From Intestinibaculum porci (GTDB lineage Bacteria > Bacillota_I > Bacilli_A > Erysipelotrichales > Coprobacillaceae): a DNA stretch of 64,000 nt. The stretch is taken from the NCBI RefSeq assembly GCF_003925875.1, contig NZ_AP019309.1, positions 1,860,001 to 1,924,000 on the forward strand, given 5' to 3'. The position numbers were made by a program, and so were the translations under genes. The notes under the pieces were generated by a model, which was not told the DNA's origin, did no database searches, and worked only from the letters and a program-made list of their open reading frames with translations. Shown here in pieces: positions 1-64,000 of this stretch (positions are counted from its first letter, which is position 1; every line of letters starts with the position of its first letter).

Positions 1-332
1 TCTAAGGCGGTCATCAGTAAATGGGGACTTAAATGACCAAGGATACAGATCACAGGTGGCAAAAGTGCAAAAAGCAATCCAACCAGATAAGTCTGTAAAA
101 AATAACTGACTCTAGAAACCGGCAATGATGATAATAAGGTCAAACGATCACGTGCATGAAGATCATTTTGCATAAATAATGATGTCACCACTGCATTCAA
201 ACCAACCCACAGTGCCGCTAACATATAAACAGCGGAAAAGTTTTGAAAAAGAAAGAGGAATAAGAGCGTTAAGATATTCATGATCAAAGCGATCATGCCA
301 TAACGTTTGATATAATATTTAGCGATAGCCAT
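1..332 (-). CDS. ABC-2 type transporter permease, N-terminal part (runs off the window)
   Basis: Membrane subunit of an ABC exporter. The first 110 or so residues are visible and are mostly hydrophobic: a helix at about residues 12-30, a second segment at about 34-50, and a third near 80-100 before the frame leaves the window. The start is the ATG at 332-330, preceded by GGAGGTGAAGATA, an excellent ribosome site. It begins inside the end of the ATPase gene (14-bp overlap), so the two are translationally coupled and form one transporter under the GntR regulator. The substrate cannot be read from the sequence; YtrA-regulated exporters often respond to cell-envelope stress (family knowledge). 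Confidence 0.8.
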   Translation of the reverse strand, partial: MAIAKYYIKRYGMIALIMNILTLLFLFLFQNFSAVYMLAALWVGLNAVVTSLFMQNDLHARDRLTLLSSLPVSRVSYFLQTYLVGLLFALLPPVICILGHLSPHLLMTAL

Positions 333-1182
333 TATCTTCACCTCCAACGTAAGTCACAAAGAGATCTTCTAAAGTGACGGGTAAAGTTTCTAATAATAAA
401 GGATGATGCGTCTTAAGGATCTCGAGAATTTGTTCATGATCTCCTTCCACCATCATTTGTTTGACTGAGCCAAGACCTTGCGTACTTAAAATCTTTAAAG
501 GGGATAAATCAACCGGTTGTTCATAAGCGACCTGCACTTTTGTTAATGAAGCTTTCAGACCATCTAAACTGCCGGCTAAAACCATCTGACCCTGTTTCAT
601 AATGCCGATCGCATCGACAAAGCCATCTAACTCTGCCAAATGATGAGAAGACATAATAATCGTTAAAGAGCGTTTGGCTACTTCATCAAAAAGCGTTTCA
701 TAAATCTTCTTACGCATGAATGGATCAATGCCATCCATCGGTTCATCAAGTAATAAAAGATCACACTGCGTCGCTAAAGCTAAGGCAAAATAGGCCTGAC
801 GCACCATCCCTTTTGAGTAGGTCCGCATTTTTTTTCGTTCATCTAAGCCCATCATATCTAATAAGGATGTATAAAGATTTCTAGAAAAATGGGGATAGAG
901 ATCCTGATAAAGCGATCTTAACGACCGCAAGGTATCTTTCTGGGGCAGTTCATCGGGAATAAAACAGATCTTCTTTTTGATCGTCATGTTTTCATAAATA
1001 GGTGACCCTAAGTAAGTGACCTGAGGATCCTGATATAAGCCCGCCAAGTATTTTAAGACTGTTGTTTTCCCACTGCCGTTTTCGCCAAACAGACCATAAA
1101 TACTACCTTTTTTAACGTGCATGGAAAAATCATCTAAAATTTTTTGATCACGATATGTATTTAAGTGCTCAATGTGAATCAT
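319..1182 (-). CDS. ABC transporter ATP-binding protein
   Basis: Energises the adjacent permease by ATP hydrolysis at the inner face of the membrane. Walker A is GENGSGKT at residues 33-40, the signature is YSKGMVRQ at 122-129, and Walker B is LLLLDEP at 142-148. The SKGM signature in place of SGGQ is common in bacitracin/YtrB-type exporters. About 287 residues, full length. I place the start at 1182, giving MIHIEHL, because the AAAGGAGGG ribosome site is then well spaced; an ATG two codons earlier is also possible. It overlaps the end of the GntR gene by 14 bp, so regulator, ATPase and permease form one operon. Confidence 0.88.
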   Translation of the reverse strand: MIHIEHLNTYRDQKILDDFSMHVKKGSIYGLFGENGSGKTTVLKYLAGLYQDPQVTYLGSPIYENMTIKKKICFIPDELPQKDTLRSLRSLYQDLYPHFSRNLYTSLLDMMGLDERKKMRTYSKGMVRQAYFALALATQCDLLLLDEPMDGIDPFMRKKIYETLFDEVAKRSLTIIMSSHHLAELDGFVDAIGIMKQGQMVLAGSLDGLKASLTKVQVAYEQPVDLSPLKILSTQGLGSVKQMMVEGDHEQILEILKTHHPLLLETLPVTLEDLFVTYVGGEDNGYR

Positions 1183-1555
1183 GAGCATCCCTCCTTTTGA
1201 TAAAATCATCCATGATTTCTAACGCCTCATCCTGACCATAACCAAGATAACGCAATTCTTTATACCCTTCATAAATCCGCGTAAGCAAAGTCTCCACCTG
1301 TTTGGGGTCTCGCGTCATTTCTCGTTTCGCCACAAAGGTCCCCTTACCGCTGATCGTATAAGTGAATCCCTGACGTTCTAATTCCTTATACGCCTTTGAA
1401 ACGGTATTAGGATTAACCATAATAGCTTTCGAAAATTCTCTGACCGAGGGCAGTTTGTCATCAGCTTTAAGAACCTGCATGATCATCAGTTTCTTCATAT
1501 AGTCAACAACCTGCTCATAGATGGAGGCTTTGCTTTGCGGGTCAAGCTGAAACAT
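1169..1555 (-). CDS. GntR-family regulator, YtrA subfamily
   Basis: Short (128 residue) GntR repressor of the YtrA type: an N-terminal winged helix (about residues 10-75, with the KLPSVREF and NPNTVSKAYKELE motifs that form the helix-turn-helix) and only a small helical C-terminal region, with no large ligand domain. It starts at 1555 after GAGGAGGCG. As the first gene of the ABC operon, and with a perfect palindrome lying in its own promoter, it very likely represses itself and the transporter until an inducer, unknown here, releases it. Confidence 0.9.
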   Translation of the reverse strand: MFQLDPQSKASIYEQVVDYMKKLMIMQVLKADDKLPSVREFSKAIMVNPNTVSKAYKELERQGFTYTISGKGTFVAKREMTRDPKQVETLLTRIYEGYKELRYLGYGQDEALEIMDDFIKRRDAHDSH

Positions 1556-1575
1556 ATCATCGCCTCCTCGCCTAT

Positions 1576-1604
1576 AGTGTACTACTTGTACTAGTACACT
1601 TCAA
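1576..1604 (-). promoter_or_regulatory. promoter with overlapping GntR/YtrA operator
   Basis: On the minus strand there is a -35 TTGAAG (1604-1599), a 17-bp spacer and a -10 TACACT (1581-1576). The 23-bp stretch 1577-1599 is a perfect inverted repeat with arms GTGTACTA and TAGTACAC separated by 7 bp. The operator fills the promoter spacer, which fits autorepression by the GntR protein just downstream. Confidence 0.75.
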
Positions 1605-1649
1605 GCATTATTGTACAAAAAATAGCAGTGCTTGCTGCTACGTCTGTTT

Positions 1650-2158
1650 TTATAAGGATAAATCACGTTTTTTAAAGATAATCAGACTTACGATCATCAT
1701 GGCTAAACATAAGATCGCGAGGATCCCTACTTTCAATAAAGCGGTGGATGTGAGCTTGATCAGGCCATTTGTATCATAGAGTGTAAAGATCGTTGTATAT
1801 TTGAGGACTTTGATCTTGGTAACTGTATTTTTTTACATCTGCATAATGTACATGAAAGCCGGCATGCCAGCTGATAACAGTAAAGTCATCTTATAATCTA
1901 AGGCTAAGCTAGATATAAATAAGACAAAGGCGGCGACGACAAAATGCATGAGACATAAGCCGCTATTTAAGGCAAGTAAAGACGTATTGCCAGCACTCAT
2001 ACCAACAGCATGCATCACTTTGACATAATCATCAAGCAGTTTCATCGTTTTGGGCTCATACATTTGAATAATGAGCACCACATAAATCGTCATGATAGCG
2101 ATGAAAATAAGTAACAGTTCAATGCTTTCTTGCATTCATAGCGATACAGTGTTCCCAT
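1650..2158 (-). pseudogene. remnant of an ABC-2 permease gene
   Basis: Three pieces of one permease survive. The first (from 2158) encodes MGTLYRYECKKA and then goes out of frame. The second (about 2135-1833) encodes a hydrophobic stretch with at least two membrane segments. The last (about 1815-1650) ends in IIFKKRDLSL, a typical C-terminus of ABC-2 permeases. The middle of the gene is missing and there is at least one frameshift, so no functional protein can be made. Confidence 0.75.
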
Positions 2159-2237
2159 TTAAATCCCCCTCGTAATAACTCATAAAGATCCCTTTCCCAT
2201 GACCATAATCACGAGTTAAATGAGAGATTTCAATCAT
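2136..2237 (-). pseudogene. N-terminal stub of an ABC ATPase gene
   Basis: Begins with a good start (AGGAAGGTGATAAAG then ATG at 2237) and reads MIEISHLTRDYGHGKGIF, the usual first 18 residues of an ABC ATPase before Walker A. It then jumps to unrelated sequence and stops at 2136. Everything from Walker A onwards is deleted. With the permease relic downstream, this is a collapsed second ABC operon. Confidence 0.65.
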
Positions 2238-2306
2238 CTTTATCACCTTCCTGATCTTAAGTATAAATGATGCAAGATGAGTAACAAAAAAAGAGGATCG
2301 CTCCTC

Positions 2307-3452
2307 TTATAAGATATCACTTAAGTCTTCCACCGCTTCTAGCACGCCTAAATAAGTGCCTGCCTCATCGCGGACAGCGATATAGCGGACTAAGACAGGA
2401 TGACCTTTCTTTTCGGTTTTAATAGAAACCATATCTTCGCCGTTTTTAAGCTTTGTCATAACGGTTTTCACCATTGGCAGAGCCACTGGGGGATGACATT
2501 CATACACATGATGGCCTAATGATGATAATGGTCTGGTAAATAATGGGGTTTCTTCTGACACATAACGATTGATATCCTGATCATCAATGAATGTTAATTC
2601 AACTGGCAAAGCATCTAAGATGCCTTTGACCTGTTTTAATGATAAGGTTCCCGTTGGTAAATGAATCAGCCCTTCTTCTACGCTTTCAGATGTTGATGAT
2701 GTGATGGCATCTTTCCATTGGGGAATGTCTTTTAAGTAGGCATAGCCAAATCTTGGGAAATCTAATGATAAAGACTGCCATTCGGAAAGTGAGAACTGCT
2801 CATCCGCTAACGGGAATAAGATCTTTTCTTCTTTGAAAAGCATTTCCTGCATCCGTTTATGATACGCTTTTACCTGATCTAAGGTATAGTTTTTCTGTAA
2901 CGCTTTATTGGTGCGGCGTAATTCGACATCGACATTCCACATCACATCTGCCGGGCCGGCAATATTGTGACGCTTTAATAATGGTAAGATCAGTTCATCT
3001 TTTTTATCAAAATGCACATGTGATAACGATAAATCTCGCAGACACTCTGGGATCGCTTCCTGATTGTTTTCAATCGCCTCGGCTAAATGGTCGAGACGTT
3101 TTTGTATTTCTTTGTTTTCATGGGTTAAGATATTTAAGGGATGACCCACAATAATCGCGCTTAAAGCACTTTTCATTTCCTGTGGCACTTCTCTTTTCAG
3201 CATTGAACGGCGTACTTCCCGTTCCGCATTTAAGATACGTTCCTTGCGGTCAGCACCATGGAATAAAGCAGAGTGCACATCACAAAGTTTCTGCACTTCT
3301 TTAACGCTCATGCCTTCATTAATCATCGCCTGTTCTGCTTCGGCAATATCAATTGCGGCAACATCACTAAAATGTTCTCTAAAATCTTTTTGTACATCTT
3401 CAAGGGCTTCGCCCTGGTTTAATCTTTCAATATAGGTTTTAAGTGAATCCAT
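2307..3452 (-). CDS. DUF438 / hemerythrin HHE / PAS-like protein
   Basis: A 381-residue cytoplasmic protein with three parts. The N-terminal DUF438 region covers about residues 1-75. A hemerythrin-like four-helix region covers about 90-230, with several His/Glu residues such as HPLNILTHEN, LSHVHFDKKDE and KEEKILFPLADEQ that could hold a di-iron site. A C-terminal PAS-like domain covers about 265-380. Family knowledge suggests sensing of O2 or NO, or heme/iron-related redox signalling; no substrate is proven. The start is the ATG at 3452, spaced from GAGGAGG. It is monocistronic, with an intergenic gap on both sides. Confidence 0.85.
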   Translation of the reverse strand: MDSLKTYIERLNQGEALEDVQKDFREHFSDVAAIDIAEAEQAMINEGMSVKEVQKLCDVHSALFHGADRKERILNAEREVRRSMLKREVPQEMKSALSAIIVGHPLNILTHENKEIQKRLDHLAEAIENNQEAIPECLRDLSLSHVHFDKKDELILPLLKRHNIAGPADVMWNVDVELRRTNKALQKNYTLDQVKAYHKRMQEMLFKEEKILFPLADEQFSLSEWQSLSLDFPRFGYAYLKDIPQWKDAITSSTSESVEEGLIHLPTGTLSLKQVKGILDALPVELTFIDDQDINRYVSEETPLFTRPLSSLGHHVYECHPPVALPMVKTVMTKLKNGEDMVSIKTEKKGHPVLVRYIAVRDEAGTYLGVLEAVEDLSDIL

Positions 3453-3519
3453 AATCAAAAACCTCCTCGTGTTCCTAAGATACAGGAAAACAAGAAGGTT
3501 CTATGTTGTCGTAGCAACA

Positions 3520-4344
3520 TTATTTCAATTTATACGCATAAACTTCATGTATTTGATGATCATAACCCTTTTCTAAGCCTAAAACTTTGCCATCAACGAC
3601 TTTCGCTCCGCGATTATAGAGCACATAAAGGTTTTGGTGCGCTATGCTTAAGCCTTCTACTTCCCCCTGATCATATACATCATCAAGAAGGCGGATTGTT
3701 TTCACTTGCCCTGCTTTTGATACTCTATAAATATGATCAGGCTGATCCTTATTGGCATCACCATCATCACAGGCGAAATAAAAATCATTCTTATAAACAG
3801 TTAATCCCTGAATCCATTTAAGTGGCGGAATCTTGCGTTTACCTAGGTATTGCCCATTTAGATCATAGTGATAGAGATAAAAACTGCTGTTTGTATCCCC
3901 CCACTGCGTAAGCCAGAGACTGTGATCACGATCATCATAAGCGAGAGCACTGCATTCCTGTTGACCGCTTTGCTTAGCTAAAGGAAAAGCTTTAACCTGT
4001 TTTAAGGTATGACGATCATAAATGCCGACCTGTTTATTTATTGAATCATTGCCATCAAACGCTTCGGCGGGCGCAAAAAGATAGCGATCATTTCCTGATA
4101 AAGCCCCTAAATGGTTCACTTCTCCCTGATACTTTGTGAAGACATCTTTATTTTGTTTGATCAGCTCACCATTGTGATACAAAGAAATCTGAGCACTGCC
4201 ATTAATATACATCTGATCATCGATAACAAACACACCCTGACCGCCGTTTACTTCCTGACTATTTGTAAAATCATGACAGGATGTCAAAGACAGCATCAGG
4301 ATCAAACATAAGCTATAGCGCCAAAAAGCTTTATGCTTACTCAT
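3520..4344 (-). CDS. putative beta-propeller lipoprotein
   Basis: About 274 residues with a lipoprotein signal peptide: positively charged MSKHK, a hydrophobic core, then LTSC as lipobox with the lipidated Cys at about residue 24. The mature part has repeated short blocks with Trp/Tyr and Gly-Asp turns (for example LAYDDRDHSLWLTQWG and LTVYKNDFYFACDDG) that suggest a six- or seven-bladed propeller on the outer face of the membrane. The start is the ATG at 4344, which overlaps the stop of the DUF1349 gene by 8 bp. A longer upstream frame exists but has no ribosome site. Function is unknown. Confidence 0.7.
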   Translation of the reverse strand: MSKHKAFWRYSLCLILMLSLTSCHDFTNSQEVNGGQGVFVIDDQMYINGSAQISLYHNGELIKQNKDVFTKYQGEVNHLGALSGNDRYLFAPAEAFDGNDSINKQVGIYDRHTLKQVKAFPLAKQSGQQECSALAYDDRDHSLWLTQWGDTNSSFYLYHYDLNGQYLGKRKIPPLKWIQGLTVYKNDFYFACDDGDANKDQPDHIYRVSKAGQVKTIRLLDDVYDQGEVEGLSIAHQNLYVLYNRGAKVVDGKVLGLEKGYDHQIHEVYAYKLK

Positions 4345-4942
4345 CCGGCTGCTGACCATCATGAGCCTGCCACTGACATGGTAAGAGTTCCATATTGGTG
4401 AATGTAGCCTTAAAAGACGAGTCTTCCGGTGAACAGGCGTAAATGCCAAAAGTAATATCGCCTTTAGCCTTTTCCATATGACAAATCCGCATTTGTTTAA
4501 AGATCTGACCATCAGTCGAACACTCTATGCAGAAGTCATCTTCACGTCGACTTAAACGATACCACATGGCGCTTGTTGAAGCGTCAATTTCCGTCGTAGC
4601 CCAATCAGAATAGCCCTGATTGGTAACGACAGAACCCAAATGAGAAAAACGTTCATTTTCATATTCAATCGATGCTTTCAGCCAGTTTTGTCCATCTAAA
4701 TACATGACAATCCCACACTGATCAAAGCGCACTTTACTCTCAAAAGTCGTTTTCACAACAAAAGAAAAGAACTTATCACACGTTTTTATTTGTAAAACCG
4801 GGGCATTATCATTACAGAAATGATAATAAGTTTTCTGCCACAAATCCGTATGGGGCGCAGTGATGATGTCAATCTGATCATCACTGATTGCATAATCCTG
4901 CGGCTTTCTTGTCCAAAGCCATGCTTCTTTCTTTATTTTCAT
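4337..4942 (-). CDS. DUF1349 (concanavalin-like fold) protein
   Basis: 201 residues matching the DUF1349 family, which adopts a concanavalin/laminin-G-like beta sandwich. Typical features are FSFVVKTTFESKVRFDQCGIVMY, then LKASIEYEN, and a later WYRLSRREDDFCIECSTDG block (quoted in pieces). There is no signal peptide, so it is cytoplasmic. The ribosome site is AGGAGGAAGCAAAG. It is translationally coupled to the lipoprotein gene downstream. The biochemical role of the family is not settled; sugar or glycan binding is often guessed. Confidence 0.8.
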   Translation of the reverse strand: MKIKKEAWLWTRKPQDYAISDDQIDIITAPHTDLWQKTYYHFCNDNAPVLQIKTCDKFFSFVVKTTFESKVRFDQCGIVMYLDGQNWLKASIEYENERFSHLGSVVTNQGYSDWATTEIDASTSAMWYRLSRREDDFCIECSTDGQIFKQMRICHMEKAKGDITFGIYACSPEDSSFKATFTNMELLPCQWQAHDGQQPDE

Positions 4943-4989
4943 CTTTGCTTCCTCCTCCGATCATTATAACATAAAGAGTACACTTTCTA

Positions 4990-5050
4990 TTGTAATCATT
5001 TTTATTTCGTTTAAATATGTAAAGTTTTACAATACTACCAAAATACATAG
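4990..5050. repeat. second copy of the lactate oxidase promoter region
   Basis: About 60 bp here closely match 13174-13240, the promoter of the lactate oxidase gene. The shared core includes the 14-bp inverted repeat TGTAAAGTTTTACA (5018-5031 here, 13203-13216 there) and the TACAAT -10-like box. In this copy the -35 hexamer is not conserved and no intact gene follows on the plus strand, so it looks like a degenerate duplicate. Confidence 0.6.
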
Positions 5051-5060
5051 GAAGATATAT

Positions 5061-5378
5061 TTATGGCATAGCCGCATAGCCAAGGCCTCGGCTATGACAA
5101 TCGGGTGAGACAAATAATAACGCCAATTCGCCATGATCGCCATCTACGGAAATGACCACACCGCCCACTTTTACACCTTAGTAAACAATGCGATAAGCTT
5201 CTCCATGAGCAATTGATGTTTCAATCGTTTCTCTTGAGATGATTTCCCCTTCTTCTTCAAAATGATCATCACGTCGGCCAAATTCCTCTAAAGCGCCATA
5301 GTTAAAAGTAGCCTGATTGTCTTTGATAAAAGCTTCTTTGTCTTCTCATGTTAAAGGGGTGAGTTCTACTTTTTCCAT
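5061..5378 (-). pseudogene. GNAT acetyltransferase pseudogene
   Basis: Reads as a GNAT-type N-acetyltransferase: an N-terminal start (MEKVELTPLT), a stretch with NYGALEEFGRRDDHFEEEG, and the core strands with GVVISVDGDHGELALLFVSP followed by the acetyl-CoA loop region HSRGLGYA. There are two in-frame stops (after LTPLT and after YRIVY), and the last third of the domain is gone. It overlaps the 3' end of the upstream flavin-binding protein gene by 13 bp, so the two were once coupled. Confidence 0.75.
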
Positions 5379-5875
5379 TGCTGATAACTACCATAACCTT
5401 CCTTTTTAAATAATGAATTCAGACATGTGATTTCTTCGGGGATGATTTTAAGTAACCACATCGGTTCTTTTAACTGATGCAGAGCATCTAAAGGAATCTT
5501 TCTCGCTAAAGCGACCCCATTATACTCTTTCGAAAACAATTCTACCATCTCAATAACACCGCTGATTTGCATCGACTGTAACTTTCCAAAGACAGGATTG
5601 TCTTCAAAGATTACGGCGGCGACATGTTTATTTTCATGAATGCCATGAAACTTTAAGCCCCCTTCAGTAAAGATATAAAGAGCGCCATCATGATAACTAT
5701 ATTCTAATGGCGTAACGCGGAGATCTTCTTTCATACCTGTCGCTAAAGCTAAGACTTTATGATGGGTTAAGAATTCTTCCATCCACTTTTCAAGTTTCTC
5801 CTTTTCCATGACCTTTTCATCTTTTTGTTTACGCTGCCAGAACGTTTCTGCTTGTTGATATTGTTCTTCATTCAT
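5366..5875 (-). CDS. pyridoxamine 5'-phosphate oxidase-like flavin-binding protein
   Basis: About 169 residues. After a short charged N-terminal helix, residues 30-150 have the split-barrel FMN-binding fold of the PNPOx-like superfamily: LALATGMKEDLRVTPLEYSYHDGALYIFTEGG, then a K-F-x-G-I-x-x-N-x-x-V-A-A-V block. Such proteins reduce or bind small redox substrates; a vitamin B6 role should not be assumed. The start chosen is the ATG at 5875 with GTGAGG upstream. Confidence 0.75.
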   Translation of the reverse strand: MNEEQYQQAETFWQRKQKDEKVMEKEKLEKWMEEFLTHHKVLALATGMKEDLRVTPLEYSYHDGALYIFTEGGLKFHGIHENKHVAAVIFEDNPVFGKLQSMQISGVIEMVELFSKEYNGVALARKIPLDALHQLKEPMWLLKIIPEEITCLNSLFKKEGYGSYQQWKK

Positions 5876-6030
5876 TTTAAAAAACCTCACTTTTCTTTAT
5901 TGTATGCCTTTTGGAAAGAAAAGTCAGGTTATAATTTGCGGTGCATTGATAACACACATCCACGCTATTCATATAAACACCTCTTGATGGTTATGAATAA
6001 CGACCTACTAGTCAGTGATAACATGAAAAG

Positions 6031-6585
6031 TTACTTTTCGTTGCCTTTTAAAGAATCGATCGCTTCTTTAAGCCAAGTGACATACTCACTTTCACGACGG
6101 ATCGCATGATCTAAGATCAGATAATGCCCATATTGCTTTTCAATATCCTGAGGAGTAGAAAACAACAATGTTCTTCTCCCCTCTAAATGTGACAACTTTT
6201 CTTGTCGCATATCGAGCTGTTCTTTTAATAAACTTGGTAAGCGCTCATCATGACGATCCTTAATAAAATAAAGTTTTAAAACAAATTCATCTTTATTGAC
6301 AGCTAACGCTGTGTCGTAGGAATACTTCCATTCGTCGAGATGTTTTTTCCCTAATGCCGTAATCGCATAATAAGTCTTTTCTACTTTATTACCAAAGAAG
6401 CCTGTGTCCGAAGTAATCTCTCCTTCTTTTTCTAAACGTTTGAGTTCTAAATAAATCTGACTGTGCTTAACGGACCAGAATTCCCCGATTTCGGTATCAA
6501 ATTCTTTCTTTAAGTCATAACCTGTTTTCGGTTTTTCGGTGATTAAACCAAGTAAAATATATTTAAGCAAATTCTTTTGTGCCAT
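6031..6585 (-). CDS. padR: PadR-family transcriptional repressor
   Basis: 184 residues from MAQKNLLKY. The winged helix (about residues 5-85) has the family signature LLKYILLGLITEKPKTGYDLKKEFD and the IYLELKRLEKEGEI recognition region. The C-terminal half is the helical dimerisation domain of PadR (WLKEAIDSL at the end). It is divergent from the phenolic acid decarboxylase gene, with the PadR operator between them, the classical arrangement in Bacillus and Lactobacillus: phenolic acids release PadR and induce the decarboxylase. The start is the ATG at 6585 after AAAGGAAGAG. Confidence 0.9.
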   Translation of the reverse strand: MAQKNLLKYILLGLITEKPKTGYDLKKEFDTEIGEFWSVKHSQIYLELKRLEKEGEITSDTGFFGNKVEKTYYAITALGKKHLDEWKYSYDTALAVNKDEFVLKLYFIKDRHDERLPSLLKEQLDMRQEKLSHLEGRRTLLFSTPQDIEKQYGHYLILDHAIRRESEYVTWLKEAIDSLKGNEK

Positions 6586-6649
6586 TTTTCTCTTCCTTTG
6601 TATTGACATTTTTATAATCATAGTATAGCATAACCTATGTCAAATGACT

Positions 6650-6665
6650 ATGTAATTAATTACAT
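6650..6665. promoter_or_regulatory. PadR operator
   Basis: ATGTAATTAATTACAT is a perfect palindrome of the ATGT-N8-ACAT form known for PadR operators at padC/pdc promoters. It lies 32 bp upstream of the decarboxylase start, in the divergent intergenic region, where it could block both promoters. A further ATGT occurs at 6637-6640. Confidence 0.8.
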
Positions 6666-6697
6666 GTTTTTATTAACTGATTAAGGAGAATTACATT

Positions 6698-7246
6698 ATG
6701 GCTAAAAAAGTATTTAAAGAATTATCTGATTTTATTGGCACTCATTTCATTTACACTTATGACAATGGCTGGGAATATGAATGGTACTGCAAAAACGATC
6801 ATACCTGCTGTTATCGTATTCATGGCGGGATGGTTAAAGGCCGCTGGGTCACTGATCAGGAAATTAATTTATTTAAGATTGCTGATGGTATTTATAAAGT
6901 CACCTGGACGGAACCAACTGGTACTGACGTGGCTTTAGACTTCATGCCTAACGAAGGAAAGATCAACGGCGTCATCTTCTTCCCAAAATGGGTCCATGAA
7001 CATCCTGAAATTACAGTTTGTTACCAAAACAAACATCTCGATCGCATGTATGAAGCCCGTGAAAAATATGACACATATCCAAAATATGTTGTCCCAGAAT
7101 TTGCGACGATTACCTACATTGGCGATGCCGGCATCGATAATGATGATGTCATCAATGAAACACCTTATGAAGGTATGACCAATGATATTCGTCAGGGTCG
7201 TTTCTATGATGAAAACTATCATCACGTTTCTAAAAGAGCAGACTAA
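6698..7246 (+). CDS. padC: phenolic acid decarboxylase
   Basis: 182 residues, the normal family length. It catalyses non-oxidative decarboxylation of ferulic, p-coumaric and caffeic acids to vinyl phenols, a detoxification of plant-derived acids. The conserved N-terminal block with [19 protein letters not shown] and [16 protein letters not shown] is nearly identical to that of known PADs and contains the Tyr pair and Arg of the active site. The downstream [10 protein letters not shown] block is also typical. The ribosome site AAGGAGAA is 9 bp from the ATG. Divergent padR and the PadR operator indicate substrate induction. Confidence 0.95.
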
Positions 7247-7639
7247 TAGACGAAAGGAACTGACGAAAGTGTCAGTTCCTCTTTCATTTTCCCAATATGC
7301 ACTTGATAAAACCCTCGGCGACTGATCTCTTCATACACCTGAAAAAGTGCATAGGAACCAAACGCTGGATTGCGCGTTTCATCAGGATGATCTTTAAGAT
7401 AATTAAGATCACTTTCTAGCATCATTATAAAACTTTCGGGGATTTCTTTATAAATATAGGTGTCTCCCGCCACTTGTAATCACTCTATTAAATGTTTATC
7501 GCCATGAATGGGGTAAATAAAACATTTCCCCTTTAGCATAATTGGCTCTGCTTATATCATCTCATGGCTGCACGTCATCAAGATAGACAAAACCCTTTAA
7601 TACATACTGCCATTTTTCTTGTAATACCTGATCATTCAT
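7243..7639 (-). pseudogene. broken small gene of unknown function
   Basis: A good start (GGGAGGCAAGAAG then ATG at 7639) opens a frame MNDQVLQEKWQYVLKGFVYLDD that hits a TGA after about 26 codons, shifts frame near IHGDKHLIE, meets a second TGA, and then stays open for 76 codons to 7243 (TYIYKEIPESFIMMLESDL and so on). The final part looks coding and ends 4 bp inside the 3' end of the decarboxylase gene, tail to tail. I do not recognise the family. Confidence 0.55.
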
Positions 7640-7705
7640 CTTCTTGCCTCCCTCTAGTTATTATTGTATGAGTCTGTTTTCTCCCCTGCAAGAAGATCCT
7701 GATCA

Positions 7706-8347
7706 TTAAGAACGTTTTTTGAAATCCCGATCAATTTTCAGACGCCAGTTTTCTTTAATCGCACCATCCGTTCGTAAATCTGTTACGGCTTCACTTAACG
7801 CTTCAAAGTTAACCTGTGTCCCCTGTTGGTCCGCATGATAATTAACTGCGTGTTCTTTTCTGATGCCAAAGTTAGCAGCCGTTGATACCGCATCAATATT
7901 CGCACCTAGAAACAGGAATTCCCAGCCCTGTTTTTCCTGTTTCTTAATCATCTTTTTCACCTGATTACTAGTGTACTGATGACTGGCATTTTCCATCCCA
8001 TCCGTAGTAATGACAAACATCGTATGCTCAGGAGTATCTTCTTTACGAATATACTTATGAATCATCTGAACATGATGAATCGCGCCGCCAATAGCATCAA
8101 TTAAGGCGGTACAACCGCCAACAAAGTAATCGTCTTCTGTTAATGGCTTCACCTCATCTAATGGTACCCGATCAATAATCACATCACTATCATCTGAAAA
8201 CAAAACTGCAGATACCAACGCTTCACCTGGCGCTTTCTTCTGCTTTCTGATCATCGCATTAAAACCACCGATGGTGTCTTCTTCTAAGCCTGACATCGAT
8301 CCGCTTTTATCTAAGATAAATACTAACTCAGTCAAATCTTTTTTCAT
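7706..8347 (-). CDS. von Willebrand factor A (vWA) domain protein
   Basis: 213 residues, a stand-alone vWA domain. The MIDAS motif DxSxS is visible as DKSGS at residues 13-17; the second conserved Thr lies in GGCTALIDAIG and the third Asp in TTDGMEN. It is cytoplasmic, with no signal or membrane helix. Similar proteins are common in Firmicutes and are used as metal-dependent adhesion or chaperone modules. The start ATG at 8347 follows GGGAGGTG. The partner is unknown. Confidence 0.85.
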   Translation of the reverse strand: MKKDLTELVFILDKSGSMSGLEEDTIGGFNAMIRKQKKAPGEALVSAVLFSDDSDVIIDRVPLDEVKPLTEDDYFVGGCTALIDAIGGAIHHVQMIHKYIRKEDTPEHTMFVITTDGMENASHQYTSNQVKKMIKKQEKQGWEFLFLGANIDAVSTAANFGIRKEHAVNYHADQQGTQVNFEALSEAVTDLRTDGAIKENWRLKIDRDFKKRS

Positions 8348-8449
8348 CACTATGCACCTCCCAAAAAATATGACTGCAGGTTTTCACCTTGCAGTTATAG
8401 TCTATCGTAAATACATATTGTGATGGTCGCCTGTCAGGCGACATTTTTA

Positions 8450-9439
8450 TTAACCACCTAATAAGGGCTGATCAAAAGCAAAGAGAGCTTCATTGATCTC
8501 ATAAATATCATAGTGTTTATGAATAATGAAGTATTCGACAATAATATCAAACTTATTAGAATGGGATAATGCATACCCCGCCTTTTTTAACATGTCATTG
8601 GTTTCATCTAACGGCAGTTCTAAGGCAATCGCAAAAGCCAACACCGTTTTCTTGCTTGGTTTATAATTTTTATGACTACAAATTTTCGAAAAGAGTTTGC
8701 GATCGACATTAGCCTTTTTGTAACATTCACTATCTTTCATTCCGGCTTCATCAATCTTCCTCATTAACATTTCTGAGAAGCTTTCATCTATCTGTTTCAA
8801 AGCATCTTCTAAGTTTAAGGCCTCATAATAAACCGGCCCTTCCATAACTGATGAGTCATCAAGCAATGCTTTACGGTTTCTTCTCAGCGAAGAAACGGCA
8901 TCACTATGACTTATGACATAGTGATCATCGATATAGCTTTGAATATGAGCAAAGAGCTTGGCACTGATCTGAAAAGCTTTTAAATCAAAGATTACGAGAT
9001 AAACCATCATGTCATGCTCTAATAAGAAATGACTGATTTCCTCAATCGCTATTTGTAAAGCCTGATCTTTAGGATAGCCATAAGCCCCAGCGGATATTAA
9101 GGGAAAAGCAATGCTGTCACAGTCCTTTTCCAACGCTAACGCTAAGCTCTTTTGATAGCATGATCGTAATAACTTTTCTTCCTGATGATGTCCATCGCGG
9201 TAAATTGGTCCCACGGTGTGAATGATGTATTTCGCTTTTAAACGATAGCCTTTAGCCATCTTGGCATCGCCAGTTGGACAGCCATTTAGCTTTCGACACT
9301 CAGCTAAGAGTTTAGGTCCAGCAGCGCGATGAATCGCTCCATCAACCCCGCCTCCGCCTAATAAAGACGTATTGGCCGCGTTGACAATCGCATCTACTTT
9401 CATCTTGGTGATATCGTTTCTTACAATTTGTAAAGGCAT
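8450..9439 (-). CDS. macrodomain protein with C-terminal helical domain
   Basis: 329 residues. Residues 1-165 are a macrodomain (YmdB/MacroD type): NAANTSLLGGGGVDGAIH at about 20-37 is the ADP-ribose binding loop, with IIHTVGP and FPLISAGAYGYP later. Such enzymes remove O-acetyl or protein-linked ADP-ribose. Residues about 200-329 form the extra domain common in Firmicutes homologues (YKKANVDRKLFSKI, KPSKKTVLAFAIALEL, LLG end), which looks like an XRE-like helix-turn-helix. It may sense DNA or act in nucleic-acid-linked ADP-ribosylation; that is inference. The start ATG follows AAGGGGGAG. Confidence 0.85.
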   Translation of the reverse strand: MPLQIVRNDITKMKVDAIVNAANTSLLGGGGVDGAIHRAAGPKLLAECRKLNGCPTGDAKMAKGYRLKAKYIIHTVGPIYRDGHHQEEKLLRSCYQKSLALALEKDCDSIAFPLISAGAYGYPKDQALQIAIEEISHFLLEHDMMVYLVIFDLKAFQISAKLFAHIQSYIDDHYVISHSDAVSSLRRNRKALLDDSSVMEGPVYYEALNLEDALKQIDESFSEMLMRKIDEAGMKDSECYKKANVDRKLFSKICSHKNYKPSKKTVLAFAIALELPLDETNDMLKKAGYALSHSNKFDIIVEYFIIHKHYDIYEINEALFAFDQPLLGG

Positions 9440-9604
9440 AGTATCTCCCCCTTACATTTAAGTATAATCATCACTCTCTGATGATGCAATCTCTCATCTT
9501 ATTATAATGTTATTTTCTTAACAAACTCTTATTGTTATTTACACAAGTTTAATCTTTTGAAAGCTCAAAACGTAGTAAAATAGAATCTAGAAATAAGGTG
9601 TTTT

Positions 9605-9787
9605 ATGAAGCTATTACGCCTAGGAATCAGCACTTTAGCTGCCGCCCTGATTACAACCTCATGCACATTTGCGAATACGGCAAAAACAATTCATGTCGTG
9701 GATCAACTTACGGGAGATAGTATTTTAATATTTAAAAAGATGCAAGGAGTTTCCTTGCATCTTAGTCTTTGTTCTTTTATAAACTAA
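9605..9787 (+). CDS. short lipoprotein, probably truncated
   Basis: 60 codons. Residues 1-20 form a clear lipoprotein signal peptide with ITTSC as lipobox. About 25 mature residues (TIHVVDQLTGD) follow, and the frame then runs through a 12-bp inverted repeat that looks like a terminator, so the last 15 residues are unlikely to be selected. It is probably the 5' end of a lipoprotein gene joined to its terminator by a deletion. Confidence 0.4.
   Translation: MKLLRLGISTLAAALITTSCTFANTAKTIHVVDQLTGDSILIFKKMQGVSLHLSLCSFIN
9737..9763 (+). terminator. hairpin, probable terminator
   Basis: Perfect 12-bp arms (AAGATGCAAGGA and its complement) around a 3-base loop, followed by a T-rich stretch. It lies inside the 3' part of the short lipoprotein frame. 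Confidence 0.6.
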
Positions 9788-9855
9788 ATCCATTTAGATA
9801 TTCTAATATGATCGTTGATTAGATCAAATGATAGCTGTTTATAAAACAATCTTGT

Positions 9856-10599
9856 TTAATCATGACAAGTATGTTCGCCGCAGCCATGTTCATGGCTATG
9901 ATGATCACAATGCGCATCAGGAACATAACTTAAATCACCTTTCAGGTAAGCTTCAACAGCCTCATCAGCAGACCCAGTAACACCGCCAAGTAAGGTGATA
10001 CCAGTCGCCTTGAGAGCATTTTGCGCGCCCATCCCTAGGCCTCCGCAAATCAGGACATCCACCTGTGCATCAGCTAAAAAGCCAACTAATGCCCCATGAC
10101 CTTGACCATTGGTGCTGACCACCTGGCTTTTTACCATCTTGCCATCTTCTACATCATAAAACTTAAAAGTCTGTGTCCGGCCAAAATGTGGAAAAATCAT
10201 ACCTTCTTCATACGTTACTGCAATTCTCATATCAACCTCTTCCTTCCTTTCTATGACTGGCAACCTGTGTATTTTCTGACATTTTTGAAAACAGGTACCA
10301 GCTATTGCGCCATTACATAAGCGATAGTGACCGCCAGCAATCTGTAATGTCTTCCCATGAACAATACTATCCGCAATCTTAAAGCGCGCGTTTTCATAAA
10401 TGTCGGTCACCGTCGAACGGGATATCCCCATTTGGTTGGCACACTCTGCATGGGTTTGTTTTTCATAATCAATTAAGCGAATCACTTCATATTCATCTAA
10501 GGTAAGAATAACCTTTTCATTTGGTGCAATTCCCTCAGGCGCAAAACAATCATATGCTGGTTTTTCACAGATCCGTCTGCATTTCATCGGTCTTGCCAT
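9856..10599 (-). CDS. DUF134 - NifX/NifB-type fusion protein
   Basis: 247 residues. Residues 1-95 are DUF134, a small winged helix-turn-helix protein (MARPMKCRRI, then LDEYEVIRLIDYE and ISRSTVTDIYENARFKIADS). Residues about 124-235 are a dinitrogenase iron-molybdenum cofactor (NifX/NafY-like) domain (MRIAVTYEEGMIFPHFGRT, VDVLICGGLGMGAQNAL). The tail is rich in His and Cys (HCDHHSHEHGCGEHTCHD) and probably binds metal. Such fusions occur in non-diazotrophs, so nitrogen fixation is not implied; a metal- or redox-linked regulator is likely. Its own ATG at 10599 follows AAGGTGATATC. Confidence 0.85.
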   Translation of the reverse strand: MARPMKCRRICEKPAYDCFAPEGIAPNEKVILTLDEYEVIRLIDYEKQTHAECANQMGISRSTVTDIYENARFKIADSIVHGKTLQIAGGHYRLCNGAIAGTCFQKCQKIHRLPVIERKEEVDMRIAVTYEEGMIFPHFGRTQTFKFYDVEDGKMVKSQVVSTNGQGHGALVGFLADAQVDVLICGGLGMGAQNALKATGITLLGGVTGSADEAVEAYLKGDLSYVPDAHCDHHSHEHGCGEHTCHD

Positions 10600-10764
10600 G
10601 ATATCACCTTCTTACGTTTCTGGCATATGTCAATAATAGTGTATGACTGATCCTTCATAAATGCAATAAAATCCTCTGTTTACAAATATTTTATGTGCAT
10701 CTTATGAAAAAGAAAAGAGCCCAAACATTGTGTTTGAACTCTCAATCTGCATATTGCCTAAGTC

Positions 10765-11406
10765 TTATTGCTCTGCAGAAGCTAATTTTCTTCCTAAACG
10801 ATAAGCATTTTCTAAATCATGAGGGAATATTTCTTTATGGATTGCCTTCTTTTTGTCTTCATCAAAGCTGGCCATATTGAACTTAGAATAATCTGGTACC
10901 TGCAAAGTATTATAGCAAGGATACAAGGTCACTTCACCGCCAAGCATGGTCAGTTCTTTTGCATAATCTTCAAACTTTTCTTTATACATACGCTCATAAA
11001 ACTCTTGAGAGGCATTCATGGAGACAAATAGCCCTACATTGACTTTTCCAGTAAAATAATTGCTGTAATCATCATAAGATAATGAGCAGAAATGCAATCT
11101 TTCTAATAATTCAAAGTAACGGCTTGTGGGTCTGCCTAGATAAATTGCTGTGCCAATGAATACAGCATCAGCCTGAAAAATCTTATCAATAATGGGCGTT
11201 AAATCATCCTTCCAGTAACAATGACATCTTTCGACACCCTTTCTCTTACAAAGCATACAGCCGCGACACCCTGTAAAATTCAAATCATACAAGTGAATAA
11301 ACTCTACTTCTGCCCCTGCTTCTTTGGCCCCTTTTGCAGCGGATTTTAATAATTGAGAAGTATTACCGGCTTTTCTTGGAGTCGCATTTAATACAATCAC
11401 TTTCAT
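10765..11406 (-). CDS. iron-sulfur flavoprotein / flavodoxin-like NAD(P)H oxidoreductase
   Basis: 213 residues from MKVIVLNATPRK. The N-terminal flavodoxin-like fold carries the phosphate-binding loop NATPRKAGNTSQLL. The cysteine cluster CRGCMLCKRKGVERC (about residues 48-62) is the compact CxxCxxC-type motif that binds a 4Fe-4S cluster in iron-sulfur flavoproteins. FIGTAIYLGRPTS is the FMN-ring loop. The start is the ATG at 11406; an upstream in-frame ATG lacks a ribosome site. It stands alone. Confidence 0.8.
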   Translation of the reverse strand: MKVIVLNATPRKAGNTSQLLKSAAKGAKEAGAEVEFIHLYDLNFTGCRGCMLCKRKGVERCHCYWKDDLTPIIDKIFQADAVFIGTAIYLGRPTSRYFELLERLHFCSLSYDDYSNYFTGKVNVGLFVSMNASQEFYERMYKEKFEDYAKELTMLGGEVTLYPCYNTLQVPDYSKFNMASFDEDKKKAIHKEIFPHDLENAYRLGRKLASAEQ

Positions 11407-11763
11407 CGCTTGTCCCTTATATGAGCATGAAGATATTATGTCCATACTCATATCCATTTCCTTTCTATTCGCTTTTTATCCGTAACTGATGACGGCTTTT
11501 CCCAACAAATGTTTGAAAAGATAAACATGCATACTATAAAATCCATAACAAAACGGTCCCTCTCATAAACTTATGCCATTTATCAAATCATTCATATACG
11601 TCTTGAATTCACTGATTTACATCGTAATACACCATCAATCATCACGTATGATTTTCAGACTTTTTCATATAAATACTTGATGACTTTGCCTACTCATTAT
11701 ATAACCAATCACAGTCGCAATGTAAGCACAATTTACAAAGTAGGCGGTCTAATGCTCGTGACT
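11407..11763. other. intergenic stretch without a recognisable gene
   Basis: About 350 AT-rich bases between the flavoprotein gene and the YoaP-like pseudogene. I see no coherent frame, repeat or strong hairpin here. It may hold the promoter of the gene to the left. Confidence 0.4.
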
Positions 11764-12454
11764 TCAGTCATGAGAAATTGACACCATAGCATTACCAACC
11801 TTGATAAACTTTTTGGCATTCATCTGCTCATTTGTCACATAATCACCATTATAAAATAATGCATAATTAGTGATCGGTGTGGGAGCACTTTGCGCTTCTT
11901 CTCTACTTGTAATATGGATGGCATGAAAAGGAATATTATTTTCTTTGGCCGTCTCTATCAAAATAGGCACATACTTTGCGTTACACGGACACCAACTGGT
12001 GTAATACAAAACAAAGCCTGGTTCTTCTGTATGGGAATGTTTTGCATTTTCCTTAAAGGATGGTTTGGTACCATAGCTGAATCCCACAATCTGCTTCATC
12101 ACAAACATAAAAGCCTTTATATTTCAAGAACTTCGGATCCGCGAAGAAAGGTTTCTTCTTGTTAGCAGCCAAAAAACAAAGTCCCACTTTTTTCCCTTTC
12201 AGTCAGAGATACAGGCATTAAGTAAATCATTTGCATATCCATTTCCTTTAAGCGCAGCCACTCACAGGCAGTCAATATACATATAGCCTTCAGCATTGAT
12301 TGAAACCCATGCATTCTCAGCAGGCATATATTCAATAAAGCATTTGCCTCGCTCAACGCTTTTTCGATAAAACCTGAACATCCTTATGATTCGAGATCGC
12401 ACAACAAATATGTTTCTGTTCCAGATTATCATTATTGGCTTTTAAGTATTCCAT
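11764..12454 (-). pseudogene. YoaP-like GNAT acetyltransferase pseudogene
   Basis: All parts of a YoaP-type protein can be followed on the minus strand, but in pieces. The N-terminus (MEYLKANNDNLEQKHICC, then SKKR) ends in a stop. A second block holds GKCFIEYMPAENAWV and a third holds LKGNGYANDLLNACI, the CoA loop; both carry stops. The last 110 codons (from MKQIVGFSYG) are open and hold the thioredoxin-like C-terminal domain with YTSWCPCNAKYVP. The segment linking the first two blocks is deleted. The open part is too incomplete to be an acetyltransferase. Confidence 0.75.
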
Positions 12455-12662
12455 ATCTTCACCCTTTTTTCGTATAGCAGACACGCTTAATCTATTGAGT
12501 GACTTCATCAGCATTTTGTGCATCACTACACAATTTGCATTTATATTGTGTATGATCTGAATTATAAATGTAAAGGCATGCGTTTTGCTTCTTGTAACCT
12601 CGCCGATCGATGATCCCATCGATGAGTATGATGGATCCACACATTTGAATCAATGCGAAAAT

Positions 12663-12687
12663 AAAAAAGGCTTGAGAGCCTTTTTTA
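12663..12687 (-). terminator. Rho-independent terminator
   Basis: Stem AAGGCT/AGCCTT with loop TGAG (written in plus orientation), flanked by A and T runs on both sides. The stop codon of the gene at 12685 lies within it, so the gene ends directly in its terminator. Confidence 0.7.
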
Positions 12688-12996
12688 CTTAATTTTGTGT
12701 TTATTCATTTTTTCCTGAAAGATATCGGTAATGATCTGGCGCAGCTGCTCACGCGTTTCTTCTGGAAGATCTCCTTCTTGTTTAGCAACTGCATAAAGAT
12801 CTGGATACGTCTTGGCGATACGTTCAATTGTTTTCGTTGTCGCATGCTTTCTTACAAAAAAAGGAATCTTTTTGATCCATTCTTGCGGAACTAAGGCAAG
12901 AATCTTATCGGCTGCTTCCTGATCAGTGATGACAGCTGTAGAGAGTCCCTTTTTGATTTGTGCCTGTTCCTGACTTGTAAAATCCTGTAACTTCAT
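12685..12996 (-). CDS. small helical protein of unknown function
   Basis: 103 residues, predicted all-helical and charged (MKLQDFTSQEQAQIKKGLS at the start, an EKMNKHKIK basic tail). No signal peptide or membrane segment. The start ATG follows AAAAGGAGAATATT, a very strong site, and a terminator coincides with the stop codon, so it is a real monocistronic gene. I do not recognise the family. Confidence 0.7.
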   Translation of the reverse strand: MKLQDFTSQEQAQIKKGLSTAVITDQEAADKILALVPQEWIKKIPFFVRKHATTKTIERIAKTYPDLYAVAKQEGDLPEETREQLRQIITDIFQEKMNKHKIK

Positions 12997-13189
12997 AATA
13001 TTCTCCTTTTGCTTTCTAATGTATTATAGCTTAATGCAAGGCAAATGCAAGTATATTGCTTGCAAATAAATAGGACACAATCTTTTTGCAAGTATAAATA
13101 TTCCCCCCTTACATTTAAATATAGTGAACTCCTATTTTTGATGCAATTTCTAGATATAATGATTTCCCTTTTTATTGTAATCATTTTTA

Positions 13190-13218
13190 TTGCAAGTAAA
13201 CATGTAAAGTTTTACAAT
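13190..13218 (+). promoter_or_regulatory. lactate oxidase promoter with cre-like operator
   Basis: -35 TTGCAA at 13190-13195, a 17-bp spacer, -10 TACAAT at 13213-13218. The inverted repeat TGTAAAGTTTTACA at 13203-13216 overlaps the -10. It resembles a CcpA cre site except that the central CG is GT, so catabolite control is possible; another repressor is equally possible. Confidence 0.6.
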
Positions 13219-13252
13219 ACTTTTGAAATACATAAAATAGGAGGATTGAATT

Positions 13253-14338
13253 ATGGCATATTATACAAGTAACGCTGAGCATCCTATCGATATTGTCAAT
13301 ATCGCTAGTTTGGAAAATCGTGTGAAGGCACGTATGGATCGTGGTGCTTTTGGCTATATTCGTGAAGGAGCAGAAGATGAATGGACATTAAGAGAGAATA
13401 CCCGTGCTTTTAATGACCTGCGTATCGCCCCTCGTGTTTTACAGGGGATCGATCATGTTGATTTATCAACATCTATTTTTGGTATAGATCTGAAAACACC
13501 TATTATTGAAGCGCCTTCCGCTGCGCATGGCTTAGCCCATGTTAAAGGAGAAGTGGATACAGCAATCGGTGCCGCCAAAGCTGGAACTTTATTCGCGATG
13601 AGTACCTATGGCAGCACCCCAGTTGAAGAAGCCGCTGCCGCAGCGCCTGAAGCTCCACAGTTTTTCCAGTTGTATATGAGTAAGGATGATGGATTCAATG
13701 AATTCCTTATTAAAAAGGCTGTGAAAGCTGGTGTCAAAGCCATTATCATGACCGTTGATTCTACCCTAGGTGGTTATCGTGAAGAAGATATCGTTTCGCA
13801 TTTCCAGTTCCCTTTACCAATGCCAAACTTAGCTGCTTATAGCGCTAGTGATGGCGTCGGCAAGGGCATTTCAGAAATCTATGCAGCCGCTAAGCAGGAT
13901 TTCGTTCCTAGCGATATCGCTAAAGTCAAAGACATGTCAGGCTTACCAGTTTTCGTTAAGGGAATTCAGTCACCAGAAGATGCGATCGTAGCCATTCAGG
14001 CAGGTGCTGATGGCATCTGGGTTTCTAATCATGGCGGTCGTCAGTTAGATGGCGGTCCTGCTTCCATTTCAGTCTTACCAGCCATTGCGAAAGCTGTTAA
14101 CCATCAGGTGCCCGTCATCTTCGATAGCGGTGTACGTCGTGGCCAGCATGTCTTTAAAGCATTAGCCAGCGGTGCTGACTTAGTCGCTATTGGTCGTCCA
14201 GTTATTTATGGTTTAAATTTAGGCGGTGCCGAAGGCGTCAAATCTGTCTTCGATCATCTTAATATGGAGCTGTCTATTACCATGCAGTTAGCTGGCACGA
14301 AAACGATTGAAGAGATCAAAAAAACAACGCTATTATAA
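13253..14338 (+). CDS. lox: FMN-dependent L-lactate oxidase
   Basis: 361 residues of the alpha-hydroxy acid oxidase family, TIM barrel with FMN. It oxidises L-lactate with O2, giving pyruvate and H2O2. Active-site residues line up with Aerococcus lactate oxidase with an offset of 5: Tyr35 (GAFGYIREG), Tyr141 (QLYMS), Arg176 (GGYREED), His260 and Arg263 (SNHGGRQLDGG). The length and the FDSGVRRGQHVFKALASGA and GRPVIYG phosphate-site motifs are typical. A lactate dehydrogenase/monooxygenase relative is possible, but the similarity is to oxidases. The ribosome site is AGGAGGATTGAATT. It is monocistronic with hairpins behind it. Confidence 0.9.
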   Translation: MAYYTSNAEHPIDIVNIASLENRVKARMDRGAFGYIREGAEDEWTLRENTRAFNDLRIAPRVLQGIDHVDLSTSIFGIDLKTPIIEAPSAAHGLAHVKGEVDTAIGAAKAGTLFAMSTYGSTPVEEAAAAAPEAPQFFQLYMSKDDGFNEFLIKKAVKAGVKAIIMTVDSTLGGYREEDIVSHFQFPLPMPNLAAYSASDGVGKGISEIYAAAKQDFVPSDIAKVKDMSGLPVFVKGIQSPEDAIVAIQAGADGIWVSNHGGRQLDGGPASISVLPAIAKAVNHQVPVIFDSGVRRGQHVFKALASGADLVAIGRPVIYGLNLGGAEGVKSVFDHLNMELSITMQLAGTKTIEEIKKTTLL

Positions 14339-14343
14339 AAATG

Positions 14344-14407
14344 TAGGCAGGCTTCACCCCTGCCTATTTAAATAACTCGATCAAGTGGAGCCTGAGCTGC
14401 TCCACTT
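14344..14407 (+). terminator. two hairpins after the lactate oxidase gene
   Basis: First hairpin: TAGGCAGG/CCTGCCTA at 14344-14366, followed by a T/A-rich run. Second hairpin: AAGTGGAGC/GCTCCACTT at 14383-14407. The first is the likelier terminator. Confidence 0.6.
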
Positions 14408-14597
14408 ATCTCTTTAAAGATTCTTTTCATGGCCTCTCCAAACTCTCATGCAAAGTGTTCTTTTTAATGAATCATGAATAAAAACAGAGTTAGATATCTT
14501 GAAAATAACGGATGTTTTTCCACTTTAATATAAATTTGTGTAGGAGTATAATAAGATCAATTAAGAAATAAAAGAACGACTAAACAGGTGATCATAC

Positions 14598-15749
14598 ATG
14601 TCTTTATCTACAATTAATTATCTTATTATTAACTTTAGCTGTTTATTATGTGCGGCCATTCTCTTTTTTCATACCGGGGAAGATCTTGCAAGTGATATGG
14701 AAATTCGTTTGTTTAAACTTTTATTAATCGTCTTCGGGATCTTTCTGATCGATGATAGTTTATGGGAACTTGCCGTTACACATTCCACATCTCTTCCGAT
14801 TGTCATCCGCAGTCTTTTCAATGCCATTGGCTTATCCTGTCAGCCTTTGCTTTGTTTTGTCTGGTTTCTCTTTTCTGAAGTCCATCTCAAGGCCCCTCTT
14901 CTCACCAAACGCTGGTTTATTCCTTTAACGATGACACCCATGCTTATATGTGTCGTCCTGATCTTTACCTCTTTAAAGACTGGACTGATTTTCTATAGTA
15001 CCGCAACCGCTGAATATCATGGTTCCCTTTACGATCTGGTCATGATTTTTGATTTTATTTATCTGTTACTGGTGACAATACATGCCATAATCAAAGCGCA
15101 CCATACAAAATCTTTTTCCTCTAAAAGAAAATATTTTTCTATGATCGCTTTTGTTTTATTTCCCTTTACCGCTGGACTATTTGATAGTTTCGTTCCTAAT
15201 ACACCTATTATGTCGCCCTCAATCCTCTCAGCTCTGCTGTTATTTTTTGTCAATGTCCAGGAAATGCGCATCTACAGCGATGCCTTAACCGGCTTAAACA
15301 ATCGCCGCCGTTCCAATCAGATGTTAGAGGAATCAATTGAAAAAGCCAACCCTCATAATGGCTTTTATGTGTTAATTATGGATATCAATCAGTTCAAGCA
15401 GATCAATGATCATTACGGCCATATTGAAGGCGATCATGCTCTGCAATGCACAGCTCATGCTTTAAAAAACATCGCTTCACAATATTCCGTCTTTCTCTCC
15501 CGCTGGGGCGGCGATGAATTTATGATTATTTGTCCACAAAGTGCGATTGCATCTATTGAAGAATTCAAACGAAAGCTCGAGCAGAGCATCATCAGTACTG
15601 CAAAAACTCTTAACCTTCCCTATTGCCTTTCTATAAGCGTCGGTTATAGTTTATGTACATCTTCGCACATGACCCCCGCCCAGTTAACCCAGGCCGCTGA
15701 TCTCATGCTTTATCAGGAAAAACATATCGTGCATCATCTCAAATCATAA
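14598..15749 (+). CDS. membrane-bound diguanylate cyclase (GGDEF)
   Basis: 383 residues. Six or so hydrophobic helices fill residues 1-210 (a 7TM-like sensor of unknown ligand). A GGDEF domain follows from about 225. The catalytic motif GGDEF is intact at 304-308, preceded by the FKQINDHYGHIEGD substrate-binding block; an RxxD inhibitory site is not obvious. It would synthesise cyclic di-GMP at the inner face of the membrane. The upstream TATAAT box near 14550 and the gap before the ATG suggest its own promoter. Cyclic di-GMP signalling is uncommon in this bacterial group. Confidence 0.85.
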   Translation: MSLSTINYLIINFSCLLCAAILFFHTGEDLASDMEIRLFKLLLIVFGIFLIDDSLWELAVTHSTSLPIVIRSLFNAIGLSCQPLLCFVWFLFSEVHLKAPLLTKRWFIPLTMTPMLICVVLIFTSLKTGLIFYSTATAEYHGSLYDLVMIFDFIYLLLVTIHAIIKAHHTKSFSSKRKYFSMIAFVLFPFTAGLFDSFVPNTPIMSPSILSALLLFFVNVQEMRIYSDALTGLNNRRRSNQMLEESIEKANPHNGFYVLIMDINQFKQINDHYGHIEGDHALQCTAHALKNIASQYSVFLSRWGGDEFMIICPQSAIASIEEFKRKLEQSIISTAKTLNLPYCLSISVGYSLCTSSHMTPAQLTQAADLMLYQEKHIVHHLKS

Positions 15750-15767
15750 AAAAAGCATGAAAGAAAC

Positions 15768-16361
15768 AATGCACCTATGGAAAGCTTCTTTGGGAGAATG
15801 AAATCAATTCTTAATGAACTCGTTGAAAGATGTCCTAACTTTGATACAGTTGAAACAATGGTTGAGAATTACCTGAAACAGTATAATACGGAAATTCCTC
15901 AGTATGATCTGGCGGGGCAAACTCCTGAAGAATACTATCGTTATATCACTGAAGGCATTTATCAGACTGATATCTATTTCGGTGTTTCCTCTAAGGAGCT
16001 GATCACTCAGGCAGAACTTGAATCAAGACGTGAGCTGGCGCGTGCTGAAAGAGCCAAACGCAGAAGCGAGCAACGCAAGTCAGATGAATCATCGTATGAG
16101 TACAAGAGCAGACAGCATCCTATTCGGGTGGTACATAAGGACCAGACAATTATTCTTGGGCGAATTAACAAGCTGCAGAAGCTAATTGATGAAGAGAGCA
16201 GAGAAATTGAAAGACTTGAAACACTCCTGGAAGACACTGATATTGCACTTAAGTTTTTAACCAGAGCATCAGAATCAGTAATAGAGTCACTGTATTACCC
16301 TCGAAACTGGCAAAAGTATCCAGAGCTATCCTACGTAAACAGAACTGGAGCAATCTATTAA
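15768..16361 (+). pseudogene. truncated IS3-type transposase with an odd C-terminal extension
   Basis: Begins in mid-protein (NNAPMESFFGRMKS, which carries the last catalytic Glu of the IS3/IS150 DDE domain) directly after the cyclase gene; the integrase N-terminus and the first two acidic residues are absent. About 50 residues of IS3 C-terminus are followed by about 135 residues not usual for IS3 (acidic/basic helices, QKLIDEESREIERLETLLED) that end in NRTGAIY. The frame is open over 194 codons. It cannot be an active transposase. Confidence 0.7.
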
Positions 16362-16460
16362 TATAATGAATCAGCATTAATAACATGTTTAAAAAATCAC
16401 ATATTGTGGTTCTTTTTGTCGTTCCCAGAATACTTTTAAAGAATCTCAAAAATGCGAAAA

Positions 16461-16494
16461 ATGAGGGTAAGATTCAATTGAATCTTACCCTCAT
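16461..16494. repeat. 34-bp perfect palindrome
   Basis: ATGAGGGTAAGATTCAA is followed immediately by its exact complement, with no loop base. It lies 100 bp after the transposase fragment and could be a bidirectional terminator or the end of the former insertion sequence. Confidence 0.6.
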
Positions 16495-16823
16495 TCCGTT
16501 TCAGTTGCAAACAACTCAGTACCGTCAATAAATTGTACTTGACAATGGTACCAGTTTACATTCTCTCATGCTTTATATATATATCCAGCTTTCCCATGTG
16601 TTTCAGTTGTTCTATTGACCTTACTATCCTGCTTCATACAAAATTATATCAGTTGACAGTGACCTCCACATCCATCGGACATACTTATAAAATCACGATG
16701 ATCTGTATAGACAAATGATCATTCTTATCCAACAAAATTGAACACTTACTTTTCAATTCACTGTTTCAAACGATCTAGAAACATATTTATAGCTGTATAT
16801 TAAAGCAGGCATCCAAGTCTCAA
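16495..16823. other. intergenic stretch without a gene
   Basis: About 330 AT-rich bases between the palindrome and the end of the sirtuin gene. I see no supported frame or structure. It marks the boundary between the transposase fragment and the ADP-ribosylation operon. Confidence 0.4.
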
Positions 16824-17819
16824 TCACTGTTGTTTCATCTTCGCTAACACATCACCAATATCACCATTAATACAGATACTCCTATCAGCAATCTCGCTTG
16901 GGCTGAAGGCTTCACCATAATTGATGCAGGCATACACGGCGTTTTCATTCGTCAAGGTCATCTGCCAAAATGGATACTTTACAATAACTGGGGTGTTAGC
17001 CCCCACACCAAGTTCCAGATAAAGCACATGTATATGCTCATGTCTATGTAAAAAGTCCGCATAGGCGGCTGATGCTCTATGCCAGCCTTCATCCTCGACA
17101 AAAGAATCATCAATTCGTAAATTCATAGTCACATCGGAAGCATCATCTGGACATTTTGGAATGAGTGATGTCGGAATCTTCATTTTGAGTTCACCATTTT
17201 CAGGAACCTGAAACAAGCCGTTTTCATCTCGAATGAACCCCTGTGCTTCCATCGCTTGATTGACCCATTCTTCATTGTCATAGGTCTTCTGAATAGATGG
17301 ATTGATGCTTTGAAAGAGACCATAATCACACTGAGTATAAAACAGACGCTTGCGATCAAAGCCTGCTTTTTGGAACTGATGATCCACATTGGTCGTTATG
17401 ACAAAATAATCCTGATCTTTTATAAGGGCAAGCAGCTCCTGATAGACAGGTTTAGGAGTATCAACATAGCGGTTGAAATAGATATTTCTAGCCCACCACG
17501 CCCAGCTTGTTTCTTTATCGGGAAAGGGATAGAAACCGCCAGAATACATATCCTTAATGCCAAACGCTCTGGCAAAATCAAAGAAATATTTCTCGAAACG
17601 TTCACCGCTATAAGTCATTCCTGCGGAAGTGGATAACCCTGCCCCTGCTCCGATAACAATCGCATCCGCCGTTTTAATTTCTTTTTTTAATTGGGAGATA
17701 CTCTGTTCTATGGAATCTGTGGGAAATGACACATTTCTCCTAAAATGACGTGCTGCACTCAATCCCTTTTGAATGCTCTCCTGATAGCCATTAGGCATTT
17801 TATGATATAAGTTCTTCAT
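16824..17819 (-). CDS. SirTM-type sirtuin (protein ADP-ribosyltransferase)
   Basis: 331 residues. Sirtuin Rossmann core with the NAD loop GAGAGLS (57-63) and the catalytic loop TTNVDHQ (142-148), where the canonical sirtuin His is replaced by Gln, as in the macrodomain-linked SirTM class. The zinc-binding Cys pairs of deacetylase sirtuins are absent. In Staphylococcus and Streptococcus, SirTM ADP-ribosylates a lipoylated GcvH-like carrier in response to oxidative stress (family knowledge). It is the last gene of a three-gene operon and overlaps the macrodomain gene by 20 bp. The start at 17819 is chosen for that coupling. Confidence 0.88.
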   Translation of the reverse strand: MKNLYHKMPNGYQESIQKGLSAARHFRRNVSFPTDSIEQSISQLKKEIKTADAIVIGAGAGLSTSAGMTYSGERFEKYFFDFARAFGIKDMYSGGFYPFPDKETSWAWWARNIYFNRYVDTPKPVYQELLALIKDQDYFVITTNVDHQFQKAGFDRKRLFYTQCDYGLFQSINPSIQKTYDNEEWVNQAMEAQGFIRDENGLFQVPENGELKMKIPTSLIPKCPDDASDVTMNLRIDDSFVEDEGWHRASAAYADFLHRHEHIHVLYLELGVGANTPVIVKYPFWQMTLTNENAVYACINYGEAFSPSEIADRSICINGDIGDVLAKMKQQ

Positions 17820-18606
17820 AGTATTTCTTGTCCTCATCTTTAAAAACATTAAAAATCACCCTTTCCATAGTGCCTGGATGCTGCAAAAGCCATTTGTTCA
17901 CGGTGTTGATCGCAATCTGCGCTGCCCTTTTTTGAGGGAAGTGAAATACCCCTGTGGATATACAGCAGAAGGCTACACTTTTAAGTTGATTGTCCAGACA
18001 CAGATCCAAGGTATTCCAATAACAATCTGCAAGTTCCTTTTCAAGTTCCGGTGTCAGCCTGAATGACACAATCGGACCGACGATATGAATCACCTTTTTG
18101 GCAGGAAGGTTATAACCATCCGTCAGCATCGGCACAGCTGTTGGTTGCTCATAATCCTGACCATATTTAAGACGCAGCTGATGCATCTGTCTGTTACATT
18201 CAGCACGAAGCTGAACTCCTGCAAAAGTGTGAATGCTGTTGTCAATACACGTATGCATTGGTACAAAGCAGCCTAACATCTGAGAATTCGCCGCATTGAC
18301 GATCGCATCCACCGACAGTCTGGTGATATCCCCTTGCCAGATTGAAAGTTTCCCTTTGATAACTGGAATATCAGAAAGCTGTACGATCCCTTTTTCTATA
18401 GCTCGTTCTTTTAGATATGCATCCTGAATCGAGAGCACTTCATCTGAAATAGCCCTTGGCATGCGGATATTCATAAGTGAACGTAGGATGCGTCGCTTTC
18501 CTTCGGTATCCTGTGGGGTTTCCACATTTTTATATTGAATAGAATCCGTTTTGAATGCCTCAACGAGAGCTTCCAAACGTTGATTTTGTGTCATTTTTTC
18601 ATTCAT
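17800..18606 (-). CDS. zinc-dependent macrodomain, protein ADP-ribose hydrolase
   Basis: 268 residues. An N-terminal helical extension (1-85) precedes a macrodomain with NAANS at 104-108 and the zinc ligands Cys113, His118 and Cys120 in GCFVPMHTCIDN, the hallmark of SirTM-linked macrodomains. These remove the ADP-ribose put on by the sirtuin. The gene is directly upstream of the sirtuin gene (overlapping its start) and 2 bp behind the ferredoxin-like gene. The start ATG at 18606 follows GAAGG. Confidence 0.88.
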   Translation of the reverse strand: MNEKMTQNQRLEALVEAFKTDSIQYKNVETPQDTEGKRRILRSLMNIRMPRAISDEVLSIQDAYLKERAIEKGIVQLSDIPVIKGKLSIWQGDITRLSVDAIVNAANSQMLGCFVPMHTCIDNSIHTFAGVQLRAECNRQMHQLRLKYGQDYEQPTAVPMLTDGYNLPAKKVIHIVGPIVSFRLTPELEKELADCYWNTLDLCLDNQLKSVAFCCISTGVFHFPQKRAAQIAINTVNKWLLQHPGTMERVIFNVFKDEDKKYYEELIS

Positions 18607-18607
18607 A

Positions 18608-19231
18608 TTATTGCCTTCTTTCCACTGCACCGCTAGGACAAACGCTCATACAGTTGCCACAATGCAGACAATGTTCCTGTTCAATCACAAACGGTATTTT
18701 GTTTTGATTTATACAATTTTGCGGACATACCGCTACACATTTTTTACAGCCAATACAGGCATTTGTGATGAAATATCCCTCTGCCTTTTTCTCTGCTTGG
18801 CCAAAGGTAAAGGTGTCACGTTCGATCGGTTTTTTTGAAAGATCAAACCATTCTCCGCTGCCTTTATAAATCTGAAACACCGTCAGAGCCTGCATCGACG
18901 CCTTCGTGGGATAGATCTCACACATATAGGGATTTTTCTCAAACAGTTCCGGAATCTTGTCAGAACCAAGCTCCCGCACCTTTCCCCGAATCGATACCGC
19001 CACGCTGCTCATGGTATCCTCACCCTTCATCGCCGTCAGCGCTAAGAATTGTCTTTTCTTTAGTCTGTCATAAAAGTTTTTTCCCTTGGCCGTAAGAAAA
19101 TATAAGCCATTAGCATCACTATCCATCATATCGATGGCAGCCGTCACCGGCAGACCATCATCATCAACGGTCGCCACAATCGTGCGATGTATTTCATTGA
19201 CGATATAGTTCAAATAATCAGTTGCATTCAT
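18608..19231 (-). CDS. pyridoxamine oxidase-like flavoprotein with two 4Fe-4S clusters
   Basis: 207 residues. Residues 1-130 form a PNPOx-like split barrel that binds FMN (VNEIHRTIVATVDDDGLPVTAAI, GLYFLTAKGKNFYDRL). Residues about 150-200 form a bacterial ferredoxin with two 4Fe-4S motifs, CIGCKKCVAVCP and CLHCGNCMSVCP. It probably moves electrons between a reduced carrier and a flavin substrate. First gene of the operon with the macrodomain and SirTM, a partner that suggests a redox stress input. The start ATG at 19231 follows GGGGGGAG. Confidence 0.85.
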   Translation of the reverse strand: MNATDYLNYIVNEIHRTIVATVDDDGLPVTAAIDMMDSDANGLYFLTAKGKNFYDRLKKRQFLALTAMKGEDTMSSVAVSIRGKVRELGSDKIPELFEKNPYMCEIYPTKASMQALTVFQIYKGSGEWFDLSKKPIERDTFTFGQAEKKAEGYFITNACIGCKKCVAVCPQNCINQNKIPFVIEQEHCLHCGNCMSVCPSGAVERRQ

Positions 19232-19371
19232 ATGAAACTCCCCCCTTAAAGTCCTATGGTATGAATCTTTTTGCCAGAATATCCGACATTTCCAATATGC
19301 TAGGACATTTTGTCATAAATGTTGACGTTAAGTCATTAGTTGTAAATCATTCTATTTCATCTGACACATAT

Positions 19372-19400
19372 ACTATAGCGAACACTTTTTGTAATGTCAA
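19372..19400 (-). promoter_or_regulatory. promoter of the SirTM operon
   Basis: Minus strand: -35 TTGACA (19400-19395), 17-bp spacer, -10 TATAGT (19377-19372). The match to consensus is near perfect, and it leads into the ferredoxin-like gene about 140 bp downstream. Confidence 0.75.
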
Positions 19401-19650
19401 TTATTACATCAAATTTTTTTAAAAATACTGATCGAACACATTGTACGTGTCTATAATGGCTCACTAACCTGCTTTAATGTGTCTTTTCCTCATTTCCTGT
19501 TTCTAATGCTTTTTTTGCTTCATTTTACATGTTTTATACCCTCCATGTTTCGGTAATTATCCTCGTTTTAAAGGCACGAGTTGCCAATTTTTGGTATAAT
19601 AAAAGGCCGACTTAATAATCGACCTGTTATTAGTATTTTTTCATATAGTT

Positions 19651-19842
19651 CTACCCGCAATCTTGATAAAATGGATTTTTACTTTGCTCTTCTATAATCT
19701 TTTTCCATTCTATCCATGCCTTTTTTACATCATCCGGTGCTTCATCTACCAAACAAGACACTCCTTTTTTGGCATCAAACTTTAACCACGGTGTTATTTT
19801 ATCAAACAGTTCCATCTCATGCTTACTTGGAAGCACCATCAT
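19651..19842 (-). CDS. 63-residue protein, copy A of a three-member local family
   Basis: 63 residues, acidic and Trp-rich: MMVLPSKHEMELFDKITPWL, a DEAPDDVKKAWIEWKKI helix, and the invariant tail SKNPFYQDCG. Copy B at 20037 and the interrupted copy C (50663-54550) share this plan. Each follows the tail of a larger gene and overlaps it near its start. No membrane segment or signal. The family is not one I know; pairing behind a decayed larger gene suggests an accessory or immunity-like role, which is inference. Confidence 0.6.
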   Translation of the reverse strand: MMVLPSKHEMELFDKITPWLKFDAKKGVSCLVDEAPDDVKKAWIEWKKIIEEQSKNPFYQDCG

Positions 19843-20005
19843 AATTAATCACTCCTCTTATCAGATCAGCTAAATACTCATCTTTATTTTTCCCATTCTC
19901 TATTAATACTTTACCATCAGCAATTCATTTAATGATTTATTTCCCATGAAATCGTCAGATGCAATTGAACTCCGATATATTTTCTTAAACCTGATTCAAG
20001 ATTCA
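19823..20005 (-). pseudogene. tail of a decayed gene upstream of copy A
   Basis: In pieces on the minus strand: MNLESGLRKYIGVQ, then SDDFMGNKSLNE, then ADGKVLIENGKNKDEYLADLI with the end INYDGASK. Frameshifts separate the pieces. The same order occurs near 54540-54720 (better preserved) and partly at 20209-20330. It is the 3' end of a gene that came just before each 63-residue gene. Confidence 0.5.
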
Positions 20006-20036
20006 TCTTTACATCTATTCTTCTTTACATATGTTT

Positions 20037-20228
20037 CTAGCCACAATCTTGATAAAATGGATTTTTACTTTTTTCTTCTTCTATCTTTTTCCATTCATCC
20101 CATGCATCTTTTACATCACCTGGAGCACCTTCAGCCAAATAAGCTCCACCTTTTTCAACATCATACCTTAACCAAGGCGTTACTTTAGCAGAAATCTCTT
20201 TTTCGCGTTTAGTTGGATTGACCATCAT
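20037..20228 (-). CDS. 63-residue protein, copy B of the local family
   Basis: 63 residues, about 65 percent alike to copy A by eye: MMVNPTKREKEISAKVTPWL, GAPGDVKDAWDEWKKIEEE, and the same SKNPFYQDCG tail. The ATGATGGT start overlaps the last codons of the gene remnant upstream. The start at 20228 follows AAAAGGGGTGATTAGTC. Function unknown, as for copy A. Confidence 0.6.
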   Translation of the reverse strand: MMVNPTKREKEISAKVTPWLRYDVEKGGAYLAEGAPGDVKDAWDEWKKIEEEKSKNPFYQDCG

Positions 20229-20330
20229 GACTAATCACCCCTTTTATCAGTTCTACCAAATATTTATCTTGCAATTTTCCTTTCTCCATTAATACTCTAC
20301 CATCAGTGTGGACCGGCAGAGTATGTAAAC
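20209..20330 (-). pseudogene. tail of a decayed gene upstream of copy B
   Basis: The minus strand reads HTLPVHTDGRVLMEKGKLQD, then KYLVELIKGVISHDG. Its upstream half is lost at a junction near 20310; the bases beyond it match, inverted, those next to the IS66 end at 55003-55034, pointing to recombination between these sites. Confidence 0.5.
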
Positions 20331-20535
20331 GACTTTAAAGCTATAAACCACAAATTGTGATAACTTTAATCATTCCGTTATGATATGTGACAGATAAAAC
20401 CATCAATTTTTTAGAAAGGCATAGATCCCTAAAGCCTATGAGTTTGGCCACTCAATTTTGAAGATCCAGCCCACGCTTCTTCATCAGCTTATAGCTTTTC
20501 TTATAAGCCGAAGTATATTTGACTGTTAAGATCAT

Positions 20536-20808
20536 TCAGATTTCAAGAGCTTTCTTAAGAGCTTCCATGATGGTGTATCCCGGGACGTCAGAGTCACGGG
20601 AAATATGCTTTGCCTCATCGGCAGCGTTGAGCAATTCTTTAGAGTACTGCGGAATCTCCACCTTGAAAGGAAGTCCTCCTCTCAAGATGCACTGTCTTAA
20701 GAAAATATTAACAGCGCCGGACATGTCCAAACCAAGTTCATTAAAGAGTTCGTTCGCCTGCTTTTTGATAGTGGCATCAATACGGATCTGCGTTTGAACT
20801 GTAGACAT
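20536..20808 (-). CDS. RelB/DinJ-family antitoxin without an adjacent toxin
   Basis: 90 residues from MSTVQTQIRID. A ribbon-helix-helix N-terminus (QTQIRIDATIKKQANELFNELGLDMSGAVNIFLRQ) and the family's RGGLPFKVE segment are typical of DinJ. The C-terminal half is the toxin-binding tail. No toxin gene follows on the minus strand; the next 300 bp hold only the small-gene remnants. The start is the ATG at 20808, spaced from AAGGAG, not the ATG four codons upstream. A TTGACA-containing promoter lies about 50 bp upstream. Confidence 0.8.
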   Translation of the reverse strand: MSTVQTQIRIDATIKKQANELFNELGLDMSGAVNIFLRQCILRGGLPFKVEIPQYSKELLNAADEAKHISRDSDVPGYTIMEALKKALEI

Positions 20809-20889
20809 AGAGCTCATCTCCTTTTAACTTAAATATTGGACGTTTGGTTTACATTGTCAATCAAAATGAAAATCATAGCTGACGTGATA

Positions 20890-21159
20890 TCAGTTACTTA
20901 ATATATCCTCCTTATCATCGACAAGATAATACACAATAAAGTTGTCTACCGGAAGCTGATGCATTTTCATCGAAGGCTCCCATTCAACTAACGTATAACG
21001 AGCTGGCATGAAATCCAATGAACGAACTTCCTTTCGTATGCGCCCCAGCTGAGCTGCGGCTGTCTCCGGAACAAGAAGTTCATTCGCAATATACGAATAG
21101 ATTTCACGTAAATCACCAAGTGCATCTACAAAATAGCCGACATTGTAGCTATCCGTCAT
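20890..21159 (-). CDS. RelE/ParE-family toxin, C-terminally truncated
   Basis: 89 residues. RelE/ParE fold: ALGDLREIYSYIANELLVPETA helical hairpin, then the beta core ending VDNFIVYYLVDDKEDILSN. Family members continue with a last beta strand carrying the Arg/Tyr residues of the active site (as in VIYAKRD of the toxin at 29842). That strand is missing here, so it is probably inactive as an RNase or gyrase poison. It overlaps its antitoxin gene by 4 bp. Confidence 0.75.
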   Translation of the reverse strand: MTDSYNVGYFVDALGDLREIYSYIANELLVPETAAAQLGRIRKEVRSLDFMPARYTLVEWEPSMKMHQLPVDNFIVYYLVDDKEDILSN

Positions 21160-21461
21160 ATGCCAAACTTCTTTGCAAGTACCGCGTCGACTTCATCTGC
21201 AGAATACACCTTTCCTGCTTTGATGGAATCAACACCCTTCTGAAGTTCTGCATCAAGTTCTTCTCTGGTCATTGCACCAACAGCTAATGGCTTAGAAGAA
21301 GGAAGTTTCAATTCAAACGGCATACCTTTTTTCAGTACGATCTGGCTATAAAGCATCTGAATTGCACTAGATGGAGAAATGCCAAGCTGAGAAAGAATGC
21401 TCTCGGCATTATCCTTGAGATTAGTATCTATTCTTGCATAAACAATGGATGTATTTGCCAT
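21156..21461 (-). CDS. RelB/DinJ-family antitoxin
   Basis: 101 residues from MANTSIVYARID. Ribbon-helix-helix N-terminus with SSAIQMLYSQIVLKKGMPFE, then a long acidic helical tail (TREELDAELQKGVDSIKAGK) that wraps the toxin. The ribosome site is AAAGGTGGCGATACT. Directly upstream of, and overlapping, the truncated toxin gene. It would repress the pair through the palindrome in its promoter. Confidence 0.85.
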   Translation of the reverse strand: MANTSIVYARIDTNLKDNAESILSQLGISPSSAIQMLYSQIVLKKGMPFELKLPSSKPLAVGAMTREELDAELQKGVDSIKAGKVYSADEVDAVLAKKFGI

Positions 21462-21482
21462 AGTATCGCCACCTTTTTCTTT

Positions 21483-21513
21483 ATTATATTTGATTTTGCT
21501 TACAATTGTAAGC
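21483..21513 (-). promoter_or_regulatory. toxin-antitoxin promoter and operator
   Basis: Minus strand: -35 TTACAA (21511-21506), 17-bp spacer, -10 TATAAT (21488-21483). A 16-bp perfect palindrome GCTTACAATTGTAAGC (21498-21513) covers the -35, a good site for the ribbon-helix-helix antitoxin. Confidence 0.7.
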
Positions 21514-21562
21514 ATTTGCATGGATTATTTTGTGACGAAACTTTGAATTTTATACGCCTCTT

Positions 21563-21985
21563 GTAAGCGTAATAAAATCAGCCCTCCCAATAAAAAAATA
21601 CCCAAGGAAATTTGATTTTTCCTGGGTATTTATTTTATTACATTATGTAAATATCTTTTTGGATCACTTTTTCTGCTTTTCAGATCATCCGGCAGTGATT
21701 CCGATCAGAGCATCAGTTCTTCTATCTATTTTTCATCATCAATTTCAATAAGCTGAAGCTTACTGATGAGGTATGTTATATACCTTTCCAGATCCACATG
21801 ATTCATCACAGCTGTTCTCAGCACAGAGAATATGAACTGACGTCTGGGCGCCATTCACTGTATTCATGAACAGAAAGTTTTTGCGTGCATAGGCGGTTGA
21901 TAAAGATAAAAAGACTGTGATCCATGACATCCATATCAAAGCAGTTTGAAGCAAGAACTGACAGACCGTTAATTTGTTCAGTTCG
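21563..21985 (-). mobile_element. IS66-family relic 1
   Basis: Starts at an IS66-type end (GTAAGCGTAATAAAATC). Next come a hairpin, the C-terminus of the large transposase TnpC on the minus strand (FSVLRTAVMNHVDLE and so on), and then, with the middle deleted, a piece of TnpB (NGLSVLASNCFDMDVMDH). It is an internally deleted element. The matching end segment at 28147 shows the same element existed twice. Confidence 0.7.
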
Positions 21986-22082
21986 TCTTAGTCGAAATCT
22001 ATCGGGGTCCCATTCTTTATCGGAAGCCGCATCATGCCAAAACCCAATCTGCTTTTAGTGCGCTGTCAAAACTCTGTACTTT

Positions 22083-22601
22083 TCACAGGCTCTTTCCGAA
22101 CCTATATAATTCCTGCCGTTTTTCTTCGGACTTGTTCTGTTTTCCGTTGGCTGTAAAGATTCCCGCGTTCTCTACGCCCCAGTATTCAACGATGGATTGA
22201 TAATACTGGGCGATAGCGGGTCCGTACACATACGCACTGCCGGAACTCATGATCAGTGCGACCTTTTTCACATTCTTCGGAATATCTATCGAATAAGTCC
22301 GATGGATCACAGCCTGCAACTGCGCCGAGAGCGTGAAATAGTAAATCGGAGAAGCGAAAACAATCATGTCCGCCGAAAGGATCTCGAGATAGATTGCCTG
22401 CATATCATCCTTCTGCACACAGACGCCCTTCTCCTTTTCCCGGCAGTATTCGCAACCCATGCATCCCTTGATGTTCTTATGAGCAACATTGATGGAAACG
22501 ACCTCATGTCCGGCATCAGTCGCGCCACTTGAAAATGCGCTCACCATATCTGAGGTTGCCCCGTTTGCGTGAGGGCTTCCATTTAAGATTAAGATTTTCA
22601 T
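22083..22601 (-). CDS. iron-sulfur flavoprotein / NAD(P)H-dependent FMN reductase
   Basis: 172 residues from MKILILNGSPHANG. Flavodoxin-like fold with the phosphate loop GSPHANGATSDM. The cysteine cluster CMGCEYCREKEKGVC probably binds a 4Fe-4S cluster. FASPIYYFTLSAQL is the FMN loop. Follows the flavodoxin-cyclophilin-like gene by a few bases and is probably co-transcribed with it. The role is electron transfer to an unknown acceptor. Confidence 0.8.
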   Translation of the reverse strand: MKILILNGSPHANGATSDMVSAFSSGATDAGHEVVSINVAHKNIKGCMGCEYCREKEKGVCVQKDDMQAIYLEILSADMIVFASPIYYFTLSAQLQAVIHRTYSIDIPKNVKKVALIMSSGSAYVYGPAIAQYYQSIVEYWGVENAGIFTANGKQNKSEEKRQELYRFGKSL

Positions 22602-22606
22602 TTGAT

Positions 22607-23623
22607 TCACTCCATACTGATTGTGATCGTCACATCACCATTTCCAAGAAGTTTCGCCATTCCTTCCGCATCCTGATCAGTGATATGCCCCAGCCTTGTG
22701 TAAGCCCAGGAATTGGAACCGTAAAAGACAACGATTTGATTTCCAGAGTATAGAACGATGTCTCCCGCTCTTGTGGTAGTTTGCTTATCATTCCTCGGAA
22801 GGCTCTGTCCGATGGAGCCGACCTGCTCAAAGCCGCCATACATGGACATCTTAATCTTGAGCGGTTTATCAGTGCACAAATCTCTCAGTGCCTGTACGGA
22901 CTCGTTATCCTCCCATTCTACGTTAACTGCTTTATTTCCAATTCTTACTTTCGGCATAGATTTTTTATCCTCCTTTGACTTTTCTTTGATATGAAATCCG
23001 TCTATCCAATTTCGAAGCTTATCTTTCGATACGCTTCCGCTGAATCTTTTTCCATCAAGCCAGTTTCCGCTTCCTGCGTGATCGGCAAGATTCTTTCCGC
23101 TGCTACCGATACTGCTACTACCCGAAGTGCAAAACGGTATCACGGTGATACCGGCAAATTTATGGTTCTCTACAAAGGTGTCCATAATCCGTGGCTCTTG
23201 TCCTTGCCAGATCGGGTACCCAATGAAAATCGTGGAGTATCCATCCAAAGATATTTCATCACTGCCTATTTTAGGACGAACCGTCGGATCGTTTTGCTCA
23301 ACACTTGTTCTGCTGTCCGGATCGTTGTAGTTTAAATCATCGCTTGTATATTTTTGTGCAGCCACAATCTCGTAAAGATCCGCATCTGTTATGTTGGCTA
23401 TTTTTTTAGCAACACCCTTTGTTGTTCCGGTTGCCGAGAAATATACGACCAACACATCCTTTCCGGAATCATTTGTATCAGATGTGTCCCCTGCACCGGA
23501 CTTGCTTTGCTCAGTATTATTCTCTTTAACTGTGGCTTTTTTACTTCCGCATGCTGATAGCGTGAATGTCAAAATAAACGCTATTGCCAAAACGAAGGCT
23601 AAAGCCTTTCCAGATTTTTTCAT
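22607..23623 (-). CDS. flavodoxin-cyclophilin-like lipoprotein
   Basis: 338 residues. A lipoprotein signal peptide (FTLSAC lipobox) comes first. A flavodoxin domain covers about residues 55-205 with the FMN phosphate loop YFSATGTTKGVAKKI and IGYPIWQGQEPRIM. A cyclophilin-like fold covers about 225-338 (MPKVRIGNKAVNVEWEDN, MYGGFEQVGSIGQSLPRND). Surface-anchored electron carriers of this two-domain type are common in Clostridia and Coriobacteria. The start ATG at 23623 follows AAAGGAGATGTCT. Confidence 0.8.
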   Translation of the reverse strand: MKKSGKALAFVLAIAFILTFTLSACGSKKATVKENNTEQSKSGAGDTSDTNDSGKDVLVVYFSATGTTKGVAKKIANITDADLYEIVAAQKYTSDDLNYNDPDSRTSVEQNDPTVRPKIGSDEISLDGYSTIFIGYPIWQGQEPRIMDTFVENHKFAGITVIPFCTSGSSSIGSSGKNLADHAGSGNWLDGKRFSGSVSKDKLRNWIDGFHIKEKSKEDKKSMPKVRIGNKAVNVEWEDNESVQALRDLCTDKPLKIKMSMYGGFEQVGSIGQSLPRNDKQTTTRAGDIVLYSGNQIVVFYGSNSWAYTRLGHITDQDAEGMAKLLGNGDVTITISME

Positions 23624-23675
23624 AGACATCTCCTTTCCTGCTTATCATATTGTTTTGTGCCATAACATCTCTTGA

Positions 23676-24209
23676 TCACAGCCCTCTTCCGAGTTGATAA
23701 GCCTGATCTGGATACTTGCTTCTTTTCGTCATGGATGGTGTCCCACAGCCGTATCCCAGCACCATTCCCTGGTCCTCAAAATTGATGTATCGGACGAGGG
23801 TTTTGTAATGTGCCGTAAGAGCCTCAAATGTCCAATCATCCGCGTTCCATGCCACCGTGAGCAGAGCAGATTTCAGATGCCTGCTGTTTAAGCTGCTATT
23901 GTAAGCGCAGAATCGATCCACGACAGCTTTCAGCTGGGCAGTCATGCCGTAGTAGTAAAGCGGCGTGGCAAAGACGACCATATCTGAACTGAGTAATTTT
24001 CCTCTGATTGTTTCGACATCATCTTTCTGCACGCATGGTCCCTCATAGCCGCAGCGCACACAGCCGATGCATGGATGTACATTTGCGTGGCAAACATCAA
24101 CAACCTCACAGGTGTGCCCTGCCGATTGAGCACCCTGCACAAAAGAATCAACCAATATCCTTGTGGAGCCGTTTTTATTCGGACTTCCCATTAAAACAAC
24201 AATTTTCAT
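23676..24209 (-). CDS. iron-sulfur flavoprotein / NAD(P)H-dependent FMN reductase
   Basis: 177 residues. MKIVVLMGSPNKNGSTRILV has the FMN phosphate loop, CIGCVRCGYEGPC the probable 4Fe-4S ligands, and FATPLYYYGMTAQLK the flavin loop. It overlaps the membrane-protein gene upstream by 4 bp and shares its operon. One of four such paralogues in the window (10765, 22083, 23676, 25294). Confidence 0.8.
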   Translation of the reverse strand: MKIVVLMGSPNKNGSTRILVDSFVQGAQSAGHTCEVVDVCHANVHPCIGCVRCGYEGPCVQKDDVETIRGKLLSSDMVVFATPLYYYGMTAQLKAVVDRFCAYNSSLNSRHLKSALLTVAWNADDWTFEALTAHYKTLVRYINFEDQGMVLGYGCGTPSMTKRSKYPDQAYQLGRGL

Positions 24210-24547
24210 TTATCCCAGACCTCCTTATATTTCATAAGCAACATCACAAAATTCCCGCCGGCAGCAATCAGTGCTCCGATCAGGAAACCGTAAATCGTAG
24301 AATAGACAAGCAGCATAATTGCTGCTCCAATAAGCAAAAATCCACACGATGCAGCCGCATCTCTAATCCCAAAGCGGTATTTTTCATGATAATAAATACT
24401 GTCTGAAAAGATTGCGGCGAAAAACAGGAGCAGTGCCGCAATCATAAGCACTGCGGTAAACGGGTAGCTTGCCTCCGGGTTCTCCAGAAACTTGAGGGCA
24501 ACCGTGATTAGATTGACCGCGATCACGATAAAGTAGTGGCTGAACAT
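24206..24547 (-). CDS. small four-helix membrane protein
   Basis: 113 residues with four hydrophobic segments (about 5-20, 29-47, 65-83, 87-105) and a charged C-terminus (MKYKEVWDK). It overlaps the flavoprotein gene, so it is probably part of the same electron-transfer module. I do not recognise the family. The upstream DNA is a degraded mobile-element region, so the original 5' context is lost. Confidence 0.6.
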   Translation of the reverse strand: MFSHYFIVIAVNLITVALKFLENPEASYPFTAVLMIAALLLFFAAIFSDSIYYHEKYRFGIRDAAASCGFLLIGAAIMLLVYSTIYGFLIGALIAAGGNFVMLLMKYKEVWDK

Positions 24548-24589
24548 CAGCCGCAGGGACCGATCTACCCGCCTGCCGTGCTAGTGGTA

Positions 24590-24929
24590 CGGATGTGATG
24601 CCTTGTTCTTGTGGAAGATGATCACCGTCCCCGGCTCCGGGTACTCAGATACCAGTAATGGCCGGTGTTCCTAGACATGTTCGTCACATAGAAGGCATCT
24701 GTGGCTATGATGGAAAAATATGCAGATCCAGACACTTCAGGTCTTCACTGCTGAACACAGGCGCCTCCTTCCCGGAAAGCCACGCTTTCAGCGCTTGCTC
24801 CACGACTTCAGCCATCTAAATGGCGCTCATTCCAGCAAAATACTTCTGGCGCATACTATCAGGGAGCTGCAGCCTCAAGCCATCATCTGCTGACACCTTG
24901 CTTGAACTCATGGAATCAATCACACTCTT
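24590..24929 (-). pseudogene. remnant of an unidentified gene
   Basis: On the minus strand one can read MSSSKVSADDGLRLQLPDSM, then RQKYFAGMSAI, a stop, MAEVVEQALKAWLSGKEAP, VFSSEDLKCLDLHIF and another stop. The codon use looks coding. The N-terminal side ends exactly at the IS66 end at 24930, which therefore inserted into or next to this gene. Confidence 0.4.
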
Positions 24930-25233
24930 GTAAGCGTTAGATTAAATATCCAAAACAAAATTATGATAATTTAAAATCTATATAAGCATGATTTTTGATT
25001 TTAAACAGGTTACTCTCTAATTTGGATAAATATAACTTTTAATGGAAAACCCCCAGCTCCTGCTGCTAACAGCGTTGCCGGGGGTGTTTAATTTGGTAAA
25101 GTTATATTCATGATATCTGATTCAGAGTATTGGTTTTACTTTTTTGTTATGCTTGAAGGTTGCTACGGTCCGAATCAGTGTAATAAAGATATAACTTCAT
25201 AGTCTGATTGCTAGCGGACTATGTCCGGTTAGT
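24930..25233 (-). mobile_element. solo IS66 end, relic of the same element as the two full copies
   Basis: The 300 bp match, in inverted orientation, the right-hand end of the full IS66 copies (40737 back to about 40435): same terminal GTAAGCGTTAGATTAAATATCC, same stem with CCCCCGGCAAC-type bases, about 85 to 90 percent identity by eye. Only the non-coding end remains. Confidence 0.75.
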
Positions 25234-25293
25234 TATCCCGTCAGCATACACAAGCAGCAACTGTAATAAGAATCCAACAGGCAATCTTGTTTT

Positions 25294-25836
25294 TTAAGCC
25301 AGTGCCCTTCCAAAGTCATATGCCGCCTTCAGCTTCTCTTCTTTTCCAGCAGCTTCGCCCATATCGGTTATCCCACCGCAGAAAAGTGTTCCTTTGAATT
25401 CCGACTTTTCAAAGCAATCCACCCAGCCATTCAGACCGCTTACAGCTTTTTCACAGACGTAATCCTCATCTTCTGCTGCCGTGGATAGCATATATATGCT
25501 GCGGAATTTATAATCGGATGGATACAGCGGATTCAACCGGTCAAGCAGAGTCTTCATCTGCCCGCTCATCTCGTAGTAATAGATTGGCGTAGCAAAAACA
25601 ATCGTTTCCGCTTCTTTTACCTTCTCTGCTATCTCTATCGCATCATCCTTTATGACACATTCCATAGTATTCTGACAGGCAAGGCAGCCCTTACAGAAAC
25701 CAATTTTCTTTCCCTTAAGGCTTATTATTTCAACCTCATGTCCTGCATCCCTTGCGCCTTTCGCGACATGATCTGCCAGTATGTCCGAGTTGCTTTTTGC
25801 CCTTAAGCTTGTAGTTATGATCAGTACCTTACTCAT
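25294..25836 (-). CDS. iron-sulfur flavoprotein / NAD(P)H oxidoreductase
   Basis: 180 residues from MSKVLIITTSLRAKSNSD. FMN phosphate loop TTSLRAKSNSDILA; CKGCLACQNTMEC cluster for 4Fe-4S; FATPIYYYEMSGQMK flavin loop. It lies 13 bp after the alpha/beta hydrolase gene on the minus strand, downstream of a divergent LysR gene. The start ATG at 25836 follows GGAGCGG. Confidence 0.8.
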   Translation of the reverse strand: MSKVLIITTSLRAKSNSDILADHVAKGARDAGHEVEIISLKGKKIGFCKGCLACQNTMECVIKDDAIEIAEKVKEAETIVFATPIYYYEMSGQMKTLLDRLNPLYPSDYKFRSIYMLSTAAEDEDYVCEKAVSGLNGWVDCFEKSEFKGTLFCGGITDMGEAAGKEEKLKAAYDFGRALA

Positions 25837-25849
25837 ATGCACCGCTCCT

Positions 25850-26836
25850 TTATTTCAGATATTCCGTAAAGAAGCTTTCCAGCTTGTCAAATGGGATCGC
25901 GTCCTTTCCTCCGCCATCATACAGATCCGTATGTACAGCATCCGGAATGATCATCAGTTCCTTGTTGTCTCCCTTCAGAAGCTTAAACGCGTCCCTGCTC
26001 ATGTAGCAGGAGTGAGCCTTTTCCCCGTGGATCATGAGCACCGCACTGTCGATCTCACCGGCATAGGTAAACAGTCTCGTGTTCATAAGCGATGTACCGG
26101 CAGTTTGGGCCCAGCCACCATTTGAATTAAGGGATCTTTCATGGTACCCGCGTTCCGTTTTGTAATAGTCATAGTAATCCTTAACGAAGAACGGCGCATC
26201 CTCTGGGAGCGGATCGACCACTCCGCCTGCCAAAGCGTAGCTGCCATTTCTGTAATCCTCCGTGCGTTGCTGGTTCACTGCCACTCTTGCCGCTTTTCTG
26301 GCTTCCTTATTATCGCCGGCATCAAAATATCCGTTTCCGGCGATACGGGACATATCATACATAGTGGAAGTGACCGTTGCTTTGATCCTCGTATCAATAC
26401 AAGCCGTCTGAAGTGCCATTCCGCCCCAGCCGCAGATCCCGATGATCCCGATGCGTTCACAATCGACATTATCCTGAACAGAAAGGAAATCCACTGCTGC
26501 CTGAAAATCTTCCACATTTATATCCGGTGAGTGCATCGCCCTTGGATATCCACCTGATTCTCCCGTAAATGAAGGATCAAATGCGATCGTAAGGAATCCC
26601 CTCTCAGCCATCGTCTGGGCATACAATCCTGACGACTGTTCTTTGCAAGCCCCGAAAGGACCGGACACAGCGATCGCCGGAAGCTTTCCACTCACATTCT
26701 TTGGTACATACATATCCGCCGCCAACGTAATGCCAAAGTGATTGACAAACGTCACCTTACTGTGATCCACCTTATCGCTCTTTGGGAAAGTCTTATCCCA
26801 CTCCGTTACCAGTTTCAATTCCTCTGTCTTCATCAT
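25850..26836 (-). CDS. alpha/beta hydrolase
   Basis: 328 residues of the dienelactone hydrolase/acetyl xylan esterase-like group: PAIAVSGPFGACKEQSSGLYAQ (oxyanion region), the nucleophile elbow GICGWGG with Cys in place of the usual Ser, then DSAVLMIHGEKAHS with a catalytic acid and HTDLYDGGG near the end for the catalytic His. The Cys nucleophile occurs in dienelactone hydrolases. It probably hydrolyses a small ester or lactone. First gene after the divergent LysR regulator; RBS GGAGGTAACGAATT. Confidence 0.8.
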   Translation of the reverse strand: MMKTEELKLVTEWDKTFPKSDKVDHSKVTFVNHFGITLAADMYVPKNVSGKLPAIAVSGPFGACKEQSSGLYAQTMAERGFLTIAFDPSFTGESGGYPRAMHSPDINVEDFQAAVDFLSVQDNVDCERIGIIGICGWGGMALQTACIDTRIKATVTSTMYDMSRIAGNGYFDAGDNKEARKAARVAVNQQRTEDYRNGSYALAGGVVDPLPEDAPFFVKDYYDYYKTERGYHERSLNSNGGWAQTAGTSLMNTRLFTYAGEIDSAVLMIHGEKAHSCYMSRDAFKLLKGDNKELMIIPDAVHTDLYDGGGKDAIPFDKLESFFTEYLK

Positions 26837-26852
26837 AATTCGTTACCTCCGT

Positions 26853-27080
26853 TTAATGATCTGCCTGCATTTTTCTTTCCATTTTCCGGATCAGAAAGTC
26901 CAGACAGTCAACCTTCCTTCCGCATTCGTGCAGCTCCTCTATGAGTCTGCATCTGTCTTTTTTCATCATCCGAAGAGAGTCCTGATATCTGCCGCTTTGG
27001 TACAGCATTAATATTTCCTCTGTGACAGCATCACCGCACCCTGCATCCTTCAGATTCTGCCTCATCCGCTCAAAGTCCAT
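26853..27080 (-). CDS. small helical protein next to the LysR regulator
   Basis: 75 residues, all helical and rich in charged residues, with two Cys-containing spots (DAGCGDAVTEEIL, GRKVDCLDFL). No start candidate other than MDFERM. It is the first gene in the run toward the hydrolase and flavoprotein. The family seems common in Clostridia and I have no function for it. It may be a small regulator. Confidence 0.55.
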   Translation of the reverse strand: MDFERMRQNLKDAGCGDAVTEEILMLYQSGRYQDSLRMMKKDRCRLIEELHECGRKVDCLDFLIRKMERKMQADH

Positions 27081-27129
27081 AACTTTTCTTTTTCACTCGC
27101 TTTTCCTTTGATACTACAATTCTAACATC

Positions 27130-27158
27130 TTGTAAAAACCCTCGCTAATGGTTATAAT
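27130..27158 (+). promoter_or_regulatory. promoter of the LysR gene
   Basis: -35 TTGTAA (27130-27135), 17-bp spacer, -10 TATAAT (27153-27158), followed by the dyads ATATCGTGATAT and ATATCATGA-like sequences that could bind the LysR protein and control the divergent operon. Confidence 0.7.
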
Positions 27159-27215
27159 GAATATCGTGATATTCCTAATTGGCATATCATGAATAGATTT
27201 GATTGGAGAACTTCG

Positions 27216-28103
27216 ATGGAAATAAGAACGCTCAGATATTTCCTTGCCGTCGCAAGGGAAGAGAATATGTCCAGAGCTGCCGAGACGCTGCATGTCACCC
27301 AGCATACACTTTCTAAACAGCTGAAATCTCTGGAAGGTGAACTTGGAAAGAAACTGTTCACAAGACATTCCTTCAGCATTAAGCTTACCGATGAAGGCAT
27401 CCTGCTTCGGAACCGTGCTGAAGATTTGGTCGCAATGGCAGACAAGATCGAGCAGGAATTTGTTTCCCTTGATGATATCACCGGCGGAGAGCTTTATCTT
27501 GGGTTGGCGGAATCCTACCAGATCAAATATCTCGCAAGGGCAATCAAAGAATTTAAGGTGAACTATCCAACGCTCCGCTACCATATCACAAGCGGAGACA
27601 CAGAACAGATCGCAGATAAACTGGACAAAGGTCTTCTGGACTTCCTGGTTCTTGCGGAACTTCCGGACAGCAGAAAATACGAATACCTGGCCTTCCCGGA
27701 AAGTGATGTGTGGGGACTCATCATCCCTATAGATGACCCTTTAGCCAAAAATAAAAAAATTAGTGTATCTGATCTGAAGGGACTTCCCCTTTTCTGCTCC
27801 GGCCAGGCATGGGAAAATGAACTGCGTACATGGGCAGGAAATGATTATTCGCAGCTGAAACTGGAAGGCTCCTTCCGCCTGTCATACAATGGTTCCATCT
27901 TTGCAAAGGAAGGTCTGGGATACCTTCTGACCTTTGAACATCTGATCGATACATCATATAACAGTGGACTTGTATTCAGACCCCTGACTCCAAAGCTTGA
28001 GAGTAACCTCTACATTGCCTGGAACAGGTATCAAACCTTCACGCCTATCGCAAAACGGTTTCTGCAGCATTTGAGAACTACCTTCATTGATACAGGCAAA
28101 TAA
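27216..28103 (+). CDS. LysR-family transcriptional regulator
   Basis: 295 residues from MEIRTLRYFLAVAREEN. The winged helix-turn-helix (1-60: MSRAAETLHVTQHTLSKQLKSLE) is followed by the co-inducer domain (about 90-290). Divergent from a small helical protein, the hydrolase and an iron-sulfur flavoprotein; the divergent layout suggests it senses a substrate of that operon. The start ATG at 27216 follows TTGGAGAA; a longer frame exists but without a ribosome site. Confidence 0.88.
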   Translation: MEIRTLRYFLAVAREENMSRAAETLHVTQHTLSKQLKSLEGELGKKLFTRHSFSIKLTDEGILLRNRAEDLVAMADKIEQEFVSLDDITGGELYLGLAESYQIKYLARAIKEFKVNYPTLRYHITSGDTEQIADKLDKGLLDFLVLAELPDSRKYEYLAFPESDVWGLIIPIDDPLAKNKKISVSDLKGLPLFCSGQAWENELRTWAGNDYSQLKLEGSFRLSYNGSIFAKEGLGYLLTFEHLIDTSYNSGLVFRPLTPKLESNLYIAWNRYQTFTPIAKRFLQHLRTTFIDTGK

Positions 28104-28146
28104 AAAGTCAGCCAGCAGAGAACATAATCTCTACTGGCCGTCATTC

Positions 28147-28660
28147 GTAATCGTAATAAAATCAGCCCCCTCAATTAAAATACCCAAGGAAATTTGATTT
28201 CTCCTGGGTAGGTTTATTTTATCGCATTATGAAAACATCCTTTTGGATCACTTTTTTCATCATCAATATCAATAAGCGGAAGCTTACTGATGAGGTATGT
28301 CATGTACTTTTCCGGATCCAGATGATTCATCACAGCTGTTCTCAGCACAGAGAATATAAACTGACGTCTGGACGCCATTCACTGTATTCATGAAAAGAAA
28401 GTTTTTGCATACAATACTGAAGGCTTTCATTTTTCTTTCAATAATATTGCTTGTAATCTCAATCCGTCCATCATCCAGATACGTCGTAGACCTTCCTCAT
28501 GATCTAAAGCATACATAACCGCTTTATGAAGCTGAGTCAATTTAGGAATGCGATCCTGATCCCTTTTCAGTGTATCGAATATTTCATCTACAACCGGCTT
28601 TTCTCTTCGCATGCGATTCTCGGCTATCTCATCATAGCTCATTTTTTTCAGGCTTTAGCG
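28147..28660 (-). mobile_element. IS66-family relic 2 (TnpC C-terminal pieces)
   Basis: Begins with a slightly altered end (GTAATCGTAATAAAATC), then the same hairpin and TnpC C-terminus as relic 1 (FSVLRTAVMNHLDPEKYM). After a gap comes another TnpC segment at 28427-28642 (RREKPVVDEIFDTLKRDQDRIPKL in parts), the region just before the catalytic Glu. It is internally deleted and cannot transpose. Confidence 0.7.
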
Positions 28661-28679
28661 CCTTATCGTAACGAAAGAG

Positions 28680-29467
28680 TTTACAAATAGTTTGGAAAAA
28701 GGCTCTATCTTTGATAATGCATTGGACGATAAAGAATACGAAGGGAATCTAATTTATCTACTGAAAAGCGGCAGTGAATTTATTCGCAATAATTCCAAAG
28801 TCCGTTTTGTCAAAGAGGCACAGTATCGGGTAGACAAGCCGGATTATGCGGAACGAGCTGTGACAGAGGCTCTTGTCAATGCGCTTATCCATCGTGATTA
28901 TATTGTGCTTGACAGCGAAATCCATATTGATATGTTTGATGACCGGGTGGAAATCACATCTCCTGGCGGTATGTTTGGCGGCGGCTCAATTCAGGAATAC
29001 GATATTTACAGTATTCGTTCGATGCGACGAAATCCGTAATTGCTGACCTCTTCCACCGCATGAAGTACATGGAACGCCGTGGAAGTGGCCTACGCAAAAT
29101 CGTCAGTGAAAACGAAAAGCTACCTGGATATATAGCGGCATATAAGCCTGAATTTACCTCAACAGCAACAGATTTCAGAGTCATCTTGAAAAATGTAAAC
29201 TACAACTTAGAGGGTGACGGCCACCAAGTTATCCACCAAGTTACCCACCAAGTTATTGAACTATCACCGGTATCCAAACAGATTTTGGCTTTTTGCACAA
29301 CACCAAAATCCAAGAAAGAGCTTGCAGTATTTTGCGGCTTCAAAGATTTAAGAAACTTCACTTTGAAGTATATCAATCCGCTTTTAGAATCCGGGCACTT
29401 AGAAATGACTATTCCCGATAAACCTAAAAGTCGCAATCAAAAATATATTACAGTTCGTTCCGAATAA
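28680..29467 (+). pseudogene. AlbA_2/RecG-like ATP-binding regulator, truncated and frameshifted
   Basis: The C-terminal half of a putative DNA-binding ATP-binding protein. The first open piece (to 29039) carries RAVTEALVNALIHRDYIV and MFDDRVEITSPGGM, the GHKL-like ATP-binding motifs of the family. A single missing base near 29038 shifts the frame; the second piece (from 29060) reads MERRGSGLRKIVSE, then a short HQVIHQVTHQV repeat and a winged helix. The N-terminal AlbA_2 domain was removed by the adjacent IS66 relic. Confidence 0.75.
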
Positions 29468-29471
29468 ACAG

Positions 29472-29517
29472 AGAAGCAGGGCATTGGGTCTCGTCTCCCA
29501 TTGTCCTGCTTCTTTTT
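29472..29517 (+). terminator. hairpin after the AlbA_2-like remnant
   Basis: GAAGCAGG and CCTGCTTC arms with a partly paired middle, then TTTTTCATT. A likely terminator of the remnant gene. Confidence 0.55.
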
Positions 29518-29614
29518 CATTCCAAATTATATTCACATCATTTATCCATACACCCAATCCTGTATTGCAAATTTCAAACTCTGCACCTTTCCCAGCAGCC
29601 AGATCGCAGCCCAG

Positions 29615-29729
29615 TGATAACATTTGATGCTTTTTAGTTAATGTATAAAGATCCATATTTCACTACCTCCCTGCCATGATCATACCAGGAAAAAACACTA
29701 GCAAAAGGCACGGATTTTATTACGCTTAC
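29615..29729 (-). mobile_element. IS66-family relic 3 (left end and tnpA start)
   Basis: On the minus strand the end GTAAGCGTAATAAAATCC at 29729 is followed by a ribosome site and the first codons of TnpA, MDLYTLTKKHQML; the sequence then changes into unrelated DNA. The same start is found in relic 5 at 57003. Confidence 0.65.
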
Positions 29730-29807
29730 TAACGAACGATGAGAGCAACCTCATTAGCCTTTGCAGGAGCTGCCATGAGAAGATCTACCGCGAACGCGGA
29801 GACAGAT

Positions 29808-29840
29808 AAAAAGCAACCCTCGAATGGAGAGTTGCCTTTT
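29808..29840 (-). terminator. terminator of the toxin-antitoxin pair
   Basis: AAAAGGCAAC and GTTGC-TTTT arms (minus strand) with an inner CTC/GAG step, ending in a T run just past the toxin gene. Confidence 0.65.
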
Positions 29841-29841
29841 G

Positions 29842-30177
29842 TCAATCATAGAGATTCATTTTGTTTAAGACCTTAAGCTGATCACGCTTTGCATAAATCA
29901 CATTCAGGACATAGACCCTTCCGGATACTTCATCCGGGCGATAGTAGATGTAGAAGTTCTTCGCGCTTATCTTACGCACGCCTCTGGAATGCCACGGCTC
30001 GCGTGCCACCGGTGCAATGCTGTCTGCCATGTAAGAAAGCTTCTCCATCTCATTGCGGATGACTCGGATGTAATTTAAAGCAACATCAGATACCAGCAAA
30101 GTCTTAGCTATGTAATTTTTGATCTCATAAAGATCTGCTTCCGCATCCGGTGTGACGATGATTTCATAGGAGTTCAC
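29842..30177 (-). CDS. RelE/ParE-family toxin
   Basis: 111 residues. Full RelE/ParE fold: TPDAEADLYEIKNYIAKTLL helices, KLSYMADSIAPV, KISAKNFYIYYRPDE and the last strand VYVLNVIYAKRD, whose Arg and Tyr are in the active-site area. Probably an mRNA interferase or a gyrase inhibitor; the two cannot be told apart here. It starts at a GTG (30177) immediately next to the antitoxin stop and is followed by a hairpin. Confidence 0.85.
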   Translation of the reverse strand: MNSYEIIVTPDAEADLYEIKNYIAKTLLVSDVALNYIRVIRNEMEKLSYMADSIAPVAREPWHSRGVRKISAKNFYIYYRPDEVSGRVYVLNVIYAKRDQLKVLNKMNLYD

Positions 30178-30474
30178 TTATTCAAGGCTCCTTTCCAGAT
30201 CATCGAACACGTCCCCGAGCGGTCTGCCTTCACCTGCAACCGATTGAGCATAGCTGTGCTGAAGTTTTGCGTCAAGCTCCGCATCCGACATTGCATCCAG
30301 TGTTCTTGGCTCTGCCGGAACAGTCAATGAAAACGGAATGCCATGACGATAAATGATCTGGCGGTACAGGGAATTAATGACAACAGAAACAGGAACTCCA
30401 AGCTTCCGCAAGATGTCTTCTGCTTCATTTTTTACATCGTTTTCAACACGTGCACTTACTGTTGAATCTTTCAT
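30178..30474 (-). CDS. RelB/DinJ-family antitoxin
   Basis: 98 residues. N-terminal ribbon-helix-helix (TVSARVENDVKNEAEDILRKLGVPVSVVINSLYRQI) with the family HGIPFSLTVPAEP turn, then an acidic tail that would cover the toxin. The ribosome site is GAGGAGGTGCAAACAT. It is directly upstream of the toxin gene and has its own palindromic operator. Confidence 0.88.
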   Translation of the reverse strand: MKDSTVSARVENDVKNEAEDILRKLGVPVSVVINSLYRQIIYRHGIPFSLTVPAEPRTLDAMSDAELDAKLQHSYAQSVAGEGRPLGDVFDDLERSLE

Positions 30475-30495
30475 ATGTTTGCACCTCCTCTATTA

Positions 30496-30529
30496 ATTAC
30501 ATTGTAATATGATGTCTTGTTGATTGCAA
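30496..30529 (-). promoter_or_regulatory. promoter and operator of the toxin-antitoxin pair
   Basis: Minus strand: -35 TTGCAA (30529-30524), 17-bp spacer, -10 TACAAT (30506-30501). The palindrome ATTACATTGTAAT (30496-30508) covers the -10 and is a likely antitoxin site. Confidence 0.7.
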
Positions 30530-30651
30530 TACAAATAATATGGACTATTTGTGAATTTTATACATTGGTAGGCGCGGTCGGAATCTCTACGTCTTAACTT
30601 CCAATAGTGTTTGTTCTCAATAAGTATTAAATCTTTTATACATATTTCATC

Positions 30652-31053
30652 TTATTTCGATACATGTTCTAAAATTTCGCATAAACTGCGATATCGTCTT
30701 TTCATAACATTTGCATTAATGTCAAAAGACTTCAGAATTGTTTTTTGCGTTTTGGTTAACACATGATCAGTTCGGTATCTGATCAGATACTTTTTTGTAA
30801 CAGGGAACATCTTGATGTAATGCAGACCATGATGATTGCCTGCACGGGTTGTTGATCTCGTAGGGAGCGCAAAGTACTGATTCTTTGGAGTATTGGAAGA
30901 AATATTCGACCTCAGAGGTACAGCAAAGGACCTGTTCACTCCCTTATATTTCAAGCGGATAATGAGAACACATGGACGCGCTGTTTTCCTGAGAACCTCT
31001 AGGTTTTCTTGGAATTCTTTCAGCAACGTCTGGTTGATCGTAACAATTTTCAT
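30652..31053 (-). CDS. ToxN/CptN-like type III toxin (endoribonuclease)
   Basis: 133 residues. It begins MKIVTINQTLLKEF and carries RPCVLIIRLKYKGVNRSFAVPLRS, then QYFALPTRSTTRAG and HGLHYIKMFPV, matching the ToxN/AbiQ/CptN layout (one beta core, a PL-S motif, then an I-x-M-x-PV strand). These RNases cut mRNA and are held by a repeated pseudoknot RNA. The C-terminal helical part is shorter than in ToxN. The locus upstream has exactly the expected repeats and terminator. No experiment is implied; the assignment rests on motif and context. Confidence 0.65.
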   Translation of the reverse strand: MKIVTINQTLLKEFQENLEVLRKTARPCVLIIRLKYKGVNRSFAVPLRSNISSNTPKNQYFALPTRSTTRAGNHHGLHYIKMFPVTKKYLIRYRTDHVLTKTQKTILKSFDINANVMKRRYRSLCEILEHVSK

Positions 31054-31059
31054 AGCATT

Positions 31060-31205
31060 ACCAATCCTTAAAAAAGGAAGCCTGCCAACAGGTAAGCTTC
31101 CTTACACGTAAACAATATTCTACGCCGAAGCACCCCGTCGTTTGCGGAGGCTAAACATACACGTTCATAATATTCTAGCCGTTATGACCGATGAGCTCTT
31201 AGCCT
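31060..31205 (-). ncRNA. probable type III antitoxin RNA with two repeats
   Basis: Between a promoter and the toxin gene there are two imperfect repeats with a 55-bp period (31093-31147 and 31148-31202); the common core is TAGAATATT then ACGTGTA, read on the minus strand. A hairpin with a long T run (31068-31104) follows just before the toxin's ribosome site. Type III systems have this order: promoter, tandem-repeat RNA, leaky terminator, toxin. Two or so repeats of 45-55 nt are what the CptI group shows. The pseudoknot fold has not been computed. Confidence 0.55.
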
Positions 31206-31211
31206 ATCTTT

Positions 31212-31220
31212 GTTATAGCA
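31212..31220 (-). promoter_or_regulatory. extended -10 promoter of the antitoxin RNA
   Basis: On the minus strand TGCTATAAC is an extended -10 (TG, one base, then TATAAC). The -35 region is weak. It starts transcription about 8 bp before the first repeat. Confidence 0.5.
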
Positions 31221-31246
31221 CAAAAAGTGACGCATTACAGCGGTTA

Positions 31247-31460
31247 GTAAAGATAAAAAGGCTGTGATCCATAACATCCATATCGCAGCAGTTTGCAGCA
31301 AGAACTGACAGTCCGTTAATTTGTTTGCGCATATCCTGATATTGTGCTGATCCATAAATATGCTTTATTTCACCCGCATTAATAATCATAAAGCTTTCAC
31401 AATCTTTCTAAGCACATCTTCAGTGCAGGAAATTTCATGTCCATCAATCTTTAAGAGAAA
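31247..31460 (-). mobile_element. IS66-family relic 4 (tnpA tail and tnpB head)
   Basis: Minus strand: the TnpA C-terminus (KIDGHEISCTEDVLRKIVKAL) followed by the TnpB N-terminus from 31389 (MIINAGEIKHIYGSAQYQDM, then NGLSVLAANCCDMDVMDHSLF) up to FIFTNRC at 31247. The sequence then changes to the promoter of the type III locus, which therefore abuts the insertion. Confidence 0.65.
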
Positions 31461-31614
31461 AAAGGACAAAACATCATGAAATATTCATAATTTTTTGTCC
31501 TTTAATCATAAAAAAATATGACTAAGTGCAATTTTTTCTGAAAGTTAAGACAAAAGGCTCTCCGCCGCCTATGATGGCAGCGAGGGAGCCTTACTCTGTT
31601 TTCTCAACTTGAAT

Positions 31615-32280
31615 TTATACAATCCAATGTTCTGCATTCTCTGCCCCGGCAAACCTCTCAAATGCATCTTCTGCATTACAGAGCAATGTATCGAGATCAA
31701 TATCATTCTCAAAACAGTAGACTACTACAAGAATGTCCCTTGCAGAGTCTGTGACCATCGCCCGCGTAGAATCAGACATGGAGGACCCGAATATTCCTTC
31801 ATCATCCGCCAGCACGAGCATGTTCTCCATATCCAGAAAGTCCTTGCCAATGCCGGTATAACCCTCGCCATGTTCAGCCTTGCGTAGCCTGATCGCTCCA
31901 TGAACCTGACCGAGATCATATGATCCGACAGACAAACCACTTCTCACAGAGATCAGGTTGTTCACATCGACTACTGAGTTTATGTGGTACAGATCATCAC
32001 CGCGGCGAACTCGGCGAATCAAGGATTCAGATGATACTCTGTACCTGCCGGGGTTTCTGCCAAAAGCCTTATAAGCAGCACGGCTGCCCTTAATGCCGGG
32101 GATCTCGCTCCATCCTTTTCCTTCAATTTTGCTTCTCACCTGCGGCAGAACTTCCGTATTCATATAATCCCAGAAATGATCATCTGACGCTTTCACATCT
32201 GCATGGAAGCGTAAGAGCCCAAGTCTGATCTCCGAATATACGCTGAACAGATCTTTGTCAATAGATACATCGTACACCAT
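31615..32280 (-). CDS. B3/B4 tRNA-binding domain protein
   Basis: 221 residues, a free-standing B3/B4 domain related to the editing domain of phenylalanyl-tRNA synthetase beta. Visible motifs are GIKGSRAAYKAFGRNPGRYRVSSESLIRR, VVDVNNLISVRSGLSVGSYD and ADDEGIFGSSMSDSTRAMVTDSARD (in parts). Proteins of this type are widespread and may hydrolyse misacylated or free D-amino-acid tRNAs; no firm function is known. No ATP or zinc motif. Confidence 0.85.
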   Translation of the reverse strand: MVYDVSIDKDLFSVYSEIRLGLLRFHADVKASDDHFWDYMNTEVLPQVRSKIEGKGWSEIPGIKGSRAAYKAFGRNPGRYRVSSESLIRRVRRGDDLYHINSVVDVNNLISVRSGLSVGSYDLGQVHGAIRLRKAEHGEGYTGIGKDFLDMENMLVLADDEGIFGSSMSDSTRAMVTDSARDILVVVYCFENDIDLDTLLCNAEDAFERFAGAENAEHWIV

Positions 32281-33030
32281 TTGTATAATCTTCTCTCTAA
32301 ATTTCGAGTTGCCGCCCTGACATCCAAATCACAGCCACAACCTTCCGTTATCCAAATCACTAACTCAACCCTCCGCCCGAAGTGATTGATATGTTTCCAT
32401 GGAGTGATTTTTGCGGTCAAATCGGCTCCCCGGTGCTGACGGTCAAACGCCCGAAGAGACCGGAAATACAGCACTTTTTCAGCAGTCAGTCCTTAATTCG
32501 TGACATCAATGCTACCGACTCAATGTGCGCAGAGCTTAGCGTATAAATATCGCCAATTTCCGTCCGTCAAAGGGAAACGGTCAATGCAAAAATAGGCGAT
32601 TTTTTACACTTGCCTACGACTTCGGAAAATGGTCGAAAGGCCGGGATTCCGTTTGTAATCAAAGTTAATCTATCACAGATCCCGAGACGTCACCCCCCAG
32701 TAGAGTCGGGACTGACTGATGGGGAAAAACGTCTCGACCTTATGTCCATCATAAAAATAACTAAAGCCAATTTCTCACTCTATCAGAATAGAGTCTTTGA
32801 TACAACGGCAACCTGTAGTTCCCTGATGGGAGAGGCACAAAAAGGCTTGAAATAAAGGCATCTCCAACATGCGGTCATCCTAAAAATCGGCTGCCTGATT
32901 TCGTTATAAAGCTCGGTTTGCCATCCGAACTGCTTGAGCCATTTCCGTTTTGCACCCTTACATCTTTGAGAATTTGTGCTATCGCTAAAATAAATAGTTA
33001 TCACTAAAAAGCATGAAAACGATAAAAGTT
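32281..33030. other. long intergenic region at the edge of the defence island
   Basis: About 750 bp without a supported gene. It contains a 21-bp direct repeat (32507-32527) shared with 55673-55693. It also contains a structured stretch at 32682-32735 with arms GAGACGT/ACGTCTC and inner CCCC/GGGG. Base composition changes around 32.5 kb from the accessory zone to the defence genes. Confidence 0.55.
32507..32527. repeat. 21-bp direct repeat, left copy
   Basis: CAATGCTACCGACTCAATGTG is found again at 55673-55693 in the same orientation. The two copies bracket the whole defence island (23.2 kb). No integrase is inside, so the attachment-site idea is open. Confidence 0.55.
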
Positions 33031-35385
33031 TCATTCAGCATTATCGTCATATCCAAAATGTTCCCTGACCTTTTGGTGTGTAGTCCTGTCATGGAGCATG
33101 TAAGCTACGAGTGGAACTGTCGTCATTCCTTTCTCCCAATAACCGTCATTAATATTCGTCACGTATCTTTTCCACACAACTCCGATGAATACTTCCTTGT
33201 TAGGATCAAGTTTCTGCTTTGCTTCCTCGGATTCCCACGGCGCATCAGCCACAGGAGTCGGCGTGCCATCTACCATCACTTTGAATTTTCTCATTGGTGT
33301 TGCAGTCGATGTGCATTCGCCGATTCCCACAAATCCATATCCAGCAATGTGACAGTAAATGGTGTCCCCAACCTGAACGTTGTAGATTGATTTTCCGCTA
33401 CCTCCAAGATTCGCGGACATGAATCCGTATTTCAGTGCGTCAGGCCAGCTGCGCTCTGCATAACCGACTGTGAATTCCCGCCCCTTTTCGTTCTTGAAGA
33501 AGTCCTTTTCCTCGTCATCCGTCCAGCCGCCAGCAAGTTCTTTGATGGCATCCGGGTTCCATATGTCACTCGCCATTCTCATGTATATTTCTGCTCGGTC
33601 CGAAATGCTCTGCCTGCTGAAGTCAGAAATGGAACGGAAGCCATACTTGCTCACGACAGCGAGGAACTTCGGATTTTTTGAATAGGCGGTGTCATACAGG
33701 GCCTGTGCAAGGATATTGTCGCCAGCATATTTCTGAACCTTTTCAGTATATGGCATCGCCTGATAACTCCTGTTTTTATCGCGAGTCAGGAGAATCAGGT
33801 TCCCGATCTGATTCCGGGTGGATTCGAAATCTTCGTAGTCGGTGAAACTGTCCTTGTAGTCCTCGTATTTGTCGGGAAGGATATGCTCGATATCGTAGGT
33901 GTTGCCTTGACGCTTGCGGTCGACATATTCCTCAAAGTGCGACGGATTACCCATCAGCACATTCACGTATGACGTGAAGCGGGCAAGGATATGCAGCATG
34001 TACCTGCTCGAGAACTGGTTCAAACTGAATCGAGTTATGCCTTCAATCGAAACATCCATACGACGTAGCGTCCGGACATAAACCATCCCGATTGTCTTGC
34101 AGTCTGCATTCTTGATATCCTGCATTACATGGAAAAGAAGGTATTTATTCGTATTCCAGTTGACCTTCTTGAAGTTCATAATTCGTATAGTGGCAAAATC
34201 ATCCACAAACTTTGCCGTCATCTGGATCTTTTTTGCAATAACGTCCTCGGTGTCATCGTTGCAGATTGCAGCGATGGCAAGCGTAGTCTGGTAGGTCAGG
34301 TCACGGTTAGCGTTGTAGAAGACCTCTTCATATTCCGGTGTAAGCTTGCTGCCATATTGTTTCATCCGCAGGTAGATATCGGTTACGCGCGTCATTTCAG
34401 TGAGTACGAAATCCTTGTAGTCCTTTGGCTTTACGAGATTCATTGCCGCCCGGACATTATTTCGTACCCAGGTGTGGAATTTGTCGCCGAGAAGCTCATA
34501 ATCTTCATCCTTTGCTCCACGTTTAGTCTCACGCATGGAGTTTGCGTACTTAGCACGCAGCCAAATTGAAATAAATTCGACATCCTGCGTGTTGACCATG
34601 CCGCTCGTGTCATAGGAGGAAGCTTCCTTGATGCGATTAATGTTGTCTTGCCATTTACGGTTTACATCAATACGATCTGCCTCCGCAACCTGCTGGATAA
34701 TAAAAGCCTTCATCATTTCCGCACTGTTCAGGCTAAGTCCGCGGTCGTTCATCGTGAGGAAGATCGTGTGGGCTTCATCATCGGAAGGCGTGTCTATCTC
34801 CAGAAGAAGGACTTTCTCGATCAGCCAGTTGATGAAGTAAGGAAGCGCTTCTTCCTTCAACTCATCTGGAAACAGGTTTTCGATATCCTCATAGCGGTCG
34901 AGCATATTTTTCGCACTCTCATTCATCGGCACATAGTTCTCATCTTTTTGCAACAGAGCCTGCATGCAAGTTTCGCGGTCAGCCACTTCAATATTGAAGC
35001 TCTTCTTACTGAACGCCTTTGAGTAGATCATATCGTCCAGAGGAACAAGGAGATCCTCGTCTTTAACGTTCTCTTTCTGAAGATTATTCAGGTAAATCAA
35101 AAGGAGTGTGAGTGAAGTCAATCTTTGCTGCCCGTCTATGATTTTTTTTACAGAGCCACCAGTACAGATGATACAGCCCATATAGTAAAAGCCATAGTTC
35201 ATAACTTCCTCCGGCGTATCGTGATCATCCGGATCGTAAAATTCCTCAAAAGTGCTCTGGAAGTCGGTGAGCATCTGCTCAATCTGTTTTTGTCCCCAGC
35301 GATATTCGCGCTGGAAATAATCTACTGTGTACTTTCGACCGCTCAGTATCGTCTTTAGAGTGTCTGTTTTATCAATTTTCTGCAT
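33031..35385 (-). CDS. DUF262-DUF1524 (GmrSD-like) nuclease with C-terminal PUA/EVE-like domain
   Basis: 784 residues. The N-terminal DUF262 region has the DGQQRLTSL motif at about 84-92 (ParB/Srx-like NTPase site) and FQREYRW before it. The middle is mostly helical. A DUF1524 HNH nuclease covers about 494-560, with IEHILP and NQIGNL (HNH-type His and Asn). From about 635 to the end there is an extra domain with VGDTIYCHIAGYGFVGIG, similar to EVE/PUA-like readers of modified bases. The GmrSD family restricts modified phage DNA. It is the last gene of the defence operon, 15 bp after the hamB remnant, with GGAGGG ahead of its ATG. Confidence 0.85.
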   Translation of the reverse strand: MQKIDKTDTLKTILSGRKYTVDYFQREYRWGQKQIEQMLTDFQSTFEEFYDPDDHDTPEEVMNYGFYYMGCIICTGGSVKKIIDGQQRLTSLTLLLIYLNNLQKENVKDEDLLVPLDDMIYSKAFSKKSFNIEVADRETCMQALLQKDENYVPMNESAKNMLDRYEDIENLFPDELKEEALPYFINWLIEKVLLLEIDTPSDDEAHTIFLTMNDRGLSLNSAEMMKAFIIQQVAEADRIDVNRKWQDNINRIKEASSYDTSGMVNTQDVEFISIWLRAKYANSMRETKRGAKDEDYELLGDKFHTWVRNNVRAAMNLVKPKDYKDFVLTEMTRVTDIYLRMKQYGSKLTPEYEEVFYNANRDLTYQTTLAIAAICNDDTEDVIAKKIQMTAKFVDDFATIRIMNFKKVNWNTNKYLLFHVMQDIKNADCKTIGMVYVRTLRRMDVSIEGITRFSLNQFSSRYMLHILARFTSYVNVLMGNPSHFEEYVDRKRQGNTYDIEHILPDKYEDYKDSFTDYEDFESTRNQIGNLILLTRDKNRSYQAMPYTEKVQKYAGDNILAQALYDTAYSKNPKFLAVVSKYGFRSISDFSRQSISDRAEIYMRMASDIWNPDAIKELAGGWTDDEEKDFFKNEKGREFTVGYAERSWPDALKYGFMSANLGGSGKSIYNVQVGDTIYCHIAGYGFVGIGECTSTATPMRKFKVMVDGTPTPVADAPWESEEAKQKLDPNKEVFIGVVWKRYVTNINDGYWEKGMTTVPLVAYMLHDRTTHQKVREHFGYDDNAE

Positions 35386-35400
35386 TTATGCTTGCCCTCC

Positions 35401-37041
35401 TTATTCTCCCTCTGGCTCAAACATTTCTGGCATATTCAATAAAATCATATTTGCCTGTTCTCTAACATTCTGATTATTGCATTCAAGCAAATTTCTGCTG
35501 AGAAGTAATTTAGATCCGCTTTCCTGCAATATGTACTTATCCCTATGGCTTCGTATATAAGTCGCGTTTTCGCGCGTGAATCCAATGCGCTGCAGGAGAA
35601 TAGTCACAGGCTTTGTTGTCCCGTATTCCACATATTCGTACCAGTTGTTGTCAAATTCCGTGACGCCATGAATCTTCTTATATTCATTGGAGAAGCGCAG
35701 AAAATAGTTCGACAAACTGAAGAGGATGATGTTGTCGATAACTTCCAGCGTGTCTGCAAAGAGAATATTTCGGAATTCGACGTTATCCTTGTAAACCATT
35801 GTCTGCGTTTTGTTTATCCAGAAATTATCTGGATGCTGCACATGGTGACGAATGCCTTGTCTCATAATGTTGCTCAGGCCTAATCCGGACATCCACTGGA
35901 TTAGTATGACTGCATACCAACGCAGCTTCTTATGCACGCCATCCGTAACTTTACCGAGAGTGGAATACTCGTATTTCTCCCATTTGAATATCGTGCATAG
36001 CTTCTCAAGGAACCCGACAACTTCATTATAATCAAATTCTCCATTTACTGCTTTTGGGTATTCGAGGCCATTTCGTATCGCAATGATAAGATTCCGTGTC
36101 TGGTCCGCTGATACGTTGATATCATCGTCTGGAAGAGCAATCGGGTCTTCGAATTTCTGCTTAATAAGAGCAGCATCATCTTTGCTGATCAAATCGGAGA
36201 AAGACTGACGAACAAGACTGTTATTATCCGTCATGATGTCGCGAAGAAGAATCAGGCCGAACCTTCTCATCATGATATAAGATTCTTCAGACTGAGTCTT
36301 GTTTCTCTTTACAAGCTCAATATTTCCCTCTTTGAGGGCTTCTACAATATATTTTCTTTCCGGGTTAGTAAGTGTCTTAGGCCCAGCATCGATAGAAAGC
36401 GTCTGTTCCGGCACCGGTTCTTTAAGCATCTTTACATATTCGGTCTCAGGGAGCTTTTCATCCTGAGATGACACAAATATTACATTTCCATAAAGGTTAT
36501 ATTCAATTCGCCCGACACGACCGATGAGATTCCTGAAGTCAACAGGAGTCATACGAGACCGGAATATCTTGTTATCTGTTATGAACAGATTATCCGCCGG
36601 CAGATTAACACCCTCAAGCAGTGTACTAGTACAGAACATAGTCGTGATCTTACCCTTACGGAACATGTCCTCGATCCTCATCCGTATTGCCGCAGGCAAG
36701 TAGCCAATATGATAGGCGATGCCTTTTCTGATAATCTTGGCAAGATAGTAGTCTCCATGCACTTCGTTTGCGATGTCTCTTGAAAGGACTGCCAAGTCTT
36801 CGTCATCCAATTCATCGAGATACTGAGACAAATCGAGAGCAGCTTCTACTGCTCGTGCCTTCCCGTTAAAATAGACGATCGTCTGTCGCATAGCATCTTC
36901 CAGCAGATCATCATTCCGACGTTCAATCTTGAGAAGAAAATGCGTCAGCGTCGCCTTGTTCTGTGGAATGCTTATTATGTGCATTTTCTTCTCAGTATGT
37001 TCGTTATAAACATAAATCTCACGATTCTGTAGATCCAGAAA
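35401..37041 (-). pseudogene. hamB: hamB helicase, C-terminal part, cut by IS66
   Basis: Codons 337-882 of the Hachiman helicase. It continues exactly where the N-terminal part stops: after one copy of the target duplication is removed the reading is VKF then FLDLQNREIYVYNE with no frame change. This part carries helicase motifs such as TSTLLEGVNLPADN and NLIGRVGRIE, the Arg finger motif VI. An internal ATG at 36984 opens the piece, but the ATPase half is absent, so it is inactive alone. Confidence 0.9.
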
Positions 37042-37141
37042 GAACTTTAGTAAGCGTATGAGGTAATATCCATGAAATTAGTTATGCCTTCTATTAGAAT
37101 TATTAATGTATCAAATTATTCTAATAGGGAGGCTTTTGCAT

Positions 37142-37564
37142 ATGTATTTTTCGGAAAAGGATTGCAAAATGATCATTAAATGGACTGGCATTATTGAAAA
37201 TCAGGGAAAAAGCGGTCTTTCCTTAGCTAAATGGTGTACCAAAAATAATGTTGGTTTAAGTACACTGTCACATTATAAAAAGATTATCAGGGATCTCATG
37301 ATAAAACACGGAATCAGCACCTACAGTGATTTAAGATCACTGGCAGAGCGCAGCTGCCAAAACAATAATATTGACCCGTATCGGGGTGACGGCAACGGCA
37401 CTTTTTATTCTGTTGATTTAAATGACAGTTCTCCTCAAACCGGTAATAGCGTCTCCAAATCGTCAGGAGTGAGACTTCAGAAGAATGGATTTGTCATTGA
37501 GATTGATTCACATTTTGATGAAGAAACGCTGACAAGAGTTATGGCGGTGGTTAAAAATGCTTAG
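37142..37564 (+). CDS. tnpA: IS66 TnpA-type helper protein
   Basis: 140 residues. A helix-turn-helix-like N-terminus typical of IS66 TnpA (WTGIIENQGKSGLSLAKWCTKNNVGLSTLSHYKK) with a second half that fits the accessory DNA-binding role. The chosen start is the ATG at 37142 with GGGAGGCTTTTGCAT ahead. It overlaps tnpB by 8 bp. Identical in copy 2. Confidence 0.88.
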   Translation: MYFSEKDCKMIIKWTGIIENQGKSGLSLAKWCTKNNVGLSTLSHYKKIIRDLMIKHGISTYSDLRSLAERSCQNNNIDPYRGDGNGTFYSVDLNDSSPQTGNSVSKSSGVRLQKNGFVIEIDSHFDEETLTRVMAVVKNA

Positions 37565-37895
37565 AGAACTGACAGGCATCAAAAGAATTGTAATAAGAAC
37601 CGGAAAGACTGATCTGCGCAGAGGCATTACCGGTCTGGCTTCAGTTATAGCCGCTGAATATCATATGAATCCGATGGAAAAAGGAACCATTTATCTTTTC
37701 TGCGGTGGCAGAAGAGATCGTATCAAGGGGCTTCTTTACGAAGAAGGCGGATGGGTTCTTATCTATGTCCGACTTTCAAAAGGAAGTGCCTTTCAGTGGC
37801 CTAGAGATGATCAGGAAGCTCGTGATATAACGCGTGAACAGTACGAAAGACTGTTGGACGGATTTACTTTGGATGGTACAATAAATAAGCGCTGA
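37557..37895 (+). CDS. tnpB: IS66 TnpB (Orf2) helper protein
   Basis: 112 residues of the IS66 Orf2 family: IKRIVIRTGKTDLRRGITGLASVI, YLFCGGRRDRIKGLLYEEGGWVLIY and the final RLLDGFTLDG block. Required with TnpA for IS66-type movement (family knowledge). Starts inside the end of tnpA. Confidence 0.92.
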   Translation: MLRELTGIKRIVIRTGKTDLRRGITGLASVIAAEYHMNPMEKGTIYLFCGGRRDRIKGLLYEEGGWVLIYVRLSKGSAFQWPRDDQEARDITREQYERLLDGFTLDGTINKR

Positions 37896-38028
37896 TAAAG
37901 GAAATATCACTCCTCTGATGGTAATTCAAAACTGAACAATATAGTGATATTATATTCGCTTAATATCACTATTATCTTGAATTTTAGTCTTCATAGTGTT
38001 ATAATAGTATATAGGACGAGGTGATGGA

Positions 38029-38397
38029 ATGGCTATCATCAAACAGACCAACAAGACTACAGGCATTACCTATGTCTACGAGTCTAAGAGCTACTGGGAT
38101 CCTGAAAAGAAGCAGGCTCGCTCCAAGCGAAAGCTGATCGGAAAAATTGATCCCGAAACCGGCAAAATGGTCCCCACCGGCAAAAAAGGTCCACAGAAGA
38201 AAAAGAGCGGAGAACCTTCAGCTGCCGAGAGGAGACAGTCAGCCGAATTAGCCAGACTGAAAAAGGAAAATATGGATCAGATGATATTAATCACTGATCT
38301 TCGCAAGCAGATAGAATCATTAAGCAGCCAGAACACAAAATTAAAGCAGCTGATTAGTGAGATCAGACAGCTAACCGTATCGTCAGAGGAGATCTAA
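38029..38397 (+). CDS. IS66-associated small protein
   Basis: 122 residues between tnpB and tnpC. The N-terminal part (TNKTTGITYVYESKSYWDPEKKQARSKRKLIGK, in pieces) is a basic DNA-binding-like region; the C-terminal part is a coiled coil ending in SEEI. A close relative of the same plan sits at 63362 before a different IS66-like transposase, so this extra gene is a conserved part of these elements. Starts with a GAGGTG site and its own promoter-like AT region in front. Confidence 0.8.
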   Translation: MAIIKQTNKTTGITYVYESKSYWDPEKKQARSKRKLIGKIDPETGKMVPTGKKGPQKKKSGEPSAAERRQSAELARLKKENMDQMILITDLRKQIESLSSQNTKLKQLISEIRQLTVSSEEI

Positions 38398-38407
38398 ACG
38401 TAACACT

Positions 38408-40306
38408 ATGAAGGCAGACAGCGCATATTTTAAACAGCAACTGAATAAAATGAGTTATGCGGACCTGATTGCGGTTGCTTTAAAATATTATGAAGAGTGC
38501 TGCGGATTACGTGCCGAACTGGATGAATTAAAAAACACATTCAGCTACACAGCCGATGAGCTTAAGAAGGTTAAAGCCGAATGCGAAGATCTAGTTATAA
38601 GAGTTAACACTCTTAATCATGAGAATACCAGACTTCAGAATCAGACGGATGAGCTCAAAAAGAATCGCTTTGGAAGAAAGTCTGAAAAGATGAATGGCAA
38701 AATCCACGATGATGAGTTTAGCGACCCTCTTTCGGAAGAAATGAATGAAAGCGACTGTGATGGTAAAAAACAGAATAATAATGACAGCCAAAAATCCAGG
38801 AAAATAAAAAGACCTGCCTGCAGGCAGCTAAACAGGAAAAAGAAGACCAGACAGATACCAGAAATAACGATTATTGACTTTGACAGGGAGCGTATCGATA
38901 AAGAATACGGCTACGGCAAATGGACATTAAAAGGCTGGAACATATCCGAAGAATTTATGTTTATTCCAGGAAATCTCTACAGGGTATATGTCAAACGCCC
39001 AGTGATCAGAGTCTATGACGATGATGATACTAATGATTTACGCGAAGTGGCACTGCCGGTTAATAAGCTGATGTTAAGGAGCAAGGTTACGCCTTCACTG
39101 CTGGCTTTTATCATGTCTTTCAAATTTGTGCTGGGAGTTCCCCTGGCAAGGCTGTCAAGGGTTCTGTCATATCAGGGAATCAACCTGTCAAAAGAGATAA
39201 TGTCAGACTGGGTCATTAAATGCACTGACAGATATCTAAAGCCAGTCTATAGCGAGATAATGAGACAAATGGCCTGCCGGACATACACCCAGATTGATGA
39301 AACCTATCTGGAAGTCATCAATGACGGAAGAAATGCGGGAAGCAAAAGCTACATATGGTGTCATATCACTGGCGAATTTGAAGAAGAGCGGCCGCTGGCA
39401 GTCTTCTGCTTCGAGCTGACAAGATCAGCGGATCACCTTCTTGAGTTCTATGCGGATCTTAACGACGGCACAATCCATCTGACATCTGATGCCTACAGCG
39501 CCTATTATAAGCTGGCTTCGGAGAAAAAGGATCATGTAATACTCGGCGGGTGCTTTATGCATCTGAGACGCAGACTGTACAAGGCATATGAAGTGAAATT
39601 TAAAGCGGTAAAGGATAAAGAGCTTCTTGAGGAAAGCCCCGAAAAAAAGTGTCTCGATATGATCGGTGATCTTTACAGCGCTGATGATGATGCCAAAGAA
39701 CTTACCGCCAAGGAAAGAGCTAAAGTCCGAGACGAAATCGAAAGACCGCTTGTCGATGCATACTTTGATTATATCAAGTCCCTTGATATCAGCAGCGGCA
39801 CTTTTAGTGAGGAAATGGAGGATGCGGTGAGCTACAGCCTCAATCATGAGGATGCATTCAGAGTGTTTCTTGATGATCCAATGGTTCCAATCGATAACGG
39901 TGAATGCGAACGCAAGATTCGTAATATAGCCATGGTCAGAAACAATAGTCTGTTCTGCTATTCCATCGGCGGCGCTGAAACGCTCTGCATCATTATGACG
40001 CTTATTGAAACTGCCAAGTCAAACGGCTGCGATCCGCATACGTATCTGGAATATCTTTTCGAAAGCTCACTTGCCCATGCCAGCGTCGATATTAGCGAAT
40101 ATATCGATGAGATGATGCCCTGGTCAAGCGAATACCAAAAATTCGAGGAAGAGAGGTTCAGCAGACCGTTAGGGAAAATACCAGACTTCTGCACTGAAGA
40201 GCCTGAAATGCCAGTTAAAGCTGATGTGGATACTGCAAGAGCTGAAAGACGACACGCAATGATGACAGAAAATATAAATAGCACAACATCCAGGCCAGCG
40301 GCTTAA
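38408..40306 (+). CDS. tnpC: IS66 family transposase TnpC
   Basis: 632 residues. A leucine-zipper-like coiled coil opens (1-90), followed by a basic/zinc-finger-like stretch and the DDE core: TQIDETYLEV for the first Asp, LTSDAYSAYYK for the second and DNGECERKIRN with the catalytic Glu. The frame is complete, so the copy is probably active. The gene follows the 122-residue gene by 10 bp. Confidence 0.95.
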   Translation: MKADSAYFKQQLNKMSYADLIAVALKYYEECCGLRAELDELKNTFSYTADELKKVKAECEDLVIRVNTLNHENTRLQNQTDELKKNRFGRKSEKMNGKIHDDEFSDPLSEEMNESDCDGKKQNNNDSQKSRKIKRPACRQLNRKKKTRQIPEITIIDFDRERIDKEYGYGKWTLKGWNISEEFMFIPGNLYRVYVKRPVIRVYDDDDTNDLREVALPVNKLMLRSKVTPSLLAFIMSFKFVLGVPLARLSRVLSYQGINLSKEIMSDWVIKCTDRYLKPVYSEIMRQMACRTYTQIDETYLEVINDGRNAGSKSYIWCHITGEFEEERPLAVFCFELTRSADHLLEFYADLNDGTIHLTSDAYSAYYKLASEKKDHVILGGCFMHLRRRLYKAYEVKFKAVKDKELLEESPEKKCLDMIGDLYSADDDAKELTAKERAKVRDEIERPLVDAYFDYIKSLDISSGTFSEEMEDAVSYSLNHEDAFRVFLDDPMVPIDNGECERKIRNIAMVRNNSLFCYSIGGAETLCIIMTLIETAKSNGCDPHTYLEYLFESSLAHASVDISEYIDEMMPWSSEYQKFEEERFSRPLGKIPDFCTEEPEMPVKADVDTARAERRHAMMTENINSTTSRPAA

Positions 40307-40737
40307 CAGCCGCCGGCCTAGGAGTGCTTGTTTTGGGTTTTATTAATATCCCGGGCAAAAAGAATTGCCTTAATCGATTAATATGCAGCCTGCTGAAGAC
40401 AGCTGAAAGATCATAAATCTATGCAAACACTAACCAGACATAGTACCGCTAGCAGATCAGACTATGAAGTTATATCTTTATTACACTGATCCAGCCCGCA
40501 GCAGCCTTCAGGCATAACAAAAAAGTAAAATCAATACTCTGAATAAGATGTCATTAATATAACTTAGCCAAATTAAACACCCCCGGCAACACTGTTAGCA
40601 GCAGTAGCTGGGGGATTTCCATTAAAAGTTATATTTATTCAAGTTAGAGAGTAACCGGTTTAAAATCAAAAATCATGCTTATATAGATTTTAAATTATCA
40701 TAATTTTGTAATTATGGATATTTAATCTAACGCTTAC

Positions 40738-41745
40738 GAACTTTACTTGCGTTACGGGTGAAAATTCTGTTCTAAACCTTTTGTCCCCATGCTCACTGAT
40801 ATCCGTCAGAAGTCTTAAATAGACTTCTGGATTCGGGACATTCGGAGAAGCAAAAATGAAGTGCGGCGGATTGTCTCGATTCTTAAGCATGTCGACGGTC
40901 TTGTAATAGAACGGGCCACGACTGTTCTTGCCGGACATCTTATGCGCCTCATCCACGAAAAGATAGTCAATCTGAATATTAGGTTTTCCAATAAGCAGAT
41001 ACAGAAGTCGTTCCGGCGTCAAAACAAGGATGAAGTTGTGGTTTCCCTCGAGAGCAATATCACTTGCAGCATTGACGACCTTGTAGTTTTTCTCCTCCAA
41101 AAGATCCTTTAGATCCTCCTTGATGATCTTCTGAGAAGTTTCGTTGATCAGCGCCTTGGTCGGAACAATAATCGCAAAGTTCAACTTAGCATCTTTTGCC
41201 ACTTGCTCCTTGATGAACATCCTCATCAGGAAGGATTTTCCCATTGACGTTGGCGCCGAGTAACTGAAATAGGAATCCTGCAGGTGATCATAAGCCTGTT
41301 TCTGTGCGCCAAAAAACCGCAGGTTCGGTGCTGCCGGAATTCTAAGATAGTCCTTCTTGTAATCCGAGAAAATTCGATTCAAGACAAATGGGTCCTCGAA
41401 GTTGGCATCAAGAAGCGAAGTCCCTCTTGCATTATCTGTATTCGCAAAAACCGATCCAGCCACAACTCGGATTTCATCGTTCTTTGGATATAATGCATTT
41501 AAGAGGACGACAATTTCCTGAGCCCACATCTTATGCTGTTCAGCTTTATCTGCGCTATTTGATTTAGAAAGCAGGTCCGCAAAACGCAGCGCATTATGGA
41601 TATTAACGTTCCGATATTCCATGCCCGTGCGAAGCGTTTTATTGGCATAGTTAAACAGGATATCTTCATATAACTGATTAAGATACCTGTTTTCCTCTAT
41701 GTCTGCGAATATTGCATCTCCGAGCCTGATTCTTTTTCTACTCAT
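40738..41745 (-). pseudogene. hamB: hamB helicase, N-terminal part, cut by IS66
   Basis: Codons 1-336 of the Hachiman helicase, starting at ATG 41745 (RBS GCGGAGG). The DEAD/DEAH core is in this half: Walker A APTSMGKS at 164-171, DEAH at 265-268, FASPN (motif III) at 298-302. IS66 insertion after codon 336 adds 15 foreign codons and a stop. HamB together with HamA confers broad phage resistance, so the Hachiman system is probably off. Confidence 0.92.
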
Positions 41746-41762
41746 ACAATCACACCTCCGCT

Positions 41763-42689
41763 TCACATCAGCAGGTTTTCCATAACCTGCTTTTTGTCCA
41801 GCTTTGCATCGTTGAAAGGCACGATGTAAAAGTAAAACGAGTGTGTATCAAGACCAAGCGTCTTTATTTTGTCCGCAATATACGCGACATGGTTCTTAAT
41901 GTCAGTATCCATCTTAGTCCCCAGATCCTTGAGAAATTCCGGTGTAGACCTTGTATGCGGATCAAGGCCAAGAGAATATCCAAGAAAGACACCGTAAGCC
42001 CGGTCGTTCGCAACAGGAGCTCCTGGTTCAGGAATAATGATGCTTTTCAGTTTATTCACGATATCCTCATCAAAAGAGTCGTTCAAAGAGCGATTGTCGA
42101 CAAACTGGATTCCGTTCCCGTTTTCATTTTCAATACGCACTATGGCATCAAAGGCACTGTCTATTGCATCCGCAATATCACCCTCGATGTCTGAGGTTCC
42201 AAACACTGTCTGGTAGTAGGACATGCCGGTAGCATCGCCAAGATCAAGAAGATGGACACTATCGCAGGCCGTGCCAAATGGAGTTGTTCCAGCATTCAGC
42301 TCAACTTTGCTGAATATCTTCGGAGCATTGAGCTTTTCCTCGAGAAAAGCATACAGGAGAATCTCTCCGAGTTCGTTTCCTGTCCCTTTCTCGTTTGCTG
42401 CTCCGTTGTGCTTCATGACCCGGAGTGCCTTGTTCCCTATGCTGCGAGGATTGCCGACACCTGGTTGTGACAGCTTCTCTATCTGGGCACGAGAGAAAAC
42501 ATACTCACTGATAATGTCCGTCAAATAATCTTCAAGGCTCGTGTACACAAAGGCATTATTGCTGACCTGCAGTCGAAAAAGGCGCAGTTGTTCCAGGTTC
42601 CGCAATCCAAGCTTTTCATTGTGCATTACTTCAGTAAAAACAGAATCCATACTTACATCAGGTAATGATCTGCTGATAGGGTTTTCCAT
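41763..42689 (-). CDS. hamA: Hachiman HamA (DUF1837) nuclease
   Basis: 308 residues of the DUF1837/HamA family, intact. The central region with NELGEILLYAFLEEKL, then KIFSKVELNAGTTPFGTACDSVHLL, carries the PD-(D/E)XK-like residues expected for the nuclease; HamA cuts DNA when released from HamB. Starts at 42689 after AAAGGAGACGC. It lies 26 bp after hsdR and its stop overlaps the region of the hamB start. Without a working helicase partner, loose nuclease activity is possible, a point worth testing. Confidence 0.9.
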   Translation of the reverse strand: MENPISRSLPDVSMDSVFTEVMHNEKLGLRNLEQLRLFRLQVSNNAFVYTSLEDYLTDIISEYVFSRAQIEKLSQPGVGNPRSIGNKALRVMKHNGAANEKGTGNELGEILLYAFLEEKLNAPKIFSKVELNAGTTPFGTACDSVHLLDLGDATGMSYYQTVFGTSDIEGDIADAIDSAFDAIVRIENENGNGIQFVDNRSLNDSFDEDIVNKLKSIIIPEPGAPVANDRAYGVFLGYSLGLDPHTRSTPEFLKDLGTKMDTDIKNHVAYIADKIKTLGLDTHSFYFYIVPFNDAKLDKKQVMENLLM

Positions 42690-42715
42690 AAAACCTGCGT
42701 CTCCTTTCTACCTAA

Positions 42716-45700
42716 TTACTCATCTTCGTATTTCTTGAAGTTCTCAGCCTGCTCCATGACCTTTTCAAAGACTTCCTCATCCCATTCTGGCGGGTATCCA
42801 TTTTTATAAAGAAGTACAGTCAAGTCCATGTTAAGCTGATTCTTGATGTCATCTCGTGTCGACCAGTCGGCAAACTGTGCTTTATCGTCAACAAGCTCCT
42901 TGATTTTTTTAGCCAGCACGATGCATTTATCGTCCGCGTACGGGAAAACGTGGTCATCGCGGACTTTTACAAGGATGTCATAGAACGCCTTCTCCTCGAA
43001 TGTAATACCCATCTTAGAGAAAGAGTCCTGATCCTCCTTCAAATCCTTCATTATGTTGATGAGCTGATCAGAAAGATCATTGACGAAATCAGCGACCACC
43101 TCGCTCGTGAATACGAGTTTGTCGCGACTATTATAAGCATCGACCACCCGTCTCAAGCGCTCGTCAAATTCGATTGCCTTTACCTTGTTCGTACGGCCAT
43201 AGGCTGTGATTGCTTTCTTCAGAAGCTTCAGAAGCGCATTGAACTTGGTAATAGGCAGCTTGACCTTCTTCAGTTCATCTACGAACTCATCGCTAAACAG
43301 ATCGACTGATTTATGCTCGTCAACGATATTTTCGATACCGGTACAGGTGATGGCGTCACGTACCATGCCTTCAACGACGCTGTTCATGACTTCTGCATCT
43401 GGCGCATTGCCTTTTGTCTGTTTGTAAATGATGGACCGGATCGCAAGGTAGAACTGAGCCGTGGCCGTTTCTTCGTCCGTCAGTTCGCCGGATGGGAAAC
43501 ATATCTGGTATGCGCTCTTGAGCCTGCGAGAAAGTCCCATGAAGCGCGTCTGCATATCTTTGCTGGTCTGTACGTATTCCGTAGCGGCATTCAGGCAGTT
43601 CAGTCGCTCCAGCGGCGTCCCGGTATAAAACTTCGTGGCATCAAATCCGGAAAGCAAATCGTTGATCATCGACAAGTGATTGCGAAAAATCGACAGAGAA
43701 ATATTCAGCTCATCGATTGGGCTTTCCTGCGGCCCGCCATACTTCTTGACCGCTGCCATCATGTCATTCTTGATACCGATATAATCGACGACTAGTCCTT
43801 TATCTTTGCCATCGAAAACGCGGTTGACTCTGGAGATCGTCTGAATCAAAGTGTGCTTCTGCAGTGGCTTGTCGATATACATGACAGCAAGAGACGGAAC
43901 ATCGAAGCCGGTAATCCACATGTCAACAACGATTGCTATTTTGAAATTCGAGTCATTATTTTTGAACTGCTTATCGAGCATCTTCCGGTAATCCTTTGTG
44001 CCGCAAAGATCGAACAGTTCCTTCTCATCGTTTTGACCCTGCGTAGCCACAAGGTTAATCTTCGGAAGCGCCACGAGCTTATCAAGCTGTTCGCGTGTCA
44101 GCTTGGATTCATCCTCGGCTTTCCTAGGAACCTTCCAATCCGGTCTTATTACCTGTATAGCTTTCAGCACCTTGAAAGCATTCTGCCTGTCAGAGCAAAC
44201 GATCATAGCTTTTTGCACGACGTCAGGCTTTTCGGCGCACAGTGATTCATAGTGCGAGACGATATCCGCGGCGAGCTTTTTAATTCGTTCCGGATGTCCA
44301 AGGATAGCGGACATCTTGCTCATGGCCCGCTTGCTTTCCTCTACCTGCTCCGGATTTGAACCTTCCTCAACGCACTGCTCGTAATACTTCTGGATTTCCT
44401 TCGCCTGCTCATCAGACAGGATGACACGGGCGAGACGGGGCTCATAAGCAATGCGCACGGTGATGCCGTCGTCACTGGATTCCTTCATCGTATAGCTGTC
44501 AACGACATCTCCGAATACAGCAACCGTCTCATCGATAGGTGTTCCAGTGAATCCACAGTAGGTAGCATTCGGAAAACTATCGCGCAGATACTTGGCAAAT
44601 CCGAATGTCGTGTAAACACCATTTTCTGTTTTCTTTAGCTTTGACCCGATATTCGTTTGTGTCCGATGTGCCTCATCCGAAATACAGATGATGTTGTTGC
44701 GGTCTGAAAGTAAACCAATCTTTTCACAGAACTTCTGTATAGTTGTGATATACACACCGCCGCTTGGTTTGTCCCTGAGAGTTTTCTCAAGATCATCACG
44801 GCTCTCTATGCTCCGGACATCCTCCTGATGCAGATAATGTTTTGCTGTCACAAACAACTCGGAAGTCTGCGTGTCTAGATCTTCGCGGTCCTCCAGAATG
44901 ATAATCGTGGGATTCTTAAATGTATCACTGTCGCGCAGCATGATAAGCCGAGACAAAAACAGCATCGTGTAGGTCTTACCGCATCCTGTCGCTCCGAAGT
45001 AGGTGCCGCCTTTTCCATCGCCGTCAGGCCGCATGTGCAGCTTGATGTTGGCAAGCATCTTTTCTGCGGCGAAAAACTGCGGATACCGGCAGACAATGAC
45101 GTCATCCTTTGAGCTGTCATCTGGGTAGAAAATAAAGTCGCGAAGAATTTTCAAGACCCGTTCTTTTACAAATGCGCCCTCTATCATAGTAAGCAAGGAA
45201 CTGATACCATTCGAGACCTTGTCTTTGTCATTTGCCCTGTTCCACGAGTAGTAGAACCGATAAGGTGTGAAGACACTACCCATTTTGGTATTCACTCCGT
45301 CACTGATGACGGACATAAAGCAATATTTTAGGAGATTCGGAATATCGCGCTTATAGCGGATTGTAATCTGCTCCCACGCGTCATGAATCGTCTTGTCTTC
45401 CTCGATTGCGGTCTTGAACTCGCAAATGCCTATCGGAATGCCATTGATGAAGATTAGCAGATCCGGTCGGCGCAGCCGATCGCCCTGAACAGCGTACTGG
45501 TTCACGACGCGGAAAACATTATTCTCCGGGTGATCGAAATCGATATAATCGATGTGCAGAGCGACATCATTGATATTATCCCTGACAAGATCGAACCCCT
45601 CCACAACAAGCCAAAAGGCCTGGCGGTTCGAATAGTAAAACGGCGTAGAGGGAATCAGCGTCAGCATGGTGATGATCTTCTCCATCTCCACATCGCTGAG

Positions 45701-45883
45701 GTTCTTGTCCGAATACTTCCGGTTCAGGAATGTGCGCAGATCGTTTTCAAGAAGGATGTCTTCAAAACGGCGGTGAATATCTTCGCCGTATGTATATTCG
45801 TATCCCTGTATCTGGAAAAGCTCTATGATGGCATGTTCCAGTTCGTCTTCTGTAAATTTGCCTTTTTCGAAGATATAATCCAC
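42716..45883 (-). CDS. hsdR: type I restriction endonuclease, R subunit
   Basis: 1055 residues. The N-terminal nuclease has the RPDLLIFINGIPIGICEFK block (Asp141, Glu155, Lys157 of the PD-(D/E)XK site). Walker A is GATGCGKT at 297-304 and DEAH at 403-406, followed by the rest of the SF2 motor and a helical C-terminus. It translocates DNA and cuts far from unmodified sites. GTG start at 45883 with GGAAGGAGG, 16 bp after hsdS. Full length, no lesions. Confidence 0.93.
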   Translation of the reverse strand: MDYIFEKGKFTEDELEHAIIELFQIQGYEYTYGEDIHRRFEDILLENDLRTFLNRKYSDKNLSDVEMEKIITMLTLIPSTPFYYSNRQAFWLVVEGFDLVRDNINDVALHIDYIDFDHPENNVFRVVNQYAVQGDRLRRPDLLIFINGIPIGICEFKTAIEEDKTIHDAWEQITIRYKRDIPNLLKYCFMSVISDGVNTKMGSVFTPYRFYYSWNRANDKDKVSNGISSLLTMIEGAFVKERVLKILRDFIFYPDDSSKDDVIVCRYPQFFAAEKMLANIKLHMRPDGDGKGGTYFGATGCGKTYTMLFLSRLIMLRDSDTFKNPTIIILEDREDLDTQTSELFVTAKHYLHQEDVRSIESRDDLEKTLRDKPSGGVYITTIQKFCEKIGLLSDRNNIICISDEAHRTQTNIGSKLKKTENGVYTTFGFAKYLRDSFPNATYCGFTGTPIDETVAVFGDVVDSYTMKESSDDGITVRIAYEPRLARVILSDEQAKEIQKYYEQCVEEGSNPEQVEESKRAMSKMSAILGHPERIKKLAADIVSHYESLCAEKPDVVQKAMIVCSDRQNAFKVLKAIQVIRPDWKVPRKAEDESKLTREQLDKLVALPKINLVATQGQNDEKELFDLCGTKDYRKMLDKQFKNNDSNFKIAIVVDMWITGFDVPSLAVMYIDKPLQKHTLIQTISRVNRVFDGKDKGLVVDYIGIKNDMMAAVKKYGGPQESPIDELNISLSIFRNHLSMINDLLSGFDATKFYTGTPLERLNCLNAATEYVQTSKDMQTRFMGLSRRLKSAYQICFPSGELTDEETATAQFYLAIRSIIYKQTKGNAPDAEVMNSVVEGMVRDAITCTGIENIVDEHKSVDLFSDEFVDELKKVKLPITKFNALLKLLKKAITAYGRTNKVKAIEFDERLRRVVDAYNSRDKLVFTSEVVADFVNDLSDQLINIMKDLKEDQDSFSKMGITFEEKAFYDILVKVRDDHVFPYADDKCIVLAKKIKELVDDKAQFADWSTRDDIKNQLNMDLTVLLYKNGYPPEWDEEVFEKVMEQAENFKKYEDE

Positions 45884-45899
45884 CTCGGCACCTCCTTCC

Positions 45900-47033
45900 T
45901 CAGGCTCCTGCTTCTTCGAGGGAGCCTTTTATTAATATCGGGCACATGCTCTTGATGCGTTCTTTGAGACGATTACTAATTGATCTTCTGTCTATATAAG
46001 CTCGATAAATATCGACAATTGCCTTCTGTTCATCTATAGATGGAATCGGTATCTCTATTTCATAGAAACGGTCTAAGTCAAGATTGGAGCGCACACTTGA
46101 ATCACTCATAAACCAGCCTCGACGATCGCTCTCTTCACGTGAAAACCACATCATTATAAATTCCGGCAAGACCAGGTCCTTCTTTACTTCAAAAACCGTA
46201 TAAGCAGGCGAGACAATTATAGGTTTATCAGAAGTTTGAAGAGCGATGCGGATACATTTATCTCTACCCGTCTGCATGCCGCTATATGCAATCTGATTAT
46301 TTTGAACTATCTTATAACGATTGAGATTAATGTCTGTAGTGTTTGCGACCGTTGGCATAAATTGCTTTGTAATATTTATACCCTCAATATCTTCTATAGT
46401 TCCATCACTGTTTCTATTATCTATTTCATTAAGGAGCTCCCCGACAGCAATTGTATGTGCATGGTGTTTCTCCTTGTCCAAAATAGAATCAAATGCAATC
46501 TTCAAATCTTCCAGCCCGCGTTCATAGCTTTGCTGATTGACCAGCATGGCATTGTAGACATCCACGTACTTCTGCTGGATATTAAGCGGCGGAAGGTCGA
46601 TATCGATCTCACATATATCTTCCCAATTAAAGAATTCTGTTGAACTTCCCCAAGAATTAGTGATTACATACCTGTCAAATTCTGACCTCTTGAAAAACAT
46701 ATACAGCCATCTGGCTAAAAGGATTTTTTGCTTTGCTTCGTCAGTGATTCGAAATACGACATAGTCTTCCGTACATATCACGGGCGTCTCCATATCGTTA
46801 TAGGCGATACTGAACTTACTCCCGTTTCTTGAAGTCCTGTGATTGAAAACAAACTCATCTGGATACACAATTTGAAATTTACTTAAGTCTCTACCACTTA
46901 TATCGGCTTTTGTCGGCATAAGTTCTTTGAGGTTATTTACCCCGCGAACATCATCAATTCCATAAATAAGTTCAGTATTTCTATTGTCAAGAAGCTGTAT
47001 GAGATCACCCAGCTTATACTTAGTCAATGCCAT
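45900..47033 (-). CDS. hsdS: type I restriction specificity subunit S
   Basis: 377 residues with two target recognition domains. Each domain begins with a similar block (DNRNTELIYGIDDVRGVNN and DNRNSDGTIEDIEGINIT) and is followed by a conserved helical spacer (LPPLNIQQKYVDVYN and IPSIDEQKAIVDIY). The recognised site cannot be deduced. It overlaps the hsdM stop by 14 bp. The short first-domain spacer suggests a compact recognition sequence. Confidence 0.9.
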   Translation of the reverse strand: MALTKYKLGDLIQLLDNRNTELIYGIDDVRGVNNLKELMPTKADISGRDLSKFQIVYPDEFVFNHRTSRNGSKFSIAYNDMETPVICTEDYVVFRITDEAKQKILLARWLYMFFKRSEFDRYVITNSWGSSTEFFNWEDICEIDIDLPPLNIQQKYVDVYNAMLVNQQSYERGLEDLKIAFDSILDKEKHHAHTIAVGELLNEIDNRNSDGTIEDIEGINITKQFMPTVANTTDINLNRYKIVQNNQIAYSGMQTGRDKCIRIALQTSDKPIIVSPAYTVFEVKKDLVLPEFIMMWFSREESDRRGWFMSDSSVRSNLDLDRFYEIEIPIPSIDEQKAIVDIYRAYIDRRSISNRLKERIKSMCPILIKGSLEEAGA

Positions 47034-48657
47034 AGCCGATCCCCCTAAATGCTTCTTCGAGCATGGCCTGCGACTTCTTCTCGGTCTTCAAAACGACCTT
47101 CATTTCGCTCTGAATGAGGGACATTTCTTTTTCGTAATCAATGTCTAGATCATGGTCAATGAACTCGATGTATTTGCTTGGTGCGAGTGAGTAGTCCTTT
47201 GCTCGTATTTCGTCCAGTGTCGCTGATTGGCAAAACTCTGGGACGTCTTTATACAGGGAAGTGTCGTTGGACTGCCAGTTGTTGTAGACCTGCTTCACCT
47301 TGGTAATCTGCTCGTCGGTGAGGACGGTTTTCTTTTTCTTTTTGCGTTTGTCGATGACAATCTCTTCAATGTTCTGATTCCAGGTGCGCAGATCCATGAA
47401 AAGCACCTGATTCGTCCGATCACGCAGCTGTCTACCATTCACGGTTCCAGCGTGCTTATTCATGTTGACGATCCAAAGCGTCACGGAAATGTCCGTCGTG
47501 TAGAACATATCTCGAGGCAATACAATGATTGCCTCCACGAAGTCCTTTTCAAGAATCTGGCTGCGGATGGTTTTCTCATCGCCATCTGCATTCAGCGCAC
47601 CATTAGCAAGAAGGAATCCAGCGATGCCGTGAGTAACATCAAGCTTTGAAATGATGTGCTCCACCCATGCGTAGTTGGCGTTTGCCACCGGCGGTATAAC
47701 TCCGCCATAGCCCTTGAATCGCGGATCATCTGTCAGCTGATCCTTCGTGCGCCAGCCTTTAAGGTTGAACGGCGGATTGGCCATGACGTAGTCGACCTTC
47801 TTATCTCTATGAAGGTCATCCGTAAATGTGGAGGCGTTCTTTTCTCCGAGGTTATGTGCAATGCCACGAATGGCGAGATTCATCTTGCACAGCCGCCAGG
47901 TATCCGGATTGCTTTCCTGTCCGATAATGGAGATCTTCTGCCTGTTCCCTTTATGGCGATCAACAAATTTCATGGACTGTACAAACATTCCACCACTTCC
48001 ACAGCAGGGATCATAAACTGTCCCAGAATACGGCTCAATCATCTCCGCGATGAGTTTTACTACACATGCAGGCGTATAGAATTCACCGTCTTCCTTTGTG
48101 CCAGAAGCCGCATAGGCCTGTAAGAAGTATTCATATACGCGTCCAATCAGGTCCTCATCCTGAAATCGCTTCTTATCAATCTTATTGACGTTGTCGATCA
48201 GATCCTTAAGCTTTGCAGTTGTTGCGCCGAGCGTAGCAAAGAAAGTGTAGACCGAATTCCCATCCTTATCCCTTGATGACAATGCGCCCTTCAGAGAAGG
48301 ATTCATCCGCTCGATATCAGCCATAGCGGTGTCGAGAATAACCGCGATATCATTATCGCCTGCGTGCGCCACGATGTACGACCAGCGGGATGTCTCATTA
48401 AGGTAGAACACGTTGACGGAGTTATAGGACGAGACCTTGGCCTTCATGATATTAAACAGTCCTTCATCTGATCCATACTGTTCTTTCAGTTCCTGATAGC
48501 GCTTCTCGAATTTGTCTCCCGCAAATTTCAGGAAAACTAAAGAAATTACGGCGTCTCTATTTTTTTCTGTGCTTCCTATACCACGAAGCGCTACTCGGCA
48601 GTTCCATAGAACTGTTTCCAGCGACACTTCTTTATCTTTTTTAGCTGCTCTTGCCAT
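47020..48657 (-). CDS. hsdM: type I DNA methyltransferase subunit M
   Basis: 545 residues. The N-terminal domain (to about 150) is followed by the Rossmann-type methyltransferase: SAM-binding motif I DPCCGSGG at 216-223 and catalytic NPPF at 294-297 for N6-adenine methylation. The start is MARAAKKDK (ATG at 48657, AAGGAGAAATAAAAAT ahead), overlapping the end of the small HTH gene. A longer frame upstream has no ribosome site. Confidence 0.93.
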   Translation of the reverse strand: MARAAKKDKEVSLETVLWNCRVALRGIGSTEKNRDAVISLVFLKFAGDKFEKRYQELKEQYGSDEGLFNIMKAKVSSYNSVNVFYLNETSRWSYIVAHAGDNDIAVILDTAMADIERMNPSLKGALSSRDKDGNSVYTFFATLGATTAKLKDLIDNVNKIDKKRFQDEDLIGRVYEYFLQAYAASGTKEDGEFYTPACVVKLIAEMIEPYSGTVYDPCCGSGGMFVQSMKFVDRHKGNRQKISIIGQESNPDTWRLCKMNLAIRGIAHNLGEKNASTFTDDLHRDKKVDYVMANPPFNLKGWRTKDQLTDDPRFKGYGGVIPPVANANYAWVEHIISKLDVTHGIAGFLLANGALNADGDEKTIRSQILEKDFVEAIIVLPRDMFYTTDISVTLWIVNMNKHAGTVNGRQLRDRTNQVLFMDLRTWNQNIEEIVIDKRKKKKKTVLTDEQITKVKQVYNNWQSNDTSLYKDVPEFCQSATLDEIRAKDYSLAPSKYIEFIDHDLDIDYEKEMSLIQSEMKVVLKTEKKSQAMLEEAFRGIGYGID

Positions 48658-48661
48658 ATTT

Positions 48662-48880
48662 TTATTTCTCCTTGCCATCTTTGTTATTATCGTCGGACGC
48701 TCCGCCAGAGCGAATCCAATCGTCGACTTCGCTAAGCTTGAATTTCCACAATCGTCCAACCTTATATGCAGGCATGTTACGTTTGTTGATCCATTGCAGT
48801 ATGGTTTCACGTCCGACACCGAGATATGACTGTACATCTTTCAAAGCCACCCACGGTTCGACATTAAATCTTTCTTCCAC
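48662..48880 (-). CDS. excisionase-type HTH protein
   Basis: 72 residues, MerR/Xis-like winged helix: WVALKDVQSYLGVGRETILQWINKRNMPAYKVGRLWKFK with a charged tail. Starts at a GTG (48880) after GGAGGTAAAGGC. It stands just before hsdM in the same operon, a position often seen for small regulators or accessory DNA-binding proteins of type I systems. Confidence 0.85.
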   Translation of the reverse strand: MEERFNVEPWVALKDVQSYLGVGRETILQWINKRNMPAYKVGRLWKFKLSEVDDWIRSGGASDDNNKDGKEK

Positions 48881-48893
48881 GCCTTTACCTCCA

Positions 48894-49691
48894 TCAGTTC
48901 CCGAATGTTGTGTCTATCTCAACATCAAATATGTTTCTGCTTCCGGGAAAGCAGTTATTACCGTTTTCGTCTACCATATCCCACTTGATGGTGAATGGTC
49001 CTTCTTGGCCACGGGCATTGAAGTCCGTGGCTATTTTTGTATATTTTCCCGGCTGTAATTCCTTAATTTCTATTTCAAATACCTTTGTCCGCCTGCCAGT
49101 CTCCTCAGGATTGGCGCAGACCAGCTTACGTTTATGCCAGATGACGCTTCCTTGATTATGTATCACCCATGTGTGGTGAATGTCTTCATAGAATGCCGCG
49201 GCATGTTTTTTTGTCCGATCCTCCACCCATACATCATCACCATCATACAGGCGTCTTGTTATCTTATAGACGCCAGCTTCTTTTCGCACCCGAGCTTCCT
49301 CATATTTGTCCGGCACGATGTTTTCTGATTCTGTCTCCTCACGATTCGAGATGAATGCAACAACCTGCGCTGCCAGTGCGTAGGACAGGTATGACAGACT
49401 CTTCTCCTCATCAGCAGGAATTCCGAACGCATCCGCCAGCAGCTTTACATACTCCGGCTGCAAGTACTTCTCAAAGAAAGCAACAATGCTGTCAATGCTC
49501 ACTGGATGAGGGAAGTGCCTTTTCATGTTTGAGGCAAAAGGTTTAGTTCCGTTGAATACTGCTTTCAAATGATCATCGGAATAATCTCGGCGTATCCCTG
49601 CGGCCTTGAACAGGTCCTTCAGATACCAGGACTGCTTGTTATAGCCAAAATATTGTGGCTTCGTCAGCTTGCAGAACTCTGAAAAATCCAC
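48894..49691 (-). CDS. NBR1-Ig-like (FW) domain protein
   Basis: 265 residues, first gene of the defence operon. The C-terminal half (about residues 150-262) has the four-tryptophan-type immunoglobulin plan (HHTWVIHNQGSVIWHKRKLVC, GPFTIKWDMVDENGN) known from NBR1-Ig-like domains. The N-terminal half is a helical domain of unknown type (TKPQYFGYNKQSWYLKDLFKAAG). A function as an accessory sensor of type I restriction is inference. I use GTG at 49691, spaced from AAGGGAGG; GTG at 49700 is an alternative. Confidence 0.65.
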   Translation of the reverse strand: MDFSEFCKLTKPQYFGYNKQSWYLKDLFKAAGIRRDYSDDHLKAVFNGTKPFASNMKRHFPHPVSIDSIVAFFEKYLQPEYVKLLADAFGIPADEEKSLSYLSYALAAQVVAFISNREETESENIVPDKYEEARVRKEAGVYKITRRLYDGDDVWVEDRTKKHAAAFYEDIHHTWVIHNQGSVIWHKRKLVCANPEETGRRTKVFEIEIKELQPGKYTKIATDFNARGQEGPFTIKWDMVDENGNNCFPGSRNIFDVEIDTTFGN

Positions 49692-49796
49692 GCCGGACAC
49701 CTCCCTTCAAAAAGAACCATGAAAAGAACCAAAGAACCATGAGATACCTGGAACAGCCTATTTTGTGCTGTTTTTTGCCCTGTTATCTTATAGGTG

Positions 49797-49875
49797 GTGA
49801 ACGGCAGAACCGTTCAAAGGTTCACTGACTCAGTTCTAAGGATATCATTATATCAGAAAACAAGTCAGAAATCTA
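49797..49875 (-). promoter_or_regulatory. putative promoter and operator of the defence operon
   Basis: Minus strand -10 TATAAT (49852-49847), with a weak -35 TAGATT 17 bp away (49875-49870). Downstream there are nested inverted repeats: GAACGG/CCGTTC (49799-49815) inside GTGAAC/GTTCAC (49797-49825). A related motif lies at 50305-50329. This could be a repressor site controlling the operon. Confidence 0.45.
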
Positions 49876-50070
49876 CCGTATAGATGTTGTCTGTTTGTAA
49901 ACATTCATAAACATTCATAAACAGACAAAGTATCACTTTGAATGGAAGCTCCTTCACCGGCGGAATCAAAGGTCTCTTGATCACAGACCATCCAGTGAAA
50001 TTCCACCGAAGCAATAAACAACAAGGTCTCCTTCTCTGGAAAAGGAGCCAGCAAAACAAGGAGACAAAGT

Positions 50071-50265
50071 ATGACAAGCATTAGTAACAACGATTATATC
50101 GTAAGCATTGAAGAATCGGCTTCCATCATCTACTCGGAAATCGGGCCGGAGGTTGTTGATTCAGTATTCCAGCGTTATGGCGCTCAATGCGTCGAAGACC
50201 TTAATCCGGCGGATCTACCGGACGTATTCAGCGAACTCTACGCCATCGAGGCTGATCTCCGCTGA
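50071..50265 (+). CDS. small acidic protein of an integrative element
   Basis: 64 residues (MTSISNNDYIVSIEESASII start, SELYAIEADLR end), acidic, probably helical. Start ATG with AAGGAGACAAAGT. Its surroundings are remnants of an integrative-conjugative element, and proteins of this size and look are usual in Clostridial elements of that kind; I cannot name its function. It is the only intact gene on the plus strand between the defence operon and the second IS66. Confidence 0.55.
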   Translation: MTSISNNDYIVSIEESASIIYSEIGPEVVDSVFQRYGAQCVEDLNPADLPDVFSELYAIEADLR

Positions 50266-50304
50266 TTCAGTTAAGTATCACTCGCCCTGAGCAAGGCGTT
50301 AAAA

Positions 50305-50329
50305 GGTTCACCGCCATAGCCGTTCACCC
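50305..50329. repeat. GGTGAAC-type inverted motif
   Basis: GGTTCACC and its near-complement GTTCACCC around a GCCATAGCC centre. A relative of the palindrome at 49797-49825, so both may be sites for one regulator of the former element. Confidence 0.45.
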
Positions 50330-50498
50330 AGTGCACAGAGGTGGCTCGAGCGGTTGTAGCGGTCACAAATGAATAAGAAACCAGTCTACGAGCGTGGCTG
50401 GCCGAACAAAACAAGTTGATTCCCGTTCCGTCTGGCCTGTCACGCTCCTTCTTTTTGTGCGGCCTCTGGTTCAGGAGAAGCGAACGGAGGTATCGCAC

Positions 50499-50580
50499 AT
50501 GAAAACCAATGACAATCAGAGTAAACGCATCTACGATAAGACTATCAAGCAGTGCTACGAAATCCCGGAGGACCAGTTCA
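50499..50580 (+). pseudogene. truncated gene of the integrative element
   Basis: GGAGGTATCGCAC then ATG opens MKTNDNQSKRIYDKTIKQ, then CYEIPEDQF. The following DNA changes abruptly at GTGGCACGAGTT to the downstream region of the 63-residue gene copy C. Family members would continue with RNA-polymerase-sigma-like residues; this is only the first 27 codons. Confidence 0.5.
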
Positions 50581-50662
50581 GTGGCACGAGTTACCAATTT
50601 TTGTATAATAAAAGGCCGACTTATTAATCGACCTGTTAATAGTATTCTTTTTCCATATAGTT

Positions 50663-50828
50663 CTATCCGCATTCTTGATAAAATGGGTTTTTACTTTCCT
50701 CTTCTGCAATCTATTTCAATTCTTCCCATGCTTTTCTTACATCATCTGGTGCTCCATCGATCAAATAAAATCCTTCTGTTTTCGCATCAAATTTTTGCCA
50801 TGGTTCTATCATTTCAAAGATTTCCTTT
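50663..50828 (-). pseudogene. 63-residue gene, copy C, C-terminal part with stop
   Basis: Minus strand: EIFEMIEPWQKFDAKTEGFY, then DGAPDDVRKAWEELK, a TAG stop, then IAEEESKNPFYQECG. The stop replaces a Lys that is conserved in copies A and B. IS66 copy 2 separates it from the first 12 codons at 54525-54550. Two independent lesions show the gene was dead or unneeded. Confidence 0.7.
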
Positions 50829-50920
50829 GTAAGCGTATGAGGTAATATCCATGAAATTAGTTATGCCTTCTATTAGAATTATTAATGTATCAAATTATTC
50901 TAATAGGGAGGCTTTTGCAT

Positions 50921-51343
50921 ATGTATTTTTCGGAAAAGGATTGCAAAATGATCATTAAATGGACTGGCATTATTGAAAATCAGGGAAAAAGCGGTCTTTC
51001 CTTAGCTAAATGGTGTACCAAAAATAATGTTGGTTTAAGTACACTGTCACATTATAAAAAGATTATCAGGGATCTCATGATAAAACACGGAATCAGCACC
51101 TACAGTGATTTAAGATCACTGGCAGAGCGCAGCTGCCAAAACAATAATATTGACCCGTATCGGGGTGACGGCAACGGCACTTTTTATTCTGTTGATTTAA
51201 ATGACAGTTCTCCTCAAACCGGTAATAGCGTCTCCAAATCGTCAGGAGTGAGACTTCAGAAGAATGGATTTGTCATTGAGATTGATTCACATTTTGATGA
51301 AGAAACGCTGACAAGAGTTATGGCGGTGGTTAAAAATGCTTAG
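50921..51343 (+). CDS. tnpA: IS66 TnpA-type helper protein (copy 2)
   Basis: 140 residues, same protein as at 37142. Complete frame with the same ribosome site and overlap with tnpB. Confidence 0.88.
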   Translation: MYFSEKDCKMIIKWTGIIENQGKSGLSLAKWCTKNNVGLSTLSHYKKIIRDLMIKHGISTYSDLRSLAERSCQNNNIDPYRGDGNGTFYSVDLNDSSPQTGNSVSKSSGVRLQKNGFVIEIDSHFDEETLTRVMAVVKNA

Positions 51344-51674
51344 AGAACTGACAGGCATCAAAAGAATTGTAATAAGAACCGGAAAGACTGATCTGCGCAG
51401 AGGCATTACCGGTCTGGCTTCAGTTATAGCCGCTGAATATCATATGAATCCGATGGAAAAAGGAACCATTTATCTTTTCTGCGGTGGCAGAAGAGATCGT
51501 ATCAAGGGGCTTCTTTACGAAGAAGGCGGATGGGTTCTTATCTATGTCCGACTTTCAAAAGGAAGTGCCTTTCAGTGGCCTAGAGATGATCAGGAAGCTC
51601 GTGATATAACGCGTGAACAGTACGAAAGACTGTTGGACGGATTTACTTTGGATGGTACAATAAATAAGCGCTGA
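51336..51674 (+). CDS. tnpB: IS66 TnpB helper protein (copy 2)
   Basis: 112 residues, same protein as at 37557. Confidence 0.92.
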   Translation: MLRELTGIKRIVIRTGKTDLRRGITGLASVIAAEYHMNPMEKGTIYLFCGGRRDRIKGLLYEEGGWVLIYVRLSKGSAFQWPRDDQEARDITREQYERLLDGFTLDGTINKR

Positions 51675-51807
51675 TAAAGGAAATATCACTCCTCTGATGG
51701 TAATTCAAAACTGAACAATATAGTGATATTATATTCGCTTAATATCACTATTATCTTGAATTTTAGTCTTCATAGTGTTATAATAGTATATAGGACGAGG
51801 TGATGGA

Positions 51808-52176
51808 ATGGCTATCATCAAACAGACCAACAAGACTACAGGCATTACCTATGTCTACGAGTCTAAGAGCTACTGGGATCCTGAAAAGAAGCAGGCTCGC
51901 TCCAAGCGAAAGCTGATCGGAAAAATTGATCCCGAAACCGGCAAAATGGTCCCCACCGGCAAAAAAGGTCCACAGAAGAAAAAGAGCGGAGAACCTTCAG
52001 CTGCCGAGAGGAGACAGTCAGCCGAATTAGCCAGACTGAAAAAGGAAAATATGGATCAGATGATATTAATCACTGATCTTCGCAAGCAGATAGAATCATT
52101 AAGCAGCCAGAACACAAAATTAAAGCAGCTGATTAGTGAGATCAGACAGCTAACCGTATCGTCAGAGGAGATCTAA
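51808..52176 (+). CDS. IS66-associated small protein (copy 2)
   Basis: 122 residues, same protein as at 38029. Confidence 0.8.
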   Translation: MAIIKQTNKTTGITYVYESKSYWDPEKKQARSKRKLIGKIDPETGKMVPTGKKGPQKKKSGEPSAAERRQSAELARLKKENMDQMILITDLRKQIESLSSQNTKLKQLISEIRQLTVSSEEI

Positions 52177-52186
52177 ACGTAACACT

Positions 52187-54085
52187 ATGAAGGCAGACAG
52201 CGCATATTTTAAACAGCAACTGAATAAAATGAGTTATGCGGACCTGATTGCGGTTGCTTTAAAATATTATGAAGAGTGCTGCGGATTACGTGCCGAACTG
52301 GATGAATTAAAAAACACATTCAGCTACACAGCCGATGAGCTTAAGAAGGTTAAAGCCGAATGCGAAGATCTAGTTATAAGAGTTAACACTCTTAATCATG
52401 AGAATACCAGACTTCAGAATCAGACGGATGAGCTCAAAAAGAATCGCTTTGGAAGAAAGTCTGAAAAGATGAATGGCAAAATCCACGATGATGAGTTTAG
52501 CGACCCTCTTTCGGAAGAAATGAATGAAAGCGACTGTGATGGTAAAAAACAGAATAATAATGACAGCCAAAAATCCAGGAAAATAAAAAGACCTGCCTGC
52601 AGGCAGCTAAACAGGAAAAAGAAGACCAGACAGATACCAGAAATAACGATTATTGACTTTGACAGGGAGCGTATCGATAAAGAATACGGCTACGGCAAAT
52701 GGACATTAAAAGGCTGGAACATATCCGAAGAATTTATGTTTATTCCAGGAAATCTCTACAGGGTATATGTCAAACGCCCAGTGATCAGAGTCTATGACGA
52801 TGATGATACTAATGATTTACGCGAAGTGGCACTGCCGGTTAATAAGCTGATGTTAAGGAGCAAGGTTACGCCTTCACTGCTGGCTTTTATCATGTCTTTC
52901 AAATTTGTGCTGGGAGTTCCCCTGGCAAGGCTGTCAAGGGTTCTGTCATATCAGGGAATCAACCTGTCAAAAGAGATAATGTCAGACTGGGTCATTAAAT
53001 GCACTGACAGATATCTAAAGCCAGTCTATAGCGAGATAATGAGACAAATGGCCTGCCGGACATACACCCAGATTGATGAAACCTATCTGGAAGTCATCAA
53101 TGACGGAAGAAATGCGGGAAGCAAAAGCTACATATGGTGTCATATCACTGGCGAATTTGAAGAAGAGCGGCCGCTGGCAGTCTTCTGCTTCGAGCTGACA
53201 AGATCAGCGGATCACCTTCTTGAGTTCTATGCGGATCTTAACGACGGCACAATCCATCTGACATCTGATGCCTACAGCGCCTATTATAAGCTGGCTTCGG
53301 AGAAAAAGGATCATGTAATACTCGGCGGGTGCTTTATGCATCTGAGACGCAGACTGTACAAGGCATATGAAGTGAAATTTAAAGCGGTAAAGGATAAAGA
53401 GCTTCTTGAGGAAAGCCCCGAAAAAAAGTGTCTCGATATGATCGGTGATCTTTACAGCGCTGATGATGATGCCAAAGAACTTACCGCCAAGGAAAGAGCT
53501 AAAGTCCGAGACGAAATCGAAAGACCGCTTGTCGATGCATACTTTGATTATATCAAGTCCCTTGATATCAGCAGCGGCACTTTTAGTGAGGAAATGGAGG
53601 ATGCGGTGAGCTACAGCCTCAATCATGAGGATGCATTCAGAGTGTTTCTTGATGATCCAATGGTTCCAATCGATAACGGTGAATGCGAACGCAAGATTCG
53701 TAATATAGCCATGGTCAGAAACAATAGTCTGTTCTGCTATTCCATCGGCGGCGCTGAAACGCTCTGCATCATTATGACGCTTATTGAAACTGCCAAGTCA
53801 AACGGCTGCGATCCGCATACGTATCTGGAATATCTTTTCGAAAGCTCACTTGCCCATGCCAGCGTCGATATTAGCGAATATATCGATGAGATGATGCCCT
53901 GGTCAAGCGAATACCAAAAATTCGAGGAAGAGAGGTTCAGCAGACCGTTAGGGAAAATACCAGACTTCTGCACTGAAGAGCCTGAAATGCCAGTTAAAGC
54001 TGATGTGGATACTGCAAGAGCTGAAAGACGACACGCAATGATGACAGAAAATATAAATAGCACAACATCCAGGCCAGCGGCTTAA
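52187..54085 (+). CDS. tnpC: IS66 family transposase TnpC (copy 2)
   Basis: 632 residues, same protein as at 38408. Complete DDE frame, so both copies could move. Confidence 0.95.
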   Translation: MKADSAYFKQQLNKMSYADLIAVALKYYEECCGLRAELDELKNTFSYTADELKKVKAECEDLVIRVNTLNHENTRLQNQTDELKKNRFGRKSEKMNGKIHDDEFSDPLSEEMNESDCDGKKQNNNDSQKSRKIKRPACRQLNRKKKTRQIPEITIIDFDRERIDKEYGYGKWTLKGWNISEEFMFIPGNLYRVYVKRPVIRVYDDDDTNDLREVALPVNKLMLRSKVTPSLLAFIMSFKFVLGVPLARLSRVLSYQGINLSKEIMSDWVIKCTDRYLKPVYSEIMRQMACRTYTQIDETYLEVINDGRNAGSKSYIWCHITGEFEEERPLAVFCFELTRSADHLLEFYADLNDGTIHLTSDAYSAYYKLASEKKDHVILGGCFMHLRRRLYKAYEVKFKAVKDKELLEESPEKKCLDMIGDLYSADDDAKELTAKERAKVRDEIERPLVDAYFDYIKSLDISSGTFSEEMEDAVSYSLNHEDAFRVFLDDPMVPIDNGECERKIRNIAMVRNNSLFCYSIGGAETLCIIMTLIETAKSNGCDPHTYLEYLFESSLAHASVDISEYIDEMMPWSSEYQKFEEERFSRPLGKIPDFCTEEPEMPVKADVDTARAERRHAMMTENINSTTSRPAA

Positions 54086-54524
54086 CAGCCGCCGGCCTAG
54101 GAGTGCTTGTTTTGGGTTTTATTAATATCCCGGGCAAAAAGAATTGCCTTAATCGATTAATATGCAGCCTGCTGAAGACAGCTGAAAGATCATAAATCTA
54201 TGCAAACACTAACCAGACATAGTACCGCTAGCAGATCAGACTATGAAGTTATATCTTTATTACACTGATCCAGCCCGCAGCAGCCTTCAGGCATAACAAA
54301 AAAGTAAAATCAATACTCTGAATAAGATGTCATTAATATAACTTAGCCAAATTAAACACCCCCGGCAACACTGTTAGCAGCAGTAGCTGGGGGATTTCCA
54401 TTAAAAGTTATATTTATTCAAGTTAGAGAGTAACCGGTTTAAAATCAAAAATCATGCTTATATAGATTTTAAATTATCATAATTTTGTAATTATGGATAT
54501 TTAATCTAACGCTTACTTTCCTTT

Positions 54525-54550
54525 TCACGCTTTGTTGGATTAACCATCAT
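54525..54550 (-). pseudogene. 63-residue gene, copy C, start
   Basis: The first codons MMVNPTKREK of copy C, joined to the rest at 50828 when IS66 copy 2 and one target duplication are removed. Confidence 0.65.
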
Positions 54551-54942
54551 GATTAATCACCTCTCTTATCAGATCTTCTAAATAATTGTCTTGTAATTCT
54601 CCCTTTTCTAATAATACTCTACCATCGGCGATTCATTCATTCAATGAGTTCTTTTTCATGAAATTGTCAGATGCACTTACATATTTTTCATCATTTTGCA
54701 TTTGAACTACGATATATTTTCTTAAATCTGATTCAAGATTCATCTTTGCATCTTCAAAGCTGCTTTTTTCTGATATCTTTAGCAGCACCCCAGTGATTTT
54801 TGTGAGTCATTTCGTGTATGAATAGGTTCTTTGATTCTTTACGTTGCTTAAGAGAATGAGAATAACCAGGGGAACTTTTTATGCTATCACATATCAGAAT
54901 GAAAAAATAAAGGTTATCACAATCCGCGGTTTCTAAGCGCAT
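54540..54942 (-). pseudogene. decayed gene with HEMTH motif, upstream of copy C
   Basis: Minus strand, from MRLETADCDNLYFFILICDS: the first open part ends with KNLFIHEMTHKNHWGAAKD, whose HEMTH fits the HExxH zinc-metallopeptidase signature. After a frameshift come SSFEDAKMNLESDLRKYIVV and SASDNFMKKNSLNE, a stop, then ADGRVLLEKGELQDNYLEDLI and INHDG, overlapping the start of copy C. It is the best preserved of the three gene tails in front of the 63-residue genes. Confidence 0.55.
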
Positions 54943-55028
54943 GAATGGATCACCTTTTCTATTATCTTCTTAAGTTGTTTCAATTTGCAGTTTATTGCTT
55001 TAAAGTAGTTTACATACTCTGCCGGTCC

Positions 55029-55065
55029 ACACGCTAGAAAAAGGCACGAATTTTAGGACGCTTAC
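55029..55065 (-). mobile_element. IS66-type end remnant
   Basis: The minus strand reads GTAAGCGTCCTAAAATTCG followed by TGCCTTT, an IS66 end. Next to it, 55003-55034 matches 20303-20337 in inverted orientation. Confidence 0.5.
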
Positions 55066-55120
55066 AGTCTTTGTATTCATTAAGATCCCTTATAATTTCG
55101 TGCGAATAAATCCCTTTCCA

Positions 55121-55492
55121 TTATACGATCACATATCCTTCCAGTGCCAAGACCTTCAATGCCCTTTCAAAGTTTTCTTCTTTTACAAGGATATAGTCTG
55201 TATTATACGTTGAAACAGCAAAGATGCCTATTTTATGCTCAGCAAGAATACCTGACAGTTTTGAAAGAATTCCAATCAAAGAAAAATCCAGCGTCCCCTG
55301 AATGCGAAAGCCTTTCCATCCATCATCCCGTTCAATGGTCTTAGCCGGAGTATCTTCTGTTTTACAAACCAAGGATATCTCTTCATCCGTTTTTCCAATA
55401 AAATAAAATGCAGATGTCATATCTATATCCGATGTATTCCGTATCTTACAAACAGTCAGATTGTACTCTATCTTTTTCAATTCCAATTTCAT
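55121..55492 (-). CDS. ACT-domain protein
   Basis: 123 residues from MKLELKKIEYNLTV. Two ACT-like beta-alpha-beta repeats, the second with FSLIGILSKLSGILAEHKIGIFAVSTYNTDYILV, the ACT_7-type signature. Small amino-acid-binding regulators of this type act on their own. Start ATG at 55492 with AAAGGAGAATTG. Neighbours are mobile-element debris, so no partner enzyme is visible. Confidence 0.8.
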   Translation of the reverse strand: MKLELKKIEYNLTVCKIRNTSDIDMTSAFYFIGKTDEEISLVCKTEDTPAKTIERDDGWKGFRIQGTLDFSLIGILSKLSGILAEHKIGIFAVSTYNTDYILVKEENFERALKVLALEGYVIV

Positions 55493-55672
55493 CAATTCTC
55501 CTTTCGTACTCGATTCGTCTTCCCTAGCATACACGACCTGTTCTTTTATTGAATTGCGATATAACCCTCTAAAAAACTTCCCTATGTGCTATTTTCCAGT
55601 CTGATTTTTGAGACACAAGAGTTCTCAACGATTCCAGCGGGTTTATAGCTGATCCTATTTTTTCTTCGACAG

Positions 55673-55693
55673 CAATGCTACCGACTCAATGTG
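55673..55693. repeat. 21-bp direct repeat, right copy
   Basis: CAATGCTACCGACTCAATGTG, identical to 32507-32527. Just after it GGCACGAGTT repeats a junction motif seen at 19575 and 50583. Confidence 0.55.
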
Positions 55694-55788
55694 GCACGAG
55701 TTGATAGTAAGTACGTCACAGGCCCCAGTGAATACCCTGGAACCCAACCACTTACTCTTTAACGATAGCTCCATTTTTGCACCCACCT

Positions 55789-56247
55789 TTATGCAGCATC
55801 AAATGTTCTTATCTTATTTAAAAAACTATCCATATAACCGTTCATTTCCTCATAACGATCAGAAAGCTCGTTAACCGCCTTATCATTCATGCTATGAGTA
55901 AGCGAATCTCTAAGTTTCTTAACTGACCTGCTACCTATTTTTTCTTCTGCACCAAACAACTTTGTCAACAACTCTTTATCAAAATCGTATCCTGCAAACG
56001 CCAACGCATGCGGCGCCTGCTTCATTGTGACTTTCAAATAATCTGGATGTTTCCTGTTTTTATTAAATTGGTGTTCTTCTAAAATAACCTTGTAAACTAT
56101 CTCGCGTATGGAGAACTTTTCTTTAAAGTCATCTATCAACTTCTTCTTTTCTTTATCAGCAACCAGTTTCTCAATACGAATCAGCTCATCTTTCGCTCGA
56201 TTTCTTAAGGACAACTTTTGTGTCTCATCCAACTGCGTTAACGCCAT
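55789..56247 (-). CDS. possible HEPN-type protein next to a McrC relic
   Basis: 152 residues, helical. Residues 113-118 read RDSLTH, an R-x4-H motif of the kind that forms the active site of HEPN ribonucleases, in a helix (SVKKLRDSLTHSMNDKAVNEL). The rest (DELIRIEKLVADKEKKKLI, then KQAPHALAFAGYDFDKELL) fits a HEPN-like bundle. It lies 25 bp after the McrC remnant in the same direction. The start ATG follows GGAGGAGTACATAG. Function is inferred from motif and context only. Confidence 0.5.
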   Translation of the reverse strand: MALTQLDETQKLSLRNRAKDELIRIEKLVADKEKKKLIDDFKEKFSIREIVYKVILEEHQFNKNRKHPDYLKVTMKQAPHALAFAGYDFDKELLTKLFGAEEKIGSRSVKKLRDSLTHSMNDKAVNELSDRYEEMNGYMDSFLNKIRTFDAA

Positions 56248-56272
56248 CTATGTACTCCTCCGTCAAATTCTC

Positions 56273-56585
56273 TTATGTAATGTTTGGAGATAGAATACGT
56301 AAGAGTTCTTCCATACTTTTTTCTATATTCGCCACATCTACAAAGAACAATGAAACCGTCGCACCATCTCCACTATCAAAAGTAATTCTTCCGCTATCTT
56401 TCATAGCGGCATTGACCGGATAAAGAAGCCATATTTCTGGCGTAACATATTTCTTGGAATACGCATACATCTGATACATGTCGGCCTGAGATATCCCATA
56501 GTTGGCCCCTTTGTCATTGACGAGACTCTTCCACTTGGTATCGAGAATAATAACACTGCCATCATCCCTGGTAACAACAATGCTT
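56273..56585 (-). pseudogene. mcrC: C-terminal remnant of McrC
   Basis: About 104 codons from TPSIVVTRDDG. DDGSVIILDTKWKSL is the PD-(D/E)XK nuclease core of McrC (LDTKWK), followed by DMYQMYAYSKKYVTPEIWLLYP, and it ends at a natural stop. The N-terminal two thirds are missing, joined to an HTH gene remnant. McrBC cuts methylated DNA; no McrB GTPase is visible here. Confidence 0.7.
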
Positions 56586-56589
56586 GGTG

Positions 56590-56777
56590 TTCTTCTCTTT
56601 TATATACTTTCCGCTTTTTATACGCTCATCATTTTGCTTTTCTGCATCTGAAGGAATCGCCCAGTATGAACCTATCTTTGTAGCACCTGGTATGCGGCCC
56701 TCTGAACACAACACTTGAATTCTCCTGACGGATATACCCCACTTCTCTGATGTTTATTTTATAGATAAGTACTCCAT
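56590..56777 (-). pseudogene. HTH gene remnant fused to the mcrC remnant
   Basis: MEYLSIK, a TAA stop, then TSEKWGISVRRIQVLCSEGR and GATKIGSYWAIPSDAEK: an excisionase-type DNA-binding protein as found before restriction genes. The early stop and the out-of-frame junction to McrC make it a pseudogene. Confidence 0.6.
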
Positions 56778-56938
56778 ATTATCCTTTCTTAGATAGAAAA
56801 AGGCATTTTACAACTTAAATTTAAGTTTATGCCAAAGTACGAACAAAATCAATTAAAAAAGTGGAAAGGATAATCACCTCACCGCTAGTATTTATCTATC
56901 AATATCCATGTCAATTCCTGCTTTAAAGGTAAGCGTAA

Positions 56939-57628
56939 TAAAATCCGTGCCTTTTGCTAATGTTTTTTCCCTGCTATGATCATGGCATGGAGGTAGTAAA
57001 ATATGGATTTTTATACATTAACTAAAAAGCATCAAATGTTATAACTGGGATGCTATCATTGAGGATCAGAAAAATAGCCATCTTACTGTTAAAAAGTACT
57101 GCGATCTTAATCATATTGCAGAGTCCAGTTTTTATAAGAATAAGGCAAAGCTGACTGGCGGAAGTTCCAAATCTGACAGAAATATGCACAGTCATTTTAT
57201 CCCTGCAGTGCTGACAGATAAAATGACTAATATGATCACCTTAAAGATTGAAATTCCTGTACTGAAGATGTGCTCAGAAAGATTGTGAAGGCTTTATGAT
57301 TATTAACGAAGATGAAATAAAGCATATTTATGTTTCAGCACAATATCAGGATATGCGCAAATAAATTAACGGTCTGTCAGTTCTTGTTGCAAACTGCTTT
57401 GATATGGATATCATGAATCACAGTTTTTTTATCTTTACCAACCGCTCATGCACACAGATCAAAATGCTCTATTATGATTACAGCGACTTTTGGCTTATCA
57501 CCAGGAAGCTTAAGAAAGGACGTTTTCATGTAAAAGAACACGAAGATAAAAATGTCATTGAAATGGATAAACATCGGCTTTTAAGACTGGTTAAGAAAGG
57601 CTTTCCAGCAGCTATTCGTACTCATTAA
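56939..57628 (+). mobile_element. IS66-family relic 5 (tnpA and tnpB pseudogenes)
   Basis: Starts at the end GTAAGCGTAATAAAATCC. tnpA (57003-57297) begins MDFYTLTKKHQML and has two frameshifts. tnpB (57297-57628) begins MIINEDEIKHIYVSAQYQDMRK, meets TAA at 57362, then stays open for 75 codons to the natural end (QIKMLYYDYSDFW, LLRLVKKGFPAA). tnpC is lost. Same family as relics 1 to 4. Confidence 0.75.
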
Positions 57629-57811
57629 CGATAGCTCTCTGAAAAGCCTTTAATTTACCACATTATTCTTGCTTGCCTAGGTTCACCTTTGACATTAAGA
57701 CTACCGTCTCCACATGCGTTGAAATGTCTGAACTGCTCTCTTTTTTACCTCATCGGTTTGCGGGAACTTATCAATAGTTACCGCCTCTGCTTTGCATCAG
57801 CAAACAGGAAG

Positions 57812-58720
57812 TTAGCGATTTCTTTTTCCGGTATTCTTTGTCCCACGGATTTCTTCATGATAGAAATAATCTACGATCACCGGATGTCCCTGTGGGACTC
57901 TGCCATAAGGCATTTCATTATCAACAAAGGCACAATCATACTTCTTATCCATTTTCTCAGCTTTTACTTCAAGTGCTTCAAAGTAGCTGCGTTTATGCTT
58001 GTTATAGATCTCATCGTAAAGCGGTACAAGATCAGGATATTTTCCGGCGATATAATCCATAATCGTCTTTTTGAAACCGCCTCGAAGATTTAGATTTTCG
58101 AGCCAGAACAGATCACACTGCTCCTTTACCCGCTCAAAGATTGCTTCAAAATCCGTGATACCGGGGAATACCGGGGATACGAAACAGACTGTACGGATAC
58201 CTGATTCATATACCTGCTTCATAGCAGCGATACGGCGCTCAATGCTCGAAGCAGAGTCCATATCGTTCTTGAAATTTTCATCTAGTGTGTTGATCGACCA
58301 TGAAACGGTTACACGTCCAAGCTTCTTCAGCAGATCAATATCCCGTACCACAAGATCCGACTTTGTGCAGATCAGAATATCTGCGTCACTGCCGATCAGC
58401 TGCTCCAGAAGTTTTCTGGTATTCCCGTATTGCTCCTCCTGTGGATTGTAGCCATCTGTCACAGAACCGATGACCACCCGCTGTCCCGCATATTTCTTCG
58501 GATTTTTAATTTCCGGCCAATGCTTCACATCAAGGAAAGTGCCCCATTCCTCCTTGTGCCCGGTAAAGCGCTTCATAAAAGAAGCATAGCAATACTTGCA
58601 GGCATGTGTACAGCCCACATAGGGGTTGACCGAGTAACCGCCTACCGGCAGACTAGACTTAGTCATGATGTTCTTTGTTTCCACCTCACGAATGAGGATT
58701 CCATTTATTATTTCTTCCAT
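57812..58720 (-). CDS. SPL-family radical SAM protein (mobile pair protein)
   Basis: 302 residues with the SAM cluster ligands Cys37, Cys41 and Cys44 in CTHACKYC, and a TIM-barrel-like rest (RVVIGSVTDGYNPQEEQY). It belongs to the spore-photoproduct-lyase-like radical SAM group. The downstream partner frame overlaps by 13 bp at its start. Pairs of such radical SAM genes are known from mobile elements (radical SAM mobile pair); the reaction is unknown. Confidence 0.8.
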   Translation of the reverse strand: MEEIINGILIREVETKNIMTKSSLPVGGYSVNPYVGCTHACKYCYASFMKRFTGHKEEWGTFLDVKHWPEIKNPKKYAGQRVVIGSVTDGYNPQEEQYGNTRKLLEQLIGSDADILICTKSDLVVRDIDLLKKLGRVTVSWSINTLDENFKNDMDSASSIERRIAAMKQVYESGIRTVCFVSPVFPGITDFEAIFERVKEQCDLFWLENLNLRGGFKKTIMDYIAGKYPDLVPLYDEIYNKHKRSYFEALEVKAEKMDKKYDCAFVDNEMPYGRVPQGHPVIVDYFYHEEIRGTKNTGKRNR

Positions 58721-59397
58721 GATTTCTGTACCTCTAACACTTTATTAAATTCTTCCGGCATTTCCTGAATCATATTTTCATCCCCTATGATAGGGACAAG
58801 GTCTTCCTTCATAAACACCGGAATGCTTAGCTTATGTGCCTGGTCCGCCAGAGACCATGCCCATTCCGGCTCCGTATGAATCTTCCTGCTCTGAGCTCCG
58901 GTCATGGTGCCGACAACGATCCAATTGATTCCGGAAAGGTCAACTGTGCCGGGATCGTCGAATAACGGCTCAAAGGTAACATGGTAATGTTTTGCTCTGA
59001 CGTTTTCCCGAAGGGCGTCGATACGCCACAGTTCTGCTTTCCTCGTCACCGTAACGCCAAACCATGCGTTTTTCAGATCGGTATCAAAATCCAGCAAATC
59101 AGGTTGCTTGGTAAGGAACAGGAACTGATGCTGTGGATTTTCACGGATCTTTTCAAACACCTCGTCTCTCCATTCCGGCTTCCATCCAGAGAGATCGCTC
59201 ATGCCGGTAAGAAGAAAGTTCTGCGGACGTTTCTTTTCCATCATCTTGAGCTTACCCGGAAAGAATTCAGGAGCAGCGAAGTCATCAATCATACGCCAGC
59301 GTTTCACGTTGTTGCGGGCATAGCAATATGTACACCCCACTGTGCAGCCAATGACGATATTCATGTTCTGAATCTGATCTTTGATACAAATACTCAT
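58708..59397 (-). CDS. DUF5131/Gp37-Gp68-type radical SAM protein
   Basis: 229 residues from MSICIKDQIQNMNIV. Radical SAM ligands Cys18, Cys22 and Cys25 in CTVGCTYC; further PQHQFLFLTKQPDLL and HVTFEPLFDDPG. DUF5131 proteins are phage or mobile-element-linked. The chosen start ATG at 59397 is spaced from GGCAG; its TGA-overlapping start couples it to the gene remnant before it. Paired with the SPL-like protein, as in radical SAM mobile pairs. Confidence 0.8.
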   Translation of the reverse strand: MSICIKDQIQNMNIVIGCTVGCTYCYARNNVKRWRMIDDFAAPEFFPGKLKMMEKKRPQNFLLTGMSDLSGWKPEWRDEVFEKIRENPQHQFLFLTKQPDLLDFDTDLKNAWFGVTVTRKAELWRIDALRENVRAKHYHVTFEPLFDDPGTVDLSGINWIVVGTMTGAQSRKIHTEPEWAWSLADQAHKLSIPVFMKEDLVPIIGDENMIQEMPEEFNKVLEVQKSWKK

Positions 59398-59462
59398 GAC
59401 TTCTGCCACTCCTCAAGATTCTTTCTGATGCGGTCGAGGTATTCCTCAAACCGAGTAATTTC
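59394..59462 (-). pseudogene. tail of the third gene of the radical SAM pair locus, cut by a transposon
   Basis: The minus strand reads EITRFEEYLDRIRKNLEEWQKS and a TGA that overlaps the ATG of the DUF5131 gene. The sequence upstream of codon 22 is the end of the Mu/Tn7-like element (TG at 59463), so the transposon broke this gene. Confidence 0.6.
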
Positions 59463-59900
59463 TGTAGTTCGTCAAATTATCATAGGCTCTAAAATCTTTT
59501 TATTTTAGGCAAGTGATATATACAAAAAAGGCTGCTTTTTCCGGTGGCATCACTTTATTTCTAATACTTCCGCACTTTATTTTAGTACATTGTATTAATA
59601 ATGAATAACTAAAGCATTTCCGTAATATGGCACTTAGCGTCCTCGTTTGACGGCATCAAATTATAAGTAATTCATGCATCATTTTATAATGATAGACAAG
59701 AGCACATTATAATCATCAGAAACGTCAAATTATAATAATCATGTTGACGCAAATTAAAAATGACGGCAACCGCAAATTATTTTATGCTTAGCCATCATTT
59801 TATTTTAAGCACTGAAGTCACATTATTTTGCGTATTCAAACGCATTTTATTATAGATATGGGCGTCACTTTATATCATTCAGCAGATGCACATTATTTCC
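59463..59900. repeat. transposon end with a 23-bp-period array of binding-site-like repeats
   Basis: The end begins TGTAGTTCGTCAAATTATC at 59463. A core of CANNTTAT(A/T)(A/T) then recurs at 59657, 59680, 59703, 59726, 59750, 59773, 59796, 59819, 59843, 59866 and 59889 (spacings 23,23,23,24,23,23,23,24,23,23). Further copies lie at 59473 (end), 59551 and 59573. Typical units read CGTCAAATTATAAT or GTCACATTATTTT. Arrays of regularly spaced transposase-binding sites mark the ends of Tn7/Mu-type transposons, and the following genes are of that type. Confidence 0.8.
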
Positions 59901-59925
59901 TATGCTGGAATAGATTAAGCTTTAT

Positions 59926-60225
59926 TTAGAACCAGCAGTCCTCATTGAACATGTTTTCTACCATTTCCTCATCAATATCATCGAGAGATGACATGATGGT
60001 GTTCTTGGCTCTTTCGGATTTATAAAGGTAGTCAACCTTTCCTTCGAGTCTTTCAATCTGGATCTGCATATCCCGAAGCACGACGCAAAGCTCATCAATA
60101 TAGCATACTTCATCATGAACAGCATATGTCATACTCTTAGTATCTTTGACAAGACTGCTAATCTGATCAACACTCTGCTGAAGAGATCTCATCTTTTTAT
60201 TGATTTCTTTAATTTTATTACTCAT
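59926..60225 (-). CDS. coiled-coil protein of the Mu/Tn7-like element
   Basis: 99 residues from MSNKIKEINKKMRSLQQSVD. Almost wholly coiled coil (EINKKMRSLQQSVDQISSLV, RLEGKVDYLYKSER), acidic C-terminus (DDIDEEMVENMFNED). Start ATG at 60225 with GGAGAAAGCATAGC. Sits between the array and the next gene of the element. Unknown; may be an accessory transposition factor. Confidence 0.6.
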   Translation of the reverse strand: MSNKIKEINKKMRSLQQSVDQISSLVKDTKSMTYAVHDEVCYIDELCVVLRDMQIQIERLEGKVDYLYKSERAKNTIMSSLDDIDEEMVENMFNEDCWF

Positions 60226-60226
60226 G

Positions 60227-60505
60227 CTATGCTTTCTCCTCTCTTGTTTTTTTAATCTCAGAAATAACAGCTTCCAGCATTCTGACATTTCTGCTTCCAA
60301 GATGTGACTTGATCGTATTATGAATTTCATAATCGTCACTGAACAGCAGATAGGAGAAATTCTGAACATAATGATCAATCAGAAAGTAGAACTGATCATT
60401 AGTCATGCCGTGCTTCTGATAAAGGCCAATCGCTGAACGAAGCTCCTCAGTAATTACTTTCCTGGTTGAAGGGTAATAAATAATCTCATCGAGTGTTTTG
60501 ATCAT
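60227..60505 (-). CDS. small helical protein of the Mu/Tn7-like element
   Basis: 92 residues, helical (MIKTLDEIIYYPSTRKVITE, FLIDHYVQNFSYLLFSDDYE). Its ATGA start overlaps the stop of the ATPase gene, and its stop lies 2 bp before the coiled-coil gene. No family known to me. Confidence 0.6.
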   Translation of the reverse strand: MIKTLDEIIYYPSTRKVITEELRSAIGLYQKHGMTNDQFYFLIDHYVQNFSYLLFSDDYEIHNTIKSHLGSRNVRMLEAVISEIKKTREEKA

Positions 60506-61308
60506 ACTAATTCAACCTCCTGCTGTGCTGCCAGAATCGTATCAGTTCCAATAGGCTTTTCCTTGCGATTTGCGCCCTCAATAAGGGACTTTTCAAGAAT
60601 GTTATTCATCCGTCTTACGGATCCGTTTCCAATCTCCCAGGCAGCGTTAATAGCTTCAGGGGCAAAGATTGGCTCACGGCAGCCGCATTCCTTAAGACAG
60701 TGCTGTACATAATCTTCAGCCTCATCTTTTTGAAGGCCCTGCATATCGTAATTAATCACAATACGCTGTCTAAGCGCATCATGCACTCTTTTACCAAGAA
60801 TGCCGTTAAATCCTGATTCACCAACAAAAATAAGAATCATTCTGTTCTTTGAGTCAAAGTCAAAATTGAGAAGCATTTTAATGTCATGAAGAATCGCATT
60901 ATGTAAATATTGAGCTTCATCCAGAATCAATACAGGTGTTACTTTGCGGTCAACTGAAAGGCTCTCAATAGTCTCGTGAATCTGCTTAAAAAGATCACAC
61001 TTGCGGTTTTTTGGCTCCAGCCCCAGCCCATAGGCAACCTGTCTAAGAAATTCAGTAGCCGTTACTGTCGTCATGGCAATATAGATAACATGGTACAGCG
61101 ATCGGTTAAGCTTGTTTACATAATCCCTTACAATTGATGTTTTTCCGGAACCGGGCGGACCAGTGAAGACGCCAATTCCTTTAATTGTTTTCAGATATTT
61201 GAGCCTGTCTGTCATATTCGCAACATCCTCGGATTCAAATGGTTTAGTGTATGTTGTCTCCTTCCGAAAAGGCATTTTACTAAATCCGTAGAAAGTCTTC
61301 ACATCCAT
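60502..61308 (-). CDS. TnsC/TniB/ExeA-like AAA+ ATPase
   Basis: 268 residues from MDVKTFYGFSKMPF. Walker A GPPGSGKTS at 50-58, Walker B VLILDEAQ at 126-133, then FVGESGFN and the RRMNNILEKSLI sensor-like end. AAA+ target selectors of this kind (TnsC, TniB, MuB-like) load the transposase onto DNA. It follows the transposase fragment by 4 bp and is coupled to the next small gene. Confidence 0.85.
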   Translation of the reverse strand: MDVKTFYGFSKMPFRKETTYTKPFESEDVANMTDRLKYLKTIKGIGVFTGPPGSGKTSIVRDYVNKLNRSLYHVIYIAMTTVTATEFLRQVAYGLGLEPKNRKCDLFKQIHETIESLSVDRKVTPVLILDEAQYLHNAILHDIKMLLNFDFDSKNRMILIFVGESGFNGILGKRVHDALRQRIVINYDMQGLQKDEAEDYVQHCLKECGCREPIFAPEAINAAWEIGNGSVRRMNNILEKSLIEGANRKEKPIGTDTILAAQQEVELV

Positions 61309-61312
61309 AGCA

Positions 61313-61566
61313 CTATTCACCTCCAATCTTAATGTGCTGACGACGCTTTACTTTGCGGTTGGCCTTGCGGTCAAGAACGCTGACGGGAAGCAGCGCTGCT
61401 CCTTCTGCGCTCTTAATCCATGCCTTAGATAAATCAATAGGATCAATGATAAGCGTTACTGATTCACCAATATATTCCATAGGCACTTCGTAAAAGATAT
61501 TATCGTATCGGATAGTTGCATCAGTGCGCACCTTTCTTTTATACCGATGAAGGAAGATCTGATGTT
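61313..61566 (-). pseudogene. C-terminal tail of a TnsB/TniA/MuA-like transposase
   Basis: Minus strand from about QIFLHRYKRKVRTDATIRYD, then NIFYEVPMEYIGESVTLIID, ending KIGGE. This is the Mu-transposase C-terminal domain, the part after the DDE core. The catalytic core and DNA-binding N-terminus are cut off at about 61566 by the adjacent IS, whose end ACTATTCAC begins at 61567. Confidence 0.75.
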
Positions 61567-61766
61567 ACTATTCACGGTTAGATATAGTTGATATATAAAG
61601 TTGTACCTAAAAAGAGCACGGAACGGTGCCCGTGATACGGCCTTGTTTTAATTGTAGTAAAGAGGTATGTAAAATGTATACACAGCGAAATGAAGCATGA
61701 TGTTAAATCTGATTTCAGGTAATGGCTATGATACCTTATTCCACCATTATAACGGTTTGTCGATTC

Positions 61767-63347
61767 TCAGGAGAGATCTTCCCCTGAGAATATTTCTTTT
61801 ACCGTTATTGGATCACCTTCATAAAGTCGTATCATTGCATAGATCTCATTTATTCCGTTTTTCCTGCAGGTTTCTATATACGTTTTGGCATCTGCGTAAT
61901 ACTGAGCGTTTTGAATATTTTGGAACTGTCCTGATGATCGCATATGGCTTTTTACGACTCTAAGTCCGCGTTCTGCGCAATTATTGGTTGTCGGAAGAGT
62001 GAAATCATTTACCCAAGCAAAGTAATTATCATAATAATCACGTATACGCTTAATTAGCGTCTTCTCGGATCTTCCAAAGTATGCATCATAATCTTTTTTG
62101 TTTCTCTTTTCCGCTCGGTTGAGTATATCATTAACTTTTTTGTTAAAGTTTTCAATAAATTCATCACTAAAGCGAGTCTCTCCCTTGTTTATGGCTTCTT
62201 TGCGTTTGTGGATGGTATCGGAAATAAGATCTTTCAGTTCCATAAGCTCATCATGTTTTGTATCAATAGCGATTTTTTTGAGGTCACGCTGAAGGTGCTG
62301 ATTGCATTCAAGGTTGCCAAACTTGAATTTAGCGTTATAGTTCACTTTATTGTGATCATGCATCGTTTTTTGCTCTTCAGTGAGTAGTGTTAGGACTTTG
62401 TCTTCTTCAATCCCTTCAAGATCTTTCTTCTCATGAGCCGTATAATATGAGAGTGTTTCATCTCCGTAAAAGCGCAGGCAGCCTTTCTTTGTATTAATAT
62501 TGATAACAGTGTCATCCCAATATACGAGAGTTCTTTGGAGCATTAGATTCTTTAAAACTATACGGAACTCAGATAACTTTTTTGATGCAATCATAGGAAG
62601 TTTTGCAAGGTAGCCTTCTGACGGACTTATTTCTCCGTTTGTGATCCCCTCAAAAAAGGTTTTAACCTTGTTAATAGGAACATTGCAGGTATTCATTAGC
62701 GATAAGCCAACGGCCTGTACTGCCGTCCCATAGTGACAGGCTGATCTTTCATTAGGCTTCAGGCCAAGAAAAAATGTAGTCCCGCAGCTTCCGCATTTGT
62801 ATTGATAGAAAACCTTTTTGAGGTTTATAGGCTTGATGCTAATAGTTTTCTCATATACAGCTTTAGTTTTGCCGGTGAAAACAAGTTCATGAGAACCACA
62901 TTTCGGACACTCAGTTGCATCATCTGCCACATATTCAATTTCTTCGTCAATATCATCAGGAATACCGAGTTCACTTTTAGAATGTCCTGGCTGACCTCCA
63001 ATTTTTCTGTCAGTAGGCTCTCTGGAATTGATGCTTGAGTTATATTTTGCTTTTCCTATAGGAGTAGACGCAGTAGGAATACCAACGGTAGTTGAGTCAT
63101 GATTGCTTATGGCATTAAGATATTCAATCTTGTCTTTCAGTCTGTTAATTTCATCATTAAGATTTCTAATCATTTCATCTTTTTCAAGACAAAGCTGCTT
63201 TAATTTTGCGATTCTGTTATCCCTGTATTCAAGCTTCTGTTTTTTGGATTTCAGTTCTTCATTACAATCGTAAAGTCTTGTTTTAAGGTCACCAATCTTT
63301 TTGCATGCTTTATCATATTTTACTGATAGTGTTCCTAAAGAATCCAT
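61767..63347 (-). CDS. tnpC: IS66-family transposase (second type)
   Basis: 526 residues. A long coiled coil (1-110), a CxxC zinc finger (CPKCGSHELVF, later KCGSCGTTFF), then the DDE core with LVYWDDTVININTKK and TNNCAERGLRVVKS near the catalytic Glu. More distant from the tnpC of copies 1 and 2; a separate IS66-like lineage. Intact frame. Confidence 0.88.
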   Translation of the reverse strand: MDSLGTLSVKYDKACKKIGDLKTRLYDCNEELKSKKQKLEYRDNRIAKLKQLCLEKDEMIRNLNDEINRLKDKIEYLNAISNHDSTTVGIPTASTPIGKAKYNSSINSREPTDRKIGGQPGHSKSELGIPDDIDEEIEYVADDATECPKCGSHELVFTGKTKAVYEKTISIKPINLKKVFYQYKCGSCGTTFFLGLKPNERSACHYGTAVQAVGLSLMNTCNVPINKVKTFFEGITNGEISPSEGYLAKLPMIASKKLSEFRIVLKNLMLQRTLVYWDDTVININTKKGCLRFYGDETLSYYTAHEKKDLEGIEEDKVLTLLTEEQKTMHDHNKVNYNAKFKFGNLECNQHLQRDLKKIAIDTKHDELMELKDLISDTIHKRKEAINKGETRFSDEFIENFNKKVNDILNRAEKRNKKDYDAYFGRSEKTLIKRIRDYYDNYFAWVNDFTLPTTNNCAERGLRVVKSHMRSSGQFQNIQNAQYYADAKTYIETCRKNGINEIYAMIRLYEGDPITVKEIFSGEDLS

Positions 63348-63361
63348 TGATTTACTCCTTG

Positions 63362-63724
63362 TTAATCATCATTATTAAGAATTGATTCAATTCTATTGAT
63401 CTTGCTGGTAAGCTTTCTATTAGCCGCCTTAAGCTGTTTGATCTCATCATCTCTGCTTGCAATAATTTTTTGCATATCCTCAACCATCTTTTTATAGGTT
63501 CTTCTGCCGCTTGCTTTTTCTTCATTTTCAGCTGTATTTTTATCAGGATTAGGCTTTCTCCCTCGCTTTTTGCTTGAAGGAATAATTTCTCCAGTTTCCT
63601 CGTCTACAACGCCAAGGTATTTGCGTTTTGCTCTAGGCTGTTTGAGCTCAGGATTCCAAACTGAAACAGATTCATAAGCATATTTCTTGCCAGTTTTCTT
63701 GTTTGTCACATAAACAATTGCCAT
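63362..63724 (-). CDS. IS66-associated small protein (second type)
   Basis: 120 residues. The N-terminal block (TNKKTGKKYAYESVSVWNPE, then QPRAKRKYLGVVDEETGEII) matches the same region of the 122-residue proteins in the full IS66 copies. A basic region and a coiled coil follow, ending SILNNDD. It lies 14 bp before the transposase gene. Confidence 0.75.
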   Translation of the reverse strand: MAIVYVTNKKTGKKYAYESVSVWNPELKQPRAKRKYLGVVDEETGEIIPSSKKRGRKPNPDKNTAENEEKASGRRTYKKMVEDMQKIIASRDDEIKQLKAANRKLTSKINRIESILNNDD

Positions 63725-63991
63725 CTTTTCTCACCCCCTTGTTACTATATACAGTATATCATATAACTAGCTTAAAATAAATAGTAATTTACATATAATT
63801 TAAATTTATTAGAGACTATGTTTGCTGAAATTATCAAGAAAAAGAGAATACTTTTTTGGTTGTCAGGAATAAGACACTTGAATTGTTAATACATGACTAT
63901 AAATCACTTTAAAAGTTATAATAAAAGGGTATCCCATATATGGATATACCCCTAAATAAAGACATTATTCAATTTTTAATCTTTCAGCACT
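63725..63991. other. upstream non-coding region of the window-edge IS
   Basis: About 270 AT-rich bases with no frame. It should hold the promoter of the two IS genes and the end of the IS. Confidence 0.4.
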
Positions 63992-64000
63992 GTGAATAGT

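Follow-up and report, generated by a model that had tools for sequence, protein, structure and literature searches.

The locus analysed here raises the question of what a protein carrying the Ig-like FW domain, the signature domain of the autophagy receptor NBR1, does as the first gene of a bacterial defence operon. An initial annotation of the window (the whole stretch of Intestinibaculum porci DNA under study, 64,000 nucleotides) had assigned such a domain to the C-terminal half of the protein, placed its gene at the head of a restriction operon and proposed that it recognizes something, for instance phage proteins or large assemblies. Our analysis showed that the protein, which joins an N-terminal helical domain (NTD) to the FW domain, is the head protein of a composite, prophage-borne cassette containing a small HTH_17 protein, an exchangeable restriction-modification module and a HamA-HamB pair with a lost HamA nuclease motif. 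Bacterial FW domains can thereby be placed in a specific, testable context among the defence genes of gut phages; a literature search, which covered few subscription papers, returned no description of an FW domain in a defence cassette.

Organization of the operon

The genes are arranged in the order NTD-FW, HTH_17 (MAD1-like), HsdM, HsdS, HsdR, HamA and HamB (Table 1), with successive intergenic gaps of 13, 4, -14, 16, 26 and -4 bases. The open reading frame of the first gene begins with GTG and is directly preceded by GGGAGG, a good ribosome-binding site. The type I restriction-modification system is complete within the operon, its HsdM, HsdS and HsdR genes including the methylase and nuclease motifs, and PADLOC recognized the Hachiman protein HamA (DUF1837) and the helicase HamB with 423 and 1197 bits, respectively. 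The gene is thus first in its operon as annotated, but the label of a restriction operon was incomplete because the operon continues into the Hachiman genes.

The small HTH protein resembles MAD1 of the MADS system (64.1 bits) and likewise sits 5' of a methyltransferase gene; however, the score is below the curated cut-off of 80, and the other MAD proteins are absent as such. HamB is split in the window genome after about residue 354 of 894, while it is whole in the related viral contig L009. With HamB broken, the components left whole in the window genome are the head, HamA and the restriction system. A GmrSD-type IV restriction protein (GmrSD_N and GmrSD_C, 33031-35385) lies directly past hamB and possibly belongs to the same defence cluster.

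Table 1. Features of the cassette and its surroundings, in window coordinates.
Feature	Position	Strand	Remarks
HamB, C-terminal part	35401..36984	minus	aligns with L009 HamB residues 363-889
IS66-type element interrupting hamB	37050..40737		ends approximate; 8-bp target duplication TAAAGTTC
HamB, N-terminal part	40690..41766	minus	aligns with L009 HamB residues 1-354
HamA	41763..42689	minus	PF08878, 111.8 bits; GEXK motif replaced by GTSD
HsdR	42716..45883	minus	PD...EFK nuclease and DEAH motifs
HsdS, specificity subunit	45900..47033	minus	
HsdM, N6 adenine methyltransferase	47020..48657	minus	NPPF motif
HTH_17 / MAD1-like small DNA-binding protein	48662..48880	minus	72 aa
First gene, NTD-FW protein	48894..49691	minus	265 aa
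FW / NBR1 Ig-like domain (predicted)	48906..49244	minus	residues 150-262; Pfam, structure, profile; invariant W155, W175, W185, W237
N-terminal helical domain, NTD (predicted)	49272..49691	minus	residues 1-140; AlphaFold2; common to other first genes
Leader repeat array	49714..49738	minus	GGTTC three times, at -47, -39 and -27 relative to the GTG start
Perfect 7-bp inverted repeat in leader	49798..49816	minus	TGAACGG / CCGTTCA
TATAAT-like -10 element (putative)	49847..49852	minus	read from sequence; implied leader about 150 nt
Divergent small phage gene	50071..50265	plus	64 aa; kept beside the cassette in related phages
Phage early-region remnant, sigma-factor-like gene	50266..50577	plus	DNA similarity to L009 ends here, near the second IS66 copy

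In L009 the cassette adjoins phage early genes encoding a DNA polymerase, DUF2800 and a sigma-like protein. The window retains only the divergent 64-aa gene and the remnant of the sigma gene, indicating a prophage remnant that was cut by a second IS66-type copy. This copy (about 50830-54500) ends the phage remnant and is 99.97% identical to the copy in hamB over 3677 bp. A composite IS66 transposon was considered and is unsupported, as the copy in hamB carries its own target duplication.

Two plus-strand matches to the DUF2800 RNA (Rfam RF02960), at 49958-50068 (29.9 bits) and 50311-50475 (29.8 bits), are both under the gathering score of 60.2, and this RNA was therefore rejected for the window; the related phages L019 and L098 carry it at 132 and 124 bits. 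Elsewhere in the window, two overlapping genes (57812-58720 and 58708-59409) with radical-SAM-like cysteine motifs (CxxxCxYCY) are located beside transposition genes, among which a TnsC-like ATPase was detected (60502-61326).

The C-terminal FW domain

The Pfam family PF16158 (N_BRCA1_IG) matched residues 170-248 of the window protein with 29.1 bits (E 1.6e-6), barely exceeding the curated cut-off of 28 bits, and this score taken singly is thin support for an FW domain. Relatives at about 30% identity scored 34.6-39.0 bits with the same family, and a family profile of the C-terminal half, compared by sequence only, matched human NBR1 (4ole, E 3.9e-5) and ILRUN (6vhi, E 6.4e-4). The AlphaFold2 model of the full protein (mean pLDDT 80.9) had 6vhi as its best solved neighbour (Z 12.1, 2.2 A over 104 residues), followed by 4ole (Z 10.9) and CtNbr1 (7vqo, Z 10.8). 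All three are FW domains, and the match lies chiefly over residues 150-263. Because the scores of the relatives, the profile matches and the predicted structure agree, the FW identity is firm, and the C-terminal half is a predicted FW (NBR1 Ig-like) domain, as the initial annotation had read it and as the structure prediction that it proposed bore out. Foldseek also paired the full-length model with multi-domain proteins at 13-15 A rmsd, and these pairings were discarded as alignment artefacts.

As a single query the window protein gave no match in a PDB sequence search; a PHROGs search gave no usable match, and no PADLOC model matched either the window protein or its relative L018. No Pfam family besides FW was found in the window protein, which differs from the eukaryotic NBR1 receptor in that no PB1, ZZ or UBA domain was found. 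The likeness to NBR1 and ILRUN consists of the Ig-like fold (Z 10.8-12.1) and three aligned tryptophans. Four tryptophans are invariant across the family, and W175, W185 and W237 are those that align with NBR1 and ILRUN; W155, which has an acidic neighbour (E157 or D158), is outside that alignment and occupies the position of CtNbr1 F651 in a hand alignment. The FW domain of CtNbr1, the one solved FW complex, binds an N-terminal di-glycine and the quaternary structure of its cargo (PMC9233695). By hand alignment its last-strand tryptophan (W763) is F or L in the present family, but W155 and its acidic neighbour are kept; the acidic-aromatic pocket for a free N-terminus may or may not be in use.

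The FW domain is older than eukaryotic NBR1 (PMC9582228), and in bacteria it is known from XRE-family transcriptional regulators (PMC9233695). The window protein shares with these regulators a bacterial FW domain, an N-terminal helical domain and a likely role as regulator, but its NTD is not recognizable as XRE and its gene is part of a phage defence cassette.

Relatives and exchange of the restriction module

The NTD-FW protein is rare, being present in one of the 392 genomes of the phylum sample, the window's own genome. A single-protein query of GTDB contigs found no relatives, and an alignment query was needed to detect them there; those collected were drawn from phage records, from IMG/VR and from three MAG contigs and are carried by Heliusvirales-type phages. 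The first gene of L009 is 97% identical to that of the window, and its operon is whole, with an intact HamB. Three lineages of the FW protein were distinguished, at about 30% identity and with invariant FW residues. In all of them the FW gene is the first gene and is followed by an HTH_17 gene.

The genes between head and tail differ. The window and L009 have a type I system, L012, L016, L019 and L007 a second, different type I system, and L006, L010, L017 and L018 a type III-like module of a ResIII/TnsA-nuclease and an N6_N4 methyltransferase. After the middle module, HamA and then HamB were found in every FW locus with a long enough contig. Since the FW-HTH head and the HamA-HamB tail are constant with three middle modules, the restriction module has been exchanged. 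The cassette thus has an architecture in which the head genes and the Hachiman pair are constant and the restriction module is swapped, and this exchange beside a kept Hachiman pair is suggestive of a sensing or regulatory role of the first gene. The homologues are tied to defence genes, and several directly to hsdM, in line with the linkage expected from the initial annotation.

The HsdS of the window is only 40% identical to that of L009 (9454-10578), against an identity of 96-97% for the first gene, HsdM and HsdR; the divergence of HsdS is, on the sequences compared, a specificity swap. In other genomes of the phylum, hsdM-hsdS-hsdR-hamA-hamB operons occur without the FW head (L073 5746-14793; L076 3860-14662). 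Judged from gene order, restriction plus Hachiman is a recurrent pairing. Other HamA-HamB pairs stand by themselves, or have a HamA that is extended at its N-terminus.

Loss of the HamA motif

In all FW-linked copies examined (window, L009, L006, L010, L016 and L019), the GEXK nuclease motif of active HamA is changed to GTSD or GTSS. GEAK or GESK is kept in several HamA proteins without head or extension, and GEXK is lost in the N-terminally extended HamA proteins that were aligned. Because the FW-linked HamA proteins are related, the loss may be one ancestral event. They are apparently catalytically dead. In each of the three module types the restriction subunits retain an intact nuclease motif (EFK, ELK and ETK); the restriction endonuclease is therefore the sole cassette nuclease with an intact motif and the likely cutter.

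Canonical HamAB is a DNA-damage sensor (PMC12278908), and in published protease-HamA fusions the loss of GEXK accompanies the recruitment of another effector (PMC12799240). HamA and HamB of the window, L009 and L006 belong to one PADLOC subfamily of Hachiman; the cassettes differ from Hachiman in the missing GEXK of HamA, in the attached restriction module and FW head and, in the window, in the broken HamB. The nuclease-protease Hachiman system HamMAB (PMC12799240) likewise combines a HamA that has lost the D-GEXK motif with an additional gene upstream, but neither a protease nor an MBL-fold nuclease was detected in the window operon. With HamA apparently dead, the kept Hachiman pair poses the question of what it now controls.

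Long HamA proteins of about 485-490 aa, with an N-terminal extension of about 190 aa, are encoded in L071 (536-1987), L072 (10940-12394), L078 (4390-5865), L080 (2950-4425) and L081 (469-1932). Several of these genes occupy phage hot spots of the FW-cassette type. A kinship between the NTD and this extension was considered, and hhalign found no relation.

The N-terminal domain

The AlphaFold2 model of the NTD is helical (pLDDT 85.4, pTM 0.84). It had no significant fold match in the PDB or among viral models; the best matches, at Z of about 3, include an XRE-type regulator over residues 1-60 and are at noise level. No HTH or other DNA-binding Pfam family was detected in the NTD. A classical HTH was rejected: Pfam and Foldseek gave no support, and eight residues, not a tight turn, separate the two helices predicted at 20-30 and 39-47.

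By profile comparison with hhalign, the NTD is homologous to the N-terminal region of a CTD11-bearing ABC-3C protein (E 2e-12) and to first genes of other phage cassettes (E 6e-6), with reversed controls at E 0.02-0.9. From one of these proteins, tblastn led to eight phage records and reached phages of Terrisporobacter, Erysipelothrix, Ruminococcus and Streptococcus. The one Streptococcus NTD protein scanned has CTD11 and is followed by a DUF2326 ATPase gene, and an NTD-CTD6 fusion was located by profile search. Since the NTD is joined to CTD11 or CTD6 in ABC-3C proteins, the FW domain occupies the place of the CTD. The cassette has the NTD and the phage hot spot in common with ABC-3C; it differs in that FW replaces the CTD, and no ABC-3C CTD, middle component or ABC ATPase was found among the operon proteins scanned. 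The NTD, for which there is no Pfam model, is a marker of first genes in several defence cassettes of phages and offers a handle for finding new systems.

Repeats in the leader of the first gene

The TATAAT-like element upstream of the first gene was not returned by a consensus promoter scan. The window's array of three GGTTC copies, considered by itself, is not significant (shuffle P 0.13). The leaders of the NTD genes are long; 3' of a TATAAT-like element, in the stretch 20-90 nt ahead of the start codon, a short word recurs about three to five times, as GGTTC in the window and as AGGAC, GGTAC, GGTTA, GTACA, AGGCT or CGGAC in others. A 5-mer occurring at least three times within 100 nt before the start was found for 12 of 13 NTD genes, which are partly dependent and all in one type of phage hot spot, compared with 15 of 108 other genes from the same loci (Fisher P 1.7e-8). 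Four or more copies were present in 5 of the 13 NTD leaders and in 1 of the 108 controls, and a looser score (6-mers, one mismatch) separated the two groups more weakly (P 3e-5). Among operons of the same hot spot headed by HTH_17 or HTH_26 genes, none of eight had a fourfold array and one had a threefold 5-mer; the arrays are thus associated with the NTD and not with the small HTH. The NTD gene of L098 had been found by profile before leader scoring, and its leader then showed four copies of CGGAC.

The repeats were also considered as codons of a leader peptide, which was rejected as their spacings are mostly no multiple of three, and as type III toxin-antitoxin repeats, for which the words are much too short. 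Direct repeats of AAGGTTC (L092, upstream of 5562 on the minus strand) and of TTGGGT (L078, about 4200-4245) are located 5' of the promoters of first genes without the NTD.

Possible functions of the head protein

We tentatively favour, at somewhat under an even chance, the reading that NTD-FW heads an exchangeable defence cassette as its regulator and sensor. The NTD would control cassette expression via the leader repeat array, and the HTH_17 protein may be a second regulator. By analogy with the solved FW complex, the FW domain would respond to a protein, the likeliest signal being a free N-terminus or an assembly. The restriction module would cut incoming DNA, and HamB with its apparently dead HamA would read DNA ends or damage. 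Such a role agrees with the sharing of the NTD by first genes of unrelated cassettes, with the arrays that accompany it and with the XRE-family regulators in which bacterial FW domains are known (PMC9233695). It is weakened by the lack of any DNA-binding family or solved-structure match for the NTD. The arrays could also serve a phage regulator, because the NTD genes were found in one type of phage hot spot, and the first genes of L092 and L078 have repeats without having the NTD, but upstream of their promoters. Moreover, fusion of the NTD to ABC-3C parts is expected of an effector-associated or coupling domain.

A serious rival, on balance unlikely, makes NTD-FW a direct component of the defence complex, as adaptor or sensor: the FW domain would bind either a partner encoded in the operon (the apparently dead HamA, HamB or a subunit of the restriction system) or a protein of the phage, and the NTD would relay the signal, much like the coupling through the C-terminal domain that is proposed for ABC-3C effector proteins. 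It would account for FW taking the position of CTD11 or CTD6, and is in keeping with the loss of the HamA motif elsewhere on recruitment of another effector (PMC12799240) and with the binding of a protein N-terminus and quaternary structure by CtNbr1 FW (PMC9233695). However, NTD-FW has no catalytic domain, the restriction module already supplies an intact nuclease, and the leader repeats accompany the NTD. Rather unlikely, too, is a further reading, in which the FW domain would sense protein ends or assemblies for an immune cassette carried by phages, with HamB and the catalytically dead HamA coupling the sensing of DNA damage to the exchangeable restriction nuclease.

The FW fold and the defence linkage on which the initial annotation built its interpretation have held, while recognition of phage proteins or large assemblies is possible but unsupported; the NTD and the leader repeats speak no less for a role in regulating the cassette than for recognition. 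That FW recognizes phage proteins or assemblies such as capsids and thereby triggers restriction is very unlikely in our estimation. Several phages have defence operons headed by FW proteins and the solved FW complex reads the quaternary structure of cargo (PMC9233695), but the present analysis gave no link to any phage protein, type I restriction requires no such trigger, and the bacterial FW proteins named in the literature consulted are transcriptional regulators (PMC9233695).

It is highly improbable that the head pair serves establishment, delaying restriction, like controller proteins, until the DNA of a new host is methylated. Such a delay would suit the first two genes of a phage-borne restriction cassette, the more so as the HsdS identity of 40% between near-identical operons implies that specificity often changes, and HTH_17 genes before methyltransferase genes are common here even without FW; the FW domain and the retained Hachiman tail are left unexplained by it. 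That the gene is a passenger of the phage hot spot with no defence role would fit its rarity in the phylum sample and is hardly credible, given invariant FW residues at about 30% identity in three lineages, a constant first position with an HTH gene, and HamA in FW loci wherever the contig is long enough.

Follow-up and report, generated by a model that had tools for sequence, protein, structure and literature searches.

A rare, probably HEPN-family protein encoded behind an mcrBC relic in Intestinibaculum porci and beside other DNA-targeting defence modules elsewhere

Introduction

HEPN proteins are described as carrying an Rx4-6H motif, with a polar residue (N, D or H) after the arginine and often an upstream acidic residue, typically within an Ex3[KR] element, and HEPN RNases encoded beside restriction systems have been proposed to provide a second, RNA-level line of defence (PMC3710099). 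Stand-alone HEPN back-up effectors have been described for BREX (PMC12839542). Here we analyse a 152-aa protein encoded within a 64,000-nucleotide stretch of the Intestinibaculum porci chromosome (hereafter, the window), which an initial annotation of the sequence had proposed as a HEPN-like accessory effector left behind by an McrBC-type system.

Several described arrangements resemble this locus. HEPN genes linked to McrBC, as reported for DUF4145 neighbours (PMC3710099) and for CnuE of CoCoNuT systems (PMC11090510), likewise tie a HEPN RNase to McrB/McrC. In the description of CoCoNuTs, CnuE bears an additional wHTH and is part of helicase operons, whereas the HEPN gene studied here, of ~150 aa, stands alone and overlaps mcrC. 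The layout of PD-T4-2 is two genes. This tested anti-T4 system also pairs DUF262 with HEPN, but PF18735 is the family given for its HEPN protein, and its DUF262 protein is described without DUF1524 (PMC9519451, PMC10952713). In Thermus IN93-like phages, a HEPN gene of 126 aa occupies a variable part of the provirus, which holds restriction endonucleases in related proviruses, and its product has been proposed as a defence effector (PMC11437467); compared by description rather than sequence, it is a close parallel in layout. Tha is described as a prophage HEPN effector, an RNase that needs its motif histidine and is active only on a trigger, but it has 301 aa and its own N-terminal part (PMC11087260). 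Nuclease-protease pairs illustrate how one effector module can be adopted by unrelated immune systems, although as described they consist of a DNase proenzyme and a protease, with no HEPN protein (PMC12799240). In mostly open-access literature on HEPN proteins with McrBC, DUF262, BrxU, DdmD, type IV restriction or GmrSD, we found no description of the 152-aa family. The add-on HEPN effector is a known kind; what appears new is this family, together with the variety of its neighbours.

Results

An HTH-McrB-McrC operon reduced to a relic

The minus strand of the window from 56225 to 56777 is the remnant of an HTH-McrB-McrC operon, as judged by nucleotide alignment with an intact relative in [Clostridium] polysaccharolyticum DSM 1801 (locus L003). 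This single locus aligned to window positions 55748-56927 (-) in two blocks: window 56580-55748 with L003 7271-8103, over 833 ungapped bp at 88% nucleotide identity, and window 56927-56592 with L003 2170-2508, over 340 aligned columns at 80% identity. The blocks are separated by 4,762 bp in L003 (2509-7270) and by 11 bp in the window, a difference for which one clean deletion is the simplest account. The L003 interval covers the final codons of the HTH gene, the whole of mcrB and ~334 mcrC codons. L003 encodes a 1233-aa McrB (AAA_5), a 452-aa McrC (PF10117, E 1.2e-92) and an HTH protein whose match to HTH_17 (PF12728, E 8.4e-6) falls just short of the cut-off.

L003 has both a McrB GTPase and a complete McrC, whereas at the window locus mcrB is gone and ~118 of 452 mcrC codons remain, about the last quarter of the gene rather than the last third first annotated. 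Pfam recognized just 21 residues of this piece (PF10117, E 0.013, below the cut-off), but its McrC origin is firm because of the 88% nucleotide identity to the L003 operon over 833 ungapped bp. The HTH relic has a stop at codon 8 and differs in reading frame from the McrC piece, which has an internal stop near its end. The two genes had been annotated as fused and dead; they are dead, but because the pieces are joined out of frame, each with its own stop, there is no fusion protein.

Table 1. Features of the locus in window coordinates.
Position	Strand	Feature	Basis or remark
55789..56247	-	Intact 152-aa gene, probable HEPN-family protein (E49-x3-K53; R113-D114-x3-H118)	
56255..56261	-	GGAGGAG, likely ribosome-binding site, 7 nt 5' of ATG	By eye; also in L003 and L002
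56225..56580	-	mcrC relic of ~118 3'-terminal codons with one internal stop; 23-nt overlap with HEPN start	L003 alignment, Pfam
56581..56591	-	11-bp deletion junction replacing L003 2509-7270 (4,762 bp)	
56592..56777	-	HTH gene relic, stop at codon 8	Match to L003 HTH gene
56892..56927	-	Large serine recombinase tail, ~11 codons and stop	Likewise 5' of the operon in L003

Elsewhere in the window, two IS66 copies in the same orientation (37050-40737 and 50829-54516), identical over 3,688 bp, flank a type I restriction-modification system (hsdM 47020-48837, hsdS 45900-47033, hsdR 42716-45883) and helicase-like genes (40690-42689), and the segment is possibly a composite transposon carrying a defence island. 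Adjoining hsdM, the product of 48894-49700 (-) has 268 aa and an NBR1-type Ig-like domain (PF16158, E 1.5e-6, passing the cut-off). At 57812-59409 (-), a radical SAM gene (PF04055) adjoins a DUF5131 gene (PF07505), both open and near transposase genes.

The intact gene belongs to a small, scattered family

The gene behind the relic is open throughout its 152 codons, in agreement with the initial annotation, and its first 23 nt are shared with the end of mcrC both in the window and in L003. The RDSLTH motif that had drawn attention to it occupies residues 113-118. The source genome has one copy and a search of 97 relatives gave no match at E 0.001 (1/98 counting its own genome), so its acquisition was probably horizontal. 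Of the copies found, that of L003 was nearest (88% identity), followed by that of Butyrivibrio sp. MB2005, L002 (76%).

Whole-genome profile searches for further members were positive in 6 of 397 genomes of the L003 genome's family and in 2 of 391 of its class, the L003 genome being counted both times. In two genera (1/79 and 1/31) and in the family of genome G956 (1/16), the query genome alone was positive each time. In the window's phylum, 12 of 392 genomes had a match at E up to 0.01, from which we retained the window's own genome, L006/L028, L007 and the fragment L004; rescored with a 10-row profile, the L007 member gave E 5.5e-14, and the remaining matches were dropped because the larger profile did not recover them. 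The fragment, L004 1399-1683 (-), encodes 94 aa, covers family residues 4-51 only and lies ~0.5 kb from a RhuM gene (PF13310).

Alignment A4 comprises 11 full-length members (window, L002, L003, L007, L023, L024, L025, L026, L027, L028 and L031) with 18-88% identity to the window protein. In leave-one-out HMM searches, each of six distant groups (a member or a pair) was recovered, at E 3.7e-14 to 3.5e-40, and a profile built from five sequences, the window protein and the four members closest to it, recovered the other six members at E 6.1e-7 or better (E values scaled to 5,000 sequences). No match was found by tblastn against phage and plasmid sequences (queries P0001, L023, L027, L031 and L007, not all against both) or in viral-contig scans sensitive to close relatives only. 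No member (0/11) exceeded a Pfam cut-off, and NCBIfam (one member scanned), PHROGs (five) and PADLOC (nine) gave no convincing match.

The family very probably belongs to the HEPN superfamily

Two lines of evidence carry this assignment. First, E49, F98, R113, H118 and M139 are invariant in all 11 members, at identities as low as 18%. Every member has the Rx4-6H motif, with a spacing of 4 throughout, and the polar residue after R113 is Asp in eight and Asn in three. The position four residues after E49 is Lys or Arg in 10/11 members and His in L028, and this pair corresponds to the published Ex3[KR] element (PMC3710099). Second, hhalign of the 11-row A4 profile with a 3-row profile of fetched PF18737 (HEPN_MAE_28990) proteins, the one HEPN family tried, gave a probability of 65.9% and a score of 36.3 over window residues 50-121, with RxxxxH in register; in 60 nulls (59 column shuffles and one reversal), the maxima were 0.8% and 17.9. 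PF18737 proteins share with our family the RxxxxH motif, the polar residue after the arginine and this in-register match, but the PF18737 model is longer (211 positions) and was listed by hmmscan for 0/11 members (E up to 1). When 297 ORFs were scanned one by one, a PF18737 member came top (44.4%, next 10.5%), but the other two ranked 80 and 84.

Other comparisons added less. HEPN_Apea weakly matches the L002 member (residues 32-131, E 0.045), a match of little weight since it is below the cut-off and outranked by YARHG (E 0.015) in the same protein. The HEPN fold has four helices, with the motif closing helix 3 and the second acidic residue in helix 2. A low-confidence AlphaFold model from three close sequences, whose pLDDT of 45 is too low for use in fold assignment, was all-helical, with R113 inside and H118 just past a helix spanning residues 106-117; any helix placement of E49 comes from this model too. 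Searching PDB profiles with a 9-row alignment returned chance matches only (best E 0.082). We set aside a PADLOC match to PDC-S04 (E 0.0027, residues 30-82), which spans E49 but misses RxxxxH, and weaker PADLOC lines (GajA, DpdI and HerA; E 0.009-0.05).

Taken together, these results make it very probable, on evidence that is good if not conclusive, that the 152-aa family belongs to the HEPN superfamily. The first reading of RDSLTH as a HEPN-like motif gains accordingly: R113 and H118, whose conservation in homologues had been set beforehand as a test of that reading, are invariant in 11/11 members, and the family profile resembles PF18737.

The window copy may be losing function

Constraint on the HEPN family is real, and the window copy, which the initial annotation suggested might still act alone, may be losing function. 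Its dN/dS relative to L003 is 0.083, and that of the dead mcrC piece is 0.069. Because the relic's value is similar, we rejected dN/dS as a sign of ongoing selection on the orphan; most divergence seems older than the deletion, and the measure is blind to the time since. That the window copy is now a dying passenger with no present function is a tentative reading, to which we give somewhat less than even odds, and it is compatible with the explanation that we favour for the family as a whole. Its partner has been deleted; residue 48, adjoining E49, is Arg in the window protein alone and Cys in 10/10 other members; and comparison with the L003 gene gives 10 amino-acid changes private to the window and 3 private to L003. 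Conversely, the ORF, the catalytic residues and the ribosome-binding site are all intact, and 14 of the 18 changed codons on the window branch are synonymous, though most of that divergence probably predates the deletion.

Members lie beside different defence modules

Five of the 11 members follow a recognised DNA-targeting defence module, which in the window is the McrBC relic. In L003, the gene ends an intact HTH-McrB-McrC-HEPN operon (23-nt overlap), and downstream of it come an HTH-type gene and one for a type I methylase. HEC-05 DUF262 enzymes lie 487 bp upstream of the L023 member (PADLOC E 1.2e-147) and 27 bp upstream of the L026 member (PADLOC E 6.5e-196); in work on V. cholerae, HEC-05 is treated as the same as BrxU, which is a type IV enzyme resembling GmrSD (PMC11411939; PMC10952713). 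The L027 member lies 102 bp behind an operon for three proteins: a helicase resembling DdmD (E 4.7e-46), one with a weak resemblance to DdmE (E 7e-5) and a third of 752 aa. In the segment L027 915-9875, the 752-aa protein has an RNECIH motif (DUF4209, E 0.11), and from its sequence the segment is possibly a DdmDE variant with two HEPN-like proteins.

The remaining contexts comprise two pairs or rows of uncertain role, one gene near but outside a system, one among phage genes and two with no such neighbour. The L024 member precedes a vWA-type gene by 11 bp, and an AAA (MoxR-like) gene comes next, a row of uncertain role; the L025 member lies 20 bp before a PDDEXK_4 gene. L002 has a solitary copy, preceded by a Tn916-Xis-type gene and followed by a recombinase-like tail (identified by eye; no Pfam match), and its upstream region contains JetC of Wadjet and a RhuM gene. 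The L007 member (1111-1635) lies between terminase (phrog_9) and portal (phrog_12) genes, presumably in a prophage and in an unusual spot for a defence cargo gene. Inspection of the ORF lists by eye revealed no defence neighbour in L031 or L028.

In a FastTree phylogeny, the HEC-05-linked L023 member joins the McrBC clade (support 0.976) and the HEC-05-linked L026 member joins the DdmDE-like L027 (1.0). Because the HEC-05 cases fall in different clades, neighbours have been swapped more than once or lost repeatedly. With relatives adjoining other systems, the family is not specific to McrBC, and our best reading is a rare, partner-swapping auxiliary HEPN RNase. In L034 and L036, by eye, PF18737 HEPN genes lie directly 3' of or overlap DUF262-type genes, the same slot that our family occupies behind HEC-05.

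Conversely, most partners do without the gene. McrC was present in 38/200 genomes of the L003 genome's family, and among 30 mcrC loci, fetched with ~1.5 kb of flank at most and including at least one (L037) that ends at a contig edge and is uninformative, the HEPN-family gene occurred at one, in the already known L003 genome. HEC-05 was found in 5/200 genomes, with the gene downstream in one of the five (G444, known beforehand). These frequencies argue against a tight partnership, and the gene is a rare optional extra to McrBC and HEC-05. Even so, its position beside HEC-05 in 2/11 members is hardly chance given how rare HEC-05 itself is, which is a judgement rather than a computed probability. 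The proposal of an accessory effector of an McrBC-type system thus holds in part: the L003 McrBC operon does end in this gene, but other systems have it too, and the survey of mcrC neighbourhoods that the proposal called for found it at a single locus of 30.

Discussion

We consider it likely that the family supplies an auxiliary effector to various neighbouring DNA-sensing defence modules. This effector would be a single-domain HEPN protein and most probably a metal-independent endoRNase. For the family, we infer RNase activity, activation by a partner and a role in defence. The partner, here formerly McrBC and elsewhere a BrxU-type enzyme or a DdmDE-like pair, would sense DNA that is foreign or modified. 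Either by touching the engaged partner or through something that the partner's action produces, the HEPN RNase would be switched on; once active, it would cut RNA and so stop phage production or arrest the cell, adding a second line of defence. In the source genome, one deletion took away McrB and most of McrC, leaving the HEPN gene orphaned with its ribosome-binding site. We counted several observations against this explanation: no member passes a Pfam cut-off, the single-sequence hhalign ranks are mixed, most partners lack the gene, the structural model has a pLDDT of 45, L031 and L028 have no defence neighbour, and the window copy has Arg48 and its private changes.

A broader version, in which the protein is a general plug-in RNase that reads a signal common to McrBC, BrxU-type and DdmDE-like systems, such as the NTPase state of the engaged partner or the DNA ends that the partner produces, seems to us rather unlikely. 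It would turn restriction into an RNA-level abortive defence, and solitary copies would exploit any partner in the cell.

Less probable still is a toxin restrained by its neighbour, with McrBC or BrxU as the antitoxin and the HEPN RNase freed when a phage inhibits the partner. PrrC, described as restrained by the PrrI system, sets a precedent (PMC3710099), and the arrangement would give an identical gene order. Copies without an intact adjacent partner (window, L002, L028 and L031) argue against an always-active toxin, unless they are unexpressed or inactivated. Nor did a crude regular expression, applied up to 4 kb per side and less at short loci, find an ORF like the adjacent minimal nucleotidyltransferase of HEPN-MNT toxin-antitoxin pairs near the 11 members; its two matches lie inside HsdS and AAA reading frames.

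We regard as improbable a self-sufficient phage sensor like Tha, for which the neighbourhoods merely reflect defence islands. The L007 member between terminase and portal genes, presumably in a prophage, and the existence of lone copies are in keeping with it, as is Tha itself, a prophage HEPN protein whose expression alone is described as not slowing growth (PMC11087260). However, a length of ~150 aa, against 301 aa for Tha-1, leaves scant space for a sensor domain, and the 23-nt mcrC overlap in L003 and the 11-27 bp spacings in L024, L025 and L026 point to co-expression. Finally, a coincidental motif in an unrelated helical protein is very improbable: no library family passes its cut-off, no fold is confident and the low-scoring Pfam matches are mixed, but the arginine, the histidine and the upstream glutamate are invariant at 18-25% identity and the PF18737 profile matches with the motif in register.

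That HEPN RNases occur beside restriction systems is well established. The partners of the 152-aa family differ mechanistically. If the protein is an add-on effector, one small gene and two of its partners could tell partner contact from a shared signal as the trigger, and the window, in which a deletion has parted an effector from its sensor, would provide a natural experiment.
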